Below are positions 1-64,000 of a stretch of DNA of 64,000 bases, piece after piece; positions within the stretch are counted from its first letter, which is position 1; every line of letters begins with the position of its first letter. The DNA lies in NCBI RefSeq assembly GCF_013466425.1, contig NZ_CP059165.1, positions 4,340,001 to 4,404,000 of the forward strand, given 5' to 3'. A program made the translations under genes and the position numbers. Under the pieces are notes generated by a model. That model was not told the DNA's origin, did no database searches, and saw nothing but the letters and a program-made list of their open reading frames with translations. This DNA comes from Mycobacterium vicinigordonae. GTDB taxonomy: Bacteria; Actinomycetota; Actinomycetes; Mycobacteriales; Mycobacteriaceae.

Positions 1-1
1 G

Positions 2-181
2 CACCGGGCCCTGGCCGATATCCACGAATCCATCCGGGAACTGCAGTACTACCGTCGCACCGCTTTTGTGCCCCAGCCCGGGCCTTCCACCAGCGAAATC
101 GCGATGGCCGTCGCGAGTCTTGAGACCGCAGCCGACGCACCGGCGGGAAACGATTCGGCCGACGAGCACCCGAGCGGTTAA
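2..181 (+). CDS. orn: oligoribonuclease, C-terminal 59 residues (partial)
   Basis: The window opens inside a gene; frame 2 is open to the TAA at 179-181 and encodes 59 residues. The segment [13 protein letters not shown] matches the C-terminal helix of the DEDDh 3'-5' exoribonuclease Orn (E. coli Orn ends with a similar DIRESVAELAYYR), which degrades short RNA oligomers in the cytoplasm. A mycobacterial-type Ala/Ser-rich tail follows. The catalytic part lies outside the window. The identity is supported by context: in M. tuberculosis orn is followed directly by tRNA-His, as here. The longer overlapping ORF starting at 66 in another frame is a shadow. Confidence 0.85.
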
Positions 182-224
182 TATCGACGTCGCCGCTTGT
201 TCGTTGGGTCGGCCAGCGGTCGTG

Positions 225-300
225 GTGGGTGTAGTTCAGTTGGTAGAGCGTCAGGTTGTGATCCTGAATGTCGCGGGTTCGAGTCCCGTCACTCACCCCA
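225..300 (+). tRNA. hisT: tRNA-His (GTG)
   Basis: A full cloverleaf is visible. The acceptor arm GTGGGTG (225-231) pairs with CACTCAC (290-296) with one G-T wobble. The D-arm sequence GTTCAGTTGGTAGAGC, the anticodon GTG in the loop TTGTGAT, and the T-arm GGGTTCGAGTCCC are all present. The discriminator is C297 and CCA is encoded at 298-300. G224 supplies the extra 5' G typical of tRNA-His. A strong terminator follows directly. Confidence 0.97.
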
Positions 301-301
301 C

Positions 302-333
302 AGGTCAGAGGGTGTTTAGCCCTCTGACCTTTT
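302..333 (+). terminator. Rho-independent terminator after tRNA-His
   Basis: The perfect 11-bp stem AGGTCAGAGGG / CCCTCTGACCT (302-312 and 320-330) has a 7-nt loop and is followed by a T run. It is placed 1 nt after the tRNA CCA end and is a textbook intrinsic terminator for the tRNA-His transcript. Confidence 0.93.
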
Positions 334-699
334 ATTTTCGGCCGGCCGACAACGCTGACCAGCAAAGAAATTGATCCACCCACCAGCGAGGGCGGGATCA
401 ACGCGGACGTGGCCGGCCTTGCTGACCAATACCTCGGTGCCCACGTTTCCCGTACCTCGGTGCCCACGTTTCCCGCCTTCGCCGCCTCCAACACCGCGAC
501 GTGGTTCGACCTCCACGCCTCGCGCGACCTGTTCGCGAAGGCGCCCACAGGGGCCGAATGGCAGAACTAGCTCGCCGGCCAAACCCGCCTCGCGCTCTCC
601 CCGCGGGACGCCTGCGCGCGGTTACGGAACGCCTTGGAACAGGTCAAAGGGCCACAGCAAACGACGAATAAACGACGAGTCGGAGAAATAGATGCTTAA
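328..699 (+). pseudogene. decayed ORF of unknown function between tRNA-His and the mce regulator
   Basis: Frame 1 (stop-free from 328) carries a coherent, protein-like reading with mycobacterial codon bias in two blocks, around WFDLHASRDLFAKAPTGAEW and then LALSPRDACARLRNALEQVK. They are separated by an in-frame TAG at 568-570, and the frame ends with TAA at 697-699. A 23-bp tandem duplication (430-475) near the 5' part has also altered the frame. No intact start with a ribosome binding site is evident. I do not recognise the family. It may instead be non-coding GC-rich DNA, but the second block reads well only in this frame. Confidence 0.4.
430..475. repeat. 23-bp perfect tandem duplication
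   Basis: Two identical adjacent copies of a 23-bp unit (430-452 and 453-475, beginning TACCTCGGTGCCCAC) lie inside the decayed ORF. The unit length is not a multiple of three, so the duplication shifts the reading frame. Confidence 0.95.
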
Positions 700-738
700 A
701 AGCAATCGGGCCAAAACGCTTGTGGGACAACGTGATAA

Positions 739-1338
739 TTATTCGAAGCCAGCTAAGGTCAACCGCAACGCGTGCTCCATCTCCACGTACATCGGCGGGC
801 TTGGGAAGTCCGTCGCGGTCAACCAGCGGTCGATGACGAACCGGATGGTCGCCAGGCTGGTGTGGACCAGCAGTGCCGGGCGGATGTCGGCCGACGCGTC
901 GACGCCCATTCGGGCAGCGACGTGCTCGACGAACTTGCGGTAATCGTCTTCGCTTACCAGTGCCGTCTTCTTCAGCAGGTGCGGCGCAGTCGCGACGGCC
1001 CGCTGCCAGGTATCTAAATTGACTTCGCTGGCGATCTTGGCGTGTTCGACGAAGAGGTCGATCAACGCTTCGACGGCTGACTGCCCTGCCGGCCGGGCAC
1101 TGTAGGACATAACGATCTCGCTGATGGCATCCCGGACCGGATCGATCAGCAGACCTTCCTTTGTCGGCGCGTGCCGAAAATAGGTGCTGATCGAAATCCC
1201 GGCGGCAGAAGCGATGTCCTCGGTGGTCACTGCGTCGAACCCGCGCTCGGCGAATAGCTCGTGCGCGGTGTGCTGGATCTGTAGCAACAACTGGGCGCGT
1301 CGCCTGTCCCGCAACGACTCGGTATTTGCTGAGGACAT
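739..1338 (-). CDS. TetR/AcrR-family transcriptional regulator (mce-linked)
   Basis: This is a 199-residue DNA-binding regulator. The N-terminal helix-turn-helix is at about residues 28-60 (TTEDIASAAGISISTYFRH), followed by a ligand-binding helical domain without a recognisable ligand motif. The ATG at 1338 is preceded by a GAGGG ribosome binding site. It is divergent from the yrbEA-mce operon with about 300 bp between them. That arrangement and the dyads in the gap suggest that it controls the mce operon and itself, perhaps in response to a lipid or acyl-CoA. The effector is unknown. Confidence 0.88.
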   Translation of the reverse strand: MSSANTESLRDRRRAQLLLQIQHTAHELFAERGFDAVTTEDIASAAGISISTYFRHAPTKEGLLIDPVRDAISEIVMSYSARPAGQSAVEALIDLFVEHAKIASEVNLDTWQRAVATAPHLLKKTALVSEDDYRKFVEHVAARMGVDASADIRPALLVHTSLATIRFVIDRWLTATDFPSPPMYVEMEHALRLTLAGFE

Positions 1339-1358
1339 GCCGTCACCCTCGTGTGTCT

Positions 1359-1439
1359 AATAGTGAACACGACATCGCAATCTCCGCATGCACGGTAGAT
1401 GGGTGACTCTACACTATTGAAAGTGCCTATCAAGTAGGC
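1359..1439. promoter_or_regulatory. divergent TetR/mce promoter region with dyads
   Basis: In the gap between the TetR gene and yrbEA, AATAGTG (1359-1365) is repeated in inverted orientation as CACTATT (1412-1418). Close by is the 15-bp inverted repeat GCCTATCAAGTAGGC (1425-1439, 5-bp arms, 5-bp spacer). They are AT-richer than their surroundings and are the best candidate operators for the neighbouring TetR protein. The rest of the gap (1440-1642) shows no gene that I can support. Confidence 0.45.
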
Positions 1440-1642
1440 TACCGTCATACCCCGAAACTCTATTAACCTGCAGAATTATGGGTACGTTGGCGCCCATGTA
1501 AATGGTGGTTCCGCCAACGGAACCAATCCTTCTGCTCGGCACTGATCGAATTCGATGGTGGGGAGAGTGTCGATGAAAATCGGTTTCGGGTTGTGATTGA
1601 ATACATGCTGCGTTTGCTCGAACGGCCGCCGGTCGCGCTGAT

Positions 1643-2512
1643 ATGACCACGCACCCAGAACCCGATGTGCGCAACGAACGCCCTGACGAGGGCGTCGAGG
1701 CCATCAAGGACTGGGGCTACGGCTACGTCGATCGGCACCCGGTCGCCTCGCTGCGCACCGTCGGCGAGCAGTTCGTTCTCGGGGTGCGCACAGTCGAATG
1801 GTTCTTCAGAGATCTGTTCAGCCGGCGATTTCAATGGCAGGAGTTCGTGCGCCAAGGCGCGTTCATGGCCGGCACTGCCGTATTGCCGACGATCCTGGTG
1901 TCGCTGCCGATCAGCGTGACGCTGTCCATCCAGTTCGCGCTGCTGGCCGGGCAGGTGGGTGCCACGTCGCTGGCCGGCGCGGCCAGCGGGCTCGCGGTCA
2001 TCCGGCAGGGCGCTTCCCTGGTGGCGGCGGTGTTAATGGCGGCTGCCGTCGGCTCAGCCATTACCGCCGACCTGGGTTCCCGAACAATGCGCGAAGAGAC
2101 CGACGCCATGGAGGTGATGGGTGTATCGGTGATCCGCCGTTTGGTGGTACCCCGCTTCGCCGCCGCCATCATGATCGGCGTCGCGCTCACCGGCGTCGTC
2201 TGCTTCGTAGGCTTCTTCGCCAGCTACATGTTCAACGTGTACTTCCAGAACGGCGCACCCGGCAGCTTCGTCGCGACCTTCGCGTCGTTCGCCACCACTG
2301 GTGACATGATCCTGGCGCTGCTCAAGGCGGTCATCTTCGGTGCGATTGTGGCGATCGTGTCGGCGCAGAAAGGACTGTCCACCAAGGGGGGTCCGACGGG
2401 CGTCGCCAATTCGGTGAACGCGGCCGTCGTCGAATCGATCCTGCTGCTGATGATCGTCAACGTCGCCATCAGCCAGCTTTACATCATGCTGTCGCCCAGG
2501 ACAGGGCTGTGA
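1643..2512 (+). CDS. yrbEA: YrbE-family (MlaE-like) permease A of mce operon
   Basis: This 289-residue integral membrane protein is homologous to MlaE, the permease half of Mce lipid ABC-type importers. Several hydrophobic segments lie between about residues 70 and 285. The MlaE-type cytoplasmic motif region MREETDAMEVMGVSVIRRLV is present. It is expected to pair with YrbEB and the MceG (Mkl) ATPase encoded elsewhere, and to move lipid or sterol delivered by MceA-F across the inner membrane. It is the first gene of an 8-gene mce operon. No good ribosome binding site is seen before the ATG, and a stop lies shortly upstream in frame, so this is the only plausible start. Confidence 0.95.
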   Translation: MTTHPEPDVRNERPDEGVEAIKDWGYGYVDRHPVASLRTVGEQFVLGVRTVEWFFRDLFSRRFQWQEFVRQGAFMAGTAVLPTILVSLPISVTLSIQFALLAGQVGATSLAGAASGLAVIRQGASLVAAVLMAAAVGSAITADLGSRTMREETDAMEVMGVSVIRRLVVPRFAAAIMIGVALTGVVCFVGFFASYMFNVYFQNGAPGSFVATFASFATTGDMILALLKAVIFGAIVAIVSAQKGLSTKGGPTGVANSVNAAVVESILLLMIVNVAISQLYIMLSPRTGL

Positions 2513-2513
2513 C

Positions 2514-3377
2514 GTGACCGCTTCTCCCTATCTGCCCTTTGCGCCGGTCAGCGCGCGCCTGCTCCGGCTCTACCGCCGGTCGATCAAGCCGATCGAGCGG
2601 TTGGGACACATGCTGGTCTTCTTCGTTCGGGCACTGGCTGCCATCCCACTTACCCTGCGCCACTACAACGGCGAGTTTCTTCGCCTGCTCTCAAACATCA
2701 CCTGGGGCAATGGCTCGATCGTGGTAGGTGGCGGCACCGCCGGCGTTGCCGTTGTTCTCGGCGTGACCGTTGGCGCCCTGGTCGGCATCGAGGGTTACAA
2801 TTTCCTCGACCTGCTTGGCCTGGGACCGGCGACCGGTTTCATTTCGTCGTTAGTCAACACCAGGGAGTTGGCGCCGCTGATGGCGGCGATGGCGTTCGCG
2901 ATGCAGGGCGGTTGCCGATTCACTGCGCAGCTGGGATCGATGCGGATCGCCGAAGAGATCGATGCCATGGAATCGATTGCGATCCGGCCGATTCCGTACC
3001 TGGTGACCACCCGTCTGATCGCTTCCGTGATCGCGATGATTCCGCTGTACGCGGCGTGTCTGGCCATCGGTTACCTGACCACTCAGGTAGTCGTCCAGAT
3101 AAGCAGCGGCGGATCCACGGGGTCCTACCTGCATTACTTCGCGTTGATGCTGGACGGCAAGGACATCATCTATTCGTTGTTCAAGGCGATCATTTTCGTC
3201 TGGATCGCCTCGACCGTGCAGTGCTACTTCGGCTTCTATGCCAGTGGTGGCCCCGAGGGTGTTGGGGTCGCGGCCGGGCACGGTATGCGGGCCAGCATCA
3301 CCGTAATGATCATGGTCAACATGCTGCTCACCATGGCGTTGTGGGGAGTCGACTCCGGCGCTAGGTTCGGTGGTTAG
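2514..3377 (+). CDS. yrbEB: YrbE-family (MlaE-like) permease B of mce operon
   Basis: This 287-residue membrane permease is the partner of YrbEA. The MlaE signature MRIAEEIDAMESIAIRPI lies at about residues 143-160, between hydrophobic segments. It starts with GTG one base after the yrbEA stop, so the two genes are translationally coupled. Its 3' end overlaps mceA by 8 nt. Confidence 0.95.
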   Translation: MTASPYLPFAPVSARLLRLYRRSIKPIERLGHMLVFFVRALAAIPLTLRHYNGEFLRLLSNITWGNGSIVVGGGTAGVAVVLGVTVGALVGIEGYNFLDLLGLGPATGFISSLVNTRELAPLMAAMAFAMQGGCRFTAQLGSMRIAEEIDAMESIAIRPIPYLVTTRLIASVIAMIPLYAACLAIGYLTTQVVVQISSGGSTGSYLHYFALMLDGKDIIYSLFKAIIFVWIASTVQCYFGFYASGGPEGVGVAAGHGMRASITVMIMVNMLLTMALWGVDSGARFGG

Positions 3378-4941
3378 CTTGAACGCCAACTCATTTGACG
3401 TCGACGGGCGCGGACCGTCAGACCGGCAGCTGTTCGGCTGCGGTCTGGCGGTGGTGGTGGTCGCCTCGCTTGTCACCGCCGGGCTGCTGTTCAAATCAAC
3501 CGGACGCCTCGACAACTACGTCCCGGTTGTGGCCGATCTGGTCAACGTAGGTGACGGCCTGCCGCAGAAATCGGACGTCAAGTACCACGGGGTGCTCGTC
3601 GGCATGGTCGACGACGTGGTGCCCGCCGAACACGGCAGACCCAACTTTGTCCACATCAACTTGAAACCCGGTTACGCCAAGTCGATTCCGGCTGCGGTAA
3701 CCGCACGCGTAGTACCCAGCAACGTGTTCGCCGTATCGTCGGTTCAACTGGTCGGCAATGGACCCGGACCGATCATCCGACCGGGTGCGCATATCCAGGA
3801 GGACAAGAACCTGCCGACGGTGTTGTTCCAAACCACCATCAGCAAGTTGCGTGACCTGCTCGCCGCCACCGGTCGCGGCCGGGAGGACAGGTCGGTGGGC
3901 ATTTTGGCGGCGCTCGGAGCGGCCACCGACCACCGTCGGCCGGCGCTGCTACGCAGCGGCAAGCAGCTGACTCGTGTTATCGACGAACTGAATTCGATCG
4001 TCAGCACCGACGCTGGGCCGTCGACGGTGTCGGCGTTGCTCGACGCGACGCAGGGACTGCAGGCGACCGCGCCCGATCTGCTCGACGCGTTGCACGAGGC
4101 GGTCGGGCCGATGCAGACCTTCGCCGAAACGCGGGGACAACTGACCGGGCTGCTCGGCGACGCGCGATCCACGCTGGGAACCGTGCACGACTCCTTCGAC
4201 CACCATATGGACCAGCTCATCCGAATCTCTTCTGAACTCACACCGGTGGTTGGCGTGCTAGCAATGCGCTCCAACAACTTTCTGCCCGCGGTGGTCAAGC
4301 TGAACAATCTGGCCAGGAAGTTCATGGAAGAGGTCTGGGACCCCCAATTGGGGGTGGGCAACATGAGAGCCCGGCTTTCGTTTAGTCAGACCTTCGCCTA
4401 CTCCCGCGCCGATTGTCCACACTACGGTGAACTGAAGGGACCTAGCTGCTTCACCGCGCCACTGGTGCCGAACAAGCCTGCTCTGCCGGAATCGCTTCTC
4501 CCGCAGAACTATCAGCCACCCAAGAGTCTGGCGCCACCGCCGGGCACGGTGGTGGGCCCGGACGGCAATCTGGTAGTGGTCGGCCCGCCGATGACGATCC
4601 CTAATCCCAGCCTCGAAGACCGCAATCCGCCACTTCCGCCGTTCACGCCCCCGTCACCACCGATCCGGACCGGTGTCAACCCCGACGAACCCGATCCGGC
4701 TCCGCCGGCGCACGGGCCTGTCCCCCCGCCACCCCTGCTGGGACCGCCGGCGCCGGGATCAGTGGCCCCGTCATCCTTCGGTGGCAATGTCGGTCCGGTC
4801 GGCAGCGACTACGAGCGGACCATGTTGGGCGTCATCACCGGTCGACCTGCCACCGCCGCCACCGAACTGTTGTTGGGACCTGTTGCCCGCGGCACCACGG
4901 TGTCGCTGGTTCATCCCCCGGCGAGCGGGGAGGCCAAGTGA
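3370..4941 (+). CDS. mceA: Mce-family protein A
   Basis: This 523-residue protein has an N-terminal membrane anchor (about residues 24-41), an MCE domain (about 45-125) and a long helical region to about 330. The C-terminal 120 residues are very rich in proline. Mce proteins form the periplasmic tunnel or shuttle of a lipid importer. It starts at GTG 3370, overlapping yrbEB by 8 nt, and its stop overlaps the next gene by 4 nt. Which lipid this paralogous Mce system moves cannot be read from sequence. Confidence 0.93.
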   Translation: MVSLNANSFDVDGRGPSDRQLFGCGLAVVVVASLVTAGLLFKSTGRLDNYVPVVADLVNVGDGLPQKSDVKYHGVLVGMVDDVVPAEHGRPNFVHINLKPGYAKSIPAAVTARVVPSNVFAVSSVQLVGNGPGPIIRPGAHIQEDKNLPTVLFQTTISKLRDLLAATGRGREDRSVGILAALGAATDHRRPALLRSGKQLTRVIDELNSIVSTDAGPSTVSALLDATQGLQATAPDLLDALHEAVGPMQTFAETRGQLTGLLGDARSTLGTVHDSFDHHMDQLIRISSELTPVVGVLAMRSNNFLPAVVKLNNLARKFMEEVWDPQLGVGNMRARLSFSQTFAYSRADCPHYGELKGPSCFTAPLVPNKPALPESLLPQNYQPPKSLAPPPGTVVGPDGNLVVVGPPMTIPNPSLEDRNPPLPPFTPPSPPIRTGVNPDEPDPAPPAHGPVPPPPLLGPPAPGSVAPSSFGGNVGPVGSDYERTMLGVITGRPATAATELLLGPVARGTTVSLVHPPASGEAK

Positions 4942-5993
4942 GATTTCGCGGCCCCTTGATCGGCCTGTCCCTATTCATGGTGATCGCCGTGGTATTGACG
5001 TGGCTGGTGTATTCGAGCCTGCGCCGCGACGTCGCGGGCGACACCGAACCGTATTCGGCAATGTTCACCGACGTGTACGGGCTGCGGGAGGGCGATGACG
5101 TCCGGATGGCCGGTGTTCGAGTGGGCCGAGTCGAAAAGGTTGAACTTACAGGCAAACTCGCAAAAGTCTCTTTCGTGGTGCAGCAGGAGCAGCACCTGTT
5201 CGGCAACACCGTGGCGTCGGTGACGTATCAGAATATCGTCGGGCAGCGTTACCTTGGGCTGTCACTTGGAAAAGACGGGAGCCACGCTCAGGTCCCGCCC
5301 GGTAGCACCATCCCCGTCGAGCGGACCGACCCGTCGTTTGACGTCACCGCGCTGCTCAATGGCTACGAGCCGCTGTTTAGCCTGCTCAACCCGCGCGACG
5401 CCGACAATCTGACCAAGGGCGTCCTGGAGTCGCTGCAGGGCGACACCGCCTCGATTACCACGCTGATCTCCCAAACCTCAACTCTCACCGAAACGTTCGC
5501 CGGACGAGATCAGGCACTCGGTGATGTGATCACCAACCTCAATAAGGTGGTCGTCAACCTCGCCGCGCAGAACGACAACCTCGACGGTGTGATTACCCAG
5601 ACCCGAGAGGTGGTCGCTGCCCTCGACCAGCGGCGACCGGAGTTGCAGGCCTCGATGGGTTCGGTGGCACGGATGATGGGCAATCTGGCCAAGGCTGCCC
5701 GTGACGACTACCCGGCGCTGCGTCAGTTCATCGACCGCCAACCCGGAGTCACCCGGCATGTGCTGAATATCGAACCGCAGGTGGCGTTCTTCGGCGACAA
5801 CGTGCCGCTGCTGCTCAAAGGCCTGACGCGGATCTCCAACCAGGGCGCCTACGGCAACGCCTACCTGTGCGACGTCAACATCTTCGGATTCTTCCCCGGT
5901 CTCAACGACGTCGTGCCGATCATCGTCAACGCTGCCACCCCCGGTAACCGGGCCATGCACACACCGAGATGCAGGAATGTCGGCGATGAGTGA
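4938..5993 (+). CDS. mceB: Mce-family protein B
   Basis: This is a 351-residue subunit of the Mce complex. An N-terminal signal-anchor (about residues 7-24) is followed by an MCE domain (about 35-115), then the Mce helical domain. It starts with GTG within the mceA stop (overlap AAGTGAG). A cysteine pair in the C-terminal tail (LCD and PRC near the end) is typical of MceB/C proteins. Confidence 0.93.
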   Translation: MRFRGPLIGLSLFMVIAVVLTWLVYSSLRRDVAGDTEPYSAMFTDVYGLREGDDVRMAGVRVGRVEKVELTGKLAKVSFVVQQEQHLFGNTVASVTYQNIVGQRYLGLSLGKDGSHAQVPPGSTIPVERTDPSFDVTALLNGYEPLFSLLNPRDADNLTKGVLESLQGDTASITTLISQTSTLTETFAGRDQALGDVITNLNKVVVNLAAQNDNLDGVITQTREVVAALDQRRPELQASMGSVARMMGNLAKAARDDYPALRQFIDRQPGVTRHVLNIEPQVAFFGDNVPLLLKGLTRISNQGAYGNAYLCDVNIFGFFPGLNDVVPIIVNAATPGNRAMHTPRCRNVGDE

Positions 5994-7032
5994 TATGACC
6001 AGGTGGCAGCGGATCCGCAGACGTCCGCTGGAGAGTTACAGCAAGACGTGGCTCGGTTCGATCGCGGTGGCGGTGGTCGCCGTGCTGATCGGAACCATGC
6101 TGGCGATCCACACGTTCGGTGCCGGCTATCGGCACTACACCGCCGAATTCCTGCAGGCGGCATCGCTGCGGCCGGGCAACCCCATCACGGTGGCCGGAAT
6201 CCCGGTGGGCGAGGTCACCAGTATGAAACTGGTCGGCGACCACGTCGAAGCCGGCCTGAAAATCAAGAATAGTGTTGCCCTGGGTAAGGATTCGAAAGCC
6301 TCAATCCGGGTGACGACCATCCTCGGCTCGCGCTATCTATCTTTGGCGCCCGACGGCGCGGGGTCGCTGCCCAACAACACATTCGACCTATCGCACACCG
6401 AAGTCCCTTACGATCTGCAAGCTGCATTGCAAGACGCCACAACCACTTTCGAGCAGGTCGACTCCGACCGGTTTGCGCAATCGCTGACGGTGCTCGGCAA
6501 GCAAATGCGGGGTCTGCCCGAAGTGGTGCCGCAGGCCATGGCCAATATTGAGACCTTGTCGTCAATCATCGCGCAGCGCCGCGACCAGCTCGGCCAGTTG
6601 CTCAAGAGCACCGAGCAGGTCAGCAACACGCTGCGCCGCCAGCAGGCCGGCATCGGCAACCTAGTCGACCAGGCCCAGGACCTGCTGGGCCACTTCGTCG
6701 CGCGGCGCGCGGTGTTCCACGCCCTGATGCAATCGATCACCACCCTGGTTGACACGATGAACCAGATCGTGGTCAACGACCGATCCGGGGTGGACACGCT
6801 GCTGAAAGACATGCACGAGTTCACCGATCTGATGGCCAAACACGACGATCTGCTGCGTAACCTGCTACAGGTCACTCCGGTCTTCGCCCGGCAAGCGACC
6901 AACCTCACCGGTGACGCGAACGCGGTCAGCTTCAACGCGCCCAGCGCCTTGCTTATCGACTCGTGGATGTGCGCCATCAGTGGCCGCGCCAAACAGTTCG
7001 GCATGATTCCCTACTTCAAGGACTGCAAGTGA
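5977..7032 (+). CDS. mceC: Mce-family protein C
   Basis: This is a 351-residue Mce subunit. The N-terminal membrane anchor is at about residues 24-45, the MCE domain at about 50-130, and coiled-coil-prone helices follow. Three in-frame ATGs (5977, 5986, 5995) lie at the 5' end. The GCAGGA sequence just before 5977 fits 5986 best as the ribosome binding site, so the protein may be three residues shorter. Its stop overlaps the GTG of mceD. Confidence 0.92.
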   Translation: MSAMSDMTRWQRIRRRPLESYSKTWLGSIAVAVVAVLIGTMLAIHTFGAGYRHYTAEFLQAASLRPGNPITVAGIPVGEVTSMKLVGDHVEAGLKIKNSVALGKDSKASIRVTTILGSRYLSLAPDGAGSLPNNTFDLSHTEVPYDLQAALQDATTTFEQVDSDRFAQSLTVLGKQMRGLPEVVPQAMANIETLSSIIAQRRDQLGQLLKSTEQVSNTLRRQQAGIGNLVDQAQDLLGHFVARRAVFHALMQSITTLVDTMNQIVVNDRSGVDTLLKDMHEFTDLMAKHDDLLRNLLQVTPVFARQATNLTGDANAVSFNAPSALLIDSWMCAISGRAKQFGMIPYFKDCK

Positions 7033-8156
7033 GACGTCTGCGAACCCGGTTTAGCGGCAAGGTGATCGCCGTCGCGGCAGTAGTGGCGTGCGCAGCCGCC
7101 GCGGTCGGCCTCGGCGGGTGGTACCTGAGCTCGCGTTCGCAACCAATGACGGTGACCGCCCAGTTCGACAGTGCCACCGGCTTGTACGAGGGCAATGTTG
7201 TTGCGGTACTTGGTATGCCAGTCGGTAAAGTCGTGAGGATAACCCCTAAGGGAGGTTACGTCGAAGTTCAGTTCACCGTCGATCGAAACGTCAAAGTGCC
7301 GGCCGACGCCCAAGCCGTCACCGTGTCGACCTCTATCCTTACCGACCGGCAGATTGAGCTGACACCGCCTTACCGTGGCGGCCCTGCGCTGCAGAACCAT
7401 GACACCATCGGGCTGACCCGTACCAAGACGCCTGTCGAGTTCAGCCGAGTCCTGGCCGTTCTCAACAAGGTAACCAAATCGCTGGAGGGCGACGGCCACG
7501 GCAACGGTCCCGTTGGCGATGTGATCAACGCCGGTGCCGAAGTGGTCAGCGGCAACGGAGCGAAGATCAAGGCGGCGCTCGACGAATTGTCCAGGGCACT
7601 GCGACTGAGCAGCGACGGCGGCGCCCAAACTCGCCAGCAGATCACCACGATTGTCAAGAATCTCAGCTCGTTGTTCGACGCGGCCGCCAACAACGACACC
7701 AAGCTGCGCGAATTCGCCTCGACCATCCATCAGGTCAGCCAGATACTCGCCGACGAGGACCTCGGCACCGGCACCACCGGCAAGAAACTCGACCAATTGG
7801 TGCAACGTGCGGGCAACCTGCTCGACGCCAACCGCGACATCATCAAACAAGCGCTGCTCGGCGGCAACTCGCTGGCCAAGACGCTGGTCGACGAGCGTCG
7901 CGGTCTGGCCGAAACTTTGGATCTGGCTCCGATGTTGGCCGACAACGCCTATAACATGGTGGACCGGGAAAACGGCGCTGTGCGAGCGCATTTCCTCACT
8001 GACCGAATGATTTTCGACAGCCAGCTGACCAAAGAGGTCTGCAACCTGATGGGTCTTCGTCAACTCGGATGCAGCACCGGCACCATTCAGGATTTCGGGC
8101 CGGACTTTGGATTGACCTACGTGTTGGATGGCCTGGCGGCCATGGGTCAGCGATGA
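7029..8156 (+). CDS. mceD: Mce-family protein D
   Basis: This is a 375-residue Mce subunit. I placed the start at GTG 7029, inside the mceC stop (same AAGTGAG overlap as mceA/B). That gives a protein beginning VRRLRTRFSGKV with a signal-anchor at about residues 9-28. An upstream in-frame ATG at 6963 would add 22 residues antisense to nothing and deep inside mceC. The MCE domain is at about 35-115, and the long helical C-terminus lacks the proline-rich tail seen in some MceD proteins. Confidence 0.92.
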   Translation: MRRLRTRFSGKVIAVAAVVACAAAAVGLGGWYLSSRSQPMTVTAQFDSATGLYEGNVVAVLGMPVGKVVRITPKGGYVEVQFTVDRNVKVPADAQAVTVSTSILTDRQIELTPPYRGGPALQNHDTIGLTRTKTPVEFSRVLAVLNKVTKSLEGDGHGNGPVGDVINAGAEVVSGNGAKIKAALDELSRALRLSSDGGAQTRQQITTIVKNLSSLFDAAANNDTKLREFASTIHQVSQILADEDLGTGTTGKKLDQLVQRAGNLLDANRDIIKQALLGGNSLAKTLVDERRGLAETLDLAPMLADNAYNMVDRENGAVRAHFLTDRMIFDSQLTKEVCNLMGLRQLGCSTGTIQDFGPDFGLTYVLDGLAAMGQR

Positions 8157-9409
8157 CGGGCCGGCGCACAAGAACTGCCGCAGCGGTCGCCGCCGTTGCG
8201 ATTGCTAGTTCCGCTTGTGCCACCAACGGCCTTGCCAGCCTTCCCCTTCCGGCTCCGGGCCTGGGATCGGGAGGATACATGCTCACCGCGGTGTTCTCCA
8301 ACGCGCTCAACCTGCCGATGAACGCCAAGGTAAAACTTGCCGGGGCAGATGTGGGTCAGGTCGAGTCGATGGTGGCGCGAAACTATACGGCGGTCACCAC
8401 CATTCGGATCCGCGACGGTGTCCTGCTACCCAAGGGCAGCACCGCCGAGCTGCGCACCGCGACTCCGCTGGGCGACGTGTTCGTGTCTGTACGGCCGCCG
8501 GCCGAAGTAGACGCCAACACACCGATGCTGAAGAACGGAGACACCATCGGCCTGGAGTCGACGGCAGCGGCTGCGACCGTCGAATCGGTGCTCAGTTCGG
8601 CCGCGATCCTGGTAAACGGCGGCGCGGTACGCAATTTCACCAACATCATCAACGGGTTCGGCCGCGCCACCGGGGACCAGGGCCACGCGTTCGGTCAACT
8701 GATCAGCAAGTCCAATCAACTGCTGCACACGATGGACGCCCGGTCGGGGCAAATCTCGCACGCCCTGACCGAATTGTCCCGGCTCAGCCAGCAACTCGAC
8801 ACCAAGAACCAGACCCTCACCGATCTGATGGCGGCGGCCAGCCCCGGCACCAATGCCCTGGCCGCCAACACTACCGAATTCTCCAATCTGCTCGTCCAGT
8901 TGGGTGACACCAGCCGGATGCTGTCGAGGTTCCCGTCGCTGGGTGGCACCGATACCAGCGGCCGCAGCGTGATTCAAGACCTCAACACCCTGGCCGGGGC
9001 GGCCAACGACGTCGCCGTGAGCCCCGACACCAGCTTGCTGACGCTAAACCGGATGATGCCCGCGCTCATCAAATCGACTGCGGGGAACGCAATCTCGGTG
9101 CACGTCGGCGTTGACCAACTGGTCCTGGGAGCGATCCCCGACATCGGCTTCCCCGGCGACAGAGGCCTGCACGGACCGACCAGGTTCACTTGGAACGAAT
9201 TCGTGGGCTCCCTCAAGTACACCCTGTTCCGCCTGCAGGAACGGGTGGTTGGCCGCGGACCGGACTCGGTACAGGTACCAGTGATGCCGGACCCGAACGT
9301 CCCCGGCGGCATGATCATCGGATCGGCCCCCGGCGTACCACCACCGCCCGGCGCGAGCGCGCCGGCACCGGAACTACCGGGTCCACTGACACCGGGACCG
9401 CCGCCATGA
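8153..9409 (+). CDS. mceE: Mce-family lipoprotein E (LprN-like)
   Basis: This is a 418-residue Mce subunit. The ATG at 8153 overlaps the mceD stop (ATGA). An N-terminal signal peptide ends in a lipobox-like SSAC with Cys22, as expected because MceE proteins are lipoproteins. The MCE domain is at about residues 40-125, followed by helical repeats and a Pro/Gly-rich C-terminus. A longer reading from 8069 would read through the end of mceD and is not needed. Confidence 0.92.
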   Translation: MTGRRTRTAAAVAAVAIASSACATNGLASLPLPAPGLGSGGYMLTAVFSNALNLPMNAKVKLAGADVGQVESMVARNYTAVTTIRIRDGVLLPKGSTAELRTATPLGDVFVSVRPPAEVDANTPMLKNGDTIGLESTAAAATVESVLSSAAILVNGGAVRNFTNIINGFGRATGDQGHAFGQLISKSNQLLHTMDARSGQISHALTELSRLSQQLDTKNQTLTDLMAAASPGTNALAANTTEFSNLLVQLGDTSRMLSRFPSLGGTDTSGRSVIQDLNTLAGAANDVAVSPDTSLLTLNRMMPALIKSTAGNAISVHVGVDQLVLGAIPDIGFPGDRGLHGPTRFTWNEFVGSLKYTLFRLQERVVGRGPDSVQVPVMPDPNVPGGMIIGSAPGVPPPPGASAPAPELPGPLTPGPPP

Positions 9410-10656
9410 TCGAGTCGTTCGCCGGCACCATCGTCCGAATGGTACGGGCTGCGCACCGCCGACAAGTCTGGCTATCGGTGGCGGGCTTGGCACTCACCCT
9501 CATCGTCGCAACCACCTATCTGCTGGTCAGTGCGCTCCGCGTAAAGCCGTTCGCGTCGTCGTATCGGGTGGTCGTGCATCTGACGGAATCCGGTGGCCTG
9601 CTGCCCAATCAGGATGTCTCGCTGCGCGGCGTGCGCATCGGGCGTGTCGATTCGCTGCGCATCACCGACCGGGGTGTGGACGCGATCGCCAGTATCGACG
9701 ACACCGTGAAGGTACCGGCATCGGCCGTGGCGCACGTCTCGGGGTTGTCGCCGGCCGGTGAGCAGTTCATCGACTTTCAGGCCGAGAACGATACCGGGCC
9801 CTATCTGCACGACGGCAGCTATATCTCTCTCGATCGCACCACTGTCCCGGTCAGCCTTGCGCAGTTGCTCGGTGACGCGGACGGGATGCTGGCCCAGGTC
9901 GATCCGCACAAGCTCGACGTGATCAAGAAGGAACTCAGCCTGAGCAAGGAAGGTCCCGCCAAGCTGACCGCCATCGTGGACGGCGGGACGTTCCTGCTCT
10001 CCACGCTCGATTCGGTGCTGCCGCAGACCACCAGCGTCCTGCGCACCAGCCGGGTGGTGCTGACGCTGGCGGCCGACAAAAACGCCGGACTGGCCGCGGC
10101 CACCGTCGACCTCAACCGCACGCTGGGCGGTATCGCCAGGATGCAGGGAGGGTATCGGCGGCTCGCCGACCAATCACCGCAATCACTTTCGACGATTGAC
10201 GGCCTTTTCAGCGACAATTCCGACACCATGGTCCAGTTGCTGGGCAGCCTGGCCACCGCGTCTCAGCTGCTCTATCTGCGGGTGCCAGCGCTCAACGCAT
10301 TGTTCCCGAGCTACCGCGGATCAGTGCTGGATGCGGTGGCCAGCTCCTTCCATGACCACGGCGTGTGGGCCACCGCAGAGCTTTATCCCCGCTACGCGTG
10401 CGACTACGGGACACCGAGTCATCCGCCTTCGGCCGCCGACTATTACGAGCCTTTCATGTACACCTACTGCCGCGACGATGACCCGGGGGTGGGGATCCGA
10501 GGTGCCAAGAACGCGCCGCGGCCGGGAGGCGACGACACCGCCGGCCCCCCACCGGGTGCCGACCTGGGACGGCGGACCGACCCAACACCGCGCGGCCGCT
10601 ACACGATCCCAACGCCTTACGGCGGACCTACCCTGCCGATCGAACCGCCGCACTGA
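9406..10656 (+). CDS. mceF: Mce-family protein F
   Basis: This 416-residue protein is the last of the six Mce subunits. The ATG at 9406 overlaps the mceE stop. The N-terminal anchor is at about residues 23-43, the MCE domain at about 48-125, then the helical domain, and the C-terminus is rich in Pro, Gly and Asp. It completes an unbroken yrbEAB-mceABCDEF operon. Confidence 0.93.
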   Translation: MIESFAGTIVRMVRAAHRRQVWLSVAGLALTLIVATTYLLVSALRVKPFASSYRVVVHLTESGGLLPNQDVSLRGVRIGRVDSLRITDRGVDAIASIDDTVKVPASAVAHVSGLSPAGEQFIDFQAENDTGPYLHDGSYISLDRTTVPVSLAQLLGDADGMLAQVDPHKLDVIKKELSLSKEGPAKLTAIVDGGTFLLSTLDSVLPQTTSVLRTSRVVLTLAADKNAGLAAATVDLNRTLGGIARMQGGYRRLADQSPQSLSTIDGLFSDNSDTMVQLLGSLATASQLLYLRVPALNALFPSYRGSVLDAVASSFHDHGVWATAELYPRYACDYGTPSHPPSAADYYEPFMYTYCRDDDPGVGIRGAKNAPRPGGDDTAGPPPGADLGRRTDPTPRGRYTIPTPYGGPTLPIEPPH

Positions 10657-10677
10657 GCCCAGCGCAAGGAGATCAAG

Positions 10678-11553
10678 ATGACTGCAACAACCGAGAAAGG
10701 CGTCGACATCAAGGGCGAAAAGCCGGATGCCGCAACCGGAGCCGCAGAACTCGACAACGCGGAGAAGCCGAGTGAGATGGACGAAAAAGGCGATGAAATC
10801 GACGAAACCGCAGGGGCCGAGGACGATGCCCGCGCCGAAGCAGCGAGCAAGTCAGGGGACGCCGATCCCGACGGCGAGTCGGGAGACGCCGATGCCGACA
10901 CCGAGTCGCCGGACGCCGATGCCGACACCGAGGCCAAAGCCAGCGACATCAACGACGCGTGCGATGAAGACGACTCCGACGATGAAGAGTCCCAGGATGA
11001 AGGGGCCGACGAAGACGCCCCACTACTAGGCAAACGCGCCAAGAAGTCCGGCACGGCGTCACGGGTCAAGCGGCCCTGGCGCAGCTACCTGCGCCGCAGC
11101 ATCATGCCGGGCTTACTCGTTGCATCTCTTGCGATTTCAGGGTTCCTCGGCTGGAAAGTGTGGCAGAACCACCAGATCCAGGTGGCAGGCCAGCAGGCCC
11201 AACAAGCCGCCATCAAATACGCCCAAGTGCTGACGAGCATCGACTCCAACAACGTCGACGAGAACTTTCGTCAGGTGCTCGATGGCGCCACTGGCGAGTT
11301 CAAGGACATGTATAGCCAATCCAGCGTGCAACTGCGGCAGTTGCTGATCGACAACAAAGCGACGGCACACGGAGTGGTGGTGGACTCGGCGATCGCCTCC
11401 GAGTCCACGAACAAGGTAGTGGTGCTGGTCTTCATCGATCAGACCGTGGCCAACATGGCGGTGCCCGACCCGCGCATCGACCGCAGCCGCATCAAGATGA
11501 CGATGGAAAAGGTCGACGGTCGCTGGCGGGCAGCCAAAATTCAACTGCTCTAA
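10678..11553 (+). CDS. Mce-associated membrane protein
   Basis: This is a 291-residue protein with a strong AAGGAG ribosome binding site. The first ~120 residues are extremely acidic and low in complexity (DADTESPDAD-type repeats). They are followed by a basic stretch, one membrane helix (about residues 141-158) and a globular extracytoplasmic domain of about 130 residues. This architecture matches the Mas/Mam proteins found at the end of mce operons, which help assemble or stabilise Mce complexes. The acidic cytoplasmic tail is unusually long. It is the ninth gene of the operon, 21 nt after mceF. Confidence 0.85.
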   Translation: MTATTEKGVDIKGEKPDAATGAAELDNAEKPSEMDEKGDEIDETAGAEDDARAEAASKSGDADPDGESGDADADTESPDADADTEAKASDINDACDEDDSDDEESQDEGADEDAPLLGKRAKKSGTASRVKRPWRSYLRRSIMPGLLVASLAISGFLGWKVWQNHQIQVAGQQAQQAAIKYAQVLTSIDSNNVDENFRQVLDGATGEFKDMYSQSSVQLRQLLIDNKATAHGVVVDSAIASESTNKVVVLVFIDQTVANMAVPDPRIDRSRIKMTMEKVDGRWRAAKIQLL

Positions 11554-11570
11554 GCGAATCGGAGCCACCG

Positions 11571-12344
11571 GTGATCAGAAGAATTCTCGCGACACTGCTC
11601 TTGACAGCCGTCACGGCACTATCGGGCGGTCCACACGTGGCCACCGCGCAAGCATCGGCCGAATCGTTCTGCGGTGAACTCGGCGGCGGCTGGGACGGCC
11701 AGTACTGCCACACCGCGGTGACCTCGGAGCGCAACGCCGTGCGCGACATCAAGGTCGCCGTGCCCGTCGACCTCGTCGACAACCCAACGGCGGGTCCGGT
11801 GATTCGCGACTACCTGCGCACACTCGTCGGCAACTGGCGAAAAGCCAACTCCCTGATGGCCGCTGACAGTTACGGCGAAGAGAACTACCAGGTCTTCCAG
11901 CACGGCAACCTGCTCAGTGCCGTTTTCCACGAGGACTACCACGCCGACGGGCCCAAGCCGAACAACGCATACCGCACCTTCACCTTCGACATGGCCGGCG
12001 GTCGGCGCGTGCAATTGGCGGACCTGACTAACGGACCCCTCGCCGCCATCGCGGGGCCGGCTCAACCGTTCATCGAAACCGCACTCAATCAAGCTGCGCC
12101 ACCGCATGATCCGGGCACCTATCCGTTTTCGGTGGACCGGTGGACACCGGACAAGGTCTACTCCGGCGCATATCGGGCGTGGGCGCTGACGCCGGACGAG
12201 TTGATCATCTACATGCCCGACTACCCGGTCGGACACGACGAGCCGATCGACTTCTCGCCAGGACTGCCGCAGTGGTACATGGACGGCGGCACCGTCGAAG
12301 CGCACATCCCGCTATCGGCGCTGGGTTCGGTGCTTCGGGTATAG
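11571..12344 (+). CDS. secreted MPT64/RsiV-like (DUF3298) protein
   Basis: This is a 257-residue protein with a Sec signal peptide (cleavage near ATAQA, residue ~25) and no membrane anchor. The mature part starts with a FCGELGGG...C motif and ends with PLSALGSVLR. Both resemble M. tuberculosis MPT64, the secreted antigen with a beta-grasp/DUF3298 fold. A GTG start with GGAG spaced 6 nt lies 17 nt after the Mce-associated gene, so it is the last gene of the mce operon. Its role there is unknown. It ends 4 bp from the convergent ldtB stop, leaving no room for a terminator. Confidence 0.75.
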   Translation: MIRRILATLLLTAVTALSGGPHVATAQASAESFCGELGGGWDGQYCHTAVTSERNAVRDIKVAVPVDLVDNPTAGPVIRDYLRTLVGNWRKANSLMAADSYGEENYQVFQHGNLLSAVFHEDYHADGPKPNNAYRTFTFDMAGGRRVQLADLTNGPLAAIAGPAQPFIETALNQAAPPHDPGTYPFSVDRWTPDKVYSGAYRAWALTPDELIIYMPDYPVGHDEPIDFSPGLPQWYMDGGTVEAHIPLSALGSVLRV

Positions 12345-12348
12345 CGGG

Positions 12349-13548
12349 TTAGGTGTTGGCGTTACCCGCGCGCCACTGGTCCCAGGGAATGTTCCAGTCG
12401 CCGAGTCCCTCGGTTCCCGGCAAGATGCCCCCCACGGTGTTCAAGACCTCGACGATGTCGCCCCGCTTGACATGGTCGTAGAACCACTGCGCGTTGCTCG
12501 GGCTCACGTTCAGGCAGCCGTGACTGGTATTGGAGTGGCCCTGCGCGCCCACCGACCACGGTGCAGAGTGCACGAAGATACCGCTGTAAGAGATTTGGGT
12601 GGCCCAGTCGACGTCGGTGCGATATCCGTTGGGCGAGTTGACCGGTACCCCGTAGGTCGACGAATCCATGATGATGTGCTTGAACCGGGCGCCGACGGTG
12701 TAGATCCCGTTGTTGGTGGGAGTGCTGTCCTTGCCCATCGACGTCGGCATGGTCTTCACCACTTCGCCGTTGATGCGCACCGTCACCATCTTGGTGCTGT
12801 CGTCGGCGGTCGCGATCAACTCATCGCCGATGGTGAAGTGCATCTTGACGTTGTCCTCGCCGAACATGCCTTCACCCAGATTGACGCCGTAGGTGTTCAC
12901 CGCCACGTCGACGGTGGTGCCGGGCTTCCAGAAATGCTCTGGGCGCCAACGCACTTCGCGCCGATTCAGCCAGTAGAACGCGCCCTCAACAGGTGGGTTG
13001 GTGGTGATCTTGATGGCTTTCTCAGCGGCCACGCGGTCGGCAATATTCTCGTCGAACCGAATCGCCACTGGTTGGCCCACGCCCACCACTTCGCCGTCAC
13101 TGGGGACGACATAAGGCATGGTCAGGTGCGCCGGAGAGCTGGTCTGAAAGGTCATCTGGCGGTCCGCGGCTCCACCGAGCCCCGTCGCCTTCGCGTTCAG
13201 CGTGTACCGGCGGTTGTAGCCCAACTGTTCGGCGGTCTGCCAGTGCAGCCCGTCCGGGGTGAGTTGACCCGCAATCTGCCGGCCGTTGTCGTTTACCAGG
13301 GTGACCGACGCGAGCACTCCGTCGGCGACGCTGACGGTCACCGGCGCATCCACGGTGACACCCACGGCGCCGTCGACGACCGAGGCAGTGAGCTTGGGCA
13401 CCAACAGATCGGCGTACGGGGTGCCCTTGTTCTCGATCACCTTGGCCGCAACCGGCGAGCTTGGCGCGTTGCCGCAACTGACACCAAACACAGCAACCAG
13501 GACCATAGCCACAACCAGCCACGATCGACGTCTGCGCAAAGGCGCCAT
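12349..13548 (-). CDS. ldtB: L,D-transpeptidase LdtB (LdtMt2-type lipoprotein)
   Basis: This enzyme of 399 residues makes 3-3 cross-links in peptidoglycan and is the main non-classical transpeptidase of mycobacteria. The signal peptide ends in the lipobox GVSC (Cys25). Two Ig-like domains follow, then the YkuD catalytic domain. The active-site motif is [10 protein letters not shown] with nucleophile Cys345, and the conserved tail [12 protein letters not shown] is present. Start chosen at ATG 13548 with GGAAGG 7 nt upstream; a longer ORF to 13587 lacks support. Sequence and position next to tRNA-Lys match Rv2518c. Confidence 0.95.
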
Positions 13549-13756
13549 CAAGTGACCTTCCAAGTTCTGTTGCTGATTCTTGGTCACCGCTGACCGTGAT
13601 TGTTTCCGTTATTGTAGTGCCTCGCAGGCCCCGGACGCGGACGTGCGACCGTATTGGATTGGCCAGGTTCTGCGCAAGTTATTTTGGGTGGGACCGCGGA
13701 TTTCCCTCCGCGCCGTGAAGCCTGTTATTGTCGAGAGCCGGTCTGAGGCCGAGCAC

Positions 13757-13829
<73 letters not shown>

Positions 13830-13963
13830 CTGGTCAGTGCAGCGCATGAGATTTCGGTATCCACTGCCCGCCGCCGACTTTTCCGGGCGGTCGAGGCACC
13901 GTCGCGACGTCCTGCAAGTCTTTGCCGCAACCCTCATTCGCAGTGCGGGGAATACTGTTTGTC

Positions 13964-15274
13964 GTGACCCCAGAGCGCGACCACCCCGAGCACGTTCAGG
14001 ACTCGGCAGCGAGCGCAGCATTTCAACTTGGACTGCGGCTATCCACCGAGGGCGACATCGAGGCCGCCCTAACGGCTTATCAGCAGGCCATCGATTCCGG
14101 CCACCCGCACTGGGCGTCGGCGGCCGCCTTCAGTATCGGCTTCCTGCGGGCCGAGCAGGGTGATTCGGAGGCAGCGGTTCGCGCCTATCGGCTGGCGGTC
14201 GACTCGGAGCACCCCGAGCACGCCCCGATGGCGGCGCTGAACCTCGGCAATCTGCTCGCCGAGCAGGGTGACACCGACGGCGCGGTAGCCGCCTATCGGG
14301 TGGCCATCGAATCGGGACACGAGGAATCAATTCGGATCGCACTGCTGCAACTAGGTGGGCTACGAGCGCGGCGCGGCGATGCCGCCGGAGCCGAGGTGGC
14401 TTATCGAATCGCAGTAGCCTCCGGGCACCCCGACGTCCTACCTACCGCCGCGTTCAATCTGGCGTTGACCAGAGAAGCCCTGGGCGATGTCTCAGGCGCC
14501 GTGGAGGCTTACGAGATCGTCATCGCCGCCAATCACCCGCAGCTTGCGCCGATGGCTGTCTTCAACCTGGCGTTATTGCAGGACAAGAAGGGCGATCTCG
14601 CCCAAGCGGCCGCGGGATACCAGGCTGCGATCGATTCGGGCACCCCCGAACACATGCCAAAGGCGGCGGTCAACCTCGGATTGCTGCGGGAAAAGCTCGG
14701 CGATTTCAGCGGTGCGAGCGACGCTTATCGGCTCGCACTGGACAGCGAGGACGTGGATGTGGCACCGGTGGCCGCCATCAGCATGGCGAAGCTGCGCGAG
14801 AAGGAGGGCGACGCCGCACAGGCGGCGGCCCTGTACCAGGCGGCGATCGATTCCGGTCACCCCGAGCATGTCCCGGAGGCGGCCAATGCCCTCGGGATGC
14901 TGCGGGCCGGGCAGGACGATCCCGACGGCGCCGCCGCCGCCTATCAGATCGCGCTCGACTCCGGACATCCCGACCACGCGCCCGCCGCGGCACTGCGATT
15001 CGGGATTCTGTGGGCCGGACAGGGCGAGGTGGCGCGTGCCGCGGCCGCGTTTCAAGTGGCAGTCGACTCGCAAAGTACCGAGGCGTCGTCCGCCGCAGCG
15101 TTCGGCCTGGGCACCCTGCGCGCCGAGCACGGCGACACTGCCGCGGCGCGGACGGCGCTGCGGCGCGCGGTCGAGTCGGGCCACCCGGTCTGGGGTCTAC
15201 GAGCCCAGGAGCGATTACAGACGCTTACGCCAGAACCACGCCGCCGTTCAATCTTCCGCTTTCGCCGTGACTGA
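13964..15274 (+). CDS. TPR-like protein of eleven 36-residue repeats
   Basis: This protein of 436 residues consists almost entirely of eleven consecutive units of exactly 36 residues. The consensus has AA..LG.LRAE.GD at the first helix and AYR.AIDSGHPEHAP at the second. The pattern is TPR/Sel1-like with a two-residue extension. It has no signal peptide or membrane segment, so it is presumably a cytoplasmic scaffold. Start chosen at GTG 13964; a TTG at 13922 adds 14 residues but has no ribosome binding site. A basic tail follows the last repeat. Its partner is unknown. Confidence 0.85.
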   Translation: MTPERDHPEHVQDSAASAAFQLGLRLSTEGDIEAALTAYQQAIDSGHPHWASAAAFSIGFLRAEQGDSEAAVRAYRLAVDSEHPEHAPMAALNLGNLLAEQGDTDGAVAAYRVAIESGHEESIRIALLQLGGLRARRGDAAGAEVAYRIAVASGHPDVLPTAAFNLALTREALGDVSGAVEAYEIVIAANHPQLAPMAVFNLALLQDKKGDLAQAAAGYQAAIDSGTPEHMPKAAVNLGLLREKLGDFSGASDAYRLALDSEDVDVAPVAAISMAKLREKEGDAAQAAALYQAAIDSGHPEHVPEAANALGMLRAGQDDPDGAAAAYQIALDSGHPDHAPAAALRFGILWAGQGEVARAAAAFQVAVDSQSTEASSAAAFGLGTLRAEHGDTAAARTALRRAVESGHPVWGLRAQERLQTLTPEPRRRSIFRFRRD

Positions 15275-15328
15275 ATTTCCTTGCCCGCGAACCTAATCTG
15301 ACTGACCCGCCAGCGCGGAATTGGAGCT

Positions 15329-15910
15329 CTACGCTGACGGGGTCGATGGGGCGATAATCCGCCGGGCGGCCTCGACCACGTCCGCGCGACGCCGGGCGAC
15401 AACCTCGGAATCGGTCGTCCGTGCATCCGGATGCGGCGACAGCGCCCAGGACAGCCCTACCCCGAACAACAACACCAGTAACTCCATGGGCTGCCAGCAC
15501 GGATCGACCCAGCCGCTGGCCTGTGCCTGCTCGATGGCGCGAATGTCGCGGGCCGGCACCGAATCCCATTCGTCGGCCGGCGGTGGGTCCAACGCCAGGC
15601 CCTCCAGATTGGCCCAGGTGATCATCCGCAGGTGCTCGGGACGCTGGCGGGCCAGGTCATAGATGCCACCGACGAACTCCGGAACCGCGTCGGGGCACAG
15701 GCTGACGGCGTCGAAGAACTCCGCGCTATCGGCAGCCACCACACTGCGGAAAAGCGATTCCTTGTCGCCGAAGTGCGCGTAGAGCCGCTCCTTGCTCGCG
15801 TTCGCGGCACGCGCGATTCGGTCGATCCGGGCGCCGGCTAGCCCGTAGCTGGCGAACTCGGAGCGCGCGGCAGCAAGGATGGTGTCGCGGAGTTCATCGG
15901 TGCTGCGCAC
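15329..15910 (-). CDS. TetR-family transcriptional regulator
   Basis: This is a 193-residue regulator starting with GTG. The N-terminal helix-turn-helix (IDRIARAANASKERLYAHF, about residues 29-47) is typical of TetR. The remainder is a helical ligand-binding domain. It is divergent from the acyltransferase gene, with only 47 bp between the coding regions and a perfect 14-bp palindrome in that gap. It therefore most likely represses both itself and the acyltransferase. Confidence 0.88.
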   Translation of the reverse strand: MRSTDELRDTILAAARSEFASYGLAGARIDRIARAANASKERLYAHFGDKESLFRSVVAADSAEFFDAVSLCPDAVPEFVGGIYDLARQRPEHLRMITWANLEGLALDPPPADEWDSVPARDIRAIEQAQASGWVDPCWQPMELLVLLFGVGLSWALSPHPDARTTDSEVVARRRADVVEAARRIIAPSTPSA

Positions 15911-15926
15911 ATCACCAACTTAGCAG

Positions 15927-15940
15927 ACGAACTAGTTCGT
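15927..15940. promoter_or_regulatory. perfect palindromic operator for the TetR/acyltransferase pair
   Basis: ACGAACTAGTTCGT is a perfect 14-bp palindrome lying midway between the divergent TetR gene (start 15910) and the acyltransferase (start 15958). GAAC/GTTC arms are common in TetR operators. The site would overlap both promoters. Confidence 0.75.
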
Positions 15941-15957
15941 TCGGTACTGTGGTCGGT

Positions 15958-16854
15958 ATGGCTCCATTCCCAGCTCCACGACGCAACGACATTGCCACCA
16001 AACCAATCGATATCCACGCCGTCATGAACCACCCACCGCGGGTTGAGAGACTACGGACCGCACTGGACAAGCTGCAGGACAGCATCTCCCCGCTGATCGA
16101 CCTCTACCGCCCCTTCGTCGATGGGTTGGATACGCTGCCGGCCGACGGACGATTCCTGTTGGTGGGCAACCACACTCAGTTCTTGGGCGGCGAAGTCCTC
16201 TTGGTTCCGCACTTCGTGCGCCGCGCGATCGGTACCCGGGTCCGACCACTCGCCGACCGCCGTTTCGCCCAGCGACCCGGGTTTGGCCACGACGTGATGA
16301 CTGCCTACGGTGGTGTCATCGGCGATCCCGAGACAGCACGAGAACTGATGCGGCACAACGAAACCATCCTCGTGTTCCCCGGCGGTGGCCGCGAGATCGC
16401 GAAGTTCAAGGGCGAGGAATACCAGCTAAGATGGGGCGCCCGCGCCGGGTTTGCGCGTCTGGCGGTGGAGCACGACTACCCGATCGTTCCGGTCGGACTG
16501 GTCGGCGGAGACGACGTGTACAAGAGCATGGTCACCCGCGACAGCTTGCTGGGCCGGCTCAGCAGGGCTTTGAGCACCCGGATGTCGGGTGACGCCGACA
16601 TGGCGATGCCATTGATGCGCGGCGTTGGGCCCACCTTCATCCCGCGCCCCCAGCGGATGTACCTGCGCTTCGGTCGACCGATCGCCACCAGCACGCCCGA
16701 GGGCGTGTCGAACGAGTACTGGGTGGCCTCCCTACGGGAGCAGACTCGCGAAGCGCTCGAAGCGATCCTGGCCGACCTGCTTACTATCCGCGCCAAAGAC
16801 CCTTTCCGCGAGCTCAATCCGCTGGCTTGGTCCAGCGCGATCGGCGAGAGGTGA
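15958..16854 (+). CDS. lysophospholipid acyltransferase-family protein
   Basis: This is a 298-residue protein of the glycerolipid acyltransferase (PlsC/DGAT2-like) superfamily. It carries the NHTQF catalytic-box variant (His as catalytic residue, no Asp in the usual HX4D spacing) and the FPGGGRE glycine motif, as in plant phytyl-ester/DGAT-like and mycobacterial homologues. It likely transfers an acyl chain to a lipid acceptor at the inner face of the membrane. ATG 15958 was chosen; GTG 15949 is in frame but closer to the operator. It is probably TetR-controlled. Confidence 0.8.
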   Translation: MAPFPAPRRNDIATKPIDIHAVMNHPPRVERLRTALDKLQDSISPLIDLYRPFVDGLDTLPADGRFLLVGNHTQFLGGEVLLVPHFVRRAIGTRVRPLADRRFAQRPGFGHDVMTAYGGVIGDPETARELMRHNETILVFPGGGREIAKFKGEEYQLRWGARAGFARLAVEHDYPIVPVGLVGGDDVYKSMVTRDSLLGRLSRALSTRMSGDADMAMPLMRGVGPTFIPRPQRMYLRFGRPIATSTPEGVSNEYWVASLREQTREALEAILADLLTIRAKDPFRELNPLAWSSAIGER

Positions 16855-17042
16855 ACCGCGGCAGCGATGCATCGCTTAACGCCTGCCGCGACCGGCGCTC
16901 ACAATGGCCATCAGCTCCTGACGAGACTTGCGGCGGTTGCGAATCGGTCGGCTAGGGTGAGATCCAGCACCGTCATCGCATGCCGTGCCGATTCCATGGT
17001 CAATCCTCGGCGTGGCGCCGATGGTGTGCGCGGCCTGCGCCC

Positions 17043-17861
17043 TCAACTCTGCCGGTCGGTGCGCGACCCGGACAGCAACCGGCGCGCCGCGAGGTCCAGA
17101 ACGTATCCGATCGAACCGATTACCACGATCACCGCCACCACCTGACCGTAAGCCAGTTGGTCCCGGGCATTGAGAATCTGGTAGCCCAGACCCGAACGCA
17201 CACCAAGCATTTCCGCGGGCACCAGCACCACCCAAGCGATGCCCAACGCGACGCGCAGTCCGGTCTGCAGGTGCCCACGGATCGCTGGCAGCACTACGAC
17301 CTGGAGTTGTTCGGCCCGGGTGGCGCCGAGCGATCGAGCCACCTGGAAGTAGCCCGGGTCGATGGCATGCACACCGGCAGCGGTGTTGATCAGGATCGGC
17401 CACACCGATGCCGCGGCAATCAGGAAGATCACCGGCTCATTGCCGATTCCGAAGAGCGCTACCGATATCGGGGCCCAGGACAGCGGCGAGATCATCCGCA
17501 AGAACTGCACGACGGGACGAGAGGCGCGATCGGCGGTGTCGTTGAGTCCGATCAGCAATCCAACGGGGATGCCGATTACCCCGCCCACCAACAACCCGAT
17601 CAGCAGCCGCCACAGGCTGACTCCGGTATCGGCCAGCAGCACGCCGCGCTTGAACAGGTCGACCAGGGACCGGATCACGCGGTCCGGTGTGGTCTCGCGA
17701 AGCAGAGACTGCGGCGGAGCCAGCACCGCCGTCGCTAGCCACCACAGCGCGACCGCCGCCGCAATGGCGAGCACGGGTGGCCACCAGCGCCGCACCAACG
17801 CACCGGCAGAGGAGTCCTCGGACGCGGAGGGAGTCGGGGTGGTCGGAGTATCCAGGGTCAT
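17043..17861 (-). CDS. ABC transporter permease (SsuC/TauC/NrtB type)
   Basis: This is a 272-residue BPD-type permease with about six membrane segments and the EAA loop ARSLGATRAEQLQVVVLP at about residues 174-191, where the ATPase docks. Its ATG overlaps the stop of the binding-protein gene by 4 nt. Members import nitrate, sulfonates, taurine or thiamine precursors; specificity is not evident. The 188 bp between this gene and the convergent acyltransferase hold nothing that I recognise. Confidence 0.9.
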   Translation of the reverse strand: MTLDTPTTPTPSASEDSSAGALVRRWWPPVLAIAAAVALWWLATAVLAPPQSLLRETTPDRVIRSLVDLFKRGVLLADTGVSLWRLLIGLLVGGVIGIPVGLLIGLNDTADRASRPVVQFLRMISPLSWAPISVALFGIGNEPVIFLIAAASVWPILINTAAGVHAIDPGYFQVARSLGATRAEQLQVVVLPAIRGHLQTGLRVALGIAWVVLVPAEMLGVRSGLGYQILNARDQLAYGQVVAVIVVIGSIGYVLDLAARRLLSGSRTDRQS

Positions 17862-19027
17862 CGCGGCTGCACCTGTTCGGTTCGGGTGAAATCGGAAGGG
17901 ATACCGAAAGATTCGACTCCACCGTGGGCGGCCAGCGCGGCCCGAACGAAGGTGTCGTCGACCAATTCGGTATGCACGGTCCCAGGATCCAACCGATCCA
18001 GGAAGGCCCGGTCGCCATCGACAACCGTGTCGTGCATGGCCTCCACGAGGCGGCGGGTGAAGCTCGGAAACGGAAAAGGCTGATAGCCGAGCCGTTGTGG
18101 CTGCCAGTCCGGGTGGGCGATCCGGTACTCCTGCGGCCGGTAGGTCAGGGCGGTCTTGATCGCCGGCAGCGGTTGCGGAAGGTACGCCCCTGCCGAGAGC
18201 GCGGCCGCGGCCGCGGGCCGGTCGGTGTTGATGCGTTGTTGGGCGCCGATGATGGAATCGACGAGTGACGCGGCCGCCTGCGGGCGGTGCTGGATCAGGT
18301 CGTCATGGGCCAGCACTACGCAGCAGGCATGATCGCGCCACACGTCGCCAAGAAACGTATGGATGCGGCCGATCCTACGCACCTGCGCCATGGCGTTGAA
18401 CGGATCCGCCACCACATAGCCGCTGATCGACCGGTTAGCCAGCGCCGGCACCATGTCCGAGGGGCTCATCACGATCAGTTCTACGGTGCGTGAGCTCCGC
18501 GAGGCACTGCGACGCACCACCGGCACCAGGTCATGGGCGCGCAGCAGCTGCTGCAGGATGATGTTGTGGATCGACCACCAAAACGGTATCGCCACTTGTG
18601 TTCCGGCGAGTTGCCCGAGGTCGGTGATGTGGGGTGCGACAGTGAGGGCCGATCCGTTCGTATGGTTCCAGGTCAGCACCTTCACCGGACGGCGCAGCAG
18701 GAAACGCAGTTGGATCGCGGTCGGCATCAGCATGTGCACCGCATCGACCTGGCGGGTGACGAATGCTTCGGCCAGCGACGCCCAGCTGCGGAACAGCACT
18801 GGCTTGGCGGCACTCACCACGCCCGGTTGATACAGACCGGCGGCGTGCGCGATTAGCAGCGGTGCCGCGTCGGTGATGGGAAGATATCCGATCCTCAACT
18901 GCCCGGTGGTGTTCGTGCGGTCGAGCGCGGCGGCGTGGGCGAGATCGGCGATCCCGGCCACCCCTCCTGCCGCGGCCAGAGTCGCCGCGCCCGTCAACAA
19001 CGATCGCCGCGAAAGCACGCTAGTCAT
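17858..19027 (-). CDS. Tat-exported ABC substrate-binding protein (NrtA/SsuA-like)
   Basis: This 389-residue periplasmic-type binding protein begins with a twin-arginine signal (SRRSLL followed by an Ala/Gly-rich core ending at AHAA). The mature part has the NMT1/SsuA-like fold signature GQLRIGYLPITDAAPL and pairs with the permease and ATPase. The ATG at 19027 overlaps the ATPase stop by 4 nt; the longer reading to 19090 lies inside the ATPase gene. The ligand is unknown. Confidence 0.88.
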   Translation of the reverse strand: MTSVLSRRSLLTGAATLAAAGGVAGIADLAHAAALDRTNTTGQLRIGYLPITDAAPLLIAHAAGLYQPGVVSAAKPVLFRSWASLAEAFVTRQVDAVHMLMPTAIQLRFLLRRPVKVLTWNHTNGSALTVAPHITDLGQLAGTQVAIPFWWSIHNIILQQLLRAHDLVPVVRRSASRSSRTVELIVMSPSDMVPALANRSISGYVVADPFNAMAQVRRIGRIHTFLGDVWRDHACCVVLAHDDLIQHRPQAAASLVDSIIGAQQRINTDRPAAAAALSAGAYLPQPLPAIKTALTYRPQEYRIAHPDWQPQRLGYQPFPFPSFTRRLVEAMHDTVVDGDRAFLDRLDPGTVHTELVDDTFVRAALAAHGGVESFGIPSDFTRTEQVQPR

Positions 19028-19743
19028 CGTTCGACCAGGCGGTACTGGTCGAGGATCTCCTGACGCAGCGCGTCCTTGCCCGGTCGCCACTCCCGGCGGA
19101 TGCGTCCGTCGGGTCCGAGCAGCACCACCCGGCTGGCCAGCAGCAGGGCCTCGTCCACGTCGTGGGTGACCAGGACGACGGTGATATTGAGTTCGGCCGC
19201 CAGGCTGTCCAGCCAGGCCTGCAGGTCGGCACGGATAGCGGGGTCCAGGGCGCTGAACGGCTCGTCGAGCAACAGCAGTCGGGGCCTGGTCGCGACCGCG
19301 CGGATGATCGCGACGCGCTGCGCCTGGCCACCGGAGAGCTGGTCGGGGTAGCGGTTGGCGACCCGTTCGAGGTCGAACCGGCGAAGCAGCTCCTCGGCGT
19401 ACTCCCGCTGGAACGCCTTCTGAGCGGCAAAACGCCCGGCGAGCAGCACATTCTCACGGACGGTCAGCCACGGCAGCAGCAGCGCCTGCTGGAAAACCAC
19501 GCCGGTATGAGGCCGCCTTGAGGCGCTGCCGCCGTGGGCGGCCTCGGCCCATTCAACGGTGCCGGACGTGAGTTGCTCGAGCCCGGCGATCACCCGCAGC
19601 AGGGTCGACTTGCCACTTCCGCTTCGTCCGAGGATCGCCAGGAACTCCCCATCGTCGATGGCCAGGTCGATATCGGCCAGCGCAAGACTGTCGGCGTCAA
19701 AGCGCTTGTGGCCACCGACTATTCGCACCGTGGCAGCTCCCAC
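19024..19743 (-). CDS. ABC transporter ATP-binding protein (SsuB/NrtD type)
   Basis: This is a 239-residue ATPase with Walker A GRSGSGKST, signature LSGGQAQRVAI, Walker B LLLLDEPFSALD and the switch motif VTHDVDEAL. It energises the importer encoded by the next two genes. I chose GTG 19743, with AAGGAAAG just upstream, rather than the ORF extension to 19896, which is not protein-like. It is the first gene of a three-gene operon on the minus strand. Confidence 0.9.
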   Translation of the reverse strand: MGAATVRIVGGHKRFDADSLALADIDLAIDDGEFLAILGRSGSGKSTLLRVIAGLEQLTSGTVEWAEAAHGGSASRRPHTGVVFQQALLLPWLTVRENVLLAGRFAAQKAFQREYAEELLRRFDLERVANRYPDQLSGGQAQRVAIIRAVATRPRLLLLDEPFSALDPAIRADLQAWLDSLAAELNITVVLVTHDVDEALLLASRVVLLGPDGRIRREWRPGKDALRQEILDQYRLVER

Positions 19744-20049
19744 GTCACTTTCCTTTCCGGGGCCCGTCCCGGGCTCTTCCGGGGGCCCGATCCTCGGGCA
19801 CGGCACAGGCAGCACCGTGCCAGCGGGGCCGCCGATTGTCCATGCGTGCGGAGGCGACCACAACGCCCGAATCCCGATCGGCCATCCAGCTGCCACACCT
19901 TTGGCTACGGACCCGATAGTGATGGAATATGTTTTTGGGCAAGGCTTTTAGGCCCGCCGGAATCCCGCCCGCCCCTGCCCGCCCACGACGACGTCCACGC
20001 CGACCAGACCAATGGGATCGTGCTGATCGCAACAACCGTCCGATCCGGC

Positions 20050-20063
20050 CGGGAAATGTCCCG
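20050..20063. promoter_or_regulatory. small dyad between ABC operon and DUF3556 gene
   Basis: CGGGAAATGTCCCG is an inverted repeat with 5-bp arms and a 4-nt spacer. It lies in the 394-bp divergent gap (19744-20137), 74 bp before the DUF3556 start. It could be an operator or a short hairpin. I saw nothing else definite in the gap. Confidence 0.25.
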
Positions 20064-20137
20064 CTGAGTTGGCCACGGACCTGTCGCCTCCGCGTCGTAG
20101 CAGGTACTTTTTCCTGGCAGCCGTCGAAGGAGCCGCA

Positions 20138-21877
20138 ATGGGATTCATCCAGCCCAACCTGCCCGTCGTCGACATCCCTGAGTGGAGCAAGGGCACTCGC
20201 TCCGAACGGGTGGTACCGATGCAGCGACACATCGCCGAGAACGGCTTCGGAACTCCGCTCATCATGCCGGTGATGTACTTCATGAAGATCGTGCTCTATA
20301 TCCTGGGCGCCTGGGCGCTCGCCTGGTCGACGCCGGGTATCGGCAACTTCACCCACGTGACCGCATGGTGGACCGAGCCGATCGTGTTTCAGAAAGCCGT
20401 GCTGTACACGATGCTGTTCGAGGTCGTCGGCCTGGGCTGCTGCTTCGGGCCGATGGCCGGGCGCTACTTCCCGCCGATGGGTTCGATCCTGTACTGGCTG
20501 CGACCCGGAACCATCCGGCTGCCCCCTTGGCCGAACCGAATCCCCCTGACCAAGGGCAGCGACCGGACCCTGCTGGAGGTGGTGCTCTACGCCACCTTGC
20601 TGGTACTGCTCCTCGTTGCCCTGCTCTCCGGAGGCACCGGGCCAATCCCCGCCCTGGACAGCGCAATTGGCGTACTGCCGAAGTGGCAGCCGGTCGCGAT
20701 TCTAACCGTGCTGGCCCTGCTCGGCGTGCGCGACAAGATCATTTTTCTGGCCGCCCGCGGCGAGGTGTACGCGCCGCTGACCCTAGCGTTCCTTTTCGCC
20801 GGGAACGACATCGTCGTGGGCGCCAAGGTGGTGTTCATGGTGATCTGGCTGGGCGCGGCAACGTCGAAACTCAACAAGCACTTCCCGTTTGTGATCTCGA
20901 CAATGCTGGCCAACAACCCGTTCATTCCTGCAGGTGTCCTGAAACGATCGTTGTTCCGGCGTTACCCAGATGATCTGCGGCCCAGCGCATTGTCGGGCTT
21001 CATCGCGCACTTCTCCACCGCGGTCGAAGGATTGGTGCCGCTGGTGTTGCTGTTCTCCCACGGCGGCTGGCCGACCGCAATCGCGGCGTTCGTGATGATC
21101 GTGTTCCACCTCAACATCCTGTTGGCATTCCCGATGGGTGTCCCGCTGGAGTGGAACGTGTTCATGATCTTCGGGGTGCTGTGGCTGTTCGTCGCACACG
21201 CGCATGTTGGTCTGTTCGACGCCACCAACCCATGGCCCATCGCGATTCTGTTCGCTGTGGTGGCGGGGACCGTCGTGATCGGAAACCTCTTCCCGCGCAA
21301 GGTTTCCTTTCTACCTGGCATGAGGTACTACGCCGGCAACTGGGACACCACGGTGTGGTGCGTGAAACCGTCGGCGGACGAGAAAATCCGGATCGGCTCC
21401 AAGGCACTCGGTCCGATGCAGCATCTGCAGCTGGAGCGGTTGTACAAGAGCAAAGAGGATGCCCTGATCCCTATCCATCTGGCCTATGCATTCCGCGGGA
21501 TGAACACCCACGGCCGCGCGCTGTTCACCCTGGTTCACCGCGCGGTGGCCGGTTCCGACGAGAACGATTACAACCTGTGTGAGGGCGAGGTGCTCTGCGC
21601 GATGGTGCTCGGGTGGAACTTCGGCGACGGCCACCTGCACAACGAGTGCCTCATCGAGGCGCTGCAGCAACGTTGCGGGTTTGAACCGGGTGAGGTGCGG
21701 GTGGTGATCCTCGACTCCCAACCGATCCAGACCCAGCGCCAGGAGTACCGCCTCGTCGACGCCGCGACCGGCGAATTCGAACGCGGCTACGTCGAGGTCG
21801 CCGACATGGCCGAGGCGCAGCCCTGGGCCGACGACATCCCGATCCACGTCACCAGCGCCACGGGACTGCACGCATGA
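20138..21877 (+). CDS. DUF3556 multi-pass membrane protein
   Basis: This is a 579-residue polytopic membrane protein. The ATG at 20138 has an AAGGAG site 5 nt upstream; the in-frame GTG/ATG at 20069 is not needed. Many hydrophobic segments fill residues ~45-400, and the C-terminal ~170 residues are soluble. It begins MGFIQPNLPVVD, as do actinobacterial DUF3556 transmembrane proteins of unknown function. Its stop overlaps the start of the SDR gene (ATGA), so the two are likely one unit. Confidence 0.8.
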   Translation: MGFIQPNLPVVDIPEWSKGTRSERVVPMQRHIAENGFGTPLIMPVMYFMKIVLYILGAWALAWSTPGIGNFTHVTAWWTEPIVFQKAVLYTMLFEVVGLGCCFGPMAGRYFPPMGSILYWLRPGTIRLPPWPNRIPLTKGSDRTLLEVVLYATLLVLLLVALLSGGTGPIPALDSAIGVLPKWQPVAILTVLALLGVRDKIIFLAARGEVYAPLTLAFLFAGNDIVVGAKVVFMVIWLGAATSKLNKHFPFVISTMLANNPFIPAGVLKRSLFRRYPDDLRPSALSGFIAHFSTAVEGLVPLVLLFSHGGWPTAIAAFVMIVFHLNILLAFPMGVPLEWNVFMIFGVLWLFVAHAHVGLFDATNPWPIAILFAVVAGTVVIGNLFPRKVSFLPGMRYYAGNWDTTVWCVKPSADEKIRIGSKALGPMQHLQLERLYKSKEDALIPIHLAYAFRGMNTHGRALFTLVHRAVAGSDENDYNLCEGEVLCAMVLGWNFGDGHLHNECLIEALQQRCGFEPGEVRVVILDSQPIQTQRQEYRLVDAATGEFERGYVEVADMAEAQPWADDIPIHVTSATGLHA

Positions 21878-22671
21878 CCAGAACCTCGGTCGCACTGGTC
21901 ACCGGGGCCTCGACCGGCCTGGGACGCGAACTGGCGGCGCTGTTCGCCGCCGACAGCATCGATCTGGTCGTGGTGTCCAGCGAGCGCAGCACCACCGAGC
22001 TGGCCGCCTTAGCCCAGGAATTGCGTTCGCGCCACGGGGTCCGCGTCCACCCGATCACCATGAATCTGTCGGCGCCGGGCGCCGGGGCCGACCTCGTCGC
22101 CCGCGTCGACGAACTCGGCGTCGAGGTCGAGTACCTGGTTAACAACGCCGGGGTGGGGATCCTCGGACTCAAGATCCAGGAGTGCGACCCGGTTGCGGTG
22201 TCGAAGATGGTGCAGCTGAATGTGGTCACACTGACCGACCTGACGACGAGGTATGCCGCCCGGATGGTGAAGGCCGGGCATGGCGCGATCCTGAACATCA
22301 GCTCGATCGCCGCGTATGTAATTCCGCATGGATTGGAGGCCGGCTACGCGGCCAGCAAGGCCTACGTTCGCAGCTTCTCCGAGGCGGTGGCTTCTGACCT
22401 GCGCGGTACCGGCGTCACCTGCACGCACCTGGCCCCAGGACCGACCAGCACCGAATTCGGGCGGACCGCCGGGGTGGGCGACTGGTCGCGGCTGGACCGC
22501 TTCATCATGGACGCCGCCCCGGTGGCCAAGGCCGGTTATGACGCAATGCGGTCGGGCAAGGTCACGGTGATGCCCGGCCTGGGTAACAAGGTAATGCGGG
22601 TGGCGGCGCCACTGTCACCGTCGCGGCGGATGAAAGCCCTGATCTCCGGCTATTTCGTGGCGCGGCACTAA
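21874..22671 (+). CDS. short-chain dehydrogenase/reductase
   Basis: This is a 265-residue NAD(P)-dependent oxidoreductase with cofactor motif TGASTGLG near the N-terminus, NNAG motif (YLVNNAGVG), catalytic Ser in ISSIAAY and the YAASK catalytic pair. It is translationally coupled to the DUF3556 gene. The C-terminus resembles SDRs that act on fatty acyl or lipid ketones, but the substrate is not deducible. Confidence 0.9.
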   Translation: MTRTSVALVTGASTGLGRELAALFAADSIDLVVVSSERSTTELAALAQELRSRHGVRVHPITMNLSAPGAGADLVARVDELGVEVEYLVNNAGVGILGLKIQECDPVAVSKMVQLNVVTLTDLTTRYAARMVKAGHGAILNISSIAAYVIPHGLEAGYAASKAYVRSFSEAVASDLRGTGVTCTHLAPGPTSTEFGRTAGVGDWSRLDRFIMDAAPVAKAGYDAMRSGKVTVMPGLGNKVMRVAAPLSPSRRMKALISGYFVARH

Positions 22672-22679
22672 ATCGCTGG

Positions 22680-22907
22680 TCAGCGGTTTCTGATGCGGTG
22701 GATCACTACGATGACGGCGACGACGCCCACTCCCGTCAGCGACACCGTCACGATGGGCTTGTTCAAGAACTCGAACACCTTGGCCTTGACGTCGTCGGCG
22801 AGGCGGCGAGGATTCGCACGCTCAGCAAGCGAGTCGACGGTCGCCGCCAGTTGGTTGCGAGCTTGGTCGATCTCCTGCTTGATGGTGTCGGGATCGCGGT
22901 CCGCCAC
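22680..22907 (-). CDS. DUF3618 membrane protein (Rv2520c-like)
   Basis: This is a 75-residue protein starting VADRDPDTIKQEID and containing LAATVDSLAERANPRR, then a single C-terminal membrane helix (VTVSLTGVGVVAVIVVI) and a basic end. This is the DUF3618 pattern and matches my memory of Rv2520c closely. GTG 22907 has GGAGG 8 nt upstream. It is divergent from bcp, as in M. tuberculosis. Confidence 0.88.
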   Translation of the reverse strand: MADRDPDTIKQEIDQARNQLAATVDSLAERANPRRLADDVKAKVFEFLNKPIVTVSLTGVGVVAVIVVIHRIRNR

Positions 22908-22987
22908 GTGTCTGTCCTCCAAGTCAGGCTGGTGCACTGACGAACTACCCTAGTGCCGACGCTTTGGTGATGAGAAAGGGATGCACC

Positions 22988-23461
22988 TTGACTGAGACCA
23001 CGCGGCTGGCGCCGGGCGACAAAGCGCCGGCCTTCAGCCTCCCCGACGCCGACGGCAAGAAAGTTTCCCTGGCCGATTACAAGGGCCGACGGGTGGTCGT
23101 CTACTTCTACCCCGCCGCCTCGACCCCAGGCTGCACCAAGCAGGCCTGCGATTTCCGGGACAGCCTCAGTGAGCTGAACGAGGCCGGCATCGACGTGGTC
23201 GGCATCTCCCCCGACAAGCCGGAAAAACTGGCGAAATTCCGCGACGCCGAGAAGCTGACATTTCCGCTGCTGTCCGACCCGGACAAGAAGGTGCTGTCGG
23301 CCTATGGCGCCTTCGGCGAGAAGATGATGTACGGCAAGAAGGTCACTGGAGTGATCCGGTCGACGTTCGTGGTGGACGAGAAGGGCAAGATCGCGGTCGC
23401 GCAGTACAACGTGAAGGCGACGGGACACGTGGCGAAACTGCGGCGCGACTTGGACGTCTAG
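22988..23461 (+). CDS. bcp: thioredoxin-dependent peroxiredoxin Bcp (PrxQ)
   Basis: This 157-residue cytoplasmic peroxiredoxin reduces H2O2 and organic hydroperoxides. The motif STPGCTKQACDF gives peroxidatic Cys49 and putative resolving Cys54, the atypical two-Cys arrangement of PrxQ. TTG 22988 is chosen as the start because AAAGGG lies 7 nt upstream and the protein then begins like Rv2521; ATG 22964 would add eight non-conserved residues. It overlaps the convergent M20 peptidase by 4 bp. Confidence 0.92.
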   Translation: MTETTRLAPGDKAPAFSLPDADGKKVSLADYKGRRVVVYFYPAASTPGCTKQACDFRDSLSELNEAGIDVVGISPDKPEKLAKFRDAEKLTFPLLSDPDKKVLSAYGAFGEKMMYGKKVTGVIRSTFVVDEKGKIAVAQYNVKATGHVAKLRRDLDV

Positions 23462-24795
23462 TCAGCCAGGTTGGCCAGCAGTAGGGCCTCAGCGATCGCC
23501 GCCCGTTCCAGCACCCCCAGGTGCAGGCTTTCGTTGATGCTGTGCGCCTGCGTTCCGGGGTCCTCGACGCCGGTGACCAAGATCTTGGCCTGCGGGAACG
23601 CTTCGGCGAACTCGGCGATGAAGGGAATCGACCCGCCCATACCCATGTCGATCGGATCGCTCCCCCAGGCCTGGCGGAATGCTGCCCGTGCTGCGTCGTA
23701 GACCGGACCGCTGGCCTCGATCGCGTACGGCTGGCCGACCTCGCCACGAATGATCTTCAGGTGAGCGCCCCACGGGACGTGCCGGTGCAGGTGGGCCTCG
23801 ACGGCGTCCAGGTGTTGCACTGCATCACCGCCCGGCGCCACCCGGATGCTGATCTTGGCCCGCGCCCGGGGGATCAACGTGTTCGACGCTGCCGCAACGG
23901 AAGTGGTGTCGATGCCGATCACCGTGAGGGCCGGTTTGGCCCACAGCCGCTGAGGCACCGAACCCGAACCGATCTCGCTCACCCCGTCAAGCAGACCGGA
24001 ATCGGTGCGTGCCCGTTCGGGCGGGTAGTCCGGGTAGTTCAGCCCGGTGACGTCGGTTTCGTGCAGTCCCTCGACGGCAACGTTGCCGTCGTCATCGTGC
24101 AGGCTGGCCAGCAGCCGCACCAGCACGCTCAGCGCATCGGGCACGACCCCGCCCCACAGGCCCGAATGCAATCCGTGATCGAGCGTGTCAACCTGCACTA
24201 CGCAGTCGGCCATTCCGCGCAGCGATACGGTCAGAGCCGGCACCTCGGTGTTCCAGTTGTCCGAGTCGGCGATCACAATCACGTCGGCGGCCAGGGCATC
24301 GCGGTGTGCGGACAGCAACCGTCCCAGCGACGGTGATCCGGACTCCTCTTCGCCCTCCACGAACACGGTCACACCCACCGGCGGCCGACCGTCGTGCGCG
24401 CGAAACGCAGCCAAATGTGTTGCGATGCCTGCCTTGTCGTCGGCGGTACCGCGCCCGTAGAGCCGCCCGTCCCGTTCGGTCGGCTCAAACGGCGGCGAGT
24501 GCCACTGGCTGCGGTCGCCTTCGGGTTGCACGTCGTGATGGGCGTATAGCAGCACGGTCGGCGCTCCGGGAGGTGCCGGGTGATGCGCGATCACCGCTGG
24601 GGCGCCGCCCTCACTGACAGTCTTCACGTCGCCAAAACCTGCCCGCAACAACAACTCTGCCACCATTTGGGCACTACGATGCACTTGGTCGCGGCGGGCC
24701 GGGTCGGCCCAAACCGAGTCGATGCGCACCAGATCCTCCAGGTCATTGCGCACCGACGGCAGCACCTTGCGAACCCGCTCAACCAGATCAGCCAT
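23458..24795 (-). CDS. M20-family metallopeptidase (Rv2522c-like dipeptidase)
   Basis: This is a 445-residue zinc peptidase. Metal-site motifs are visible: LLYAHHDVQP (His, Asp), GRGTADDKAG (bridging Asp) and EGEEESGSPSL (catalytic and ligand Glu). The lid/dimerisation domain lies in the middle. ATG 24795 was chosen because it starts the conserved MADLVERVR segment; the ORF extends open to 25077 without coding character. It probably hydrolyses dipeptides or N-acyl amino acids. Confidence 0.88.
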   Translation of the reverse strand: MADLVERVRKVLPSVRNDLEDLVRIDSVWADPARRDQVHRSAQMVAELLLRAGFGDVKTVSEGGAPAVIAHHPAPPGAPTVLLYAHHDVQPEGDRSQWHSPPFEPTERDGRLYGRGTADDKAGIATHLAAFRAHDGRPPVGVTVFVEGEEESGSPSLGRLLSAHRDALAADVIVIADSDNWNTEVPALTVSLRGMADCVVQVDTLDHGLHSGLWGGVVPDALSVLVRLLASLHDDDGNVAVEGLHETDVTGLNYPDYPPERARTDSGLLDGVSEIGSGSVPQRLWAKPALTVIGIDTTSVAAASNTLIPRARAKISIRVAPGGDAVQHLDAVEAHLHRHVPWGAHLKIIRGEVGQPYAIEASGPVYDAARAAFRQAWGSDPIDMGMGGSIPFIAEFAEAFPQAKILVTGVEDPGTQAHSINESLHLGVLERAAIAEALLLANLAD

Positions 24796-24957
24796 GGTTC
24801 CGAGGCTAACCGCCGTCCCCGGCCGGCCGATCACCGACGTGGCGTCAGTTGTGCGCTCAGTGATCAGCGGAAGGCTCACACCCATAATCGGCGGTCTGCG
24901 CACCGTCAATCTGGTTGTCAGGCCGAGCAACTCGACCAGCCTGGCTAAGCTGACCCG

Positions 24958-26100
24958 GTGACCACCGACGGCCCCGACCCCACGACGCCGCTGTGGCGGG
25001 CAGCTCAGCTGTTCCGGCTGCTGAGTTGCCTCTATGCGCTGGGCTTTCAGATTGCGGTCAATTCCGATCTGCGCCACCCGGCGCTGGGTTGGTCACTGTT
25101 GGCGGTACTGATCGGCTGGAGTGTCGCGTGTACGGTCGCTTACCTGCACGGGTTCGGTCGCCGCCCGGCGTGGGTGATCGCCGAACTCGTCGTCGTGGTG
25201 GTGCTCATGCTATCCACCGAAGTGGTCGCCTCCGGACAGTGGGCGCATAACAACCAAACCTGGCCGACCACGCTGTGGGCCAGCAACGCCACCATCTCGG
25301 CGGCGCTGCAATTCGGCCCGACCGGCGGAATGCTGACGGCCGTCGCAGTCGCGGCCACCAGTGAATTCGTCAAGGGCTACCTCAATGTCAACCTGGGCCG
25401 CAACGCCACCGTCATCGTCGAGCTGGCGGTCGGCCTGGCGGTGGGCTTGGCGGCCCGTACCGCCCGTCACGCACATGCCGAGCTGCAGCGCGCCGCCCGA
25501 TTGTCGGCGGCCGTCGAGGAACGCGAGCGGCTGTCCCGGCAGGTGCATGACGGCGTGATTCAGGTGCTCGCCCTGGTGGCTCGCCGCGGCAACGAAATAG
25601 GCGGTGCCACAGCAGAACTCGCGACGCTGGCGGGTGAACAAGAACGCGCACTGCGCAAGTGGGTCACCTCGACGGATATGGAGACCGACCAGCATGACGC
25701 GACGATCGACCTGCGCGCGCTGCTGCGCCGCAGGGAATCCGATCGTGTGTCGATGAGTTTGCCCGGAACCGCGGTGCCCCTGCAGATCGACGTGGCCACA
25801 GAGTTGGATGCCGCGGTGGGCAATGCGCTGGACAACGTGCGCCTGCACGCCGGCCCGAACGTCCGCGCATTTGTGCTGCTAGAGGATCTGGGCGACTCGG
25901 TCGCGGTGAGCATCCGTGACGATGGTGTGGGGATCGCACCGGGCCGTCTCGAACAGGCGGCCGAGCAGGGACATGTCGGCGTCTCGAAGTCGATTGTGGG
26001 ACGGTTGATGTCGTTGGGCGGCAGCGCCGAACTAAGCACCGCCGAGGGTGAGGGCACCGAATGGGAGTTGCTGGTGCCGCGAGGTAAGGGGACATCGTGA
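24958..26100 (+). CDS. membrane sensor histidine kinase (MacS-like)
   Basis: This is a 380-residue kinase of the NarX/LiaS (HisKA_3) type. Five or so N-terminal membrane segments (residues ~15-165) are followed by the phospho-acceptor motif RLSRQVHDGVIQ with His197, and then an HATPase domain with N-box DAAVGNALDNVRLH and G-box DDGVGI. The start is GTG. Its last 4 nt overlap the response regulator gene, so the pair forms one two-component system. The signal is unknown. Confidence 0.92.
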   Translation: MTTDGPDPTTPLWRAAQLFRLLSCLYALGFQIAVNSDLRHPALGWSLLAVLIGWSVACTVAYLHGFGRRPAWVIAELVVVVVLMLSTEVVASGQWAHNNQTWPTTLWASNATISAALQFGPTGGMLTAVAVAATSEFVKGYLNVNLGRNATVIVELAVGLAVGLAARTARHAHAELQRAARLSAAVEERERLSRQVHDGVIQVLALVARRGNEIGGATAELATLAGEQERALRKWVTSTDMETDQHDATIDLRALLRRRESDRVSMSLPGTAVPLQIDVATELDAAVGNALDNVRLHAGPNVRAFVLLEDLGDSVAVSIRDDGVGIAPGRLEQAAEQGHVGVSKSIVGRLMSLGGSAELSTAEGEGTEWELLVPRGKGTS

Positions 26101-26753
26101 GCGAACAGACTGAGCCGACCGTAATGGTCGTCGACGACCACCCCATCTGGCGCGACGCAGTGGCTCGAGATCTCGCCGACGACGGGTTCGACGTAGTCGC
26201 CACCGCCGAGGGCGTGGCGGCGGCGCGCCGCCGAGCCGCCGTAGTCAAACCGGACGTGGTGGTGATGGACATGCGCCTAAGCGACGGCGACGGCGTGCAA
26301 GCGACGATAGAAGTCCTCGAAGTCTCACCCGACAGCCGGGTACTGGTGCTCTCGGCGTCCGACGAACGCGACGACGTGTTGGAGGCGGTCAAAGCCGGCG
26401 CGACGGGCTACCTGGTCAAGAGCGCGTCCAAAGCCGAACTGGCCGAAGCCGTGCGGGCCACCGCGGCTGGGCGCGCGGTGTTCACCCCGAGTTTGGCCGG
26501 GTTGGTCCTGGGCGAATACCGGCGCATCGCACAGAACCCGAGCCCTGGTCCGACCACCCCCAGCCTGACCGAACGCGAGACCGAGGTGTTGCGGTATGTC
26601 GCAAAGGGCATGTCCGCCAAGCAAATCGCCGAGAAGCTGTCACTGAGCCACCGCACGGTGGAGAACCACGTACAGGCCACATTCCGCAAGCTGCAGGTGG
26701 CCAACCGAGTGGAACTGACCCGCTACGCGATCGAGCACGGGCTGGACGAATGA
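26097..26753 (+). CDS. NarL/LuxR-type response regulator
   Basis: This is a 218-residue regulator with receiver domain at residues 8-125, acidic pocket Asp13/Asp14 and phospho-acceptor Asp58 (VVMDMRL). A C-terminal LuxR helix-turn-helix (LTERETEVLRYVAKGMSAKQ, about 155-210) follows. The GTG start overlaps the kinase stop. It is presumably phosphorylated by the adjacent kinase, and may regulate the neighbouring DUF2339 gene 60 bp downstream. Confidence 0.93.
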   Translation: MSEQTEPTVMVVDDHPIWRDAVARDLADDGFDVVATAEGVAAARRRAAVVKPDVVVMDMRLSDGDGVQATIEVLEVSPDSRVLVLSASDERDDVLEAVKAGATGYLVKSASKAELAEAVRATAAGRAVFTPSLAGLVLGEYRRIAQNPSPGPTTPSLTERETEVLRYVAKGMSAKQIAEKLSLSHRTVENHVQATFRKLQVANRVELTRYAIEHGLDE

Positions 26754-26813
26754 CCAATTTCGGGTAGTCCTACTCATCCGGTAAGCCGGGTGCCCCCGGC
26801 AGGGTGGACCACT

Positions 26814-28718
26814 ATGACCCAATCCCACCAGCCGGACCGTGCTGTCCTGACTCGGCTGACCCATGAATTCGAGTCACTAGCCCGTCAGATGTCTCGGGTA
26901 TCCGGCGAACTCAGCCAGCTGGATCGACTCTTTGCGGCTTCCGCTGTGCCTGCCACAGCGGCGTCCGTCGCACCGCCGACAAACACCCCGGCGCCGCAAG
27001 CACCGCCCCAACAGCCCGTTCCGCAGGTGTCGGCACCAGTACAGCCAGTGCCGTATTGGCAGAACTACTGGCAGTACTGGACCCCCGCCTCGGCAAACCC
27101 GCGGCCCCCGCATCCGCCGCGGCAACCCGCGCCGCGAACCGTTCCGGCGCACCCGGTGCGGCCACAGCCAACTCCTCCCCCCGCACCATCCGAACAAACC
27201 GAATCCCGGTGGATCGGCAAAGTTCTCGCCATCGCGGGTGTGGCCGTCACGCTGATCGGCGTCGTGCTGCTGCTTGTGCTCGCCGCAAAGGCCGGGCTGC
27301 TTCGACCGGAGATCCGGGTTGCCGGCGGGTGCGCACTGGCGGCCGGCCTCGTGGCCGTGGCCACCCGGTTGCGCGGCCGCCCGGGCGGACACATCGGAGC
27401 GATCGCCCTGGCCGCCACCGGCATTGCCGCAGCGTATCTGGATCTCATCGCGGTCGTGACCATCTACAAGTGGATCCCGGCACCGGCCGGCCTGGTGCTG
27501 GCTGCCGTTGTGGGCGGCGCGGGCCTGGCCCTGGCCCGCCGATGGAACTCCGAGCAGCTGGCGCTGTTGGTGCTGGTGCCGCTGATCGGCCTCGCACCGG
27601 TGCTGACCCACGGCGTAGACCTGCTGCTCGTCAGCTTCATGCTGGCCTTGTCCGCCGCGGCGTTGCCCGTTCAGCTCGGCAAAGACTGGATCTGGATGCA
27701 CGCTGCCCGGATCTCGGCGCCGACGCTGCCCCTGTTGATCGGGTTGGTCGCCGTCAGCGAACACGACAACGCCTGGTTGCTCGGTGGCGCCTGCGGGGTC
27801 GCGGCGATCCTGGCGGTTGCCGGCGGTCTGATCCTGCTGCCGACCATCACTAACAAGACCGCGCTAACGGTTCTGACAATCGCGGGCACGCTGCCCGTGC
27901 TTGCTAGCGCCACCGGCGTCAATCACGCGCTGGCAGCGGTCCTTTCGGCTGCATTGGCCGCAGCCATGCTGGCGGTCGCGCTCCTCGGTCACCACCCGCG
28001 GACCGTCACCCAGATCTGGTCGTCGTGGTCGGCGATCTCGGCGTTGGTCGCGCTGACCGTTGCCTTCGACGGATACATCGAAGGCCCGCTACTGCTCGCA
28101 CTGGCCATCGTGGTGGCTGTCGCCGGCCGGGGTGATGCCGTAGCACGTTGCGCCGCAGCCGGCTTCGGTGTGATCGGCACCGGCGTGTTCTTCGGTTACG
28201 CACCGTTGCACGCACTGGTGCGGGCGACCTCGATGCCGGCGTCGGTTGCGGTGTCCACGTTGGCGTCCAGCCTGCTCATCATCGCGCTCACCGTCGTGGT
28301 GACACGGGCGTGGGCGGACATGGAGAAGCACAACCCCGACCTGGTCCACTTTTGGTTCGCCGCGGCCGGAGCCCTGGTGACCTATACAGTCACCGCGTTC
28401 ACGGTGACCGCGGGAGTCCTGATCGCCGGCGCCGGCGGCGGGTTCCTGGCCGGACACATGGCGGCCACCATCATCTGGATCGGCCTGGCGGCAGCTCTAT
28501 TCGTCTACGCGCTGCGGGTCGGCGGGCAGGGGCGCCACCAGGCGATCACCGCCGGGTTGGCCCTGACTGCCGCAGCGACCGCCAAGCTGTTCCTGTTCGA
28601 TCTGGCCACGCTGGACGGCATCTTCCGGGTGGCGGCGTTCATCGTGGTGGGTCTGGTGCTGCTAGGTATGGGGGCGGGCTACGCCCGCAGCCTTGCCTCC
28701 GGAGATCAACACACCTGA
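26814..28718 (+). CDS. DUF2339-type polytopic membrane protein
   Basis: This is a 634-residue protein. A short coiled-coil-like N-terminus is followed by a proline-rich linker (residues ~40-135). Then come about 14 or more closely spaced hydrophobic segments to the C-terminus, the layout of DUF2339 membrane proteins. No enzyme motif is seen. ATG 26814 is preferred over 26790. It follows the two-component system, which may control it, and ends at a strong bidirectional terminator. Confidence 0.8.
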   Translation: MTQSHQPDRAVLTRLTHEFESLARQMSRVSGELSQLDRLFAASAVPATAASVAPPTNTPAPQAPPQQPVPQVSAPVQPVPYWQNYWQYWTPASANPRPPHPPRQPAPRTVPAHPVRPQPTPPPAPSEQTESRWIGKVLAIAGVAVTLIGVVLLLVLAAKAGLLRPEIRVAGGCALAAGLVAVATRLRGRPGGHIGAIALAATGIAAAYLDLIAVVTIYKWIPAPAGLVLAAVVGGAGLALARRWNSEQLALLVLVPLIGLAPVLTHGVDLLLVSFMLALSAAALPVQLGKDWIWMHAARISAPTLPLLIGLVAVSEHDNAWLLGGACGVAAILAVAGGLILLPTITNKTALTVLTIAGTLPVLASATGVNHALAAVLSAALAAAMLAVALLGHHPRTVTQIWSSWSAISALVALTVAFDGYIEGPLLLALAIVVAVAGRGDAVARCAAAGFGVIGTGVFFGYAPLHALVRATSMPASVAVSTLASSLLIIALTVVVTRAWADMEKHNPDLVHFWFAAAGALVTYTVTAFTVTAGVLIAGAGGGFLAGHMAATIIWIGLAAALFVYALRVGGQGRHQAITAGLALTAAATAKLFLFDLATLDGIFRVAAFIVVGLVLLGMGAGYARSLASGDQHT

Positions 28719-28744
28719 GTCCCTTCCCGCACAAAGGGAAAACC

Positions 28745-28789
28745 GGGGCCCCGCCGAAAAGGACCAATTCGGCGGGGTCCCCAGTTTTT
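28745..28789. terminator. bidirectional terminator between DUF2339 gene and PE gene
   Basis: A GC-rich stem of 14 bp (GGGGCCCCGCCGAA, 28745-28758) pairs with TTCGGCGGGGTCCCC (28768-28782) with one bulged T, closed by a 9-nt loop. It is followed on the plus strand by AGTTTTT. It sits between two convergent genes and could terminate both. Confidence 0.88.
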
Positions 28790-30233
28790 ACGTGAGCGGC
28801 GCTGCGCCAATCGCCTGCGCCAACTGCTGCGGCAGATAGCTCAGCAACCCTGGAACGATACCGCCGAACATCGCCCCAGTGAGCGGGGAGAAGGGAACCT
28901 CGGGATCAAGGGTGAGTTGGGCGAACTGCAGCGGAGTGAGAAGTCCCCCCAACGGAATCGCGGTGATCGTGTCGAGGGTGAATCCAATGTTTACCGGAAC
29001 GTGCAGAGGCAGTACGGCCTGGCCGTTGAGGAAGCCGTTGGCGATCACCGCGGGCGCACTCAACATGGACGCTGCGGCACCCGACAGGTCACCGGCCTGG
29101 ATTGCGGACATGACCGCCGCCAGACTTGACTGGGCGGCCCCGCCCGTGGTGATCAGCGGACCGATCGCATCGATGGCCAGAACCAAAGGCAGCCCAACGT
29201 GCAACGGTATTGCAAGGGACGCGAGATTGATCGACTGCGACAAATCGGTCACTGTGGTGAGCAGGTTGGTGGCATTCTGCGCCATCATCGCGGGGATCGA
29301 ACCGGCCGGCAGCAGGTCAGTGAAGTTCTGGGCCATCTGCCCGGGAATCGTGAAGATCGGCGCTAGATCCCCGATCGCGCCGACCGGCGTGACGACAGCA
29401 ACACCAGTGTCCAGGAGCGTGCTGCTGAAGCCGGTGATGAACGGTGCCAGCAAACCATTCGACAGGGTGTTGAACGCCGTGGTGAAGTCTCCGGCCGCGA
29501 GCGCCTGACCCGCAGCTTGGAAACTTGCCGGGAGTGCCTGCAAACCCGTGACGAAATCATATGCCGCGGCATTCAGCGAAGTCGAAATCGTGTTGAAATA
29601 GCCGATCTGATTATTGACGAACCATTGTGCCAGCGCGCCGGGCTGAAAATTCTGCAGACCTTCTACCGCATTTTGGATTGAAATCGGCAGGTTTGCCAGC
29701 TCGGCAGGAAGATTCGCCACAACATTGACGAACCCGGTACCGATCTGCTGCAGGTAGCCGGCCTGATTTGTCAAGAATTGGCGGAGGAATGGCAGCGGAT
29801 TCGCCGAAATGGCGCCCCCCAGACTTTGAAGATTCGCTGCGGTGGTGGCGAACAACGTCTGGTACGGCCCCACAACCTCGCTGGCGAACGTCGCGAGCCC
29901 TTGCAAGGGCGAGGTACCTGCGGCGGCACCCACCGCGCCCAGCAGTGATTGCGCGGTAGCCTCCGCCGCCACATACTGGCTGGCGCCCGCGTTCAGCAAC
30001 CCGACGAATTCGTCGTGAAATACACTGGCCTGCTGACTGATCGCCTGAAACTCCGCGCCATGTGAGCCGAAGAGTTGGGCAATAGCCGCGGAAACCTCGT
30101 CGGCTCCCGCGGGCAGCACTGCGGCGGTCGCAGCCGATGCCGACGCGGTCGCCTCCCCGAGCGCCGACCGGATACCCGCAAGGTCGCTGGCAGCGGCCTC
30201 CACAAGTTCCGGCACCGCGACTACAAATGACAT
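28788..30233 (-). CDS. PE-family protein
   Basis: This is a 481-residue protein whose first ~95 residues are a PE domain: start MSFVVAVPELVEAAASDLAG, then the Ala-rich helical hairpin with the YxxxD/E-like ESX signal region. The rest is an unannotated alpha-helical region rich in Ala, Leu, Asn and Gln, not a PGRS repeat. ATG 30233 has AAGGAG 6 nt upstream. PE proteins are exported by type VII systems to the cell surface. In M. tuberculosis PE26 is found near this locus with similar length, but on the other side of bcp and in other orientation, so I do not assign that symbol. Confidence 0.88.
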   Translation of the reverse strand: MSFVVAVPELVEAAASDLAGIRSALGEATASASAATAAVLPAGADEVSAAIAQLFGSHGAEFQAISQQASVFHDEFVGLLNAGASQYVAAEATAQSLLGAVGAAAGTSPLQGLATFASEVVGPYQTLFATTAANLQSLGGAISANPLPFLRQFLTNQAGYLQQIGTGFVNVVANLPAELANLPISIQNAVEGLQNFQPGALAQWFVNNQIGYFNTISTSLNAAAYDFVTGLQALPASFQAAGQALAAGDFTTAFNTLSNGLLAPFITGFSSTLLDTGVAVVTPVGAIGDLAPIFTIPGQMAQNFTDLLPAGSIPAMMAQNATNLLTTVTDLSQSINLASLAIPLHVGLPLVLAIDAIGPLITTGGAAQSSLAAVMSAIQAGDLSGAAASMLSAPAVIANGFLNGQAVLPLHVPVNIGFTLDTITAIPLGGLLTPLQFAQLTLDPEVPFSPLTGAMFGGIVPGLLSYLPQQLAQAIGAAPLT

Positions 30234-30386
30234 ACCCGTCTCCTTCGACTCGATGGCGTTGTGACCCCTGGTCATCCCAGCAGGTCCGAATTTAAACAGT
30301 GATTGCCGAAACAGTCAATTATCACAGGGAATTGACAGCTAATTTTACTGAACTATAGGGCGTCTAATTATGGGCACATCCATTGA

Positions 30387-30411
30387 GCCCTAAACCCGTG
30401 GGATTTAGGGC
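30387..30411. promoter_or_regulatory. 8-bp inverted repeat upstream of the PE gene
   Basis: GCCCTAAA (30387-30394) and TTTAGGGC (30404-30411) form a perfect dyad with a 9-nt spacer, about 155 bp upstream of the PE start. The gap of 527 bp (30234-30760) between PE and qcrB also holds a GTCGCG / CGCGAC dyad (30579-30599). I found no supported gene in it. The sequence is AT-richer than its neighbours, consistent with a long PE promoter region. Confidence 0.4.
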
Positions 30412-30760
30412 GCAGGAGTCGCCCACCTTGGAATGGAAATTTCAAGTATTACTTCGAAACTAGCTTATTGCTGCCAGCCGTTTGAATTGCTCACGAGCGA
30501 AGCTGGACGCGGGTCGTTCAAGGGGAAGATACAGCGCGCCAGTGTGGCGCCTCGCCGGCGACGATCGGGTTAGGCGCTGTCGCGGCGTTCGTTCGCGACC
30601 CAAGGAATCGATCCGACATCTCATACCCTTCGACACGCTGCTTCATCGAACTTGCGAGTAACTTACTAACGAGTAGGTTATGCGCCTTGCATGTTACTTC
30701 CCAGTAGGACATATGTGCAACAACCGCTTTTGCCCAGGCCAGCAGCCCGGCGCCGCTTCC

Positions 30761-32371
30761 TCAGCGGGATCGGCGAAGCGCGGCGATCAGTCGCTGAGCC
30801 GCCTCCCGACGAGCCCCCGAAAGCGCCGCGTCCTCCGATTGCGGGTCAGCAAGCAAGAGGCTGCCGCTGCCTGGTGAGCCGGCCGAGCCCAGTTTGTTCA
30901 TCTTCTTGGGTAGCGGGGCGCCTTGGTATTCCAGCGGGATGGGGTGGCCGTGGTCGTCGACGGGCCCCAGAGGCTGGTGCAGTTCGATGTAGGCGCCGTG
31001 GGGCAGGCGCTTGATGATGCCGGTCTCCACGCCGTGCTCGAGTACCGCGCGGTCGCTGCGCTGCAGTCCGACGGCCCACCGGTAGGTGATGAAGTAGACC
31101 AGCGGCGGCAAGATCACCATGCCGATGCGTCCGATCCAGGTGGTGGCGTTGAGCGAGATGTGGAATTTGAACGCGATGATGTCGTTCATCGCGGCCAGCG
31201 TCAGGACCATGTAGAAGCTGATCGCCATTGCACCAATTGCGGTGCGTACCGGGACATCTCGCGGCCGCTGCAACAGGTTGTGATGCGCGTAGTCGCCGGT
31301 GAACCGCTTCTCCAGGAAGGGGTAAATGATCAACAGGATGAAGACCAAACCCATGATCAGCGCGACCCCCACGGTGGCTGGCACCGTGTGATGGCCTATG
31401 TAGATCTCCCATGCTGGCCACAACCGCTGCAAGCCATCCGGCCACATCATGTAGAAGTCGGGCTGGGAGCCGGCCGAGACCTGAGATGGCTTGTAGGGGC
31501 CCAGGTTCCAGATCGGGTTGATCTGCAGCAGTCCACCCATCAGGCCCAGCACGCCCACGATGCAGGCGAAGTACGCACCCGACTTCACCGCGAATCCCGG
31601 CATCACCCGCACACCGATGACGTTGTGCTCGGTGCGCCCAGGGCCGGGGAACTGGGTGTGCTTCTGGAACCACACCAACGCCACATGCACGCCGATCAGC
31701 GCCAAAATGATGCCCGGCAGTAACAGCACATGCAGCGCATACAAGCGAGGGATCAGCGCGGTTCCCGGGAAGTCGCCGCCGAAAAATGCCCAATGCAACC
31801 ATGTTCCGATCACTGGTAGCCCCAGCGTGATCGAGGACAGCGCCGCGCGCAGGCCGATGCCGGAAAGCAGGTCGTCGGGCAGCGAGTAGCCGAAGTAGCC
31901 CTCGAACATCGACAGGATCAACAGCAGGGCGCCGATCACCCAGTTGGCCTCCCGCGGGCGGCGAAACGCACCAGTGAAGAACACCCGGGCCAGGTGCACC
32001 ATGATCGAGGCGGAGAACATCAGCGCGGCCCAGTGGTGAACCTGACGCACGAAGAGCCCGCCGCGGACCTCGAAGGAGATGTTGAGTGCCGTCTCGTAGG
32101 CCCGGGACATCTCTACGCCGCGCAACGGCTGATACACGCCGTTGTAGGTGACCTCGGCCATCGACGGATCGAAGAACAGCGTCAAATAGACGCCGGTGAT
32201 CAGCAGTACCAGGAAGCTGTACAGGGCGATCTCACCGAGCAGGAACGACCAATGCGTCGGGAACACCTTGTTGAGCTGACGACGCACCGCCGCCGACGGG
32301 CGATAGCGGGTGTCGATCTCCCGCGCTTGTCGGGTAGCGGCATCCGCCAGTTTCAGGTCCACGGCGACCAT
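30761..32371 (-). CDS. qcrB: orphan cytochrome bc1 complex cytochrome b subunit
   Basis: This is a 536-residue membrane protein very like mycobacterial QcrB, the quinol-oxidising cytochrome b of the bcc-aa3 supercomplex. Histidines at 112/113, 126, 214 and 229 lie in the haem-ligand helices. No qcrC, qcrA or ctaE gene is adjacent, so it is probably a second copy of the canonical gene. At the quinol site the protein reads MMWPDG at residues 308-313, where I remember MMWTEG for M. tuberculosis (Thr313, Glu314). The C-terminus is about a dozen residues shorter. ATG 32371 touches the GAGGGG sequence; GTG 32362 has better spacing. Confidence 0.9.
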
Positions 32372-32418
32372 CCCCTCACGCCGGACCGCGACGTTGCAGG
32401 CCGGCAGTTCGCACGCGT

Positions 32419-32464
32419 TACTACACGCGGCTTACTACGTTATGTAGTACTGCACAGAGTAGTA
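32419..32464. promoter_or_regulatory. four-half-site operator upstream of orphan qcrB
   Basis: The central dyad TACTACGTTATGTAGTA (32433-32449) is flanked symmetrically by another TACTAC (32419-32424) and another GTAGTA (32459-32464). The four identical half-sites therefore span 46 bp, about 50 bp upstream of qcrB. It also faces away from the GT87 gene end. The arrangement implies cooperative binding of two regulator dimers. TACTAC/GTAGTA arms recall BlaI/CopY-type operators, which is only an inference. Confidence 0.7.
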
Positions 32465-32510
32465 CACCAGTTAGCCCGTGTAAACGGAATCATCCGGCGC
32501 GCGCCCGCTG

Positions 32511-33443
32511 TTACACTCTTGGTCGGGCGAAACCCCTTTGACGACAAGCCAATACGATTGGAACCGCCATCAAAAAAGTAACAGCGCAGGCGGCGTAGTA
32601 GCCGCCAACGCCGGCCAGTCCGACGCCGGCCAGCCAGCACGCCAACGGCATTGGGTCGGCCGCAAGCCACGTGGCCAGGTCTCCCCCGATCGAGAAGTTG
32701 CCGGGATGGGTCAGTGGGCCGATGCGCTCCGTCTCGAAGAGCGCGTTCGTCCAGTAAGTAGCCGAATCAGTCGGCAGGACAATCCAAGTCAGCAGTACGA
32801 TGGTCAACGCCGTCGCAATGGCTGTGGCCGACGGCCGCCACTGCCGAGTGATCAGCAGATACGGCACGAAGACGATCGCGGTCAACTTGACGCCGGCGGC
32901 CACGCCCACCGACCAGCCCCGCAATCGCGCAGCCGAGGGTCGGGTGAGGTCCCACACGACGACGGCCATCAACACGAGGTTGACCTGGCCCGGCCACAGC
33001 GTGCCGCGCACCGGCTCGGTGTCGAGGGCCACCAACGCCAACGCCACGCTGAGCAGCGCCAGCCGCCGGTCGGCACGATAGCCCAGCACGGTGGCGCAAC
33101 GCCACACCGTTGCGGTCAGCGCCACAAAGGACACGAGCATCCAGAGCCATTGGGCCGCTGCGAAACTCACAATCCCCAGCGAGACGAACAGCGTAGCCGC
33201 GAAAGGCGGGTAGGTAAACCAGCCGCCCGACGGCAGCTCTGCGGAATATAACGGGCGACGGTGCAACACCTGCAGTCCGCCGTGCCGGTACACGTCAAGA
33301 TCACCGGCGTTGGTGAACAGCCCCAAGTGTGAACCGGCATTGAAAGGTTCGAGCGCCTGTTGCACCAACAGCGCCGCCACCGCCAGCACGCCGGCAACGC
33401 CTACCGCCAACCACGGGATGCTAGCTCCCCCTCCCTCGCACAC
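32511..33443 (-). CDS. GT87 (DUF2029) membrane mannosyltransferase-like, short at C-terminus
   Basis: This is a polytopic membrane glycosyltransferase of the GT-C class resembling PimE (alpha-1,2-mannosyltransferase). Visible motifs are DLDVY (catalytic-type Asp), TYPPFAA, EPVRGTLWPGQVNLVLM and GVAAGVKLT. PimE-like enzymes have about 400-430 residues and a SPISWxHHW segment in the last third; this protein ends before it, at about 310 residues. It may be a truncated remnant. The start is uncertain: GTG 33443 avoids overlap with the divergent gene, while ATG 33497 would overlap it. Confidence 0.7.
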   Translation of the reverse strand: MCEGGGASIPWLAVGVAGVLAVAALLVQQALEPFNAGSHLGLFTNAGDLDVYRHGGLQVLHRRPLYSAELPSGGWFTYPPFAATLFVSLGIVSFAAAQWLWMLVSFVALTATVWRCATVLGYRADRRLALLSVALALVALDTEPVRGTLWPGQVNLVLMAVVVWDLTRPSAARLRGWSVGVAAGVKLTAIVFVPYLLITRQWRPSATAIATALTIVLLTWIVLPTDSATYWTNALFETERIGPLTHPGNFSIGGDLATWLAADPMPLACWLAGVGLAGVGGYYAACAVTFLMAVPIVLACRQRGFARPRV

Positions 33444-33475
33444 GACCAGTATTGCGCTCGGACTACGGTCGAGCC

Positions 33476-34159
33476 GTGACAAGTGACGGTCCACCATGGT
33501 CGGCTGCCGACGGCGGACGCTCTTACCTGCGCGGGCTGCCGGTATTGACAGGCACGGGCCCCGGGTTCGATCCCGCCGAGGCCGCCGCAAGTCCGGTGTC
33601 GCAGTTCGCGACGTGGCTACAGCATGCCGTGCAAGCCGGAGTGCCGGAACCGCACGCGATGACCCTATCGACGGTCGACTCGCGGGGAATGCCGCGAGCG
33701 CGGGTGCTGATCCTGAAGGCTGTCGACGACCGCGGCTGGCATTTCGCGGTCAGCTCGACGAGTCAGAAGGGCCGCGATCTGCGCGCCCATGCGGCCGCGG
33801 CGCTGACCTTCTACTGGCCGGCGCTGGTTCGCCAGGTACGAGTCACTGGTGTTGTCGTCAGCGACGGCGAGCGGGCAAGTGCAGAGGATTTCCTGGCACG
33901 TCCCGTCGCGTCGCGGGCAATAGCGTTGACCCTAAGGCAAAGTCAACCGCTGGTGGATCCCACAGAACTAGACGCCGAGATCGACAAAGCCCTCCGCAAG
34001 CTCACCGACGAGCCCGGCCTGGTTCCGGCTGAATGGATTTCATATGCCGTGCGGCCCAGCGAAGTCGAATTTTGGGAGGGCACACCGGATCGCCGGCACC
34101 GGCGGCTGAGCTACTACCGCGTCGGGGACACCTGGGATCGGACCCAGTTGTGGCCATGA
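33476..34159 (+). CDS. pyridoxamine 5'-phosphate oxidase family protein (PdxH-like)
   Basis: This is a 227-residue protein with a split-barrel FMN fold: ARVLILKAVDDRGWHF, TSQKGRDLRAH and LTFYWPALVRQVRV match the FMN and substrate strands. The PdxH-type C-terminal dimerisation motif VEFWEGTPDRRHRR is present. M. tuberculosis has a separate pdxH (Rv2607), so this is likely a paralogue, perhaps oxidising another flavin-dependent substrate. GTG 33476 gives the natural start. Confidence 0.82.
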   Translation: MTSDGPPWSAADGGRSYLRGLPVLTGTGPGFDPAEAAASPVSQFATWLQHAVQAGVPEPHAMTLSTVDSRGMPRARVLILKAVDDRGWHFAVSSTSQKGRDLRAHAAAALTFYWPALVRQVRVTGVVVSDGERASAEDFLARPVASRAIALTLRQSQPLVDPTELDAEIDKALRKLTDEPGLVPAEWISYAVRPSEVEFWEGTPDRRHRRLSYYRVGDTWDRTQLWP

Positions 34160-34184
34160 CACCCGCGCGTCACTGGGCCAACGG

Positions 34185-34577
34185 CTAGGTCGTCTCCAGG
34201 ATCGCGACCGCCGCCGCGGTGTCGGCCTCATGCGTGAGTGAAACGTGAATCGTCACGTCGGCAAGGTGCTTGGCGACCTCACCGCTGAGCCGAACCCGAG
34301 GCCGGCCCCACATGTCGGTGACCACCTCGATATCGCGGTGGATGTCCTCGGGCAGCACCGGCCGCTGGGCAAAGCGCGATCCCGACCAAGCTTTGATCAC
34401 TGCCTCTTTGGCCGCCCACCGGGCAGCTAGGTGCCGTGCGGCCGAGGAACTCTTGTCGGAGGCGTCGCGACGCTCACCCGGGGTGAAGGTTTCGGCGAAC
34501 ACCGTGCCCGGTTGATCGACCTGCTCGGCGAAATCGGGGATGGAGACGAGGTCAATCCCGATTCCAACGATGCCCAT
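34185..34577 (-). CDS. acpS: holo-[acyl-carrier-protein] synthase
   Basis: This is a 130-residue phosphopantetheinyl transferase that loads 4'-phosphopantetheine on the FAS-I ACP domain. Magnesium/CoA motifs GIGIDLVSI (Asp9) and WAAKEAVIKAW (Glu58) are present. ATG 34577 begins the conserved MGIVGIGID and gives the usual 130 residues; the open frame to 34649 lies over fas. It is 28 bp downstream of fas on the same strand, as Rv2523c is. Confidence 0.95.
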   Translation of the reverse strand: MGIVGIGIDLVSIPDFAEQVDQPGTVFAETFTPGERRDASDKSSSAARHLAARWAAKEAVIKAWSGSRFAQRPVLPEDIHRDIEVVTDMWGRPRVRLSGEVAKHLADVTIHVSLTHEADTAAAVAILETT

Positions 34578-34605
34578 GGGTGGCCAGGTTAACCGATCGT
34601 CCGGA

Positions 34606-37600
34606 TCAGCCCGCAGACACCTGCTCGGCCCCGTAGATGTCGCCGTCACCCAGCCTCGAGTCCGGGTTCAGCAGCATCCTCGCCTCCTGCGGCTTCTCCG
34701 GTCCGTCGTGGTCAAAGCGGCGGTCCGGCGGGCGCTGGTACATCGGCTCACCGCCGGCGATCGCCGACACCAATCGGCGCTGACCGGCCAGCAGGCGCGC
34801 GTCTGCCCGGCGCTGATAGTCCGCGCGCTGCGCGGGGTCCAGCGCGGCCACGAACGCCTGCGGGTGCACCAATGCGACCAGGCCCGACACGTGCCCGAAC
34901 CCGAGACTGGTCAACATCCCAGCCTTGAGCGGGAACTTGCCGCCCAGGCGCAGCGTGTCCCGCAGCCAGACGAAGTGCGAGGAGCCGGCCAACTCGTCGT
35001 CGACACAGTCCAGGCTGCGGTTGGGCGGAATCACTCCATCGCGCAGCATCTGGCATAGACCCATCATCTGGAACACCGCCGCACCGCCCTTGGCGTGACC
35101 GGTAAGGCTCTTCTGCGAGACCACGAACAGCGGGGCGCCTTGCGAGCGGCCCATCGAGTCGGCGAGCCGCTCGTGCAACTCGGTCTCGTTGGGGTCATTG
35201 GCCAGCGTCGACGTGTCGTGCTTCGAGATCACCGCGATGTCGTCGGCGGTCACCCCGAGCTTCTTGAGCGCACGTGCCAACGGCGACTCCTTACCGCCGC
35301 GGCCAGCGCCCAGCGCACCCAGGCCGGGCGCCGGGATGGAAGTGTGCACACCGTCGCCGAAGGACTGGGCGAATGCCACCACGGCCAGCACCGGCAGACC
35401 CATCTTCAACGCAAGGTCGCCGCGCGCCAACAGGATCGTGCCGCCACCCTGCGCTTCCACGAAGCCCAACCGGCGCCGGTCGTTGGGCCGCGAGAACTTC
35501 GAGTCCTCGATGCCGCGGCCGCGCATCATCGCCGTGTCGGCGGTTGCCGCCATGTCCCCGAATCCGATGATGCCTTCCAGAGTCAGGTCGTCGATACCGC
35601 CCGCCACCACCAGCTCGGCCTTGCCGAGCCGGATCTTGTCGACGCCCTCCTCGACCGACACCGCAGCGGTCGCGCACGCGGCGACCGGGTGGATCATCGC
35701 ACCGTAGCTGCCGATGTACGACTGAACCACATGTGCGGCAACGATATTCGGCAGAACCTCCTGGAAGATGTCGTTAGGCTTGTTCCGGCCCAGCAGATTC
35801 CCGTGGTACATGATCTGCATCGAGGTGCCGCCACCCATGCCGGTGCCCATCGTGTTGGCCACCAAACTCGGATGCACGTAACGCATCACCTCGGCCGGGC
35901 TGAAGCCGGCGGTCAGGAACGCGTCGACGGTGGCGACGATGTTCCACACCGCCAGCCGGTCGATCGAACTTGCCATGTCCGGGCTGATACCCCACACCGT
36001 CGGGTCGAAGCCGGTCGGCACCTGGCCCCCGACGACACGGGACAGCTTCGTCTTGCGCGGCACCCGGATCTCGGTGCCCGCCTTGCGAATCACCTGCCAG
36101 TCGCTGGAGTCGGGCACCGGACGGATAACCGTGTGTTCGGGGTCGAACTCGGCGAAGGCACGGGCATCGGCCTCCGACGACACCACGAACGCGAAATCCT
36201 TGTCCAGGAACACCGACACCAGCAGCGGCGAGCTGTGGTCGGGATCTATGGTGCCGTCGTCGACGAACTCCCGAATGCCGCAACGCTGCACGACCGCGTC
36301 ATGGTAACGCTCGACGATCTCGGATTCATCCACCAGATCGCCGGATTGCGTGTCGTACCAACCCGGTTGGGGGTCGTCCTCCCAGCGAATCAATCCGGTG
36401 GTCCAGGCCAGCTCGAGCACCCCGGCGGCCGACAGCTCGTTCTCGACCTCCATCTCGAAGCGGGTACGCGACGATCCGTACGGCCCGATCTCGGCGCCGC
36501 CGACGATCACCACCAGATCGGCCGGGTCGACGTCGAGGTCTTCCCACTCCGGCGGCGGTGCCGGCGCATAGCCGCGGGGCGGCGATGGCAGGGCCGCGAT
36601 CGTGCCGTCGGTCGCCACTTCCTCATCGGTGGCCGCCTCGGAGACCATCTCCTCGCGGGCTTTAGCGGCCAACTCGGCCATGTCCAGCTCCACGTCAGCC
36701 AGCCCACCGGTGAAGTCCGCCTTGATCGGCGAACCAGACGCGGCGACTTTGGATTCCACATCACACAGGCCCAGCAGCATCGCCGCCATCTCGTCGGTCG
36801 AATAGGTTCTCACGCCGGCTTCCTCGACGGCGGTGACGATGGCATCGTTGTGGCCCATCAGTCCGGTCCCGCGGGTCCAGCCGATCAACGCGTGCGCCAG
36901 GCTGACGCGCTCGGCCCAGGAAGATTCGGCGTGCCATCGGCTGACCACCGCGTCCAGCGCCGACTTCGCCTCACCGTAAGCACCGTCCCCGCCGAACATG
37001 CCGCGGTTGGGAGAGCCGGGCAGCACCACGTGCAGCCGCGACGCGATGTCGCGTTCGGCGCCGATCTTGGATAGTCCGCTGATAAGCCGTTGCGCGGCCC
37101 ACAGCAGCACTTTCATCTCCATCTCGGCGCGCGCCCCAACCTCGGACATATCGCCGACCACCCGCGGCGCCGCGAACGGGAACAGCAGTGTGGGAGTTTG
37201 CGCATCCTTGATGTGAATCGATTGTGGTCCAAGGCTTTCACTCTGCTCGGAGCCCACCCATTCGACCAGCGCATCGATGTCGGAGTAGGACGCCATGTTG
37301 GCCGGCACCACCCACAGCGCCGCACCGAAGCGGGCATGATCGCGGTAGAGCTCGCGGTAGAAGGCCAGTCGCTCGTCGTTGAGCTTTGAGGTGGTGGCGA
37401 TAACGGTGGCGCCGCCGTCGAGCAGGCGCGCGACCACCGATGCGGCAATGGAGCCCTTCGAAGCACCTGTCACGACAGCGATTTCGGCGCTGTAGGGACC
37501 TGGCTCAGGGTTCTCGGCGCCGGCGGCAATCCGGCCGTACAGGGCGGCGTGGATCTGCCGACCCGCTGCCAGCGACTTGCCCTGCCACCAGGTTGCCTGC

Positions 37601-40600
37601 GTGGCGAGAACATGCCCGGCACCCTCGAACCGCTCCGAGAGCCGCAGCCAGTCAGCGTCTATGTCGCCTTCGTCGGTCAGCCACAGCTTGACCAGGTCCT
37701 CGCGGGCGCTGGCCCAGCGGTCGTCGAAGACAACAGCCTTCTTGCCGTCGAACACCGGCGCGACCAAACGGGGCCAGTCCGAACCCAATTCGGCACTGAC
37801 CAGGTCGATGAGCTCGGCGTCGGTGGCCACAGGCAGCGCGCTGGCGGGTTCGTCCAACCCCAGCTGACCCAGCACCAGGCGGGCCGCCGAGGCCAAAACT
37901 CCGTCGCGGCCGGTGATCTGGTCGGTGAATTCACTTAGCGCGGCCGCATCGACGGTCGCACCGCCCCCGCCGCCGGCCGACGGTAGCGATACCGAAACAC
38001 CGTGGCGCGCGGCCACCGCGGCGACAGCCCCGTCGATGACCTTGTCGACCGACGCGGCATCGGCCAGGGCACCCTCATGCAGGTGGCCCATCGCGCCGCC
38101 GCGAACGCTGGTGCCTTCCCGGGTACCCAATGCCACCTCGACGGTGACGTGTTTGACCCAGCCCTCGCCGAGTTCCCAGGTCTTAGTCACCCGTTCGGCG
38201 ATGGCGCCGGGACGCTTGCCCGACGGGCCGAACACCGTACGCAACTGGTCGTTGATCGCATCGGAAAGCACTGGGCCGTAAGGCTTGTAGGTACGAGCCA
38301 GTTTGGTGACCTGCGCGCGCAGCCCAGCCAGGTCGGCCTCGGCGGCACCGTCGATAGCGCCCAGGTTCAACTCGGAGCCCAGGTCGACCAACAGCTGGTT
38401 TCGCCGCGAAGAGGCGCCGTCGGTGATCGACTCGATGGAGTCCAGCGGCTCGATCTGGTCGATACGCATCTTGGCCGAGATTGCGATCAGGGCCAGGGTG
38501 GCGTCGGCAGCGTCGAACGCGATGTCGTCCGGGCGTGGGCCTCCAGAAGGCGCCGCCGCCGGCACGGCCGCGGGAGCGGCGCTGACGGCTTCCGGCTCGG
38601 CCGAATCGGTAACCGGCTCTTGCGCTTCCGGTTCAGGCTCCGGGTCGGTGTCGGTGGCGAACAGCACTGCGGCATCGCGCTCGGCGTTGAGCACTTCCAC
38701 CGTGCTGTGCGCGTATTCGGGCAGTTTGAGGGTGTTGGTGGCCAGGCCCGCGACCGTGGGCGCGGTCTTCACACCGATCTCGACGAACCGCTCCACCCCC
38801 AAACCGCCGGCGGCCTCTTCGATGAACAGCAGGTCCTGTGTCTCGATCCAGCGCACCGGGCTGGCGAACTGCCAAGCCAGAAGTTCGATCAGGATCTTGC
38901 GCGCCAGATCGCGCGGTCGTTCGTTGCGCCAGGTGTCGTAGTCGGCCAGCACCTCGTCAAGCGGTTCGGCGGGCACCAGGTCCCGGATCTCCTGGACAAA
39001 GTCACGATCCAGTGTGAACGGCCGCGGCACCAGGTTGGGGATGTAGCGACCGAGGATCAGGTCGGGATCTTTGTCGCGCGGCATCAGGCGTTCGAGCGAG
39101 CGACGGAATTCGGCGACACCGACCCGCAGCACGCGGGAGTGGAATGGCACGTCGATACCCGGCACCAGGATGAAAGAGCGCTTGCCGCCGGTGATCTCAC
39201 GGCGCCGCTCGACCTCTTCCTCCAGCGCCTGAAGGCCGCGCACGGTGCCCGCGATCGCGTACTGCGACCCACGCAGGTTGAAGTTCACGATCTCCAAGAA
39301 TTCACCGGTGCGCTCGGCGATGCCGGCCACGAAGTCGGTGACTTCCTCGTCGGGCAGGTCGATCTGGGACGGCCGGATGGCAGCCAGACGGTAGTTGGAG
39401 CGACCCAGCTCGTCGCGCGGCACAATGTCGTGCATGTTCGAGCCACGGTGGAACACCGCTTCGAGCAATGCGTCAAGTTCGAAAACGCCACTGACACAAG
39501 CCAATGCGGTGTATTCACCGACCGAGTGACCACAGGTGATGGCATCTTCGACGAAAGCGCCTTGCTCGCGCATCTCGGCAACTTGCGCGGCCGCGACGGT
39601 GGCCATCGCGACCTGGGTGAACTGCGTGAGGAACAGCACGCCGTCGGGGTGGTGATAGTGCACACCGCTGGCGATGATGCTGGTCGGGTTGTCGCGGACC
39701 ACATGCAGCACCGAGAAGCCCAGCGTGTCGCGGGTGAATTTGTCAGCGTCGTCCCAGACCTTGCGCGCCGCCTTCGAGCGGGCCCGCACATCCATGCCCA
39801 TGCCTTTGTGCTGAATGCCCTGGCCGGGGAACGCATAAACCGTCTTAGGCGACGCCAGTCGGGCTGTCGCCGACATGACCAGGTCCGGACCGATCTTGGC
39901 GGTCACCTCCAAAACCTCTGCGCCCTGGTCGATTCCGACCCGCTCGACGCGGAAGTCGACCTCGTCACCGGGCAGCACCATGCCGAGGAATCGCGCGGTC
40001 CAGCCGACCAGCCGCGCCGGCGGGCGGGCCTGGCCATCGGTGGCGGTCACCGCGTGCTGGGCCGCTGCCGACAGCCACATCCCATGCACGATCGGCGATC
40101 CCAGGCCGGCCAGCAGTGCCGCGGCCTTGTCGGTGTGGATCGGGTTGTGGTCCCCGGACACTACTGCGAACGGCCGCATGTCCACCGGGGCGCCGATCTT
40201 GACGTCGCGGCGGCGCCGGCGCGGGGTGTCGGTGGCGTTCTCGGAGACCGCCCCTCCGGCGCGGGCCGGGTCGGCGAGTTCGGCCGCCCCGGTCCGACCC
40301 AGGATCGCGAACCGCTCGTTGAGAGTTGCGACGACGGACCCGGCCTGCGACGTTACGGTGACGGCGACGGGCACGACGCGGCCCATGTCGGTGTCGATCG
40401 CCCTGGCAGCGGTGGCGACGATGGTCAATTCGGTTGGCACGGTGGGCAGTTGCTCGGCCAGCCGGACGGCGTGGTCCAAGTGCACCAGACTGAGTAGACC
40501 CTCCACCACCGGCACGCCGGTGTCGGTGACCGCCGTGCCGATCGCAGCGAAAACAGCGGGCCAGCAGTGCCCGACCAGCGCATCGGGCACGGTGGTGAGA

Positions 40601-43600
40601 CTAGGCGCCAGCGACTCGCCGAAGGTGGCGGTGACCCCGGTGTGGTCGGCAACCCGCTCGGGATCCCAGGACACCGTCACCGTGGCCGAGCCGTCAGTCA
40701 CCGCCGGCAGCGAATCCGGGCCGTCCACGCCGGCGGCGATGGCCAGCACGGAGCGCATCGCCGTGGTGGCGTTTTCGGTGGACACCACCGGAATACCGCC
40801 GTCGGCGGTGTTGGCGGGCAGGCTGAATGGGATGTCGATCCAGGTGCCCGACACCGGCACGCTGAGCACCACCTCGCCCTCCGGGGTGGTATGCAGTCGC
40901 GCGCCGGTGGATGTGTGTGTGGCGCTGCGGTTTTCGCGTACCTGCCAGTCGGCAGGCTCGGCGATGCGGTGCACCGGGTTGGTGGTGGTGCGTCCCGCCC
41001 ACACCACGTCTGGTGCGTCGAGCACTACGGCGAGTGGTCCGCGCACATCAGTGCGGCCCAATCGCCGTGAGGTGACGTCGGCGGGCTCGGCGCCGGCAGC
41101 GACCACCTCATCGATGGCGGCCTGCTCGAAGCGGTCCAGCAGTTCCCCGACCGGTTCGTCCAGTCTGGTGATGCCGGCGACGGCGGCGGGACCGGGGATG
41201 ATGCACACTTGGTCGGCGTCGTAGCGAGCGTCGTGCGCCTGCCACAGCGAGTCGCTACGCCACCAGCGCCGCACGTCCTTATCAATCACCGGCACGAAGT
41301 TCACCGGCTTGCCCAGCGTCTTGCACAGGCTCACGAAGAACGGCACATCGGCGGGATGCAATTGCACCGTCTCGGCGTCCGGATAGCTGCTGAGCAGCCG
41401 CTCGATCGCAGCTGCCGGACCTTCGAGCAGCGCAGCGTCATCGAACAGCGTCTCGATCGGACCGAAATCCTTTGCGTGTAACCGCGCTTCGGTGCGCTTG
41501 AGCATCTGCTCGAATCGCTCACGCCAGGTGTCGGCCAACCAGGGGCTGCCCGGAGCGGCGGTGTCGGCGGTCGAATCACCGTCTCCGATGGCCAATTCCA
41601 CGTAGCGGCGCAGCCATTGCAGATACGTCATCTCCGCGACGTCGCCGAAGTAAGGCTTGGCCGTCTTGGCCATCGCGGCGATGATCTCGTCGCGACGTTC
41701 CGCCACGGCGTCGGCGTCGCCGGCCACCTCGTCGAGCAGCTGCCCGCACCGCGACGCGCTGTTGTCGATCTCGTGAATGTCAGCACCCAGCTGGCTACGG
41801 CTAGAAGCCATGCCGCCCTGGGCTTTTCCGGCGCCAATCCACCCATCGGTGCCCTGGGTGTCGACCAGCATCTGCTTCACCGAGGGTGACGTGGTGGCCT
41901 CCAGCGTGGCCATCGCGGCAGTGCCGACCAGGATGCCGTCGATCGGCATCAGCGGGAAGCCGTAGGCCTGAGCCCAGCGACCGGACAGGTACTGCGCGGC
42001 CCGCTCGGGGGTACCGACACCGCCGCCGACGCAGACCGTGATGTTGGGCCGCGAGCGCAGCTCGGAGTAGGTGGCCAGCAACAAGTCATCGAGGTCTTCC
42101 CAAGAGTGATGACCGCCGGCGCGACCGCCTTCGATGTGCATGATCACCGGCTTGGTCGGCACCTCGGTGGCGATGCGGATCACCGAGCGGATCTGCTCGA
42201 TGGTTCCCGGTTTGAACACCACATGGCTGATCCCGACATCGTTGAGTTCGTCGATCAACTCGACGGCCTCTTCTAGCTCCGGGATACCGGCGCTGACCAC
42301 GACGCCGTCGATTGCCGCGCCGGACTGGCGGGCCTTCTGGACCAACCTCTTGCCGCCCAGCTGCAGCTTCCACAGGTAGGGATCCAGGAACAGCGCGTTG
42401 AACTGATAGGTGCGGCCGGGCTCGAGCAATCCGGCGAGTTCCTCGATACGGCCGGCGAAGATCTCCTCGGTGACCTGTCCACCGCCGGCCAGCTCGGCCC
42501 AGTGCCCGGCGTTGGCCGCGGCGGCCACGATCTTGGCGTCGACGGTGGTCGGGGTCATGCCGGCGAGCAGGATCGGCGAGCGACCGGTCAAGCGGGTGAA
42601 TTTGGTCGACAGTTTGGTCCTGCCGTCGGGCAGCCGGACCACCGTCGGTGCGTAGCTGGACCAGGCGCGGGCCACCTCCGGGGTGGCCCCGACGGTGAAC
42701 AGGTTGCGCTGGCCGCCGCGGGTGGCCGCGGGCACGATGCCGATGCCCAAACCACGGATGACGGGCGCAGTCAGCCGGGTCAGGATGTCACCGGGACCCA
42801 GGTCCAAGATCCAGCGCGCGCCCGCGTCGTGCACCCGAGTGATCTCGTCGACCCAGTCGACCTTGCGGACCAGGATCGCGTCGGCCAGGTCGCGCGCCGA
42901 GGCGACGTCCAGGCCCACCTTCTCGGCCCAGCGACCGACGATGTCGATGCCGTCGGACAGGCGCGGGGTGTGGAAGCCAACCTCGACCCGTACCGGATCG
43001 AAGACGGGCGCGAAGACATCGCCGCCGCGCAGCTTGCTCTTGCGCTCGGCCTCTTCTTTCTCCGAGATCTGGTTGCAGTACAGCTCGAAGCGGGACAGCT
43101 GCTCGGGGGTTCCGGTGATGACGACCGAGCGGCGTCCGTTGCGGATGGACAGCACCGGGGGCAGTACGGTGCGCACGTCCTGGGCGAATTCGTCGAGCAG
43201 TTGCCCGATGCGCTGCGGGTCGGCGTTGGTGACCGATACCATCGGCGGCCGGTCTCCGAGCACTGAGATGCCGCGCCGGCGTGCCACCAACGTGCCCGCC
43301 GCGCCGATTAGCTGGGCCAGCGCCAATAACTCCACGTCACGGGCACCGCCGGCCTTGAGAGCCTCGACCCCAAGCAGGCCCTGGGAGTGCCCCGCCAACG
43401 CCACTGGCGGGGTTTCGACCAGGTCCATGCCCTGGCGGGCCAGTGCCCGAATGGCGGCGATCTGGGTCAGCAACACGCCCGGCAGGGAGACCGCGGCCGA
43501 GGTCAGGTGTTTGTCAGACGGGACGGTGTCCTCGGCCGCCAGGGCACGCACCCACTGCAGGGGCTCGAACCCGATCGGGCGCACCACGATCAGCTCGCGG

Positions 43601-43830
43601 GCAACGGGCTCGAGCAGCAGGTCGACCTCACCGACCAGGGTGGCCAGCTCGGATTCGATCCCGGCCCCGGACACCAGTTCTTCCAGAGTCTCCAGCCAGG
43701 CGCTGCCCTGTCCCCCGAACGCGACGGCGTACGACTCGCCCGCGGTCAGCCGGTCCACCAGCGCATGGGCGCTGTGCGGTCCACTGCCGTCGCGGTCTGC
43801 GGACAACCTGTCGTGCTCGTGGATCGTCAC
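34606..43830 (-). CDS. fas: type I fatty acid synthase
   Basis: This is a 3074-residue multifunctional enzyme making C16-C18 and C24-C26 acyl-CoA. Domains in order are: acetyl transferase (GHSQG, Ser149), enoyl reductase, dehydratase, malonyl/palmitoyl transferase (GHSVGEYTAL), ACP (DGASSRRNQLLVDLGSEL, pantetheine Ser), ketoreductase (VTGASKGSIAASVVARLL) and ketosynthase (ACATAA Cys, KHDTSTLANDPNE, KSLTGHAKGG). GTG 43830 starts VTIHEHDRLSADRD, equivalent to MTIHEHDRVSADRG of M. tuberculosis Fas, with GGGAG 6 nt upstream. No frame defects are seen. AcpS follows to activate it. Confidence 0.98.
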   Translation of the reverse strand: MTIHEHDRLSADRDGSGPHSAHALVDRLTAGESYAVAFGGQGSAWLETLEELVSGAGIESELATLVGEVDLLLEPVARELIVVRPIGFEPLQWVRALAAEDTVPSDKHLTSAAVSLPGVLLTQIAAIRALARQGMDLVETPPVALAGHSQGLLGVEALKAGGARDVELLALAQLIGAAGTLVARRRGISVLGDRPPMVSVTNADPQRIGQLLDEFAQDVRTVLPPVLSIRNGRRSVVITGTPEQLSRFELYCNQISEKEEAERKSKLRGGDVFAPVFDPVRVEVGFHTPRLSDGIDIVGRWAEKVGLDVASARDLADAILVRKVDWVDEITRVHDAGARWILDLGPGDILTRLTAPVIRGLGIGIVPAATRGGQRNLFTVGATPEVARAWSSYAPTVVRLPDGRTKLSTKFTRLTGRSPILLAGMTPTTVDAKIVAAAANAGHWAELAGGGQVTEEIFAGRIEELAGLLEPGRTYQFNALFLDPYLWKLQLGGKRLVQKARQSGAAIDGVVVSAGIPELEEAVELIDELNDVGISHVVFKPGTIEQIRSVIRIATEVPTKPVIMHIEGGRAGGHHSWEDLDDLLLATYSELRSRPNITVCVGGGVGTPERAAQYLSGRWAQAYGFPLMPIDGILVGTAAMATLEATTSPSVKQMLVDTQGTDGWIGAGKAQGGMASSRSQLGADIHEIDNSASRCGQLLDEVAGDADAVAERRDEIIAAMAKTAKPYFGDVAEMTYLQWLRRYVELAIGDGDSTADTAAPGSPWLADTWRERFEQMLKRTEARLHAKDFGPIETLFDDAALLEGPAAAIERLLSSYPDAETVQLHPADVPFFVSLCKTLGKPVNFVPVIDKDVRRWWRSDSLWQAHDARYDADQVCIIPGPAAVAGITRLDEPVGELLDRFEQAAIDEVVAAGAEPADVTSRRLGRTDVRGPLAVVLDAPDVVWAGRTTTNPVHRIAEPADWQVRENRSATHTSTGARLHTTPEGEVVLSVPVSGTWIDIPFSLPANTADGGIPVVSTENATTAMRSVLAIAAGVDGPDSLPAVTDGSATVTVSWDPERVADHTGVTATFGESLAPSLTTVPDALVGHCWPAVFAAIGTAVTDTGVPVVEGLLSLVHLDHAVRLAEQLPTVPTELTIVATAARAIDTDMGRVVPVAVTVTSQAGSVVATLNERFAILGRTGAAELADPARAGGAVSENATDTPRRRRRDVKIGAPVDMRPFAVVSGDHNPIHTDKAAALLAGLGSPIVHGMWLSAAAQHAVTATDGQARPPARLVGWTARFLGMVLPGDEVDFRVERVGIDQGAEVLEVTAKIGPDLVMSATARLASPKTVYAFPGQGIQHKGMGMDVRARSKAARKVWDDADKFTRDTLGFSVLHVVRDNPTSIIASGVHYHHPDGVLFLTQFTQVAMATVAAAQVAEMREQGAFVEDAITCGHSVGEYTALACVSGVFELDALLEAVFHRGSNMHDIVPRDELGRSNYRLAAIRPSQIDLPDEEVTDFVAGIAERTGEFLEIVNFNLRGSQYAIAGTVRGLQALEEEVERRREITGGKRSFILVPGIDVPFHSRVLRVGVAEFRRSLERLMPRDKDPDLILGRYIPNLVPRPFTLDRDFVQEIRDLVPAEPLDEVLADYDTWRNERPRDLARKILIELLAWQFASPVRWIETQDLLFIEEAAGGLGVERFVEIGVKTAPTVAGLATNTLKLPEYAHSTVEVLNAERDAAVLFATDTDPEPEPEAQEPVTDSAEPEAVSAAPAAVPAAAPSGGPRPDDIAFDAADATLALIAISAKMRIDQIEPLDSIESITDGASSRRNQLLVDLGSELNLGAIDGAAEADLAGLRAQVTKLARTYKPYGPVLSDAINDQLRTVFGPSGKRPGAIAERVTKTWELGEGWVKHVTVEVALGTREGTSVRGGAMGHLHEGALADAASVDKVIDGAVAAVAARHGVSVSLPSAGGGGGATVDAAALSEFTDQITGRDGVLASAARLVLGQLGLDEPASALPVATDAELIDLVSAELGSDWPRLVAPVFDGKKAVVFDDRWASAREDLVKLWLTDEGDIDADWLRLSERFEGAGHVLATQATWWQGKSLAAGRQIHAALYGRIAAGAENPEPGPYSAEIAVVTGASKGSIAASVVARLLDGGATVIATTSKLNDERLAFYRELYRDHARFGAALWVVPANMASYSDIDALVEWVGSEQSESLGPQSIHIKDAQTPTLLFPFAAPRVVGDMSEVGARAEMEMKVLLWAAQRLISGLSKIGAERDIASRLHVVLPGSPNRGMFGGDGAYGEAKSALDAVVSRWHAESSWAERVSLAHALIGWTRGTGLMGHNDAIVTAVEEAGVRTYSTDEMAAMLLGLCDVESKVAASGSPIKADFTGGLADVELDMAELAAKAREEMVSEAATDEEVATDGTIAALPSPPRGYAPAPPPEWEDLDVDPADLVVIVGGAEIGPYGSSRTRFEMEVENELSAAGVLELAWTTGLIRWEDDPQPGWYDTQSGDLVDESEIVERYHDAVVQRCGIREFVDDGTIDPDHSSPLLVSVFLDKDFAFVVSSEADARAFAEFDPEHTVIRPVPDSSDWQVIRKAGTEIRVPRKTKLSRVVGGQVPTGFDPTVWGISPDMASSIDRLAVWNIVATVDAFLTAGFSPAEVMRYVHPSLVANTMGTGMGGGTSMQIMYHGNLLGRNKPNDIFQEVLPNIVAAHVVQSYIGSYGAMIHPVAACATAAVSVEEGVDKIRLGKAELVVAGGIDDLTLEGIIGFGDMAATADTAMMRGRGIEDSKFSRPNDRRRLGFVEAQGGGTILLARGDLALKMGLPVLAVVAFAQSFGDGVHTSIPAPGLGALGAGRGGKESPLARALKKLGVTADDIAVISKHDTSTLANDPNETELHERLADSMGRSQGAPLFVVSQKSLTGHAKGGAAVFQMMGLCQMLRDGVIPPNRSLDCVDDELAGSSHFVWLRDTLRLGGKFPLKAGMLTSLGFGHVSGLVALVHPQAFVAALDPAQRADYQRRADARLLAGQRRLVSAIAGGEPMYQRPPDRRFDHDGPEKPQEARMLLNPDSRLGDGDIYGAEQVSAG

Positions 43831-44059
43831 TTTGGTCTCCCTGTATGCGTCTGTGTGCTGCATCTGGCGCGTCTCGGTTTGGTTCGGCCGGGCCGGGCTG
43901 GCCTGGCGGCCAAATCATCTCCGGGGGCGATTCCGCGTCGAACCGCAGCCGTTAGTCGTTTGACCGGTGCGTTGAGCGGGCGTCCCAGAGCACTGGATCA
44001 ACCTGCATCGGTCCCAATAAGGGTGTCATAAGGATTGGTCCAGTCTTTTGACTCCGATT

Positions 44060-44207
44060 GGTTACTGGTGAGTTCTACGCATGGGTAACCGTGTCGTGGG
44101 TAACACCGCCTTTCACCGCCGGCCTGAGCGCCGCAGACAAACGTCCTGCATGCAGGTGGTTACGGTCGAGTAGCTATAACGGTGCTGTTCAAAGCAGTAT
44201 TGTTACC
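44060..44207. promoter_or_regulatory. repeated GTTAC/GTAAC half-sites upstream of fas
   Basis: The 561-bp gap between fas and the DUF1906 gene contains GGTTAC (44060-44065), GGTAACC (44084-44090), GGGTAAC (44098-44104), GGTTAC (44158-44163) and GTTACC (44202-44207), in both orientations. They lie 230-377 bp upstream of the fas start. A dedicated regulator, FasR, is known to bind inverted repeats in the mycobacterial fas promoter, so these are the candidate sites. I could not verify its exact consensus. No gene is seen in the gap. Confidence 0.45.
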
Positions 44208-44391
44208 AAATCGTTATGTCAAAAATTTCGTCGTCAACCGTCGCGTAATCCGCCTCTGGGCGACCCCATGCGGATTCATCGGTGTAGCCGATGCGGAAAA
44301 CTGGGCGAACGAGTGTTTGCTGGGTATCCCCCTGGACACCGTCACCGACGGGCATAATCCCGACCCGGCGCGTGCCCCGACTGGTCGGGTA

Positions 44392-45111
44392 TCAGACCCA
44401 CTGCCCAAACTGAGGCTTGAGGATCTCATTGATGTCGACCCCCACCCCGCCCACGGACCGCTTGTCGATCTCGACCTGGTGCAGGTGGGCCGCCGGGTGG
44501 GTGAACCCCTTCGGCGAGCCCCAATTGTGCTGCCAGAAGTAGGTCCCGATCCCGTCATTCACCGCCCAATCGATGGTCTTGGAGTTGGCGTACACGCCCG
44601 TACGCTGGTGACCGACCACCGACTCCCAGGACCGCAGATACGGGACGATCTGATTCTTGTACTGGTCGTGCGACGGGTCGTCGTCGATCGAGGCGTAGAT
44701 GGGCGCGCTAGCCGGCCCACCGGCGGCGGCGTGTAGTTCCATCCCTCGCTTGGCGTGCTGAATGCCGGCGGCGGCGCCACCGAGCCAGTCCGAGGTACTG
44801 CCCTTGCCGTACTGGTAACACGAGACGATCTTGAGACCGCTGCCGTGCAGGTCCTGCGCCTCGGCGAGCTGAATAGGCTTGCCGAGCATCCAGGCTCCAC
44901 CCGGTCGTCGATCCGAGACGTAGCGAATCGCGCCCACCGCGCCGGCCGCTTTGATCTGGCTGGCCGGAATGACGCCGGCCGCGTAATCCAGCAAGGTGCC
45001 GAGCGACGCCGAGGCCGGCGGCGCGGTCAGCGAAGCCGCCGCGGCGCCGAGACCCAGCAGGGCCGGCGTCGCCGCGGCAAATTTCAGCACGTCACGCCGC
45101 GAAACGGACAT
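44392..45111 (-). CDS. Tat-exported DUF1906 (glycoside-hydrolase-like) protein, Rv2525c-like
   Basis: This is a 239-residue protein with a twin-arginine signal (SRRDVLKF, then an Ala-rich core ending APPASA). A TIM-barrel DUF1906 domain follows, beginning GTLLDYAAGVIPASQI. Rv2525c, its apparent orthologue upstream of fas, is Tat-dependent and affects beta-lactam response; the fold resembles glycoside hydrolases acting on cell wall glycans. It lies upstream of fas on the same strand with a long gap, so it is probably a separate transcript. Confidence 0.9.
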   Translation of the reverse strand: MSVSRRDVLKFAAATPALLGLGAAAASLTAPPASASLGTLLDYAAGVIPASQIKAAGAVGAIRYVSDRRPGGAWMLGKPIQLAEAQDLHGSGLKIVSCYQYGKGSTSDWLGGAAAGIQHAKRGMELHAAAGGPASAPIYASIDDDPSHDQYKNQIVPYLRSWESVVGHQRTGVYANSKTIDWAVNDGIGTYFWQHNWGSPKGFTHPAAHLHQVEIDKRSVGGVGVDINEILKPQFGQWV

Positions 45112-45243
45112 GAGCCACAGGGTACGACAATTACCTCAATCGACCCATCAACCACATCGGTCACATATATCTCAACTTCGACACATCCGCGCCAAGGGGA
45201 CACAGGTTCGGTGGCGCGGTTGGCCAAATCTTGTTGTCAATAT

Positions 45244-45259
45244 AAAGTTAGTAAAGTTA
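45244..45259. promoter_or_regulatory. direct repeat in the promoter of the first Rieske gene
   Basis: Two AAAGTTA copies (45244-45250 and 45253-45259), 9 bp apart, lie in an AT-rich patch 31 bp before the Rieske oxygenase start. TTGTCA upstream could serve as a -35 hexamer. This may be the promoter or an activator site. The 178-bp divergent gap has no other feature that I can support. Confidence 0.3.
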
Positions 45260-45289
45260 ACCTGCAGAACCGCAACGGGGGTTTCGCGG

Positions 45290-46432
45290 ATGGATCACGA
45301 CCAGCTCATCGATTTGACTCGTCGCGCACTAAAACTCGCGCGCGACAAGACAACCGACCTCACACCACAGACTCACCAGGTCCACGCGGCGGCCTACACC
45401 TCACCCGAGCGGCACCGGCGCGACCGGACTATGGTGCTGGCCAGCCCGCAGCTGGTCGGATACGTTTCCGAACTACCCCGGCCGGGGTCCTACTGCACCA
45501 AGACGGTGATGGGCAGGTCCATCCTGTTGACCCGCACCGCCGACGGCTCGGTCAAGGCCTTCGACAACGTCTGCCTGCACCGGCAGTCGCGCGTCGCGTC
45601 GGGATGTGGAGTGGCCAAACGATTTACCTGCCCCTACCACGCCTGGACGTATGGCAACGATGGCCGGCTGGTGGCGGTCCCGGGCCGGGAGGGTTTCCCG
45701 GACACCACACCGCGATCCGACGGGTTAACCGAGCTGCCCGCGGCCGAGTTCGCCGGGTTCCTTTGGGTGGCGATGCAACCTGTAAAGAGCGGCGGAACAC
45801 TGGATGTAGCGGCCCACTTGGGGCCGCTGGGCGCAGAACTGGACTCTTGGGGCATCGGTCGCTGGGCCCCGCTGGGTGAGAAGGTGCTCGACTCGCCCAT
45901 CAACTGGAAGCTGGCGGTGGACACGTTCGCCGAAAACTACCATTTCGCCACCGTTCACGAGAACACATTCGCGACCATTGCGCGCAGCAATTGCACGGTT
46001 TTCGATGCATTCGGACCGCACCATCGGCTGATCTTCCCGCTCAACACAATCCTGGATTTGGAGAACATTCCCGAGGACCAGTGGGTGCCGCTGAACAACC
46101 TAGTCGTTATCTACGCCCTGTTCCCCAACATCGTCATTTCGGTGACGATCGCCAATGGCGAACTGTTTCGTGTCTATCCGGGGGACCGGCCCGGGCAGTC
46201 AATCACCGTGCACCAGAACTCGACTCCGCTGGACATGTCCGACGAGTCGGTGGCCGCCGGCGCGCAAGCAGTCTTCGAGTACGCGCACGCCACGGTCCGC
46301 GACGAGGACTACCGGCTGGTCCAGGACTTGCAAGCGAACCTGGAATCCGGTGCGCGCGAGAAGCTTCTGTTCGGCCGCAATGAGCCAGGCCTGCAGCACC
46401 GCCACGTCATGTGGGAGCGCGCGTTAACCTGA
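45290..46432 (+). CDS. Rieske non-haem iron oxygenase, alpha subunit
   Basis: This is a 380-residue ring-hydroxylating-type oxygenase. The [2Fe-2S] site is Cys95-x-His97 and Cys114-x2-His117. The mononuclear iron ligands His218 and His223 lie in AENYHFATVH. It has no beta subunit or reductase beside it. ATG 45290 was chosen because upstream reading enters the divergent DUF1906 gene. It is the first gene of the catabolic cluster; its stop overlaps the convergent lipocalin-like gene by 9 bp. The substrate is unknown. Confidence 0.9.
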   Translation: MDHDQLIDLTRRALKLARDKTTDLTPQTHQVHAAAYTSPERHRRDRTMVLASPQLVGYVSELPRPGSYCTKTVMGRSILLTRTADGSVKAFDNVCLHRQSRVASGCGVAKRFTCPYHAWTYGNDGRLVAVPGREGFPDTTPRSDGLTELPAAEFAGFLWVAMQPVKSGGTLDVAAHLGPLGAELDSWGIGRWAPLGEKVLDSPINWKLAVDTFAENYHFATVHENTFATIARSNCTVFDAFGPHHRLIFPLNTILDLENIPEDQWVPLNNLVVIYALFPNIVISVTIANGELFRVYPGDRPGQSITVHQNSTPLDMSDESVAAGAQAVFEYAHATVRDEDYRLVQDLQANLESGAREKLLFGRNEPGLQHRHVMWERALT

Positions 46433-47752
46433 CAGCGCGGTGATCAGATCGTCGAAAATTGTTGCCAATGGCTCTGTTTGGCCGATCCGCAATTTCGAGG
46501 CCAACTCCAGCGCCGCCACTCGCTCTCCGTCGTGCACCAGTTTCGAAAGCTGATCCACTGCGGCCTTCACCTCCGCGCCGGGGACGTCGGCGAGAGTGGC
46601 GGACAACACCTGAACCAACTCCCAGTCCCGGTACAGCGCCAGCGATCGCTCATTGAACGCGAATGCGGTGACAGGTTGGCCGCCCAGCGTTCCGCGATAG
46701 CGATACGGGCCCTCCATATACTCGATCGGCAGGCCATGGGCGGGCGCGGGCACCAGCGGCTCACCGACGATGTCCAATTGCAGCGCGGCGCTGGTGATCC
46801 GATGACGATCGGGCATGTAGCGGGCCTTCGTGGGCGGACGGATCAGCGTTCGGATGGATTCGGGCCACCGGACATAGCTGCTGATGGTGACTTCAAAGTC
46901 TTCCACGCACTCCGGCGCCCTACCGTCGGAGTAGCTGACGGTGATGCCCGTAAACGGTTGCAGCGCATTGCCTTCGGTGCGCAGAAACTGCCGCCAGATG
47001 CTCATGTCGACGCCGTTGCAGAAGTTGACGGTGCGCCACTCGTGGGACCTGGTTCGAGGAGGTTCCCCGGTGCCGCCGCCCGCGTACTTCGGGAACCACT
47101 GCCGGTCGATATGCCCGCTGCTACCCCTGACCTGCTCGGCCAGCTCACCCCAGCGCAGCGTGCCGGTCATGACCAGTCCGGTCTGGAAGTAGGAATACGT
47201 GTCATCCTGACCGAAGCAGGCGATCTTGCCGTTGTACGCCAAGGCGCCCAACGCAGTCGGCGCACGAGTCGGTGTGACGGCAAGCTCCAAACGCATGGTC
47301 CGGCCGTGCTGGTCGGTACCCACCAGGTCGACGTCGTAGGTGTAAGGCACCAAATTGCCGTCGTCGTCGGTCCGGGCGGTCCAGCGCGCCGTGCCGTCGC
47401 GGGTGTCGTACCCGAGGTCCAGTGATCCGACCGCGCTAGACAATCGGGGGGTGGCACCCGGCTCCATACTGGCCGGCGGCATGTCATAGTCGGTGTAGGT
47501 ACCGTAATCGCCGGTGTCCAGGTCAAACAACGCCATGGTGTAGAAGTCGGCGACGATTGATCCGCCCGGTCGATTCCGGTTGAAGATGGTCAGGAATGCG
47601 AACGACCGGCGGGAATCCGGTGCTTCGAGTTCGCCGGCGATGAACCAGGTATCGGACTCCTGGTCGGCGTGCTGACCTTCGGCAGCGGGAAAGTCCAATT
47701 GACCGTCACCGGGTACCAACTTGAATGGGTAACTGCGCCAATCGTTCGTCAC
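46424..47752 (-). CDS. CrtC/AttH-like (lipocalin-type) protein
   Basis: This is a 442-residue protein resembling the hydroxyneurosporene synthase/AttH family of double lipocalin-like barrels. The motifs GSSGHIDRQWFPKY and SHEWRTVNFCNGVDMS correspond to the family's conserved SGxAWxDRxW region and following strands. Relatives include carotenoid 1,2-hydratase and proteins of terpenoid or quorum-signal breakdown. It has no signal peptide. It is divergent from the aldehyde dehydrogenase across a shared operator. A hydratase or isomerase role on an isoprenoid substrate is an inference. Confidence 0.7.
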   Translation of the reverse strand: MTNDWRSYPFKLVPGDGQLDFPAAEGQHADQESDTWFIAGELEAPDSRRSFAFLTIFNRNRPGGSIVADFYTMALFDLDTGDYGTYTDYDMPPASMEPGATPRLSSAVGSLDLGYDTRDGTARWTARTDDDGNLVPYTYDVDLVGTDQHGRTMRLELAVTPTRAPTALGALAYNGKIACFGQDDTYSYFQTGLVMTGTLRWGELAEQVRGSSGHIDRQWFPKYAGGGTGEPPRTRSHEWRTVNFCNGVDMSIWRQFLRTEGNALQPFTGITVSYSDGRAPECVEDFEVTISSYVRWPESIRTLIRPPTKARYMPDRHRITSAALQLDIVGEPLVPAPAHGLPIEYMEGPYRYRGTLGGQPVTAFAFNERSLALYRDWELVQVLSATLADVPGAEVKAAVDQLSKLVHDGERVAALELASKLRIGQTEPLATIFDDLITALSG

Positions 47753-47780
47753 GCGCCGCCTCGCACTAAGAGAATTTTTG

Positions 47781-47798
47781 CTATGTTAGCATCAATAG
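47781..47798. promoter_or_regulatory. cluster regulatory element, copy 1 (CrtC-like / ALDH promoter)
   Basis: CTATGTTAGCATCAATAG lies in the 82-bp divergent gap between the CrtC-like gene and the aldehyde dehydrogenase. It has CTA...TAG ends 18 bp apart and includes the palindrome TGCTATGTTAGCA (47779-47791). TATGTTAG recurs exactly at 59060-59067 in another promoter of the cluster. Confidence 0.55.
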
Positions 47799-47834
47799 CG
47801 AAATTACCGTCGCCTGCCCTGAGGTGGTGCCCCG

Positions 47835-49328
47835 ATGACGGCAACCCGTTCGTACGACCGGCTTTTCGTCGGCGGACAATGGCGCGACCCGGCCACGTCG
47901 CAGCGTCTCACCGTAATCTCCCCGCACACCGAGGAGCCCATCGCCGAGGTACCCGCAGCCGATCAGCGCGACCTCGATGCCGCAGTGGCGGCCGCTCGGC
48001 GCGCCTTCGACCACGGTCCGTGGCCGCGCCTCTCCCCGGCCGAGCGGATGCGCAAGGTCTCCGATCTGGCCGACCAGTACGGGCGCCATATCGACGAAAT
48101 GGCCGACCTGATCACCGCCCAGATGGGCTCCCCACGCAGCTTCAGCCGACTCGGCCAAGCTGCCGGGGCCGCCTCGATGATCCATCTGACGCTGGCCGCC
48201 GCCCGCGAGTTCCCCTGGTCGGAACGCCGCCAGGGCGTGCTGGGGGAGGCGCACCTGAACCGGGCACCGGTGGGTGTAGTCGGGGCCATCGTGCCGTGGA
48301 ACGTGCCGCAATGCCTGATCATGCCCAAGCTGATTCCCGCTCTGATCGCCGGCTGCACCGTGATCATCAAGCCGGCTCCCGAAACCCCTTTGGACGCTTT
48401 GTGGTTGGCCGAGATGATCGAGCAACTCGAGCTGCCGGACGGTGTGGTGTCGGTGCTCCCCGCCGGACCGCAGCTCGGTGAGGCGCTGGTGCGGCACCCC
48501 GGCGTGGACAAGATCGCCTTCACCGGGTCCAGCGCCACCGGCCGCCGCATCGCTGCGCTCTGTGGAGAACAACTCAAACGGGTGAGTCTAGAACTCGGCG
48601 GCAAGTCGGCGGCGATCGTGCTCGACGACGCCGACGTCGCCAAGACGGTCGCGGGATTGAAGTCGGCGAGTCTGATGAACAACGGTCAGGCCTGCGTCGC
48701 GCAGACCCGCATCCTGGTCAGCCGCCGCCGGCACGACGAACTCGTCGACGCGCTCGCCGACATGATGTCGGGCCTTACCGTGGGCGACCCCACCGACGAG
48801 AAGACCGACATCGGACCCCTTGTCGCGCAACGGCAACAGGCTCGGGTCCAAGACCTCATCCGGTCCGGACAGCAGCAGGGAGCCCGGCTGGTGCTCGGTG
48901 GCGCCGACAGCCCGCAACCGCGTGGCTGGTACGTGCGACCCACCCTGTTCACCGACGCCACCAACGACATGCGCGTCGCCCGTGAGGAGATCTTCGGCCC
49001 GGTGCTGACCGTGCTGCGCTATGACAACGAAGACGACGCCGTCCGAATCGCGAACGACAGCGACTACGGCCTGGCCGGCTCCGTGTGGACCACCGACGTC
49101 GCGCACGGTCTCGACATCGCCGGGCGGGTGCGCACCGGCACCTATGGCATCAACATGTACATGCTCGACATCAGCACCCCGTTCGGCGGCTTCAAGCATT
49201 CGGGCATCGGACGTGAGTTCGGACCCGAGGGCCTGCACGAGTACGTCGAGCTACAGTCAGTGGCCTGCAAAGGAAAGCTGCCGCCGCTCAACGACTCTCG
49301 GGGTACGGCGGGGGAAGTTGCAGGGTGA
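47835..49328 (+). CDS. aldehyde dehydrogenase (NAD+-type)
   Basis: This is a 497-residue ALDH superfamily enzyme oxidising an aldehyde to a carboxylate. NAD motifs PWNVPQ and FTGSSATGR are present, as are catalytic Glu in LELGGKSA, nucleophilic Cys in NNGQACVAQTR and the EIFGPV motif. It would supply an acid for the CoA-activating enzymes of the same cluster. Its 3' end overlaps the convergent MaoC gene by 41 bp. Confidence 0.93.
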   Translation: MTATRSYDRLFVGGQWRDPATSQRLTVISPHTEEPIAEVPAADQRDLDAAVAAARRAFDHGPWPRLSPAERMRKVSDLADQYGRHIDEMADLITAQMGSPRSFSRLGQAAGAASMIHLTLAAAREFPWSERRQGVLGEAHLNRAPVGVVGAIVPWNVPQCLIMPKLIPALIAGCTVIIKPAPETPLDALWLAEMIEQLELPDGVVSVLPAGPQLGEALVRHPGVDKIAFTGSSATGRRIAALCGEQLKRVSLELGGKSAAIVLDDADVAKTVAGLKSASLMNNGQACVAQTRILVSRRRHDELVDALADMMSGLTVGDPTDEKTDIGPLVAQRQQARVQDLIRSGQQQGARLVLGGADSPQPRGWYVRPTLFTDATNDMRVAREEIFGPVLTVLRYDNEDDAVRIANDSDYGLAGSVWTTDVAHGLDIAGRVRTGTYGINMYMLDISTPFGGFKHSGIGREFGPEGLHEYVELQSVACKGKLPPLNDSRGTAGEVAG

Positions 49329-49740
49329 TCTGCACCGGACAACATAGCGCGCCGTGCTGGTTGAGCACGTCGATCTGTAAGTCCGCCAGATAACGCGGCG
49401 GGTCGACGCTGGTGTCGCATCGTTTATCCGTCACGCGGCCGCGCCCAACCATGGTGTCACCGGCGTAGATCGAACCGATCAGCCGCATCGAGCGGCGCAC
49501 CACGCGGCTGCGTGGCCCGGCCCACTCGGTTGCGACCCGGTCGGCGAAACCCGCCAGGTGCATGGTGTTGACGAAAATTGTTGGATTGCCCTGGCTTTGG
49601 GCGTAGGTGGGGTCGAAATGGCCGGGAAAGTAATCCCAGGTGGCGCCGGCGTTCTCGATGACCCGCTGGTAGGTGATCTCGTCGACGACCTCGGGCAGCT
49701 CCGCCGAGACGCTGATCGAATCCCAATCCAGATCGGTCAC
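49288..49740 (-). CDS. MaoC-like hydratase, small subunit
   Basis: This is a 150-residue hot-dog protein with the hydratase-like segment PGHFDPTYAQSQG near residue 45-57 and a central TMHLAGF helix. GTG 49740 overlaps the stop of the preceding FAS1-like gene (GTGA). Pairs of short hot-dog proteins form heteromeric enoyl-CoA hydratases in mycobacterial steroid side-chain degradation (ChsH1/ChsH2 type), and this pair looks alike. The longer open frame to 50094 overlies the upstream gene. Confidence 0.82.
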   Translation of the reverse strand: MTDLDWDSISVSAELPEVVDEITYQRVIENAGATWDYFPGHFDPTYAQSQGNPTIFVNTMHLAGFADRVATEWAGPRSRVVRRSMRLIGSIYAGDTMVGRGRVTDKRCDTSVDPPRYLADLQIDVLNQHGALCCPVQITLQLPPPYPESR

Positions 49741-50291
49741 GACACCTGCCCGGAAGTGAACCGGAACAACGTATTGCGGGATCTGGCGACGACGGCACCA
49801 TCCTGGCGGCGGTAGGTCTCCAGCGTTTCGACGAAATGCCCTACGCCCAGCCGAGTTTGCTTTTCCGGCGACACCGACACCAGCTCCTCGACTGCGGTGA
49901 GCAGATCGCCTTCCACGATGGGTTCCAGGAATTCGACATCGTTGGAAGCATTGATGAACGTGTTGCCCGGCAACGGGACTCGCAGCGCAAGAGATGCGGC
50001 TGGTCGGGCCGCGCCGACCGCCTGGTCGGGCAGCCACGGGGCCGGTATCAGCCACCCCATCAACAACGCGGGTGGCGCCAGCAGGCCGCCCCACTGTCGG
50101 CCGGCGAACTCGGCATCCCAGTACGAGGGGTTCGCGTCGCGAAGCATGGCGGCAAACAGCTGGATGCGCGCGCCGCTGACCCGATGGGCCGCGATGCGGG
50201 GTTCGGTCGCGCTACCCACCATCTGCAGGGCGTCCTGGTAAGTGCCGAAGGCCATTTGGTAACTCAGTTGGCCGGAGGGATGCTGGTCCAC
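49737..50291 (-). CDS. FAS1-like dehydratase / MaoC N-terminal hot-dog subunit
   Basis: This is a 184-residue hot-dog protein with LRDANPSYWDAEFAGRQWGG followed by a proline-rich PPALLMGW, the FAS1-like dehydratase pattern. It is probably the partner of the 150-residue MaoC protein with which it is translationally coupled. GTG 50291 lies 4 nt before the stop of the SnoaL-like gene end at 50296, giving a tight operon. Confidence 0.82.
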   Translation of the reverse strand: MDQHPSGQLSYQMAFGTYQDALQMVGSATEPRIAAHRVSGARIQLFAAMLRDANPSYWDAEFAGRQWGGLLAPPALLMGWLIPAPWLPDQAVGAARPAASLALRVPLPGNTFINASNDVEFLEPIVEGDLLTAVEELVSVSPEKQTRLGVGHFVETLETYRRQDGAVVARSRNTLFRFTSGQVS

Positions 50292-50295
50292 GGGA

Positions 50296-50718
50296 TCACA
50301 TGACAAGCTGGCGGCTCGGCACTGCATCCCATTTGAGCTCGCGCGAGGTGAAGTACCATCCGCCGCGCTCGTAGACGAGTTGGTCCCGGTAGGTCCCGGT
50401 GGCCCGCAGCGTGGTGGTGCCATGCACCGTGGCGAACAGGATTGCGACACAATGCTGCGTCGCGTTGACCCCGTCGACACAAATATCGTGGTCGACGGTC
50501 ACCAGTCGCTGTCCGTCGCCGCCGTCGAAGGCCGCACGCAGGTCGCTGAACAACTCACCATCGCGGAGATAGGTCGCACCCGAATGACGGAACGTCGCGA
50601 TCCACGCGTCGCGGTTACCGGCGGAGTAGGCCCGGTTGTGTCTGGCGGTCAGATCCTGGATCGCTCCGCGGGCGGTGGCCCCTTGCAGCAGCTGCTGTTC
50701 CTGGTACGTCAGTGGCAT
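50296..50718 (-). CDS. SnoaL-like / NTF2-fold protein
   Basis: This is a 140-residue protein of the NTF2-like superfamily (SnoaL_4 type). It contains DLTARHNRAYSAGNRDAWIATF, the first helix and start of the cone, then GDGQRLVTVDHDICVDG and a GGWYFTSREL strand. Such proteins act as small ring isomerases, hydroxylase-like partners or dehydratases. ATG 50718 has GGAAG 4 nt upstream. It is between the acyl-CoA synthetase and the MaoC pair in the same direction. Confidence 0.8.
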   Translation of the reverse strand: MPLTYQEQQLLQGATARGAIQDLTARHNRAYSAGNRDAWIATFRHSGATYLRDGELFSDLRAAFDGGDGQRLVTVDHDICVDGVNATQHCVAILFATVHGTTTLRATGTYRDQLVYERGGWYFTSRELKWDAVPSRQLVM

Positions 50719-50740
50719 TTCTCTTCCTTCGCTCTCCCAT

Positions 50741-52332
50741 TCACCGGCTAACGGTGTATCCGTGGCTTTCACGGTCCCACGTGCCAGCGGACAAACCGCG
50801 GGCGCGGAGTAAGTCTTTGCGTACCCGTCCGATCACGTTCTTGGGCAGTTCATCGAGCGTCTCGATGTAGCGCGGCACGCAGAAGTAGGGCATCCGCACG
50901 GCGCAGAAGTCCAGCAGCTCGGCGTAATCGATTGCCGTTGCGGGCCGTAACACCACCGCCAGCAGGATGTCATCCTCACCCAGGTCGCTGGGCACCGCGA
51001 CGGCGGCGGCTTCGGCGATCGCCGGGTGGCGCAGCACCACGGCCTCCACCTCCACCGATGAGACATTCTCGCCGCGCCGGCGCAGCGAATCCTTGGCGCG
51101 GTCAACGTAGATCAGGTTGCGGTCCTCGTCGAACTTGCCCAAGTCGCCGGTGCGAAACCAGTCCGGGTGCGGCCGTACCCACGCTTGCTGATCTGCCGCT
51201 TCGGTGACGTACCCCTGGCTCATCACGTGCGGGAACCTGGGGCGACAGACGATCTCGCCCACTCCCCCGGCGGACAGCTCGTTGCCCTCGGCGTCGACGA
51301 CACGCACGTCGAGTTTGGGTTCGGTTGACCCGAGGTACCCGGAACTCCCTCGTCGGCAACGCTCTTCAGCGCAAGTGGAAACGCTTCGGTCAGGCCGTAC
51401 ATGGTAACGACGCGACAGCGGTAGCGCTGCTCAATCGCCCGGTAGGAGCCGGCGTCGATCGGCGCCGCCGAGATGAACCGCAACGGCAGCTGCGCATCCC
51501 CCGGATCGGTCGGCAGATTGGCCAGCATGGACACCATCGCTCCGGCGCCCACGAAGCCGACAGCTGCATGCGCACGCACCTCGTCCCATACCTTACCGGG
51601 ATGGAAGGCGCCTGCCAGCACGGTTTTACCGCCGACCAACAACGGTGCCAGCACACTGGGCGCGGCGCTCAGGTGGAACAGCGGCATCGCCGTCCACAGC
51701 GTCTCCCCCGCGCTGAACTGCCACGCCCCGGCGGTAGTGGCGGCCACCGTGAACAGGTATTGCCAGGACGCGGCAACAGCTTTCGAACGCCCGGTAGTGC
51801 CGGAGGTGAAGAAGAGCGCCCCGGTCTCGCCGTGGTCGGCCGGGCTGTCGGTTACGGTGCCACCCTCGTTGAGCGTCTGGGTCAGCAAATCACCTCGCAC
51901 CACAACGTTGGTCAGCGAATCACACCGATCAGCCAGGTCCTCGACGCGGGTGTGCCGCTCGATGTCGGTAAAGACCACCTTGGCCCGCGACAACGTGAGG
52001 TTGTGCAATAGGAAGTCGCCCTTGTTGGCGGCGTTCACTGCGGCGCTGATTGCGCCGATGCGTGCCGCGCCTAACCAGAAGTAGATCCACTCCGGGCAGG
52101 TTGAGCTGAACAACGCTACGCAATCACCCGGTCCGACACCGAAATCCGCCAACAGCCGGGCCGCTGCATGAGACCGCTGCCGCAGCTGCTCGAAGGTGAT
52201 GTCCACTCCGGCGACGGACAGCATCACCCGGTCGGGAAACTGCTCGGCACGCTGGTCCAGCACTGCCGGCACGGTGAACCGGTCGACGCCGAAATCGGCG
52301 GGCCCCGGCGGCCCGGTCGGCTCAACGCGCAT
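50741..52332 (-). pseudogene. acyl-CoA synthetase with a single-base frameshift
   Basis: The first reading frame (52332 to about 51318) encodes an ANL-family ligase start MRVEPTGPPGPADF, the P-loop FFTSGTTGRSKAV and TMYGLTEAF. The C-terminal part, with DWFRTGDLGKFDEDRNL, RRRGENVSSVEVE and PKNVIGRVRKDLL, continues only in another frame down to 50741. The junction is at the TTTGGG run at 51314-51319. The whole span is 1592 nt, one base short of 531 codons. This is either a true inactivating deletion or a sequence error. It would have activated a carboxylic acid with CoA. Confidence 0.85.
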
Positions 52333-52349
52333 CAGACTAGGGGTGCGGA

Positions 52350-53471
52350 TCAGGCAGGCGCGGCGGCTGGATCTGGCGACCCGTCGGCGGTGTAGCCGAA
52401 GTCGGTCGGCGACGGTTCGGCCCCCGGGTAGAAGCGGTGCGCCCAGCGACGCAGGGCCGCGTAGTCGCGCGCCTCTTCCGGCGCCAAGTTGGGCTTCTCC
52501 AGGTACTTCATGTTCTCCCAGGTGAAGAAGTCTTGCTTGATGACTTCTTGTTGCAGCGCAAGGAATTTGGCTGCCCTTCCGGTGGGCTTGTCGCCGGTGT
52601 CGCCGGGCTCGCGGATGGAGGCCTGGGTGTAGAAGTAGTCGGTGTAGTCCTCGTCGACCGGAGTCTGCCCGGTCACCTCGATGGTCGCCACCAGTTCGCT
52701 GGGGAAGCGGACGATGCCCAGGCCCAGCGAGTAATTGTCGTAGATGATCTTCGCGTCGACCGGGCCGTCCGGGGTCAGCCACGTGGACCCGCGGCCGCCT
52801 CCGAAGTGGGCGCTGACGGTGGCATGCAGGTGGTACCCCGCGACCTCGAACGACGTGGTGTTGGCCGGGTTAGCCGCCTTATGCACGTATTGCACGTGAT
52901 ACGGGTCGGCCGCGTTCTCGATGATCATCTGGGCGTGCACCTTGACCCGGTTGAGCATGCGACTGTGCGGGTGCAGCGGGTAGTACTCGTTGGTCTCCAG
53001 CTCGGGCAGCACCGGCGGCTGCCAGTACGGTGGCCGGCCGTGCCGCTCGTGCCAGACCAGGATGAACCCGTACCACTCGGTTGCCGGGTAGGTGCGGAGG
53101 CGGACGTTGTTCTTGCAGCCGATCTTGCTGTAGGGGATCAGCGCGTTGGTGCCGTCACCGCGCCACTGCCAGCCGTGCCAGGGGCACACGATGTTCTCGC
53201 CCTCCACGGTGCCGCCCACACCCATGTTGGCCCCCAGGTGCTGGCAGTAGGCGTCCAGTACATGCACCTTGCCGGACTTAGTGCGAAAGAGCACCAGTTC
53301 CTCGCCGAAGTAGTGCACCCGCTTGACCTCGCCGGGGGCTAGGTCGGAGGCGAAGCCGACGATGAACCAGCCGGTCGGGAACCGGTAGGTCGACAGCGCG
53401 ATGCCCGAGGGACCGAACTCCCGTTCCGAGGGATCCGAGTCCGACGCCAGGTCAGTGAAAGTTTCCGTCAC
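52350..53471 (-). CDS. Rieske oxygenase, KshA-like
   Basis: This is a 373-residue Rieske monooxygenase resembling KshA, the 3-ketosteroid 9-alpha-hydroxylase oxygenase. The [2Fe-2S] ligands are Cys76, His78, Cys96, His99. The mononuclear iron motif NAADPYHVQYVH has His192 and His197 (with Asn186 and Asp189). KshA-type enzymes act on steroid or bile-acid-like rings; the substrate here is unproven and no reductase lies nearby. GTG 53471 is preceded by GGAGAA. The open frame upstream to 53567 contains the promoter element instead. Confidence 0.87.
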   Translation of the reverse strand: MTETFTDLASDSDPSEREFGPSGIALSTYRFPTGWFIVGFASDLAPGEVKRVHYFGEELVLFRTKSGKVHVLDAYCQHLGANMGVGGTVEGENIVCPWHGWQWRGDGTNALIPYSKIGCKNNVRLRTYPATEWYGFILVWHERHGRPPYWQPPVLPELETNEYYPLHPHSRMLNRVKVHAQMIIENAADPYHVQYVHKAANPANTTSFEVAGYHLHATVSAHFGGGRGSTWLTPDGPVDAKIIYDNYSLGLGIVRFPSELVATIEVTGQTPVDEDYTDYFYTQASIREPGDTGDKPTGRAAKFLALQQEVIKQDFFTWENMKYLEKPNLAPEEARDYAALRRWAHRFYPGAEPSPTDFGYTADGSPDPAAAPA

Positions 53472-53545
53472 GAGTTCTCCGTTTCCCACGCGGGCTGCGC
53501 GGCAATGGGGGCCGCCCACGCTGCACCGCGATTCGACGACTACGT

Positions 53546-53564
53546 CTATTTTTACTATTTTAAG
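53546..53564. promoter_or_regulatory. cluster regulatory element, copy 2 (KshA-like promoter)
   Basis: CTATTTTTACTATTTTAAG lies 75-93 bp upstream of the KshA-like start. It contains TTTACTATTTT (53551-53561), identical to 59046-59056, and its first 15 bases match 13 of 15 with the element at 59050-59064. The core CTATTTT occurs twice, 9 bp apart. Confidence 0.55.
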
Positions 53565-53758
53565 CATTGAACGTCAACGAGCAGGCGTTTGCATGCTCGT
53601 CTTGCTGCTGCGAATTCGGGTTGCCGCCACAGCAGAACTTCGGCTTTCCCACGCGCAGCGCAACTTTGGCCGACAGGCTCGAACGTCTTTCACGGACTTC
53701 GGCGGGCAGCAGAGGGTTTCGTGTATTTGCGCGGCTTCGGGCGGTGCGCAGCGTGACG

Positions 53759-53833
53759 CGCAGGGTTAGACCAATGTGACGTTCGCAGGGTTAGACCAAG
53801 GTGACGTTCGCAGGGTTAGACCAATGTGACGTT
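53759..53833. repeat. three tandem 25-bp repeats
   Basis: Three consecutive 25-bp units (53759-53783, 53784-53808, 53809-53833) contain GGGTTAGACCAATGTGACGT. Units 1 and 3 are identical and unit 2 differs by one base (CCAAGGTG for CCAATGTG). They fill the 391-bp gap between the ferredoxin and the KshA-like gene. The remainder of that gap holds the AT-rich element and no supported gene. Confidence 0.95.
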
Positions 53834-53862
53834 CGGCGGGAGAAAGACCGATCACCGAAAGG

Positions 53863-54054
53863 TCAGTCGATGATTTTCAGCGCGGCACGGGGACACTGAT
53901 CCACCGCGGCACGCACATCGATCTCCCGGTCGGGCGGGATGGGCCCGTCGGCGATCTGCACCACGTCTTCGTCACCCAACTCGAAGATGTCCGCGGCGAT
54001 CGACTCACAGAACCCGTTGGCCTCGCACAAGTCCGGATCCACAGTCACGCGCAT
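53863..54054 (-). CDS. [3Fe-4S]-type ferredoxin
   Basis: This is a 63-residue ferredoxin with cluster ligands Cys10, Cys16 and Cys54 (followed by Pro55). The variable cluster position, residue 13, is Asn (CEANGFC) rather than the usual Cys, Ala or His. Such mycobacterial CxxNxxC...CP ferredoxins serve cytochrome P450s, but no P450 is present in this window, so its partner may lie outside it or be the oxygenase upstream of the repeats. It is located between the CoA-transferase and KshA-like genes on the same strand. Confidence 0.9.
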   Translation of the reverse strand: MRVTVDPDLCEANGFCESIAADIFELGDEDVVQIADGPIPPDREIDVRAAVDQCPRAALKIID

Positions 54055-54127
54055 CAGATGTCCCCTAACTCCTCTGACCGGCAGTGACGAACCGCCACGC
54101 TCGGTTTCACCGCGCCTGCGATCACCA

Positions 54128-56515
54128 CTAGACGCCCACCGGCCGGGTTCCGATCACCTCGGCGGCGGCGAGGTGATCGAATTGCGCTCGGGTGAGTCCG
54201 CACTGATCGCGCAGCACTTCTTCATTGTGCTCGCCCAATGTCGGCGGGGGGCGCAGGAGCCAGCTGTGTTGCCCGGCGAGCAGCGCGAACGGGGGGGTGG
54301 GGTAAAGGCCGGGTCCCGTCCGCGGGTGATCCAGGGACTCGAAGAATCCCCGCTGAAGCAGTTGCGGATTCTGTGTGACCAGCGAGGGAGACACCACCGG
54401 CGCCACCGGAATACCCGCCGCTGCCAGCAGATCGACCGTAGCGTCCCGCGGTTGGCCGGCAAACCAGTCCCGCAGCCGCTCGTCGAGCTCGTCGCACCGC
54501 GCGCGCCGCCCCGCGCCGGTCGCGAGTTCCGCGTCCGCCCACGGCGGCGTGCCCAGCAATTCGACCAGCGCCGCCCACTGCCCGTCGTCACACACGCTCA
54601 GTGCGATCCACTCGTCGTCATCGCCGGAGCAACGGTAGAGGTTCTGGATTGCCCCACCGTGTCCGCGGTTGCCCCGTCTGGCCAGCGTCTTGCCGAACAC
54701 TTCGTGCTCGATTGGTTGAATTGCCGTGGTGTTCAACACCGTTTCGACCATCGGCAGCTCGATCTGTTGACCCGAACCGGTACGTTCGGCGAACTGTAGA
54801 GCCGCCAGTACCGCGAACGCGGCATGTACGCCGGCGAGCGGGTCGCAGGCACCGCGCGGGGTCACTGGCGGCGTTTCCGGCAATCCAGTCACCCACGCCA
54901 ACCCGGCGATCTGCTCCATGGTGGGAGCGAAGCCGACCCGATCGCGCCACGGCCCGTCCAGCCCGAACGCCGGCATCCGCGCGACGACGAGCTGGGGGTT
55001 GATCTGCAGCAGCACGTCGGCGGTGAGCCCGAAGTGGTCCATCACCCGCGGGGAGAAATTCTCGATCACCACGTCGGCTTGGGCGGCCAGCGCCCGGAAC
55101 AACTCCCGTCCCGCATCGGAGCCCAAATCCAGTGTGATGGAACGCTTGTTGGTGTTCATCGCGTGGAAAACCCAGCCGTATTCCCACCAGTCGTCGACGT
55201 CGGTGCGCATGCCGCCCGAATACCGGATGCCGTCGGGACGCTGGATCGACTCCACCTTGACCACGTCGGCGCCGAATGCGGCGAGCAGATGGGTGGCCGC
55301 CGGACCGGCCCAGAAGGCGGTCAGGTCGACGATCCGCACCCCCTGCAGCGGCAACCCGCCGCTCGCCGGCGCGCCATCGTATTTCCTTTCCTGCCAGAAT
55401 GTTTCATCGTGTTGCGCCCCAACCGCGGCGGCTTCGGCCAACATCGCGGGCGCACACCGCGACATCAGCCACGGTGGGCGCGGCTGGTGAAATCCGGCCG
55501 GATTTTGCACGTACACGCCACGCTGGGTCATGTAGTCCATGTCGCGGACAGTGGCGCCGTTGCCCAGTGGGGCGATCGGGAGTCGGAACAGCTGGCCCAG
55601 TTCGACGACCTCGGCAACGGTGCGCTCCGCGAACCATGGACCAATCGAGTCGTAAATGAAGTCGCGGTACTCCCAGCGGCCAATCTGGAAACGCAGTTGC
55701 GGAATCTCTTCGAAATCAGGGCGTTCCACCATCGCCGCGAAATCCAGCCACTGCTGTCCCGTGACCATGGTGATGCCGACATAGCCGTCTTTAGCGGCGA
55801 TGATCGAAGGCACTTCCAGGGTCCGCCGGACCGGGGGTACCTGCAGCAGTTGAGAGTGCAGCCATTCGCTGCTCTGCATGGCGGTGATCGCCTCGAGCAT
55901 GGACAGGTCCAGATGTTCACCGGTGCCGCCGCGCGCCACACGGCGGTGCACGGCGAGCGCAGCGAATGCGGCGTACACCCCACCCATGTATTCCCCGAGG
56001 TCGCCGCCGATCGAGATGGGCGGTCCGGCGGGATCGCCGCGGAACCCAGTGCAACCGGACCAGGCCTGCAGGGTGAATTCGGTGGCCGCCCGGTCGGCGA
56101 ACGGACCGCTGAAGCCGAAGTTGGAGATGGTGACGAGGACGCTCCGCGGGGACTGCTGCAGCAACCGCTGTGGGTCGATCCCCAGCGCGGCGGCCTCAGT
56201 GGGTCCAGCGGTCACGATGACGATGTCGGCGCCGGAGAGTTCGCCGCGGTAGTGATCCGAATCTGGCGACACGCTCACGATGCTCTTGCCAGCGTTGAGG
56301 TAACTGTAGAGCGGTCCCACCGAACCGTCCGGCACCGGTGAGCAGGTGGCGGAATACCTCAGCAGGGGATCTCCTTGCGGCGGTTCAATTTTGCGGACGT
56401 GTGCGCCCACATCCACCAACAGCTTCCCGCAATAGCTGCCGGCCAGGCGGTCACTGATCTCGACGACACGCAGATCGTCCAGCGGCGTCGGCCGGCGACC
56501 GGCCCCGTGACTCAC
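54128..56515 (-). CDS. two-domain family III CoA-transferase (CaiB/BaiF fusion)
   Basis: This is a 795-residue protein consisting of two tandem family III CoA-transferase modules. The first begins PLDDLRVVEISDRLAGSYCG and the second, at about residue 385, begins PLQGVRIVDLTAFWAGPAAT. Each has its own C-terminal lobe. Single enzymes are about 400 residues and act as interlocked dimers, so the fusion would put both chains in one polypeptide. It probably moves CoA between acids of the catabolic route. It is divergent from the GntR regulator gene. Confidence 0.88.
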   Translation of the reverse strand: MSHGAGRRPTPLDDLRVVEISDRLAGSYCGKLLVDVGAHVRKIEPPQGDPLLRYSATCSPVPDGSVGPLYSYLNAGKSIVSVSPDSDHYRGELSGADIVIVTAGPTEAAALGIDPQRLLQQSPRSVLVTISNFGFSGPFADRAATEFTLQAWSGCTGFRGDPAGPPISIGGDLGEYMGGVYAAFAALAVHRRVARGGTGEHLDLSMLEAITAMQSSEWLHSQLLQVPPVRRTLEVPSIIAAKDGYVGITMVTGQQWLDFAAMVERPDFEEIPQLRFQIGRWEYRDFIYDSIGPWFAERTVAEVVELGQLFRLPIAPLGNGATVRDMDYMTQRGVYVQNPAGFHQPRPPWLMSRCAPAMLAEAAAVGAQHDETFWQERKYDGAPASGGLPLQGVRIVDLTAFWAGPAATHLLAAFGADVVKVESIQRPDGIRYSGGMRTDVDDWWEYGWVFHAMNTNKRSITLDLGSDAGRELFRALAAQADVVIENFSPRVMDHFGLTADVLLQINPQLVVARMPAFGLDGPWRDRVGFAPTMEQIAGLAWVTGLPETPPVTPRGACDPLAGVHAAFAVLAALQFAERTGSGQQIELPMVETVLNTTAIQPIEHEVFGKTLARRGNRGHGGAIQNLYRCSGDDDEWIALSVCDDGQWAALVELLGTPPWADAELATGAGRRARCDELDERLRDWFAGQPRDATVDLLAAAGIPVAPVVSPSLVTQNPQLLQRGFFESLDHPRTGPGLYPTPPFALLAGQHSWLLRPPPTLGEHNEEVLRDQCGLTRAQFDHLAAAEVIGTRPVGV

Positions 56516-56528
56516 GCGGCTATTTATA

Positions 56529-56546
56529 CCATTACTGCTAAAATAG
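56529..56546. promoter_or_regulatory. cluster regulatory element, copy 3 (CoA-transferase / GntR promoter)
   Basis: CCATTACTGCTAAAATAG is in the 98-bp divergent gap between the CoA-transferase and GntR genes. It ends in AAAATAG, the complement of CTATTTT of copies 2 and 4, and contains the palindrome GCTAAAATAGC (56537-56547). A wider imperfect dyad GGCTATTT ... AAATAGC surrounds it. The position suggests autoregulation by the GntR protein. Confidence 0.55.
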
Positions 56547-56613
56547 CTAAGCCAGTGGAGTTCGCGGGCCAGCGACCGTGCGCTCTTTCCTGCTGCAGGT
56601 TGCGAGGAGTCGC

Positions 56614-57438
56614 ATGACCGCCCCTCTGGGAATTGGACCCGACGCCCGTCGCCGATTGTCGGCGCCGAGGATCGCCGAAATCGTAGCTGACGAGTTGCGC
56701 CGTCAGATCATCGACGGTGAGCTTGCCGACGGCGACCTGCTGCCCCGCCAGGAAGTTCTGGTCGACCAATTCAAGGTCAGCCTGGTCTCGTTACGCGAAG
56801 CCCTGCGGATCCTGGAAACCGAGGGACTCGTCTCGGTACGGCGCGGCAACCGCGGCGGCGCAGTGGTGCACGCTCCGGCCAAGACCAGCGCCGCCTACAT
56901 GCTGGGCCTGTTGCTGCAGAGCGAGTCCGTCGTGGTCAGCGACCTCGGTGCGGCGTTGCAGGAACTCGAGCCCGCTTGCGCGGCGCTGGCTGCCCAACGG
57001 CCCGACCGCGCCGACACCCTGGTGCCCGAACTCAAGCAGGTCAACGAGGCGATGGCCGAAAACCTGGAAGACGGGCGGCAATTCACCGAGATCGGTCGCC
57101 AGTTCCACAATCTCATCGTGCGCGGGTGCGGTAACCACACCATCATCGCGGTCGTCGGGAGCCTGGAAACGCTATGGTCCAGCCACGAACAGCAGTGGGC
57201 GGACGAAAGTTCGGCCAGCGGCACCTACCCTTCGCTGGCCCAACGGCGGGCGGCGCTCAACACTCACATCAAGCTGACCGAGACGATCGCCGAGGGGGAC
57301 GTCGACCGGGCACGCCGGATCGCGGGCCGCCACCTGGCCGACACCCAGACCTACGTGCTGTCCGGCCAGACCGAACAGCGGATCTATGCGTTGTCTCCGC
57401 AGGCGTTGTCACGCCCGCGCGACCTCCGGCGCCCGTAG
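56614..57438 (+). CDS. GntR/FadR-family transcriptional regulator (FCD type)
   Basis: This is a 274-residue regulator. A winged helix domain (about residues 14-80) includes LRRQIIDGELADGDLLP and VSLVSLREALRILETEGLVSV, and an all-helical FCD effector domain (about 100-245) follows. ATG 56614 has GAGGAG 4 nt upstream; GTG 56578 would be a longer alternative. It is divergent from the CoA-transferase and followed after 9 nt by an SDR gene. It is the only regulator in the cluster, and candidate for binding the shared AT-rich elements. Confidence 0.9.
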   Translation: MTAPLGIGPDARRRLSAPRIAEIVADELRRQIIDGELADGDLLPRQEVLVDQFKVSLVSLREALRILETEGLVSVRRGNRGGAVVHAPAKTSAAYMLGLLLQSESVVVSDLGAALQELEPACAALAAQRPDRADTLVPELKQVNEAMAENLEDGRQFTEIGRQFHNLIVRGCGNHTIIAVVGSLETLWSSHEQQWADESSASGTYPSLAQRRAALNTHIKLTETIAEGDVDRARRIAGRHLADTQTYVLSGQTEQRIYALSPQALSRPRDLRRP

Positions 57439-57447
57439 GGGCCGCAG

Positions 57448-58197
57448 TTGATTACTCCCAGAACCGCATTGGTCACCGGCGGTAGCGGTGGCATCGGCAA
57501 GGCGTGCGCGGCCAAGCTGTGCGAACTTGGCTACCACGTGCTGGTGATGGCCCGCCGGGAAGGACCGCTGCGGGCGGTGGCCGAGCAGATCGGCGCACAT
57601 GCCGTTGTCGCAGACGCGTCCGATCCCGACGAGTTCTCCGCTGCGATAAGCCCTTTCGAGTACATCGATCTCGTGGTCCATGCCTCGGGTGCGCTCGGCG
57701 GAACCTACGCGCGCAAGCAGACTTTCGAACAGTGGCGCACCATCATCTCGGCCAACCTGGACTCCTGCTTCGTAGTTACCTCGGCGGTGCTGCCTCGAAT
57801 GCGACCGGGTTCGCGGCTGATCTTCATTTCGTCGTCGGCCTCGCACGAGCCGATGATGGCGCGCACCGCGTACTCGGCTTCCAAGGCCGGCATGAACGCG
57901 TTCGCCCGGGCGCTGGCCATGGAGGTCGACCGCGACGGCATCGCCGTGCATCTGGTGACCCCTGGCCCGGTGGAAACCGAGATGCTGCAGGATGTTCCGT
58001 TCGAGATGTACGCGATCCAGGTTTCCGATATCGCCAACGCGGTCGCTTGGCTAGATACCGTCGAGCCGTCCGTCGACCTGCCGGAGATCAGGCTCAGTGC
58101 GGTGCAGCGCGGACCATTCTCCCGCCCGCCGGTGGTACCCACCGAAGCGCGACGGCGCGCAACGGCGCTCAAGCAGCAGAGCGCGGGAAGTTCTTGA
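57448..58197 (+). CDS. short-chain dehydrogenase/reductase
   Basis: This is a 249-residue SDR with cofactor motif TGGSGGIG, catalytic Ser in ISSSA and Tyr-x3-Lys in YSASKAG. It starts at TTG 57448, 9 nt after the GntR stop, the only start near the conserved N-terminus. It probably oxidises a hydroxy intermediate (hydroxyacyl-CoA or ring alcohol) in this pathway. Its last 29 bp overlap the convergent LLM gene. Confidence 0.87.
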   Translation: MITPRTALVTGGSGGIGKACAAKLCELGYHVLVMARREGPLRAVAEQIGAHAVVADASDPDEFSAAISPFEYIDLVVHASGALGGTYARKQTFEQWRTIISANLDSCFVVTSAVLPRMRPGSRLIFISSSASHEPMMARTAYSASKAGMNAFARALAMEVDRDGIAVHLVTPGPVETEMLQDVPFEMYAIQVSDIANAVAWLDTVEPSVDLPEIRLSAVQRGPFSRPPVVPTEARRRATALKQQSAGSS

Positions 58198-59014
58198 TAA
58201 CCGTGTCGCCGAACTCGGCCACCGACTGCGGGGCCGCAAAATCAGCGAACCACACGTAGACACGTTCCACCCGCCGGGCAGCCAGCGCGGTGAAATGCCC
58301 GATCAGTTCGTCGGCGTCGCCGCAGACCAGTCCCGCCCCGAGATGACCGAACCGCCGGGTGCTCACCTCGCGCACCGCGGCGGGTTCGGCGCCGGCCCGC
58401 ACGAACCCCACCATCTGCTGCACCGAGATCCGGGCCGAGCCGGTTGCATCGGCCAGCCGGGGTAACCGCTCGAGGTGGTTGGCCTGCAGATTCCACCAAT
58501 CCGCGTGTTCGGCAACGAGTTCCATCATCCGCCGGCCACTGCCACCCAGAACCAGCGGTATCGGATAAGTAGGCGTGGGCTGCTGCCCGCCGCTCCAGTA
58601 TTGCTTGATCAGCTCGAGGTGGCGGCCGAGTTGCTCGACACGGGCTACTGGATCCTGCTGACCGACATCGAATCTGGTGAACTCCGCGGGCCAGGATCCC
58701 GAACCGAGGCCGAGGTCGAAGCGGCCGTGGCTCGCCTCCGACAAGGTAACGGCCTGCTTGGCGAGCACGGCCGGATGCCGAAACGCGTCGCATAGGACCA
58801 GGTGACCGACACGCAATCGCTGCGTTCGCGCTGCGACCCAGGAGGCGACGCCCATTGCCTCCCAAATGTTTTCGCCGGGTTGGCCCGGCGCCTCGAGGTG
58901 GTCGATGAACGCGATGCCGTCGAATCCACCAGCCTCGGCGTGCTGCGCCCGCTCCACGATGTCGGAAACCGGCAACCGCACCTGCGGTACGAACAGATAC
59001 CACTGCACCGTCAA
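58169..59014 (-). CDS. LLM-class flavin- or F420-dependent oxidoreductase
   Basis: This is a 281-residue luciferase-like monooxygenase-fold protein. It begins VQWYLFVPQV and has the F420/FMN-binding segments FDGIAFIDHL, RVGHLVLCDAFRHP and FDLGLGSGS. Mycobacteria use this fold mostly with F420. It is divergent from the acyl-CoA dehydrogenase operon across an AT-rich operator, so it likely belongs to the same regulon. Its reaction is unknown. Confidence 0.87.
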   Translation of the reverse strand: MTVQWYLFVPQVRLPVSDIVERAQHAEAGGFDGIAFIDHLEAPGQPGENIWEAMGVASWVAARTQRLRVGHLVLCDAFRHPAVLAKQAVTLSEASHGRFDLGLGSGSWPAEFTRFDVGQQDPVARVEQLGRHLELIKQYWSGGQQPTPTYPIPLVLGGSGRRMMELVAEHADWWNLQANHLERLPRLADATGSARISVQQMVGFVRAGAEPAAVREVSTRRFGHLGAGLVCGDADELIGHFTALAARRVERVYVWFADFAAPQSVAEFGDTVIKNFPRSAA

Positions 59015-59049
59015 CCCCTCACTGCGTTTGCACCCGGGCCGCTAGTTTA

Positions 59050-59067
59050 CTATTTTTATTATGTTAG
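59050..59067. promoter_or_regulatory. cluster regulatory element, copy 4 (LLM / acyl-CoA dehydrogenase promoter)
   Basis: CTATTTTTATTATGTTAG is in the 60-bp divergent gap, just upstream of the dehydrogenase start, with CTA...TAG ends 18 bp apart as in copy 1. It shares TATGTTAG with copy 1 and, with its left flank, TTTACTATTTT with copy 2. It would cover the promoter of both genes. Confidence 0.6.
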
Positions 59068-59074
59068 GGGTCTT

Positions 59075-60157
59075 ATGAATGTTGGTTTGACTTCGGAGCA
59101 GCTGGCGCTGCGCGACACCGTGCGCGGCATCCTGCGCACCGAGTGTCCGCCCGACGTCCCGCGGATCGCCCTCGACGACCTCGAAAGCGATCCGCGGCGC
59201 TGGCACCCCCTGTGGAAGACGGTCGTCGACCTCGGCTGGACAGAATTGGCGGCCAGCGACAGCGACGGCGAATTCGGCCCCGTCGAGCTGGCACTGGTCC
59301 TGGAGGAATGCGGCGCAGCGCTGGCCCCCATTCCGCTGCTGTGCAGCATCGGCCTAGCCGCCGGAGTGCTGCGCGCCGTGGTCGGGCAGCACTGCACCGA
59401 CGTGCTCGGTGAGATCGCCTCGGGTGCGGTGGCGACCTTGGCCGTGCACTCCCCCGGAGCCCGACTGCCGGGCACCCCGATGACGCTGCGCGACGGACGG
59501 CTGCGCGGTCGGGCCGTCGCGGTCCCGCATGCCTGTCACGCTGACATGATCGTCACACTGGCCCGATCCAGCGACGGGCCGATGGCGGTCGTGCTGCGCA
59601 CCGGCGATGGCGTCACGATCAGACCCGGCGAATCCACCGACCCCCTGCACCCATTCGACGACGTCGACATCGATGCCGCCCCGGTGGCCGCCGCCCCGAT
59701 CGCAACGCTAGACGCGGCTCTGGCGGCTCCGCTAGTGGCCGCGGCAGCAGACCTGATCGGAGTGGCTGACGCGGCCTTGCAGCGGTCCGTCGAGCACGCC
59801 AAGACACGTCGGCAGTTCGGCGCTCCGATCGGAGCATTCCAGGGCGTCAAGCACGCTCTTGCCGACAACTACGTCGGCCTAGAACGTGCCCGCAGCCTCA
59901 CCTACGCCGCGGCCAACCGACTCGACGAGATGGCGGCCGCAGCCTGGACCGCGGCCGCCATGGCCAAAGCGGCGGCCGCGGATGCCGCCGCCAATTGCGC
60001 GCGCACCGCGGTGCAGGTGTTCGGCGCGCTGGGTCAGACCTGGGAACACGACGCACACCTCTATGTCCGGCACGCCTGGCAGGGCGGAGCGCTGCTGGGC
60101 GACAGCCGCGCGCTCTACAACGAGGTGGGCCGGCGCTTTGCGGGAGGCCGGGCATGA
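59075..60157 (+). CDS. acyl-CoA dehydrogenase subunit (pair 1, beta-like)
   Basis: This is a 360-residue acyl-CoA dehydrogenase-fold protein. The C-terminal motif TRRQFGAPIGAFQGVKHALAD is the FAD-interacting region; the N-terminal domain is poorly conserved. ATG 59075 has AGGGG 4 nt upstream, while the open frame to 58802 crosses the operator. Its stop overlaps the next dehydrogenase (ATGA). Mycobacterial steroid-degrading FadE enzymes are alpha2beta2 heterotetramers of adjacent genes, which fits this and the next gene. Confidence 0.87.
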   Translation: MNVGLTSEQLALRDTVRGILRTECPPDVPRIALDDLESDPRRWHPLWKTVVDLGWTELAASDSDGEFGPVELALVLEECGAALAPIPLLCSIGLAAGVLRAVVGQHCTDVLGEIASGAVATLAVHSPGARLPGTPMTLRDGRLRGRAVAVPHACHADMIVTLARSSDGPMAVVLRTGDGVTIRPGESTDPLHPFDDVDIDAAPVAAAPIATLDAALAAPLVAAAADLIGVADAALQRSVEHAKTRRQFGAPIGAFQGVKHALADNYVGLERARSLTYAAANRLDEMAAAAWTAAAMAKAAAADAAANCARTAVQVFGALGQTWEHDAHLYVRHAWQGGALLGDSRALYNEVGRRFAGGRA

Positions 60158-61239
60158 CGATCGTCGACGAGTACATCGCATGGCTCACCGAGTTCCTGCC
60201 GCGCGACTACTACCAGCGATACGGCGAATACCGCTGGGACATGCCGTTGCGGCGCGATTACCAGCGCGCCGCCTTCGAAGCCGGCTGGCTGCAACCCACC
60301 TGGCCGCGCGAGCACGGCGGGCGGTCACTGGGGTTGCGGGATGCGATGGAGATCCGGATCGCCGGCGCACTTCGGTCGGCACCCAAGCTGCCCAACATTC
60401 AGGGCCCCGGCGTCGCCGCACCGGGCATTCGCCAGTTCGGCACCCCCGAGCAGATCGACCGCCTGCTGGTGCCCCTGCTCCGCGGCGACGAGTGGTGGGC
60501 GCTGGGTATGTCCGAACCGGAAGCCGGATCGGACTTTGCCGGCTTGCGCACTCGCGCCGAACGCGACGGCGACAAGTTTCGGGTCAACGGCCACAAAATC
60601 TGGACGACGCACGCTCATCTGTCGCGGTGGTGCACCCTGTATGCGCGCACCGACCCAGACGCCCCGAAACACCGGGGTATCTCCTGCCTGATCCTGGATC
60701 TGCAGTCGCCCGGGGTGCGGATCGAACCCATTCGGATGGCGTCGATCTCTGACGAGACGTTCTGCGAGGTATTCCTGGACGACGTCGAGGTGCCAGCGGA
60801 CAACCTACTGGGGCCGCTGCACGGCGGCTGGAACGTAGCACTGTCCTCATTGCACCATGAGCGCCAGATGATCTGGATCATGAACTGGGTCGAAATCATG
60901 CGCGGCCTGGACTCGGTCACCGACGACCCGGACATGTACACCGACCTGGGCATGCTGCTCACCGACGCCGAAGCCCTGCGAGCCACCGGCTATCGCGCCC
61001 TGGACAACGAACTCGCCGGCCGACCCACCCCCGAGGCGGACACCATGAAACTGCTTGGATCGCTTACTTTGCAACGTGTTTGGGAGCTGAGTGCGGCGGC
61101 TGCGGGTCCCGCCTCGTGCAACGATCCTGACCTGCTGTTCGAACGCCAGGACGCGTTGGCCGCGACCATCTACGGCGGAACCTCAGAGGTTCAGCGCAAC
61201 ATCATCGCCGAGCGGGTGCTCGGGCTGCCGAAGGGATGA
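60154..61239 (+). CDS. acyl-CoA dehydrogenase subunit (pair 1, alpha-like)
   Basis: This is a 361-residue flavoprotein dehydrogenase. Motifs GMSEPEAGSDFAGL (FAD/substrate), KFRVNGHKIWTT and the C-terminal YGGTSEVQRNIIAERVLGLP are present. The usual catalytic Glu of YEGT is replaced by Gly, as is normal in several mycobacterial FadE types where the base lies elsewhere. It is coupled on both sides by ATGA overlaps. Confidence 0.9.
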   Translation: MTIVDEYIAWLTEFLPRDYYQRYGEYRWDMPLRRDYQRAAFEAGWLQPTWPREHGGRSLGLRDAMEIRIAGALRSAPKLPNIQGPGVAAPGIRQFGTPEQIDRLLVPLLRGDEWWALGMSEPEAGSDFAGLRTRAERDGDKFRVNGHKIWTTHAHLSRWCTLYARTDPDAPKHRGISCLILDLQSPGVRIEPIRMASISDETFCEVFLDDVEVPADNLLGPLHGGWNVALSSLHHERQMIWIMNWVEIMRGLDSVTDDPDMYTDLGMLLTDAEALRATGYRALDNELAGRPTPEADTMKLLGSLTLQRVWELSAAAAGPASCNDPDLLFERQDALAATIYGGTSEVQRNIIAERVLGLPKG

Positions 61240-62393
61240 CCACGATGGACTACGATCTCGGCGACGACGCCGGTGAGCTGCGAAACCGTTTGCGCCAGTT
61301 AATCGCCGAACATATCCCGGCCGATTTCCTGGGTGCCTGCACCGACGATCCCGACGACCTGGCCACCACGGAGTCGTTCTGCAAGCTCCTGGCCTCGGAG
61401 GGACTGCTGGCGCTGGCCTGGCCGAAAGAACATGGCGGCGGCGGTGGTTCAATCTGGCAGCAGACCGTGCTGCGCGAGGAGATGTGGGCCAATTACGAGC
61501 CGCGCGGTCCGCAGTACATGGGCATCAACTGGGTCGGCCCGGCCATCATGCGATACGGGACGGCTGAACAGAAAGCCAAGCACCTGTCCGGCATTGCCTC
61601 CGGCGAGGTGATCTGGTGCCAGGGCTTCTCCGAACCCGAGGCGGGCACCGACCTCGCGTCCCTGCGCACCCGGGCTGTCCGCGACGGGACGGGTTGGCGT
61701 ATCAACGGGCAGAAGGTGTGGACGTCCTACGCGCGGATGGCGTCCTGGTGCGTGTTGGCCGCCTGCACGCATCCCGATGCGCCGAAGTCCAAGCGGCTCA
61801 GTTTGTTTCTGATCCCGATGGACCGTCCCGGCTTCACCGTGCGCGGCATCCCCTCAATGCTGGGGCCACACCACCTCAACGAGATGTTCCTGGACGGCGT
61901 GCCGGCATCCGACGACGACATCCTGGGCGAACCCGGCAACGGCTGGAAAGTAATGCGTGAAGCGCTGGCCTTCGAGCGCGTCGGCATCGCGCGGTACGCG
62001 CGGTGCGAAGCGTTGCTGGACCGCATGCAAAGAGCACTCGGCGCCGACTGGGACCGGCTACCTGAATCGCTTCGCGGTCGCTGGGTCCGGGCGCTGGTCG
62101 ATCTGCGAGTGGCCAGGCTGATGGCCTACCGGGCCGTGTCTCTGCAGGACGATCCGCAGGCCGGCGCGGCGGCCAGCGCGGCTCGCATCGCGACCACCAC
62201 CTGCGACCAGCTAGTCGCCGAGCTACTCTTCGACGTGCTGGGACCCACCGCCCTGGACAGCGGCACCACCGCGGCACTTCACGGCGCCGTCGACGACCAC
62301 TGGCGCTACGCGCAAGCTGCCACCGTCGCATCCGGCACCATCGAGGTCCAGCGCATGATGGTGGCTCGCGACGTGTTGGGAGAACACCGATGA
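61236..62393 (+). CDS. acyl-CoA dehydrogenase subunit (pair 2, alpha-like)
   Basis: This is a 385-residue dehydrogenase with GFSEPEAGTDLASLRTRAV, WRINGQKVWTS and C-terminal ASGTIEVQRMMVARDVLG. The region before GTIEVQ again lacks the classical Glu. It starts with the ATG that overlaps the preceding stop. It probably pairs with the shorter next protein. Confidence 0.9.
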   Translation: MTTMDYDLGDDAGELRNRLRQLIAEHIPADFLGACTDDPDDLATTESFCKLLASEGLLALAWPKEHGGGGGSIWQQTVLREEMWANYEPRGPQYMGINWVGPAIMRYGTAEQKAKHLSGIASGEVIWCQGFSEPEAGTDLASLRTRAVRDGTGWRINGQKVWTSYARMASWCVLAACTHPDAPKSKRLSLFLIPMDRPGFTVRGIPSMLGPHHLNEMFLDGVPASDDDILGEPGNGWKVMREALAFERVGIARYARCEALLDRMQRALGADWDRLPESLRGRWVRALVDLRVARLMAYRAVSLQDDPQAGAAASAARIATTTCDQLVAELLFDVLGPTALDSGTTAALHGAVDDHWRYAQAATVASGTIEVQRMMVARDVLGEHR

Positions 62394-63325
62394 ATACCGA
62401 ACTGCCACAAGACATCAGCGACTTCGCAGCCGTCGCCGTCAAGCGGTTGGCCCGGCTGGGCGGACCGCAGGCGGCGATCCGCGCGGAAACAGACGACACC
62501 GCGCGGTACGCGGCACGTGACGCCCTGACCGAACTCGGCGCATTCGACCTCGACGTCCGGTCCGGATCGGACGATCTGCTGGCCGCCGCGGCGCTATGCC
62601 AGGCCGCGGGTGCCGCGGCCCTACCGTATCCGCTTGTCGAGGAACTCCTCTCGATCGACGGTGCACTGCTCACATTGGTGGACCCGGCAGCACCCCGCAT
62701 CGACCACGGCGACCTGCCCGGCCCCTGGATCGCCGCCGACCTGGACGGCAATCGCTACCCGGTGCAGACCGCCGTCCGGCCCGGCGCCAAGCTGGGACCG
62801 TTCCTGACGCCGGCCACCCTGGGTGCCGCCGACGGAACCTTGCCCGCTACGGACATCAACCTTCATCTCACGCTGGGATCGTGGCGGATTTTGGGTGCGA
62901 CGCAGCGGGCGCTGGAGATCGCCACTGAGCATGTCCAGGCGCGGGTGCAGTTCGGCAAGCCACTGGCGGACTTCCAGGCCGTCAGATTCTCCGTCGCCGA
63001 CGCCTCGGTCGCAGTGCGCGGACTGCACGAACTAGCCAAATACACTCTATGCCGACCGGAATCGATTCCACTGCAGATCCTTTCGGCCGACGCGCTGGTG
63101 TTGCGGCTGAAGGCGGCCGAAACCGCGCGGCAGGTGTTGCGCACCGCCCACCAGTTGCTGGGCGCACTGGGCTTCTGCGACGAATCCGACGTCAGCGTCC
63201 TCGATCGGCACACCCAGCCGCTCATCCGGCTGCCGCTGGGACCCGAGGCGCTGAGCCTGCGGTTGATCACAGACGTGCGCGACGGACATCTGGAGACGCT
63301 GTTCAGCGGGCGCATGTCAGCATGA
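62390..63325 (+). CDS. acyl-CoA dehydrogenase subunit (pair 2, beta-like)
   Basis: This is a 311-residue, short acyl-CoA dehydrogenase-fold protein with VQARVQFGKPLADFQAVRF and a C-terminal helical domain; the first domain is degenerate, as in the non-catalytic beta subunits of heterotetrameric FadE proteins. It is translationally coupled with the previous gene and with the following synthetase. Confidence 0.87.
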   Translation: MNTELPQDISDFAAVAVKRLARLGGPQAAIRAETDDTARYAARDALTELGAFDLDVRSGSDDLLAAAALCQAAGAAALPYPLVEELLSIDGALLTLVDPAAPRIDHGDLPGPWIAADLDGNRYPVQTAVRPGAKLGPFLTPATLGAADGTLPATDINLHLTLGSWRILGATQRALEIATEHVQARVQFGKPLADFQAVRFSVADASVAVRGLHELAKYTLCRPESIPLQILSADALVLRLKAAETARQVLRTAHQLLGALGFCDESDVSVLDRHTQPLIRLPLGPEALSLRLITDVRDGHLETLFSGRMSA

Positions 63326-64000
63326 GCACCCAACCCGCCAGCGCAGGTACCGCTTTCAACCCGTTCGCCAATGGCATCCCGTTCGGCGACAAGCTGCGTC
63401 AGCTCGCCGAGGATCGAGGCGACGACACCGCGGTGACGATCGCCACGCTGGACCGGGCAGCGCAGTCGCTGACCTTCGGTGAACTCGACGCCCGCGCGAA
63501 CCAATGGGGACGGGCACTGGCGGGACACGGCGCACAGACGGGTTCACTTGTTGCCCTTGCGATCCCAAACTCCGTACACCTGGTGCTAGCCGCGCTGGGG
63601 TGCTGGAAAATCGGCGCGGTGCCCATACCGATGCACTGGGACCTGCCCGAGTGGGAACGCGCCCGGGTACGCGCGGTAATTGACCCGGTGGTGGTGGTCG
63701 ACGACACCACCCGCTGGCAGCTGGACGAGCTCGCCGCCGCATCGTCCCAAAGTCCTTTGCCCACAGCAGTTTCCCCGACCGCCAACGGTATCTGCAGCAG
63801 TGGGTCCACCGGCGTTCCGAAAGTCATTCTCAACCTCGCACCGTCGCTGTGGATACCCGAACAGAGCGAACCCTTCCTGTCGAACTGGACGCCGGTGGCC
63901 AGGCCGCAACGCATCATGGTGCCCGCCCCGATGTATCACACCAACGGCTTCGCCACCTTCCTGATGCTGTTGGGCGGGGACCGCCTGGTGATCCTGGAAA
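63322..64000 (+). CDS. acyl-CoA synthetase (partial, cut by window end)
   Basis: The ATG at 63322 overlaps the preceding stop. The first 226 residues of an ANL-family ligase are present, with DKLRQLAEDRGDDTAV, SLTFGELDARANQWGRALA and the AMP-binding loop ICSSGSTGVPKVI, ending at residue 226. It would activate the acid substrate to a CoA thioester for the four dehydrogenase subunits encoded just upstream. The C-terminal domain lies beyond the window. Confidence 0.9.
   Translation, partial: MSTQPASAGTAFNPFANGIPFGDKLRQLAEDRGDDTAVTIATLDRAAQSLTFGELDARANQWGRALAGHGAQTGSLVALAIPNSVHLVLAALGCWKIGAVPIPMHWDLPEWERARVRAVIDPVVVVDDTTRWQLDELAAASSQSPLPTAVSPTANGICSSGSTGVPKVILNLAPSLWIPEQSEPFLSNWTPVARPQRIMVPAPMYHTNGFATFLMLLGGDRLVILE

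Follow-up and report, generated by a model that had tools for sequence, protein, structure and literature searches.

Genes and elements at the locus

The window (the whole 64-kb stretch of DNA analysed) contains a cluster of breakdown genes and four AT-rich elements, F1 to F4, with the following features:

46424..47752, minus strand: lipocalin-like protein (the term of the preliminary description), orthologues found; predicted F1 target
47780..47799, plus strand: F1, putative operator GCTATGTTAGCATCAATAGC, in the gap between the lipocalin-like gene (minus) and the aldehyde dehydrogenase gene (plus)
47835..49328, plus strand: aldehyde dehydrogenase (ALDH; PF00171); predicted F1 target
52350..53471, minus strand: KshA-like Rieske oxygenase (PF00355, PF19298; nearest PDB chains are KshA); predicted F2 target
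53545..53577, minus strand: F2, putative operator and promoter, upstream of the Rieske gene
54128..56515, minus strand: double CoA-transferase III, CaiB-like (PF02515, two stretches); predicted F3 target
56519..56553, plus strand: F3, putative operator, in the divergent gap between the CoA-transferase gene and gntR
56614..57438, plus strand: GntR/FCD (FadR-type) regulator (PF00392, PF07729), the proposed binder
57448..58197, plus strand: short-chain dehydrogenase (PF00106), after gntR
58169..59011, minus strand: luciferase-like (LLM) monooxygenase (PF00296); predicted F4 target
59042..59067, plus strand: F4, putative operator CTAGTTTACTATTTTTATTATGTTAG, in the divergent gap between the LLM and acyl-CoA dehydrogenase genes
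59075..63325, plus strand: four consecutive acyl-CoA-dehydrogenase-like genes (PF00441 in all four); predicted F4 target

The lipocalin-like protein had no match in Pfam or NCBIfam at E ≤ 0.001. The Rieske gene is probably the first of several genes read leftward, among them ligase, SnoaL-like and MaoC-like genes (members assigned by Pfam, operon structure predicted). As far as relatives of ALDH, Rieske oxygenase, CoA-transferase and P450 enzymes tell, the substrate would be a hydrophobic compound with rings or branches.

The preliminary description had proposed an AT-rich 18-bp element shared by four promoters, and its particulars are borne out by a search of both strands of the 64 kb. Each of the four 18-19-bp words occurs once, at the coordinate it had been given; TTTACTATTTT occurs exactly twice (53551 and 59046), as does TATGTTAG (47782 and 59060), and the copies at 47.8 and 56.5 kb contain the GCTA-N3-TAGC palindromes GCTATGTTAGC and GCTAAAATAGC, respectively. 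AT-rich 18-mers (at most 5 G/C), said to be rare here, form 20 patches in the window, and beyond 46 kb only four, which are F1-F4. Three of the elements do lie in divergent gaps (lipocalin-like/ALDH, CoA-transferase/GntR and LLM/acyl-CoA dehydrogenase). The fourth, F2, lies upstream of the Rieske gene only, the window having no divergent gene there; it reads TTGACG (-35-like), spacer, then the boxes CTATTTTTA and CTATTTTAA (as read on the plus strand).

Form of the element

A common 18-bp register can be kept by taking the minus strand of the 56.5-kb copy, where the F3 18-mer is CTATTTTAGCAGTAATGG (56529-56546), but the strongest common part is a 9-bp core, CTATKTTAG, which lies in the first half of two copies and in the second half of the other two. 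The length of 18 bp needs revision as well, the conserved footprints being 20-35 bp. Common to all is CTA-N3-TAG with an extra CTA- or TAG-like triplet one 9-bp step off. The inner spacing of 3 nt is seen as CTA-N3-TAG in F1, F3 and F5 (a fifth, unlinked site described below) and in one-base variants in F2 (CTA-N3-TAA) and F4 (TTA-N3-TAG). By eye, F1, F2, F4 and F5 have an extra CTA/TAG triplet centred 12 nt from the core centre, and the outer box of F3 has TGG in place of TAG. That the 18-bp register was a misreading was considered and rejected, since F5 and the sites of a diverged clade fit it.

Motif statistics in the genome

The 6.27-Mb genome has three copies of the 10-mer GCTATNTTAG, those of F1, F3 and F5 (one match for the reversed-pattern control). 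RYTATKTTAR has nine matches, four of them at cluster sites, and CTATNTTWRNNNNNNTRR has seven, four at cluster sites and one at the fifth site; because the reversed controls give 6 and 6, these two totals hardly exceed background, and it is the placement of matches, not their total, that stands out. Two more matches of the looser pattern, at 1205034 and 2140889, have no support.

These patterns were derived from F1-F4 themselves; the independent tests are leave-one-out ranks, the fifth site and other genomes. With matrices built with one promoter left out, the left-out site ranked 1, 1, 1, 1 and 1 (F1-F5); the ranking permitted a 12-bp offset and left out positions up to 30 bp from training sites, and at F1 the best offset was 9 bp before the register of the preliminary description. 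In 12-108 of 300 shuffled matrices, AT-richness was by itself enough to bring the left-out site to rank 1. The true margin was matched by 1, 5, 0, 5 and 0 of 300 column-shuffled matrices, a control that rejects the elements as mere AT-rich DNA: column order counts beyond AT content.

Conservation in orthologous loci

In related mycobacteria the footprints of F1-F4 are near-invariant, with mean identities to the window of 0.93-0.97; the yardstick, fourfold codon sites of the neighbouring gntR, gives 0.55 (80 of 80 loci). Flanks and synonymous sites vary while footprints stay nearly constant (21-80 loci). Of the 80 loci, 21 extend to an ALDH start, and all of these keep F1 (mean identity 0.93, minimum 0.65); among loci with the gene start in reach, F2 is kept in 74 of 74 (mean 0.95) and F4 in 79 of 79 (mean 0.96). 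F3 has a mean identity of 0.97 over 35 bp (lowest 0.60) and a match of at least 55% over 48 bp in 79 of 80 loci, L080 falling below.

The proposal of one regulon had been staked on the motif standing above background frequency in intergenic DNA and being conserved in homologous clusters. In the 1.56 Mb of the 80 orthologous loci the matrix has 268 matches, of which 267 fall on F1-F4 promoters; in this count one site may yield two overlapping matches (F1: 32), and own-genome orthologues of the sites being found served as the training set. The motif is conserved in homologous clusters, including those of the diverged clade, whose GntR is 68-75% identical. Both the placement of matrix matches on the target promoters and this conservation support one regulon. 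As in other local GntR regulons, both the promoter of the regulator itself and those of neighbouring operons contain a site, conserved in orthologous loci.

The distance of matches from gntR was tallied for seven diverged-clade genomes out of 13, and 23 of their 30 matches lie within 15 kb. The full form in this clade is CTA-N6-CTA-N3-TAG-N6-TAG (CTATTTTTACTATTTTAGGCATTCTAG); the F3 equivalent in the gntR gap is much degraded.

The GntR regulator

The protein at 56614-57438 has a GntR-type winged HTH at the N terminus (PF00392, 60.9 bits, cut-off 27) and a helical FCD/FadR C-terminal domain (PF07729, 71.3 bits, cut-off 24.3). No second regulator was found among the 17 cluster protein pieces compared with Pfam. 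Its own divergent gap holds the element in nearly all loci. The recognition helix VSLVSLREA is present in 117 of the best 120 of 1094 GntR homologues. Seven other GntR matches were found in the same genome at E ≤ 0.001; the four strong ones have VSRP(T/V)LREA against VSLVSLREA in the cluster GntR.

Of 98 genomes of the genus, all 45 with a GntR orthologue have at least two pattern matches (median 5), and 38 of the 53 without one have zero (median 0). Matches in the remaining 15 look mostly like background; of genomes without GntR, G099 carries the full core CTATTTTAGGGATATTGA and G087 has 9 matches against 12 for the control, one of which fits the narrow consensus (CTATGTTAGGGGAATTAG). The additional GntR copies of G109 and G102 are preceded, at no more than 0.6 kb, by motif-like sites, most of them weak; the two such copies with a pattern-readable helix retain VSLVSLREA. 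Co-occurrence falls short of proving the binder, because GntR presence and cluster presence are confounded. Judged from sequence, the cluster GntR is the most likely binder of the shared element.

A fifth site

A genome scan with the core alone located F5, 1.19 Mb from the cluster and upstream of another CoA-transferase III gene. It is kept in six of seven loci, own genome among them, and absent at L096. The neighbourhood encodes SDR, E1-type TPP enzyme, enoyl-CoA hydratase, ligase, Rieske oxygenase and FAD_binding_2 proteins; the divergent SDR frame begins at least 150 bp away. In genome G102 two F5-locus genes are 24-31 kb from GntR copies, with a motif match about 5 kb from those genes. The expectation that matches would lie only before cluster or linked genes therefore does not strictly hold; this extra, unlinked site precedes catabolic genes of the same kind. 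The cluster GntR seems also to control a second, distant breakdown gene set.

Comparison with known systems

FadR-subfamily operators are palindromes with TKGT/ACMA boxes and 2-3 nt between the inner half-sites; a weaker extra box 7-12 nt from the site centre is common, not universal (PMC4494728). The subfamily (FadR, LldR, PdhR, GlcC) and the cluster GntR are alike in joining a GntR winged HTH to an FCD domain, and in a divergent local regulon that includes the regulator's own gene, half-sites 3 bp apart and extra half-sites nearby. The difference, in a comparison by eye, is that half-sites in F1-F5 are CTA/TAG-like, without TKGT/ACMA. The system would be of a known kind, a FadR-type GntR local regulon; what is unusual is a putative operator without GT/AC boxes.

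NanR of E. coli is the closest solved structure to the cluster GntR by sequence (6on4, E 7e-10) and its best NCBIfam match, far under the cut-off. Binding of NanR to three GGTATA direct repeats is described in PMC8012715. Several boxes lie close together in both systems, but those of the cluster are symmetric CTA/TAG with a 9-bp step, against direct repeats in that account. A NanR-like repeat was sought and rejected; the single GGTATA (F3, minus strand) varies between species. BioR, also of the GntR family, has the operator TTATMKATAA (PMC4494728). That operator is likewise an AT-rich exception to the GT/AC rule, but its sequence is another. It is not known to have flanking boxes. The KstR and KstR2 steroid regulons of mycobacteria resemble the cluster as regulated ring-degradation sets with KshA-type enzymes, but KstR and KstR2 are TetR regulators, and their operators differ from the cluster element. 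Among the open-access literature matches listed, nothing concerned the motif or regulon; for the literal core words, none of the matches listed was mycobacterial.

Proposed mechanism and alternatives

We consider it highly probable that a single regulon has F1-F4 as its operators and the FadR-type GntR as their reader; this GntR would repress by covering -10 regions. The binding unit would be the CTA-N3-TAG pseudo-palindrome, taken by one GntR dimer, with one or two further half-sites, each offset by a 9-bp step, adding strength; written in full, the site would be CTA-N6-CTA-N3-TAG-N6-TAG. Sites would overlap -10-like TANNNT hexamers, three of them in divergent gaps, so that bound GntR would stop RNA polymerase both ways and repress gntR too. 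A pathway intermediate probably binds the FCD domain and releases the DNA; the KshA-like, CYP125-like, CoA-transferase and acyl-CoA-dehydrogenase genes suggest that the inducer is the carboxylate or acyl-CoA form of a hydrophobic compound with rings or branches.

We infer repression rather than activation only from where the sites lie, and an activating GntR at F1-F4 is an unlikely reading. Some GntR proteins do activate: Ms0535, a FadR-type GntR of M. smegmatis, is reported in PMC4609117 as an activator that binds a 26-bp palindrome. The cluster sites, however, overlap -10-like hexamers, and F4 ends 7 bp ahead of a start codon, a blocking position. Activators usually bind upstream of the -35. 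Quite unlikely is that the operators are real but read by a regulator from outside the cluster, GntR controlling something else or itself alone. An operator without FadR-type GT/AC boxes would fit this, as would the seven further GntR matches and presumably many other regulators of the genome; yet GntR is the sole regulator among the 17 cluster protein pieces, has a site in its own gap in nearly all loci and the motif in every genome that carries it, is accompanied by sites where copies lie elsewhere, and differs in its helix from its four strong paralogues.

It is very unlikely that the elements are mere promoter parts, that is, AT-rich pseudo-symmetric -10s of bidirectional promoters, conserved for both genes without a dedicated regulator. 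The core does contain TANNNT hexamers in both orientations, all sites but F2 among the four are in divergent gaps, F2 has its -35-like TTGACG 18 bp before an AAAAAT hexamer, and PMC12825309 describes bidirectional promoters as ubiquitous in prokaryotes and pseudo-symmetrical. The -35/-10 reading is weak, however, because the only promoter-like site that a standard promoter scan of the region gave was F2, where shuffled sequence is expected to give 1.5. Ordinary -10s would be expected everywhere, whereas GCTATNTTAG occurs three times in 6.27 Mb; the footprints are 20-35 bp, column order in the matrices matters beyond AT content, neither F2 nor F5 has a close divergent gene (none in the window for F2), and the motif tracks GntR across genomes.

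Significance

More tentatively, and with the odds somewhat against it, this GntR clade may have adopted an operator of a new class, a single dyad of four CTA/TAG half-sites (CTA-N6-CTA-N3-TAG-N6-TAG) on which two or three dimers sit cooperatively across divergent promoters; on this reading the clade would also, through F5, link gene sets at two separate loci into one mycobacterial pathway, so far undescribed, for a compound resembling a steroid or terpenoid. The cluster, present in many mycobacteria, would become a defined regulon with an exact operator, and one reporter could seek the inducer and, via the inducer, the substrate. Since the helix varies among paralogues of a single genome, the system also offers a natural test of specificity change in FadR-type recognition helices.

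A shared, probable operator motif

Four promoters of the catabolic cluster had been described, on preliminary inspection, as sharing an AT-rich element and forming one regulon. All four words are in place and the one-regulon interpretation is supported by the results below. The sites, written in a common orientation, and the regulator proposed to bind them are:

47780..47799, F1, gap between lipocalin-like and ALDH genes, CTATGTTAGCATCAATAG
53545..53577, F2, before the Rieske gene, CTATTTTTACTATTTTAA
56519..56553, F3, gap between CoA-transferase and gntR genes, CTATTTTAGCAGTAATGG
59042..59067, F4, gap between LLM and acyl-CoA dehydrogenase genes, CTATTTTTATTATGTTAG
genome 3200177-3200186, F5, a later find 1.19 Mb away, CTATTTTAGATATTCTAG
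56614..57438 (+), GntR, a FadR-type GntR/FCD regulator

The motif is built on CTA-N3-TAG, and one 9-bp step further lies a triplet resembling CTA or TAG. A diverged clade, with GntR 68-75% identical in the genomes examined, carries CTATTTTTACTATTTTAGGCATTCTAG ahead of its Rieske gene, a single dyad CTA-N6-CTA-N3-TAG-N6-TAG that unites the F2 and F5 forms (G011, G077 and G013).

With leave-one-out matrices the omitted site always ranked first, among ~128,000 window positions for F1-F4 and among ~32,000 positions of its own 16-kb locus for F5. For F1 the best offset was 9 bp ahead of the preliminary register. Column-shuffled matrices (300 trials per site), a control that keeps AT-richness, placed the site first in 12, 37, 22, 41 and 108 trials for F1 to F5, but attained the true margin in no more than 1, 5, 0, 5 and 0.

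Conservation at orthologous loci

Scanning genome contigs for GntR gave the locus set, the best 80 of 104, from Mycobacterium (one record carries the name Mycolicibacterium) and 86-96% identical. Each footprint is nearly invariant; at F3 one locus, L080, scores below threshold. For comparison, fourfold-degenerate sites of the neighbouring gntR have a mean identity of 0.55 over all 80 loci.

Table. Footprint conservation (identity to the window; loci for F1, F2 and F4 are those with the gene start in reach; the F4 flank includes the start codon)
Site, loci with footprint, mean identity, lowest single locus, mean of immediate flanks
F1, 21/21, 0.93, 0.65, 0.61
F2, 74/74, 0.95, 0.79, 0.52
F3, 79/80, 0.97, 0.60, 0.54
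F4, 79/79, 0.96, 0.77, 0.76

A matrix scan of these loci (1,555,792 bp, score at least 17.5) gave 268 matches, 265 of them on F1-F4, a count in which one site may contribute two overlapping matches and which comes from orthologues of the training sites. The other three comprise two on the F1 promoter of L015, where ALDH was unmatched, and one stray.

The CoA-transferase/gntR gap is 274 bp in L019, and ~4 kb separates the CoA-transferase match from gntR in four related loci (L013, L016, L017 and L018), suggesting that DNA was inserted or rearranged between the two genes.

A fifth site and genome-wide occurrence

The word GCTATNTTAG has three copies in the genome, at F1, F3 and F5, the last upstream of a CoA-transferase III gene (L084:8221-9441). 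That gene was found at E<=1e-120 in 7 of the 31 genomes searched, own included; TAGCTAGAATAYCTAAAATAGCAAG is kept before it in six and is absent there in the seventh (L096). On the opposite side of F5 lie a mycofactocin-coupled SDR, matched above cut-off, and two subunits of an E1-type TPP enzyme, followed by an enoyl-CoA hydratase, an AMP-binding ligase, a Rieske ring-hydroxylating alpha subunit and a FAD_binding_2 protein. This region, G000:C1:3184000-3208000 (L133, L084), is a second catabolic locus, where P450 genes also occur. In G102, SDR and E1 homologues lie 24-31 kb from GntR copies, with a motif match ~5 kb from those homologues.

A looser pattern, CTATNTTWRNNNNNNTRR, matches seven times in the own genome, at F1-F5 and at two further places, hardly above the six of a reversed-pattern control; the weight rests on where the matches lie and not on their count. 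The same five sites plus 0-2 others were found in the cluster-bearing relatives G001, G006, G007, G010 and G017. The scan also took in G011, a diverged-clade member, and two genomes without GntR, G004 (one match) and G009 (none).

GntR as candidate reader

An orthologue of GntR (E<=1e-80) is present in 45 of 98 genus genomes, none of which has fewer than two pattern matches (median 5, control mean 2.0). The 53 genomes without it have a median of 0 (control mean 1.7), with no match in 38 and two or more in 5. Matches in the 15 with any were inspected by eye: in eight genomes all 16 fall outside the narrow consensus, G099 carries CTATTTTAG as core and TGA as outer box, and G087 has nine matches against 12 in the control, one fitting the narrow consensus. 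Across seven genomes of the diverged clade, gntR lies within 15 kb of 23 of the 30 matches and within 25 kb of 25.

Of 1094 homologues the best 120 were listed, and 117 of these have the helix VSLVSLREA; four own-genome paralogues have VSRPTLREA or VSRPVLREA instead. In G109 a second GntR (62% identical, same helix) adjoins a second Rieske gene, and CTATCTTTAGCATTCTAG lies upstream of that gene. G102 has two GntR copies with weak sites ~55-125 bp upstream, the helix being readable by pattern in one. Because GntR presence is confounded with cluster presence, all this is strong circumstantial evidence, short of proof, that GntR reads the motif.

The second set in G109 (L150, 6459-9490) is small and separate, comprising Rieske, SnoaL-like and GntR genes with operator-like sites of its own, and looks like a partial copy of the cluster.

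Gene content and possible substrate

The genome is one contig of 6,266,765 bp, of which the window is 64 kb, and the close relatives are Mycobacterium. GntR shares 95-96% identity with proteins from strains of M. asiaticum and M. gordonae and 97% with the GntR of G057, a genome of the same genus. The cluster spans 46.4-63.3 kb. It holds a lipocalin-like protein, ALDH, two MaoC/dehydratase-like proteins, a SnoaL-like protein, an AMP-binding ligase, a KshA-like Rieske oxygenase, a ferredoxin, a double CoA-transferase III, the GntR/FCD regulator, an SDR, an LLM monooxygenase and four acyl-CoA-dehydrogenase-like genes. A Pfam search of all 17 protein pieces showed GntR to be the sole regulator among them and gave no match for the lipocalin-like protein.

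The acyl-CoA ligase (50741-52332, -), flanked by the Rieske and SnoaL-like genes, falls into two reading frames near 51.3 kb, one matching AMP-binding and the other AMP-binding_C; it looks frameshifted, or there is a sequence error. The Rieske-ferredoxin gap contains a tandem array (53759-53835) built from a 25-bp unit in 3.1 copies, and a 22-bp pattern from the unit has three genome matches, all within the array. Past the cluster, in L088 (G000:C1:4404001-4414000), are ORFs that we take to resemble type VII secretion parts.

Three diverged-clade genomes have a P450 gene between the Rieske and CoA-transferase genes. In that clade a P450 whose nearest solved relatives are CYP125 and CYP268 has an F2-type promoter in common with the Rieske gene, and a different P450 has a second site close to it. 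Taken with the KshA-like enzyme, this suggests that the substrate is a hydrophobic compound, ring-containing or branched.

AT-rich motif-like words also lie beyond the far end of the lipocalin-like gene in three diverged-clade loci (L154:1311 (-), L155:18282 (+) and L151:18822 (-); scores 21.3, 19.0 and 25.0) and may mark a further regulon promoter; L127 has no AT-rich patch past that end.

Proposed mechanism

On both strands, TANNNT hexamers resembling -10 elements overlap the core; F4 stops 7 bp before the dehydrogenase start codon, and F2, which covers a -10-like hexamer, has a conserved TTGACG upstream of it. In a consensus promoter scan of 46-60 kb F2 was the only promoter-like site, one against 1.5 expected by chance, and the promoter reading is therefore weak support. 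A dimer bound at the operator would block polymerase, in both directions at F1, F3 and F4, and at F3 would restrain gntR as well. Judging from the FCD domain, the inducer may be a small carboxylate or acyl-CoA.

Comparison with known GntR systems

According to PMC4494728, FadR-subfamily operators are palindromic and AT-rich and have TKGT/ACMA boxes, with GT and AC usually 3 nt apart and often a weaker additional box 7-12 nt from the centre; NanR and BioR are named there as exceptions. Our motif agrees in spacing and extra box, but the boxes differ. NanR is the nearest solved relative, yet binds GGTATA repeats (PMC8012715), and the FadR-type GntR Ms0535 of M. smegmatis is described as an activator with a different palindrome, CCTTGCATGCATTCTTGCATGCAAGG (PMC4609117). 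Among the open-access papers listed, we found none on the regulon.

As a probable GntR regulon the system is of a familiar kind, with an operator unusual within the family; what is new to us is that it reaches as far as a second locus.
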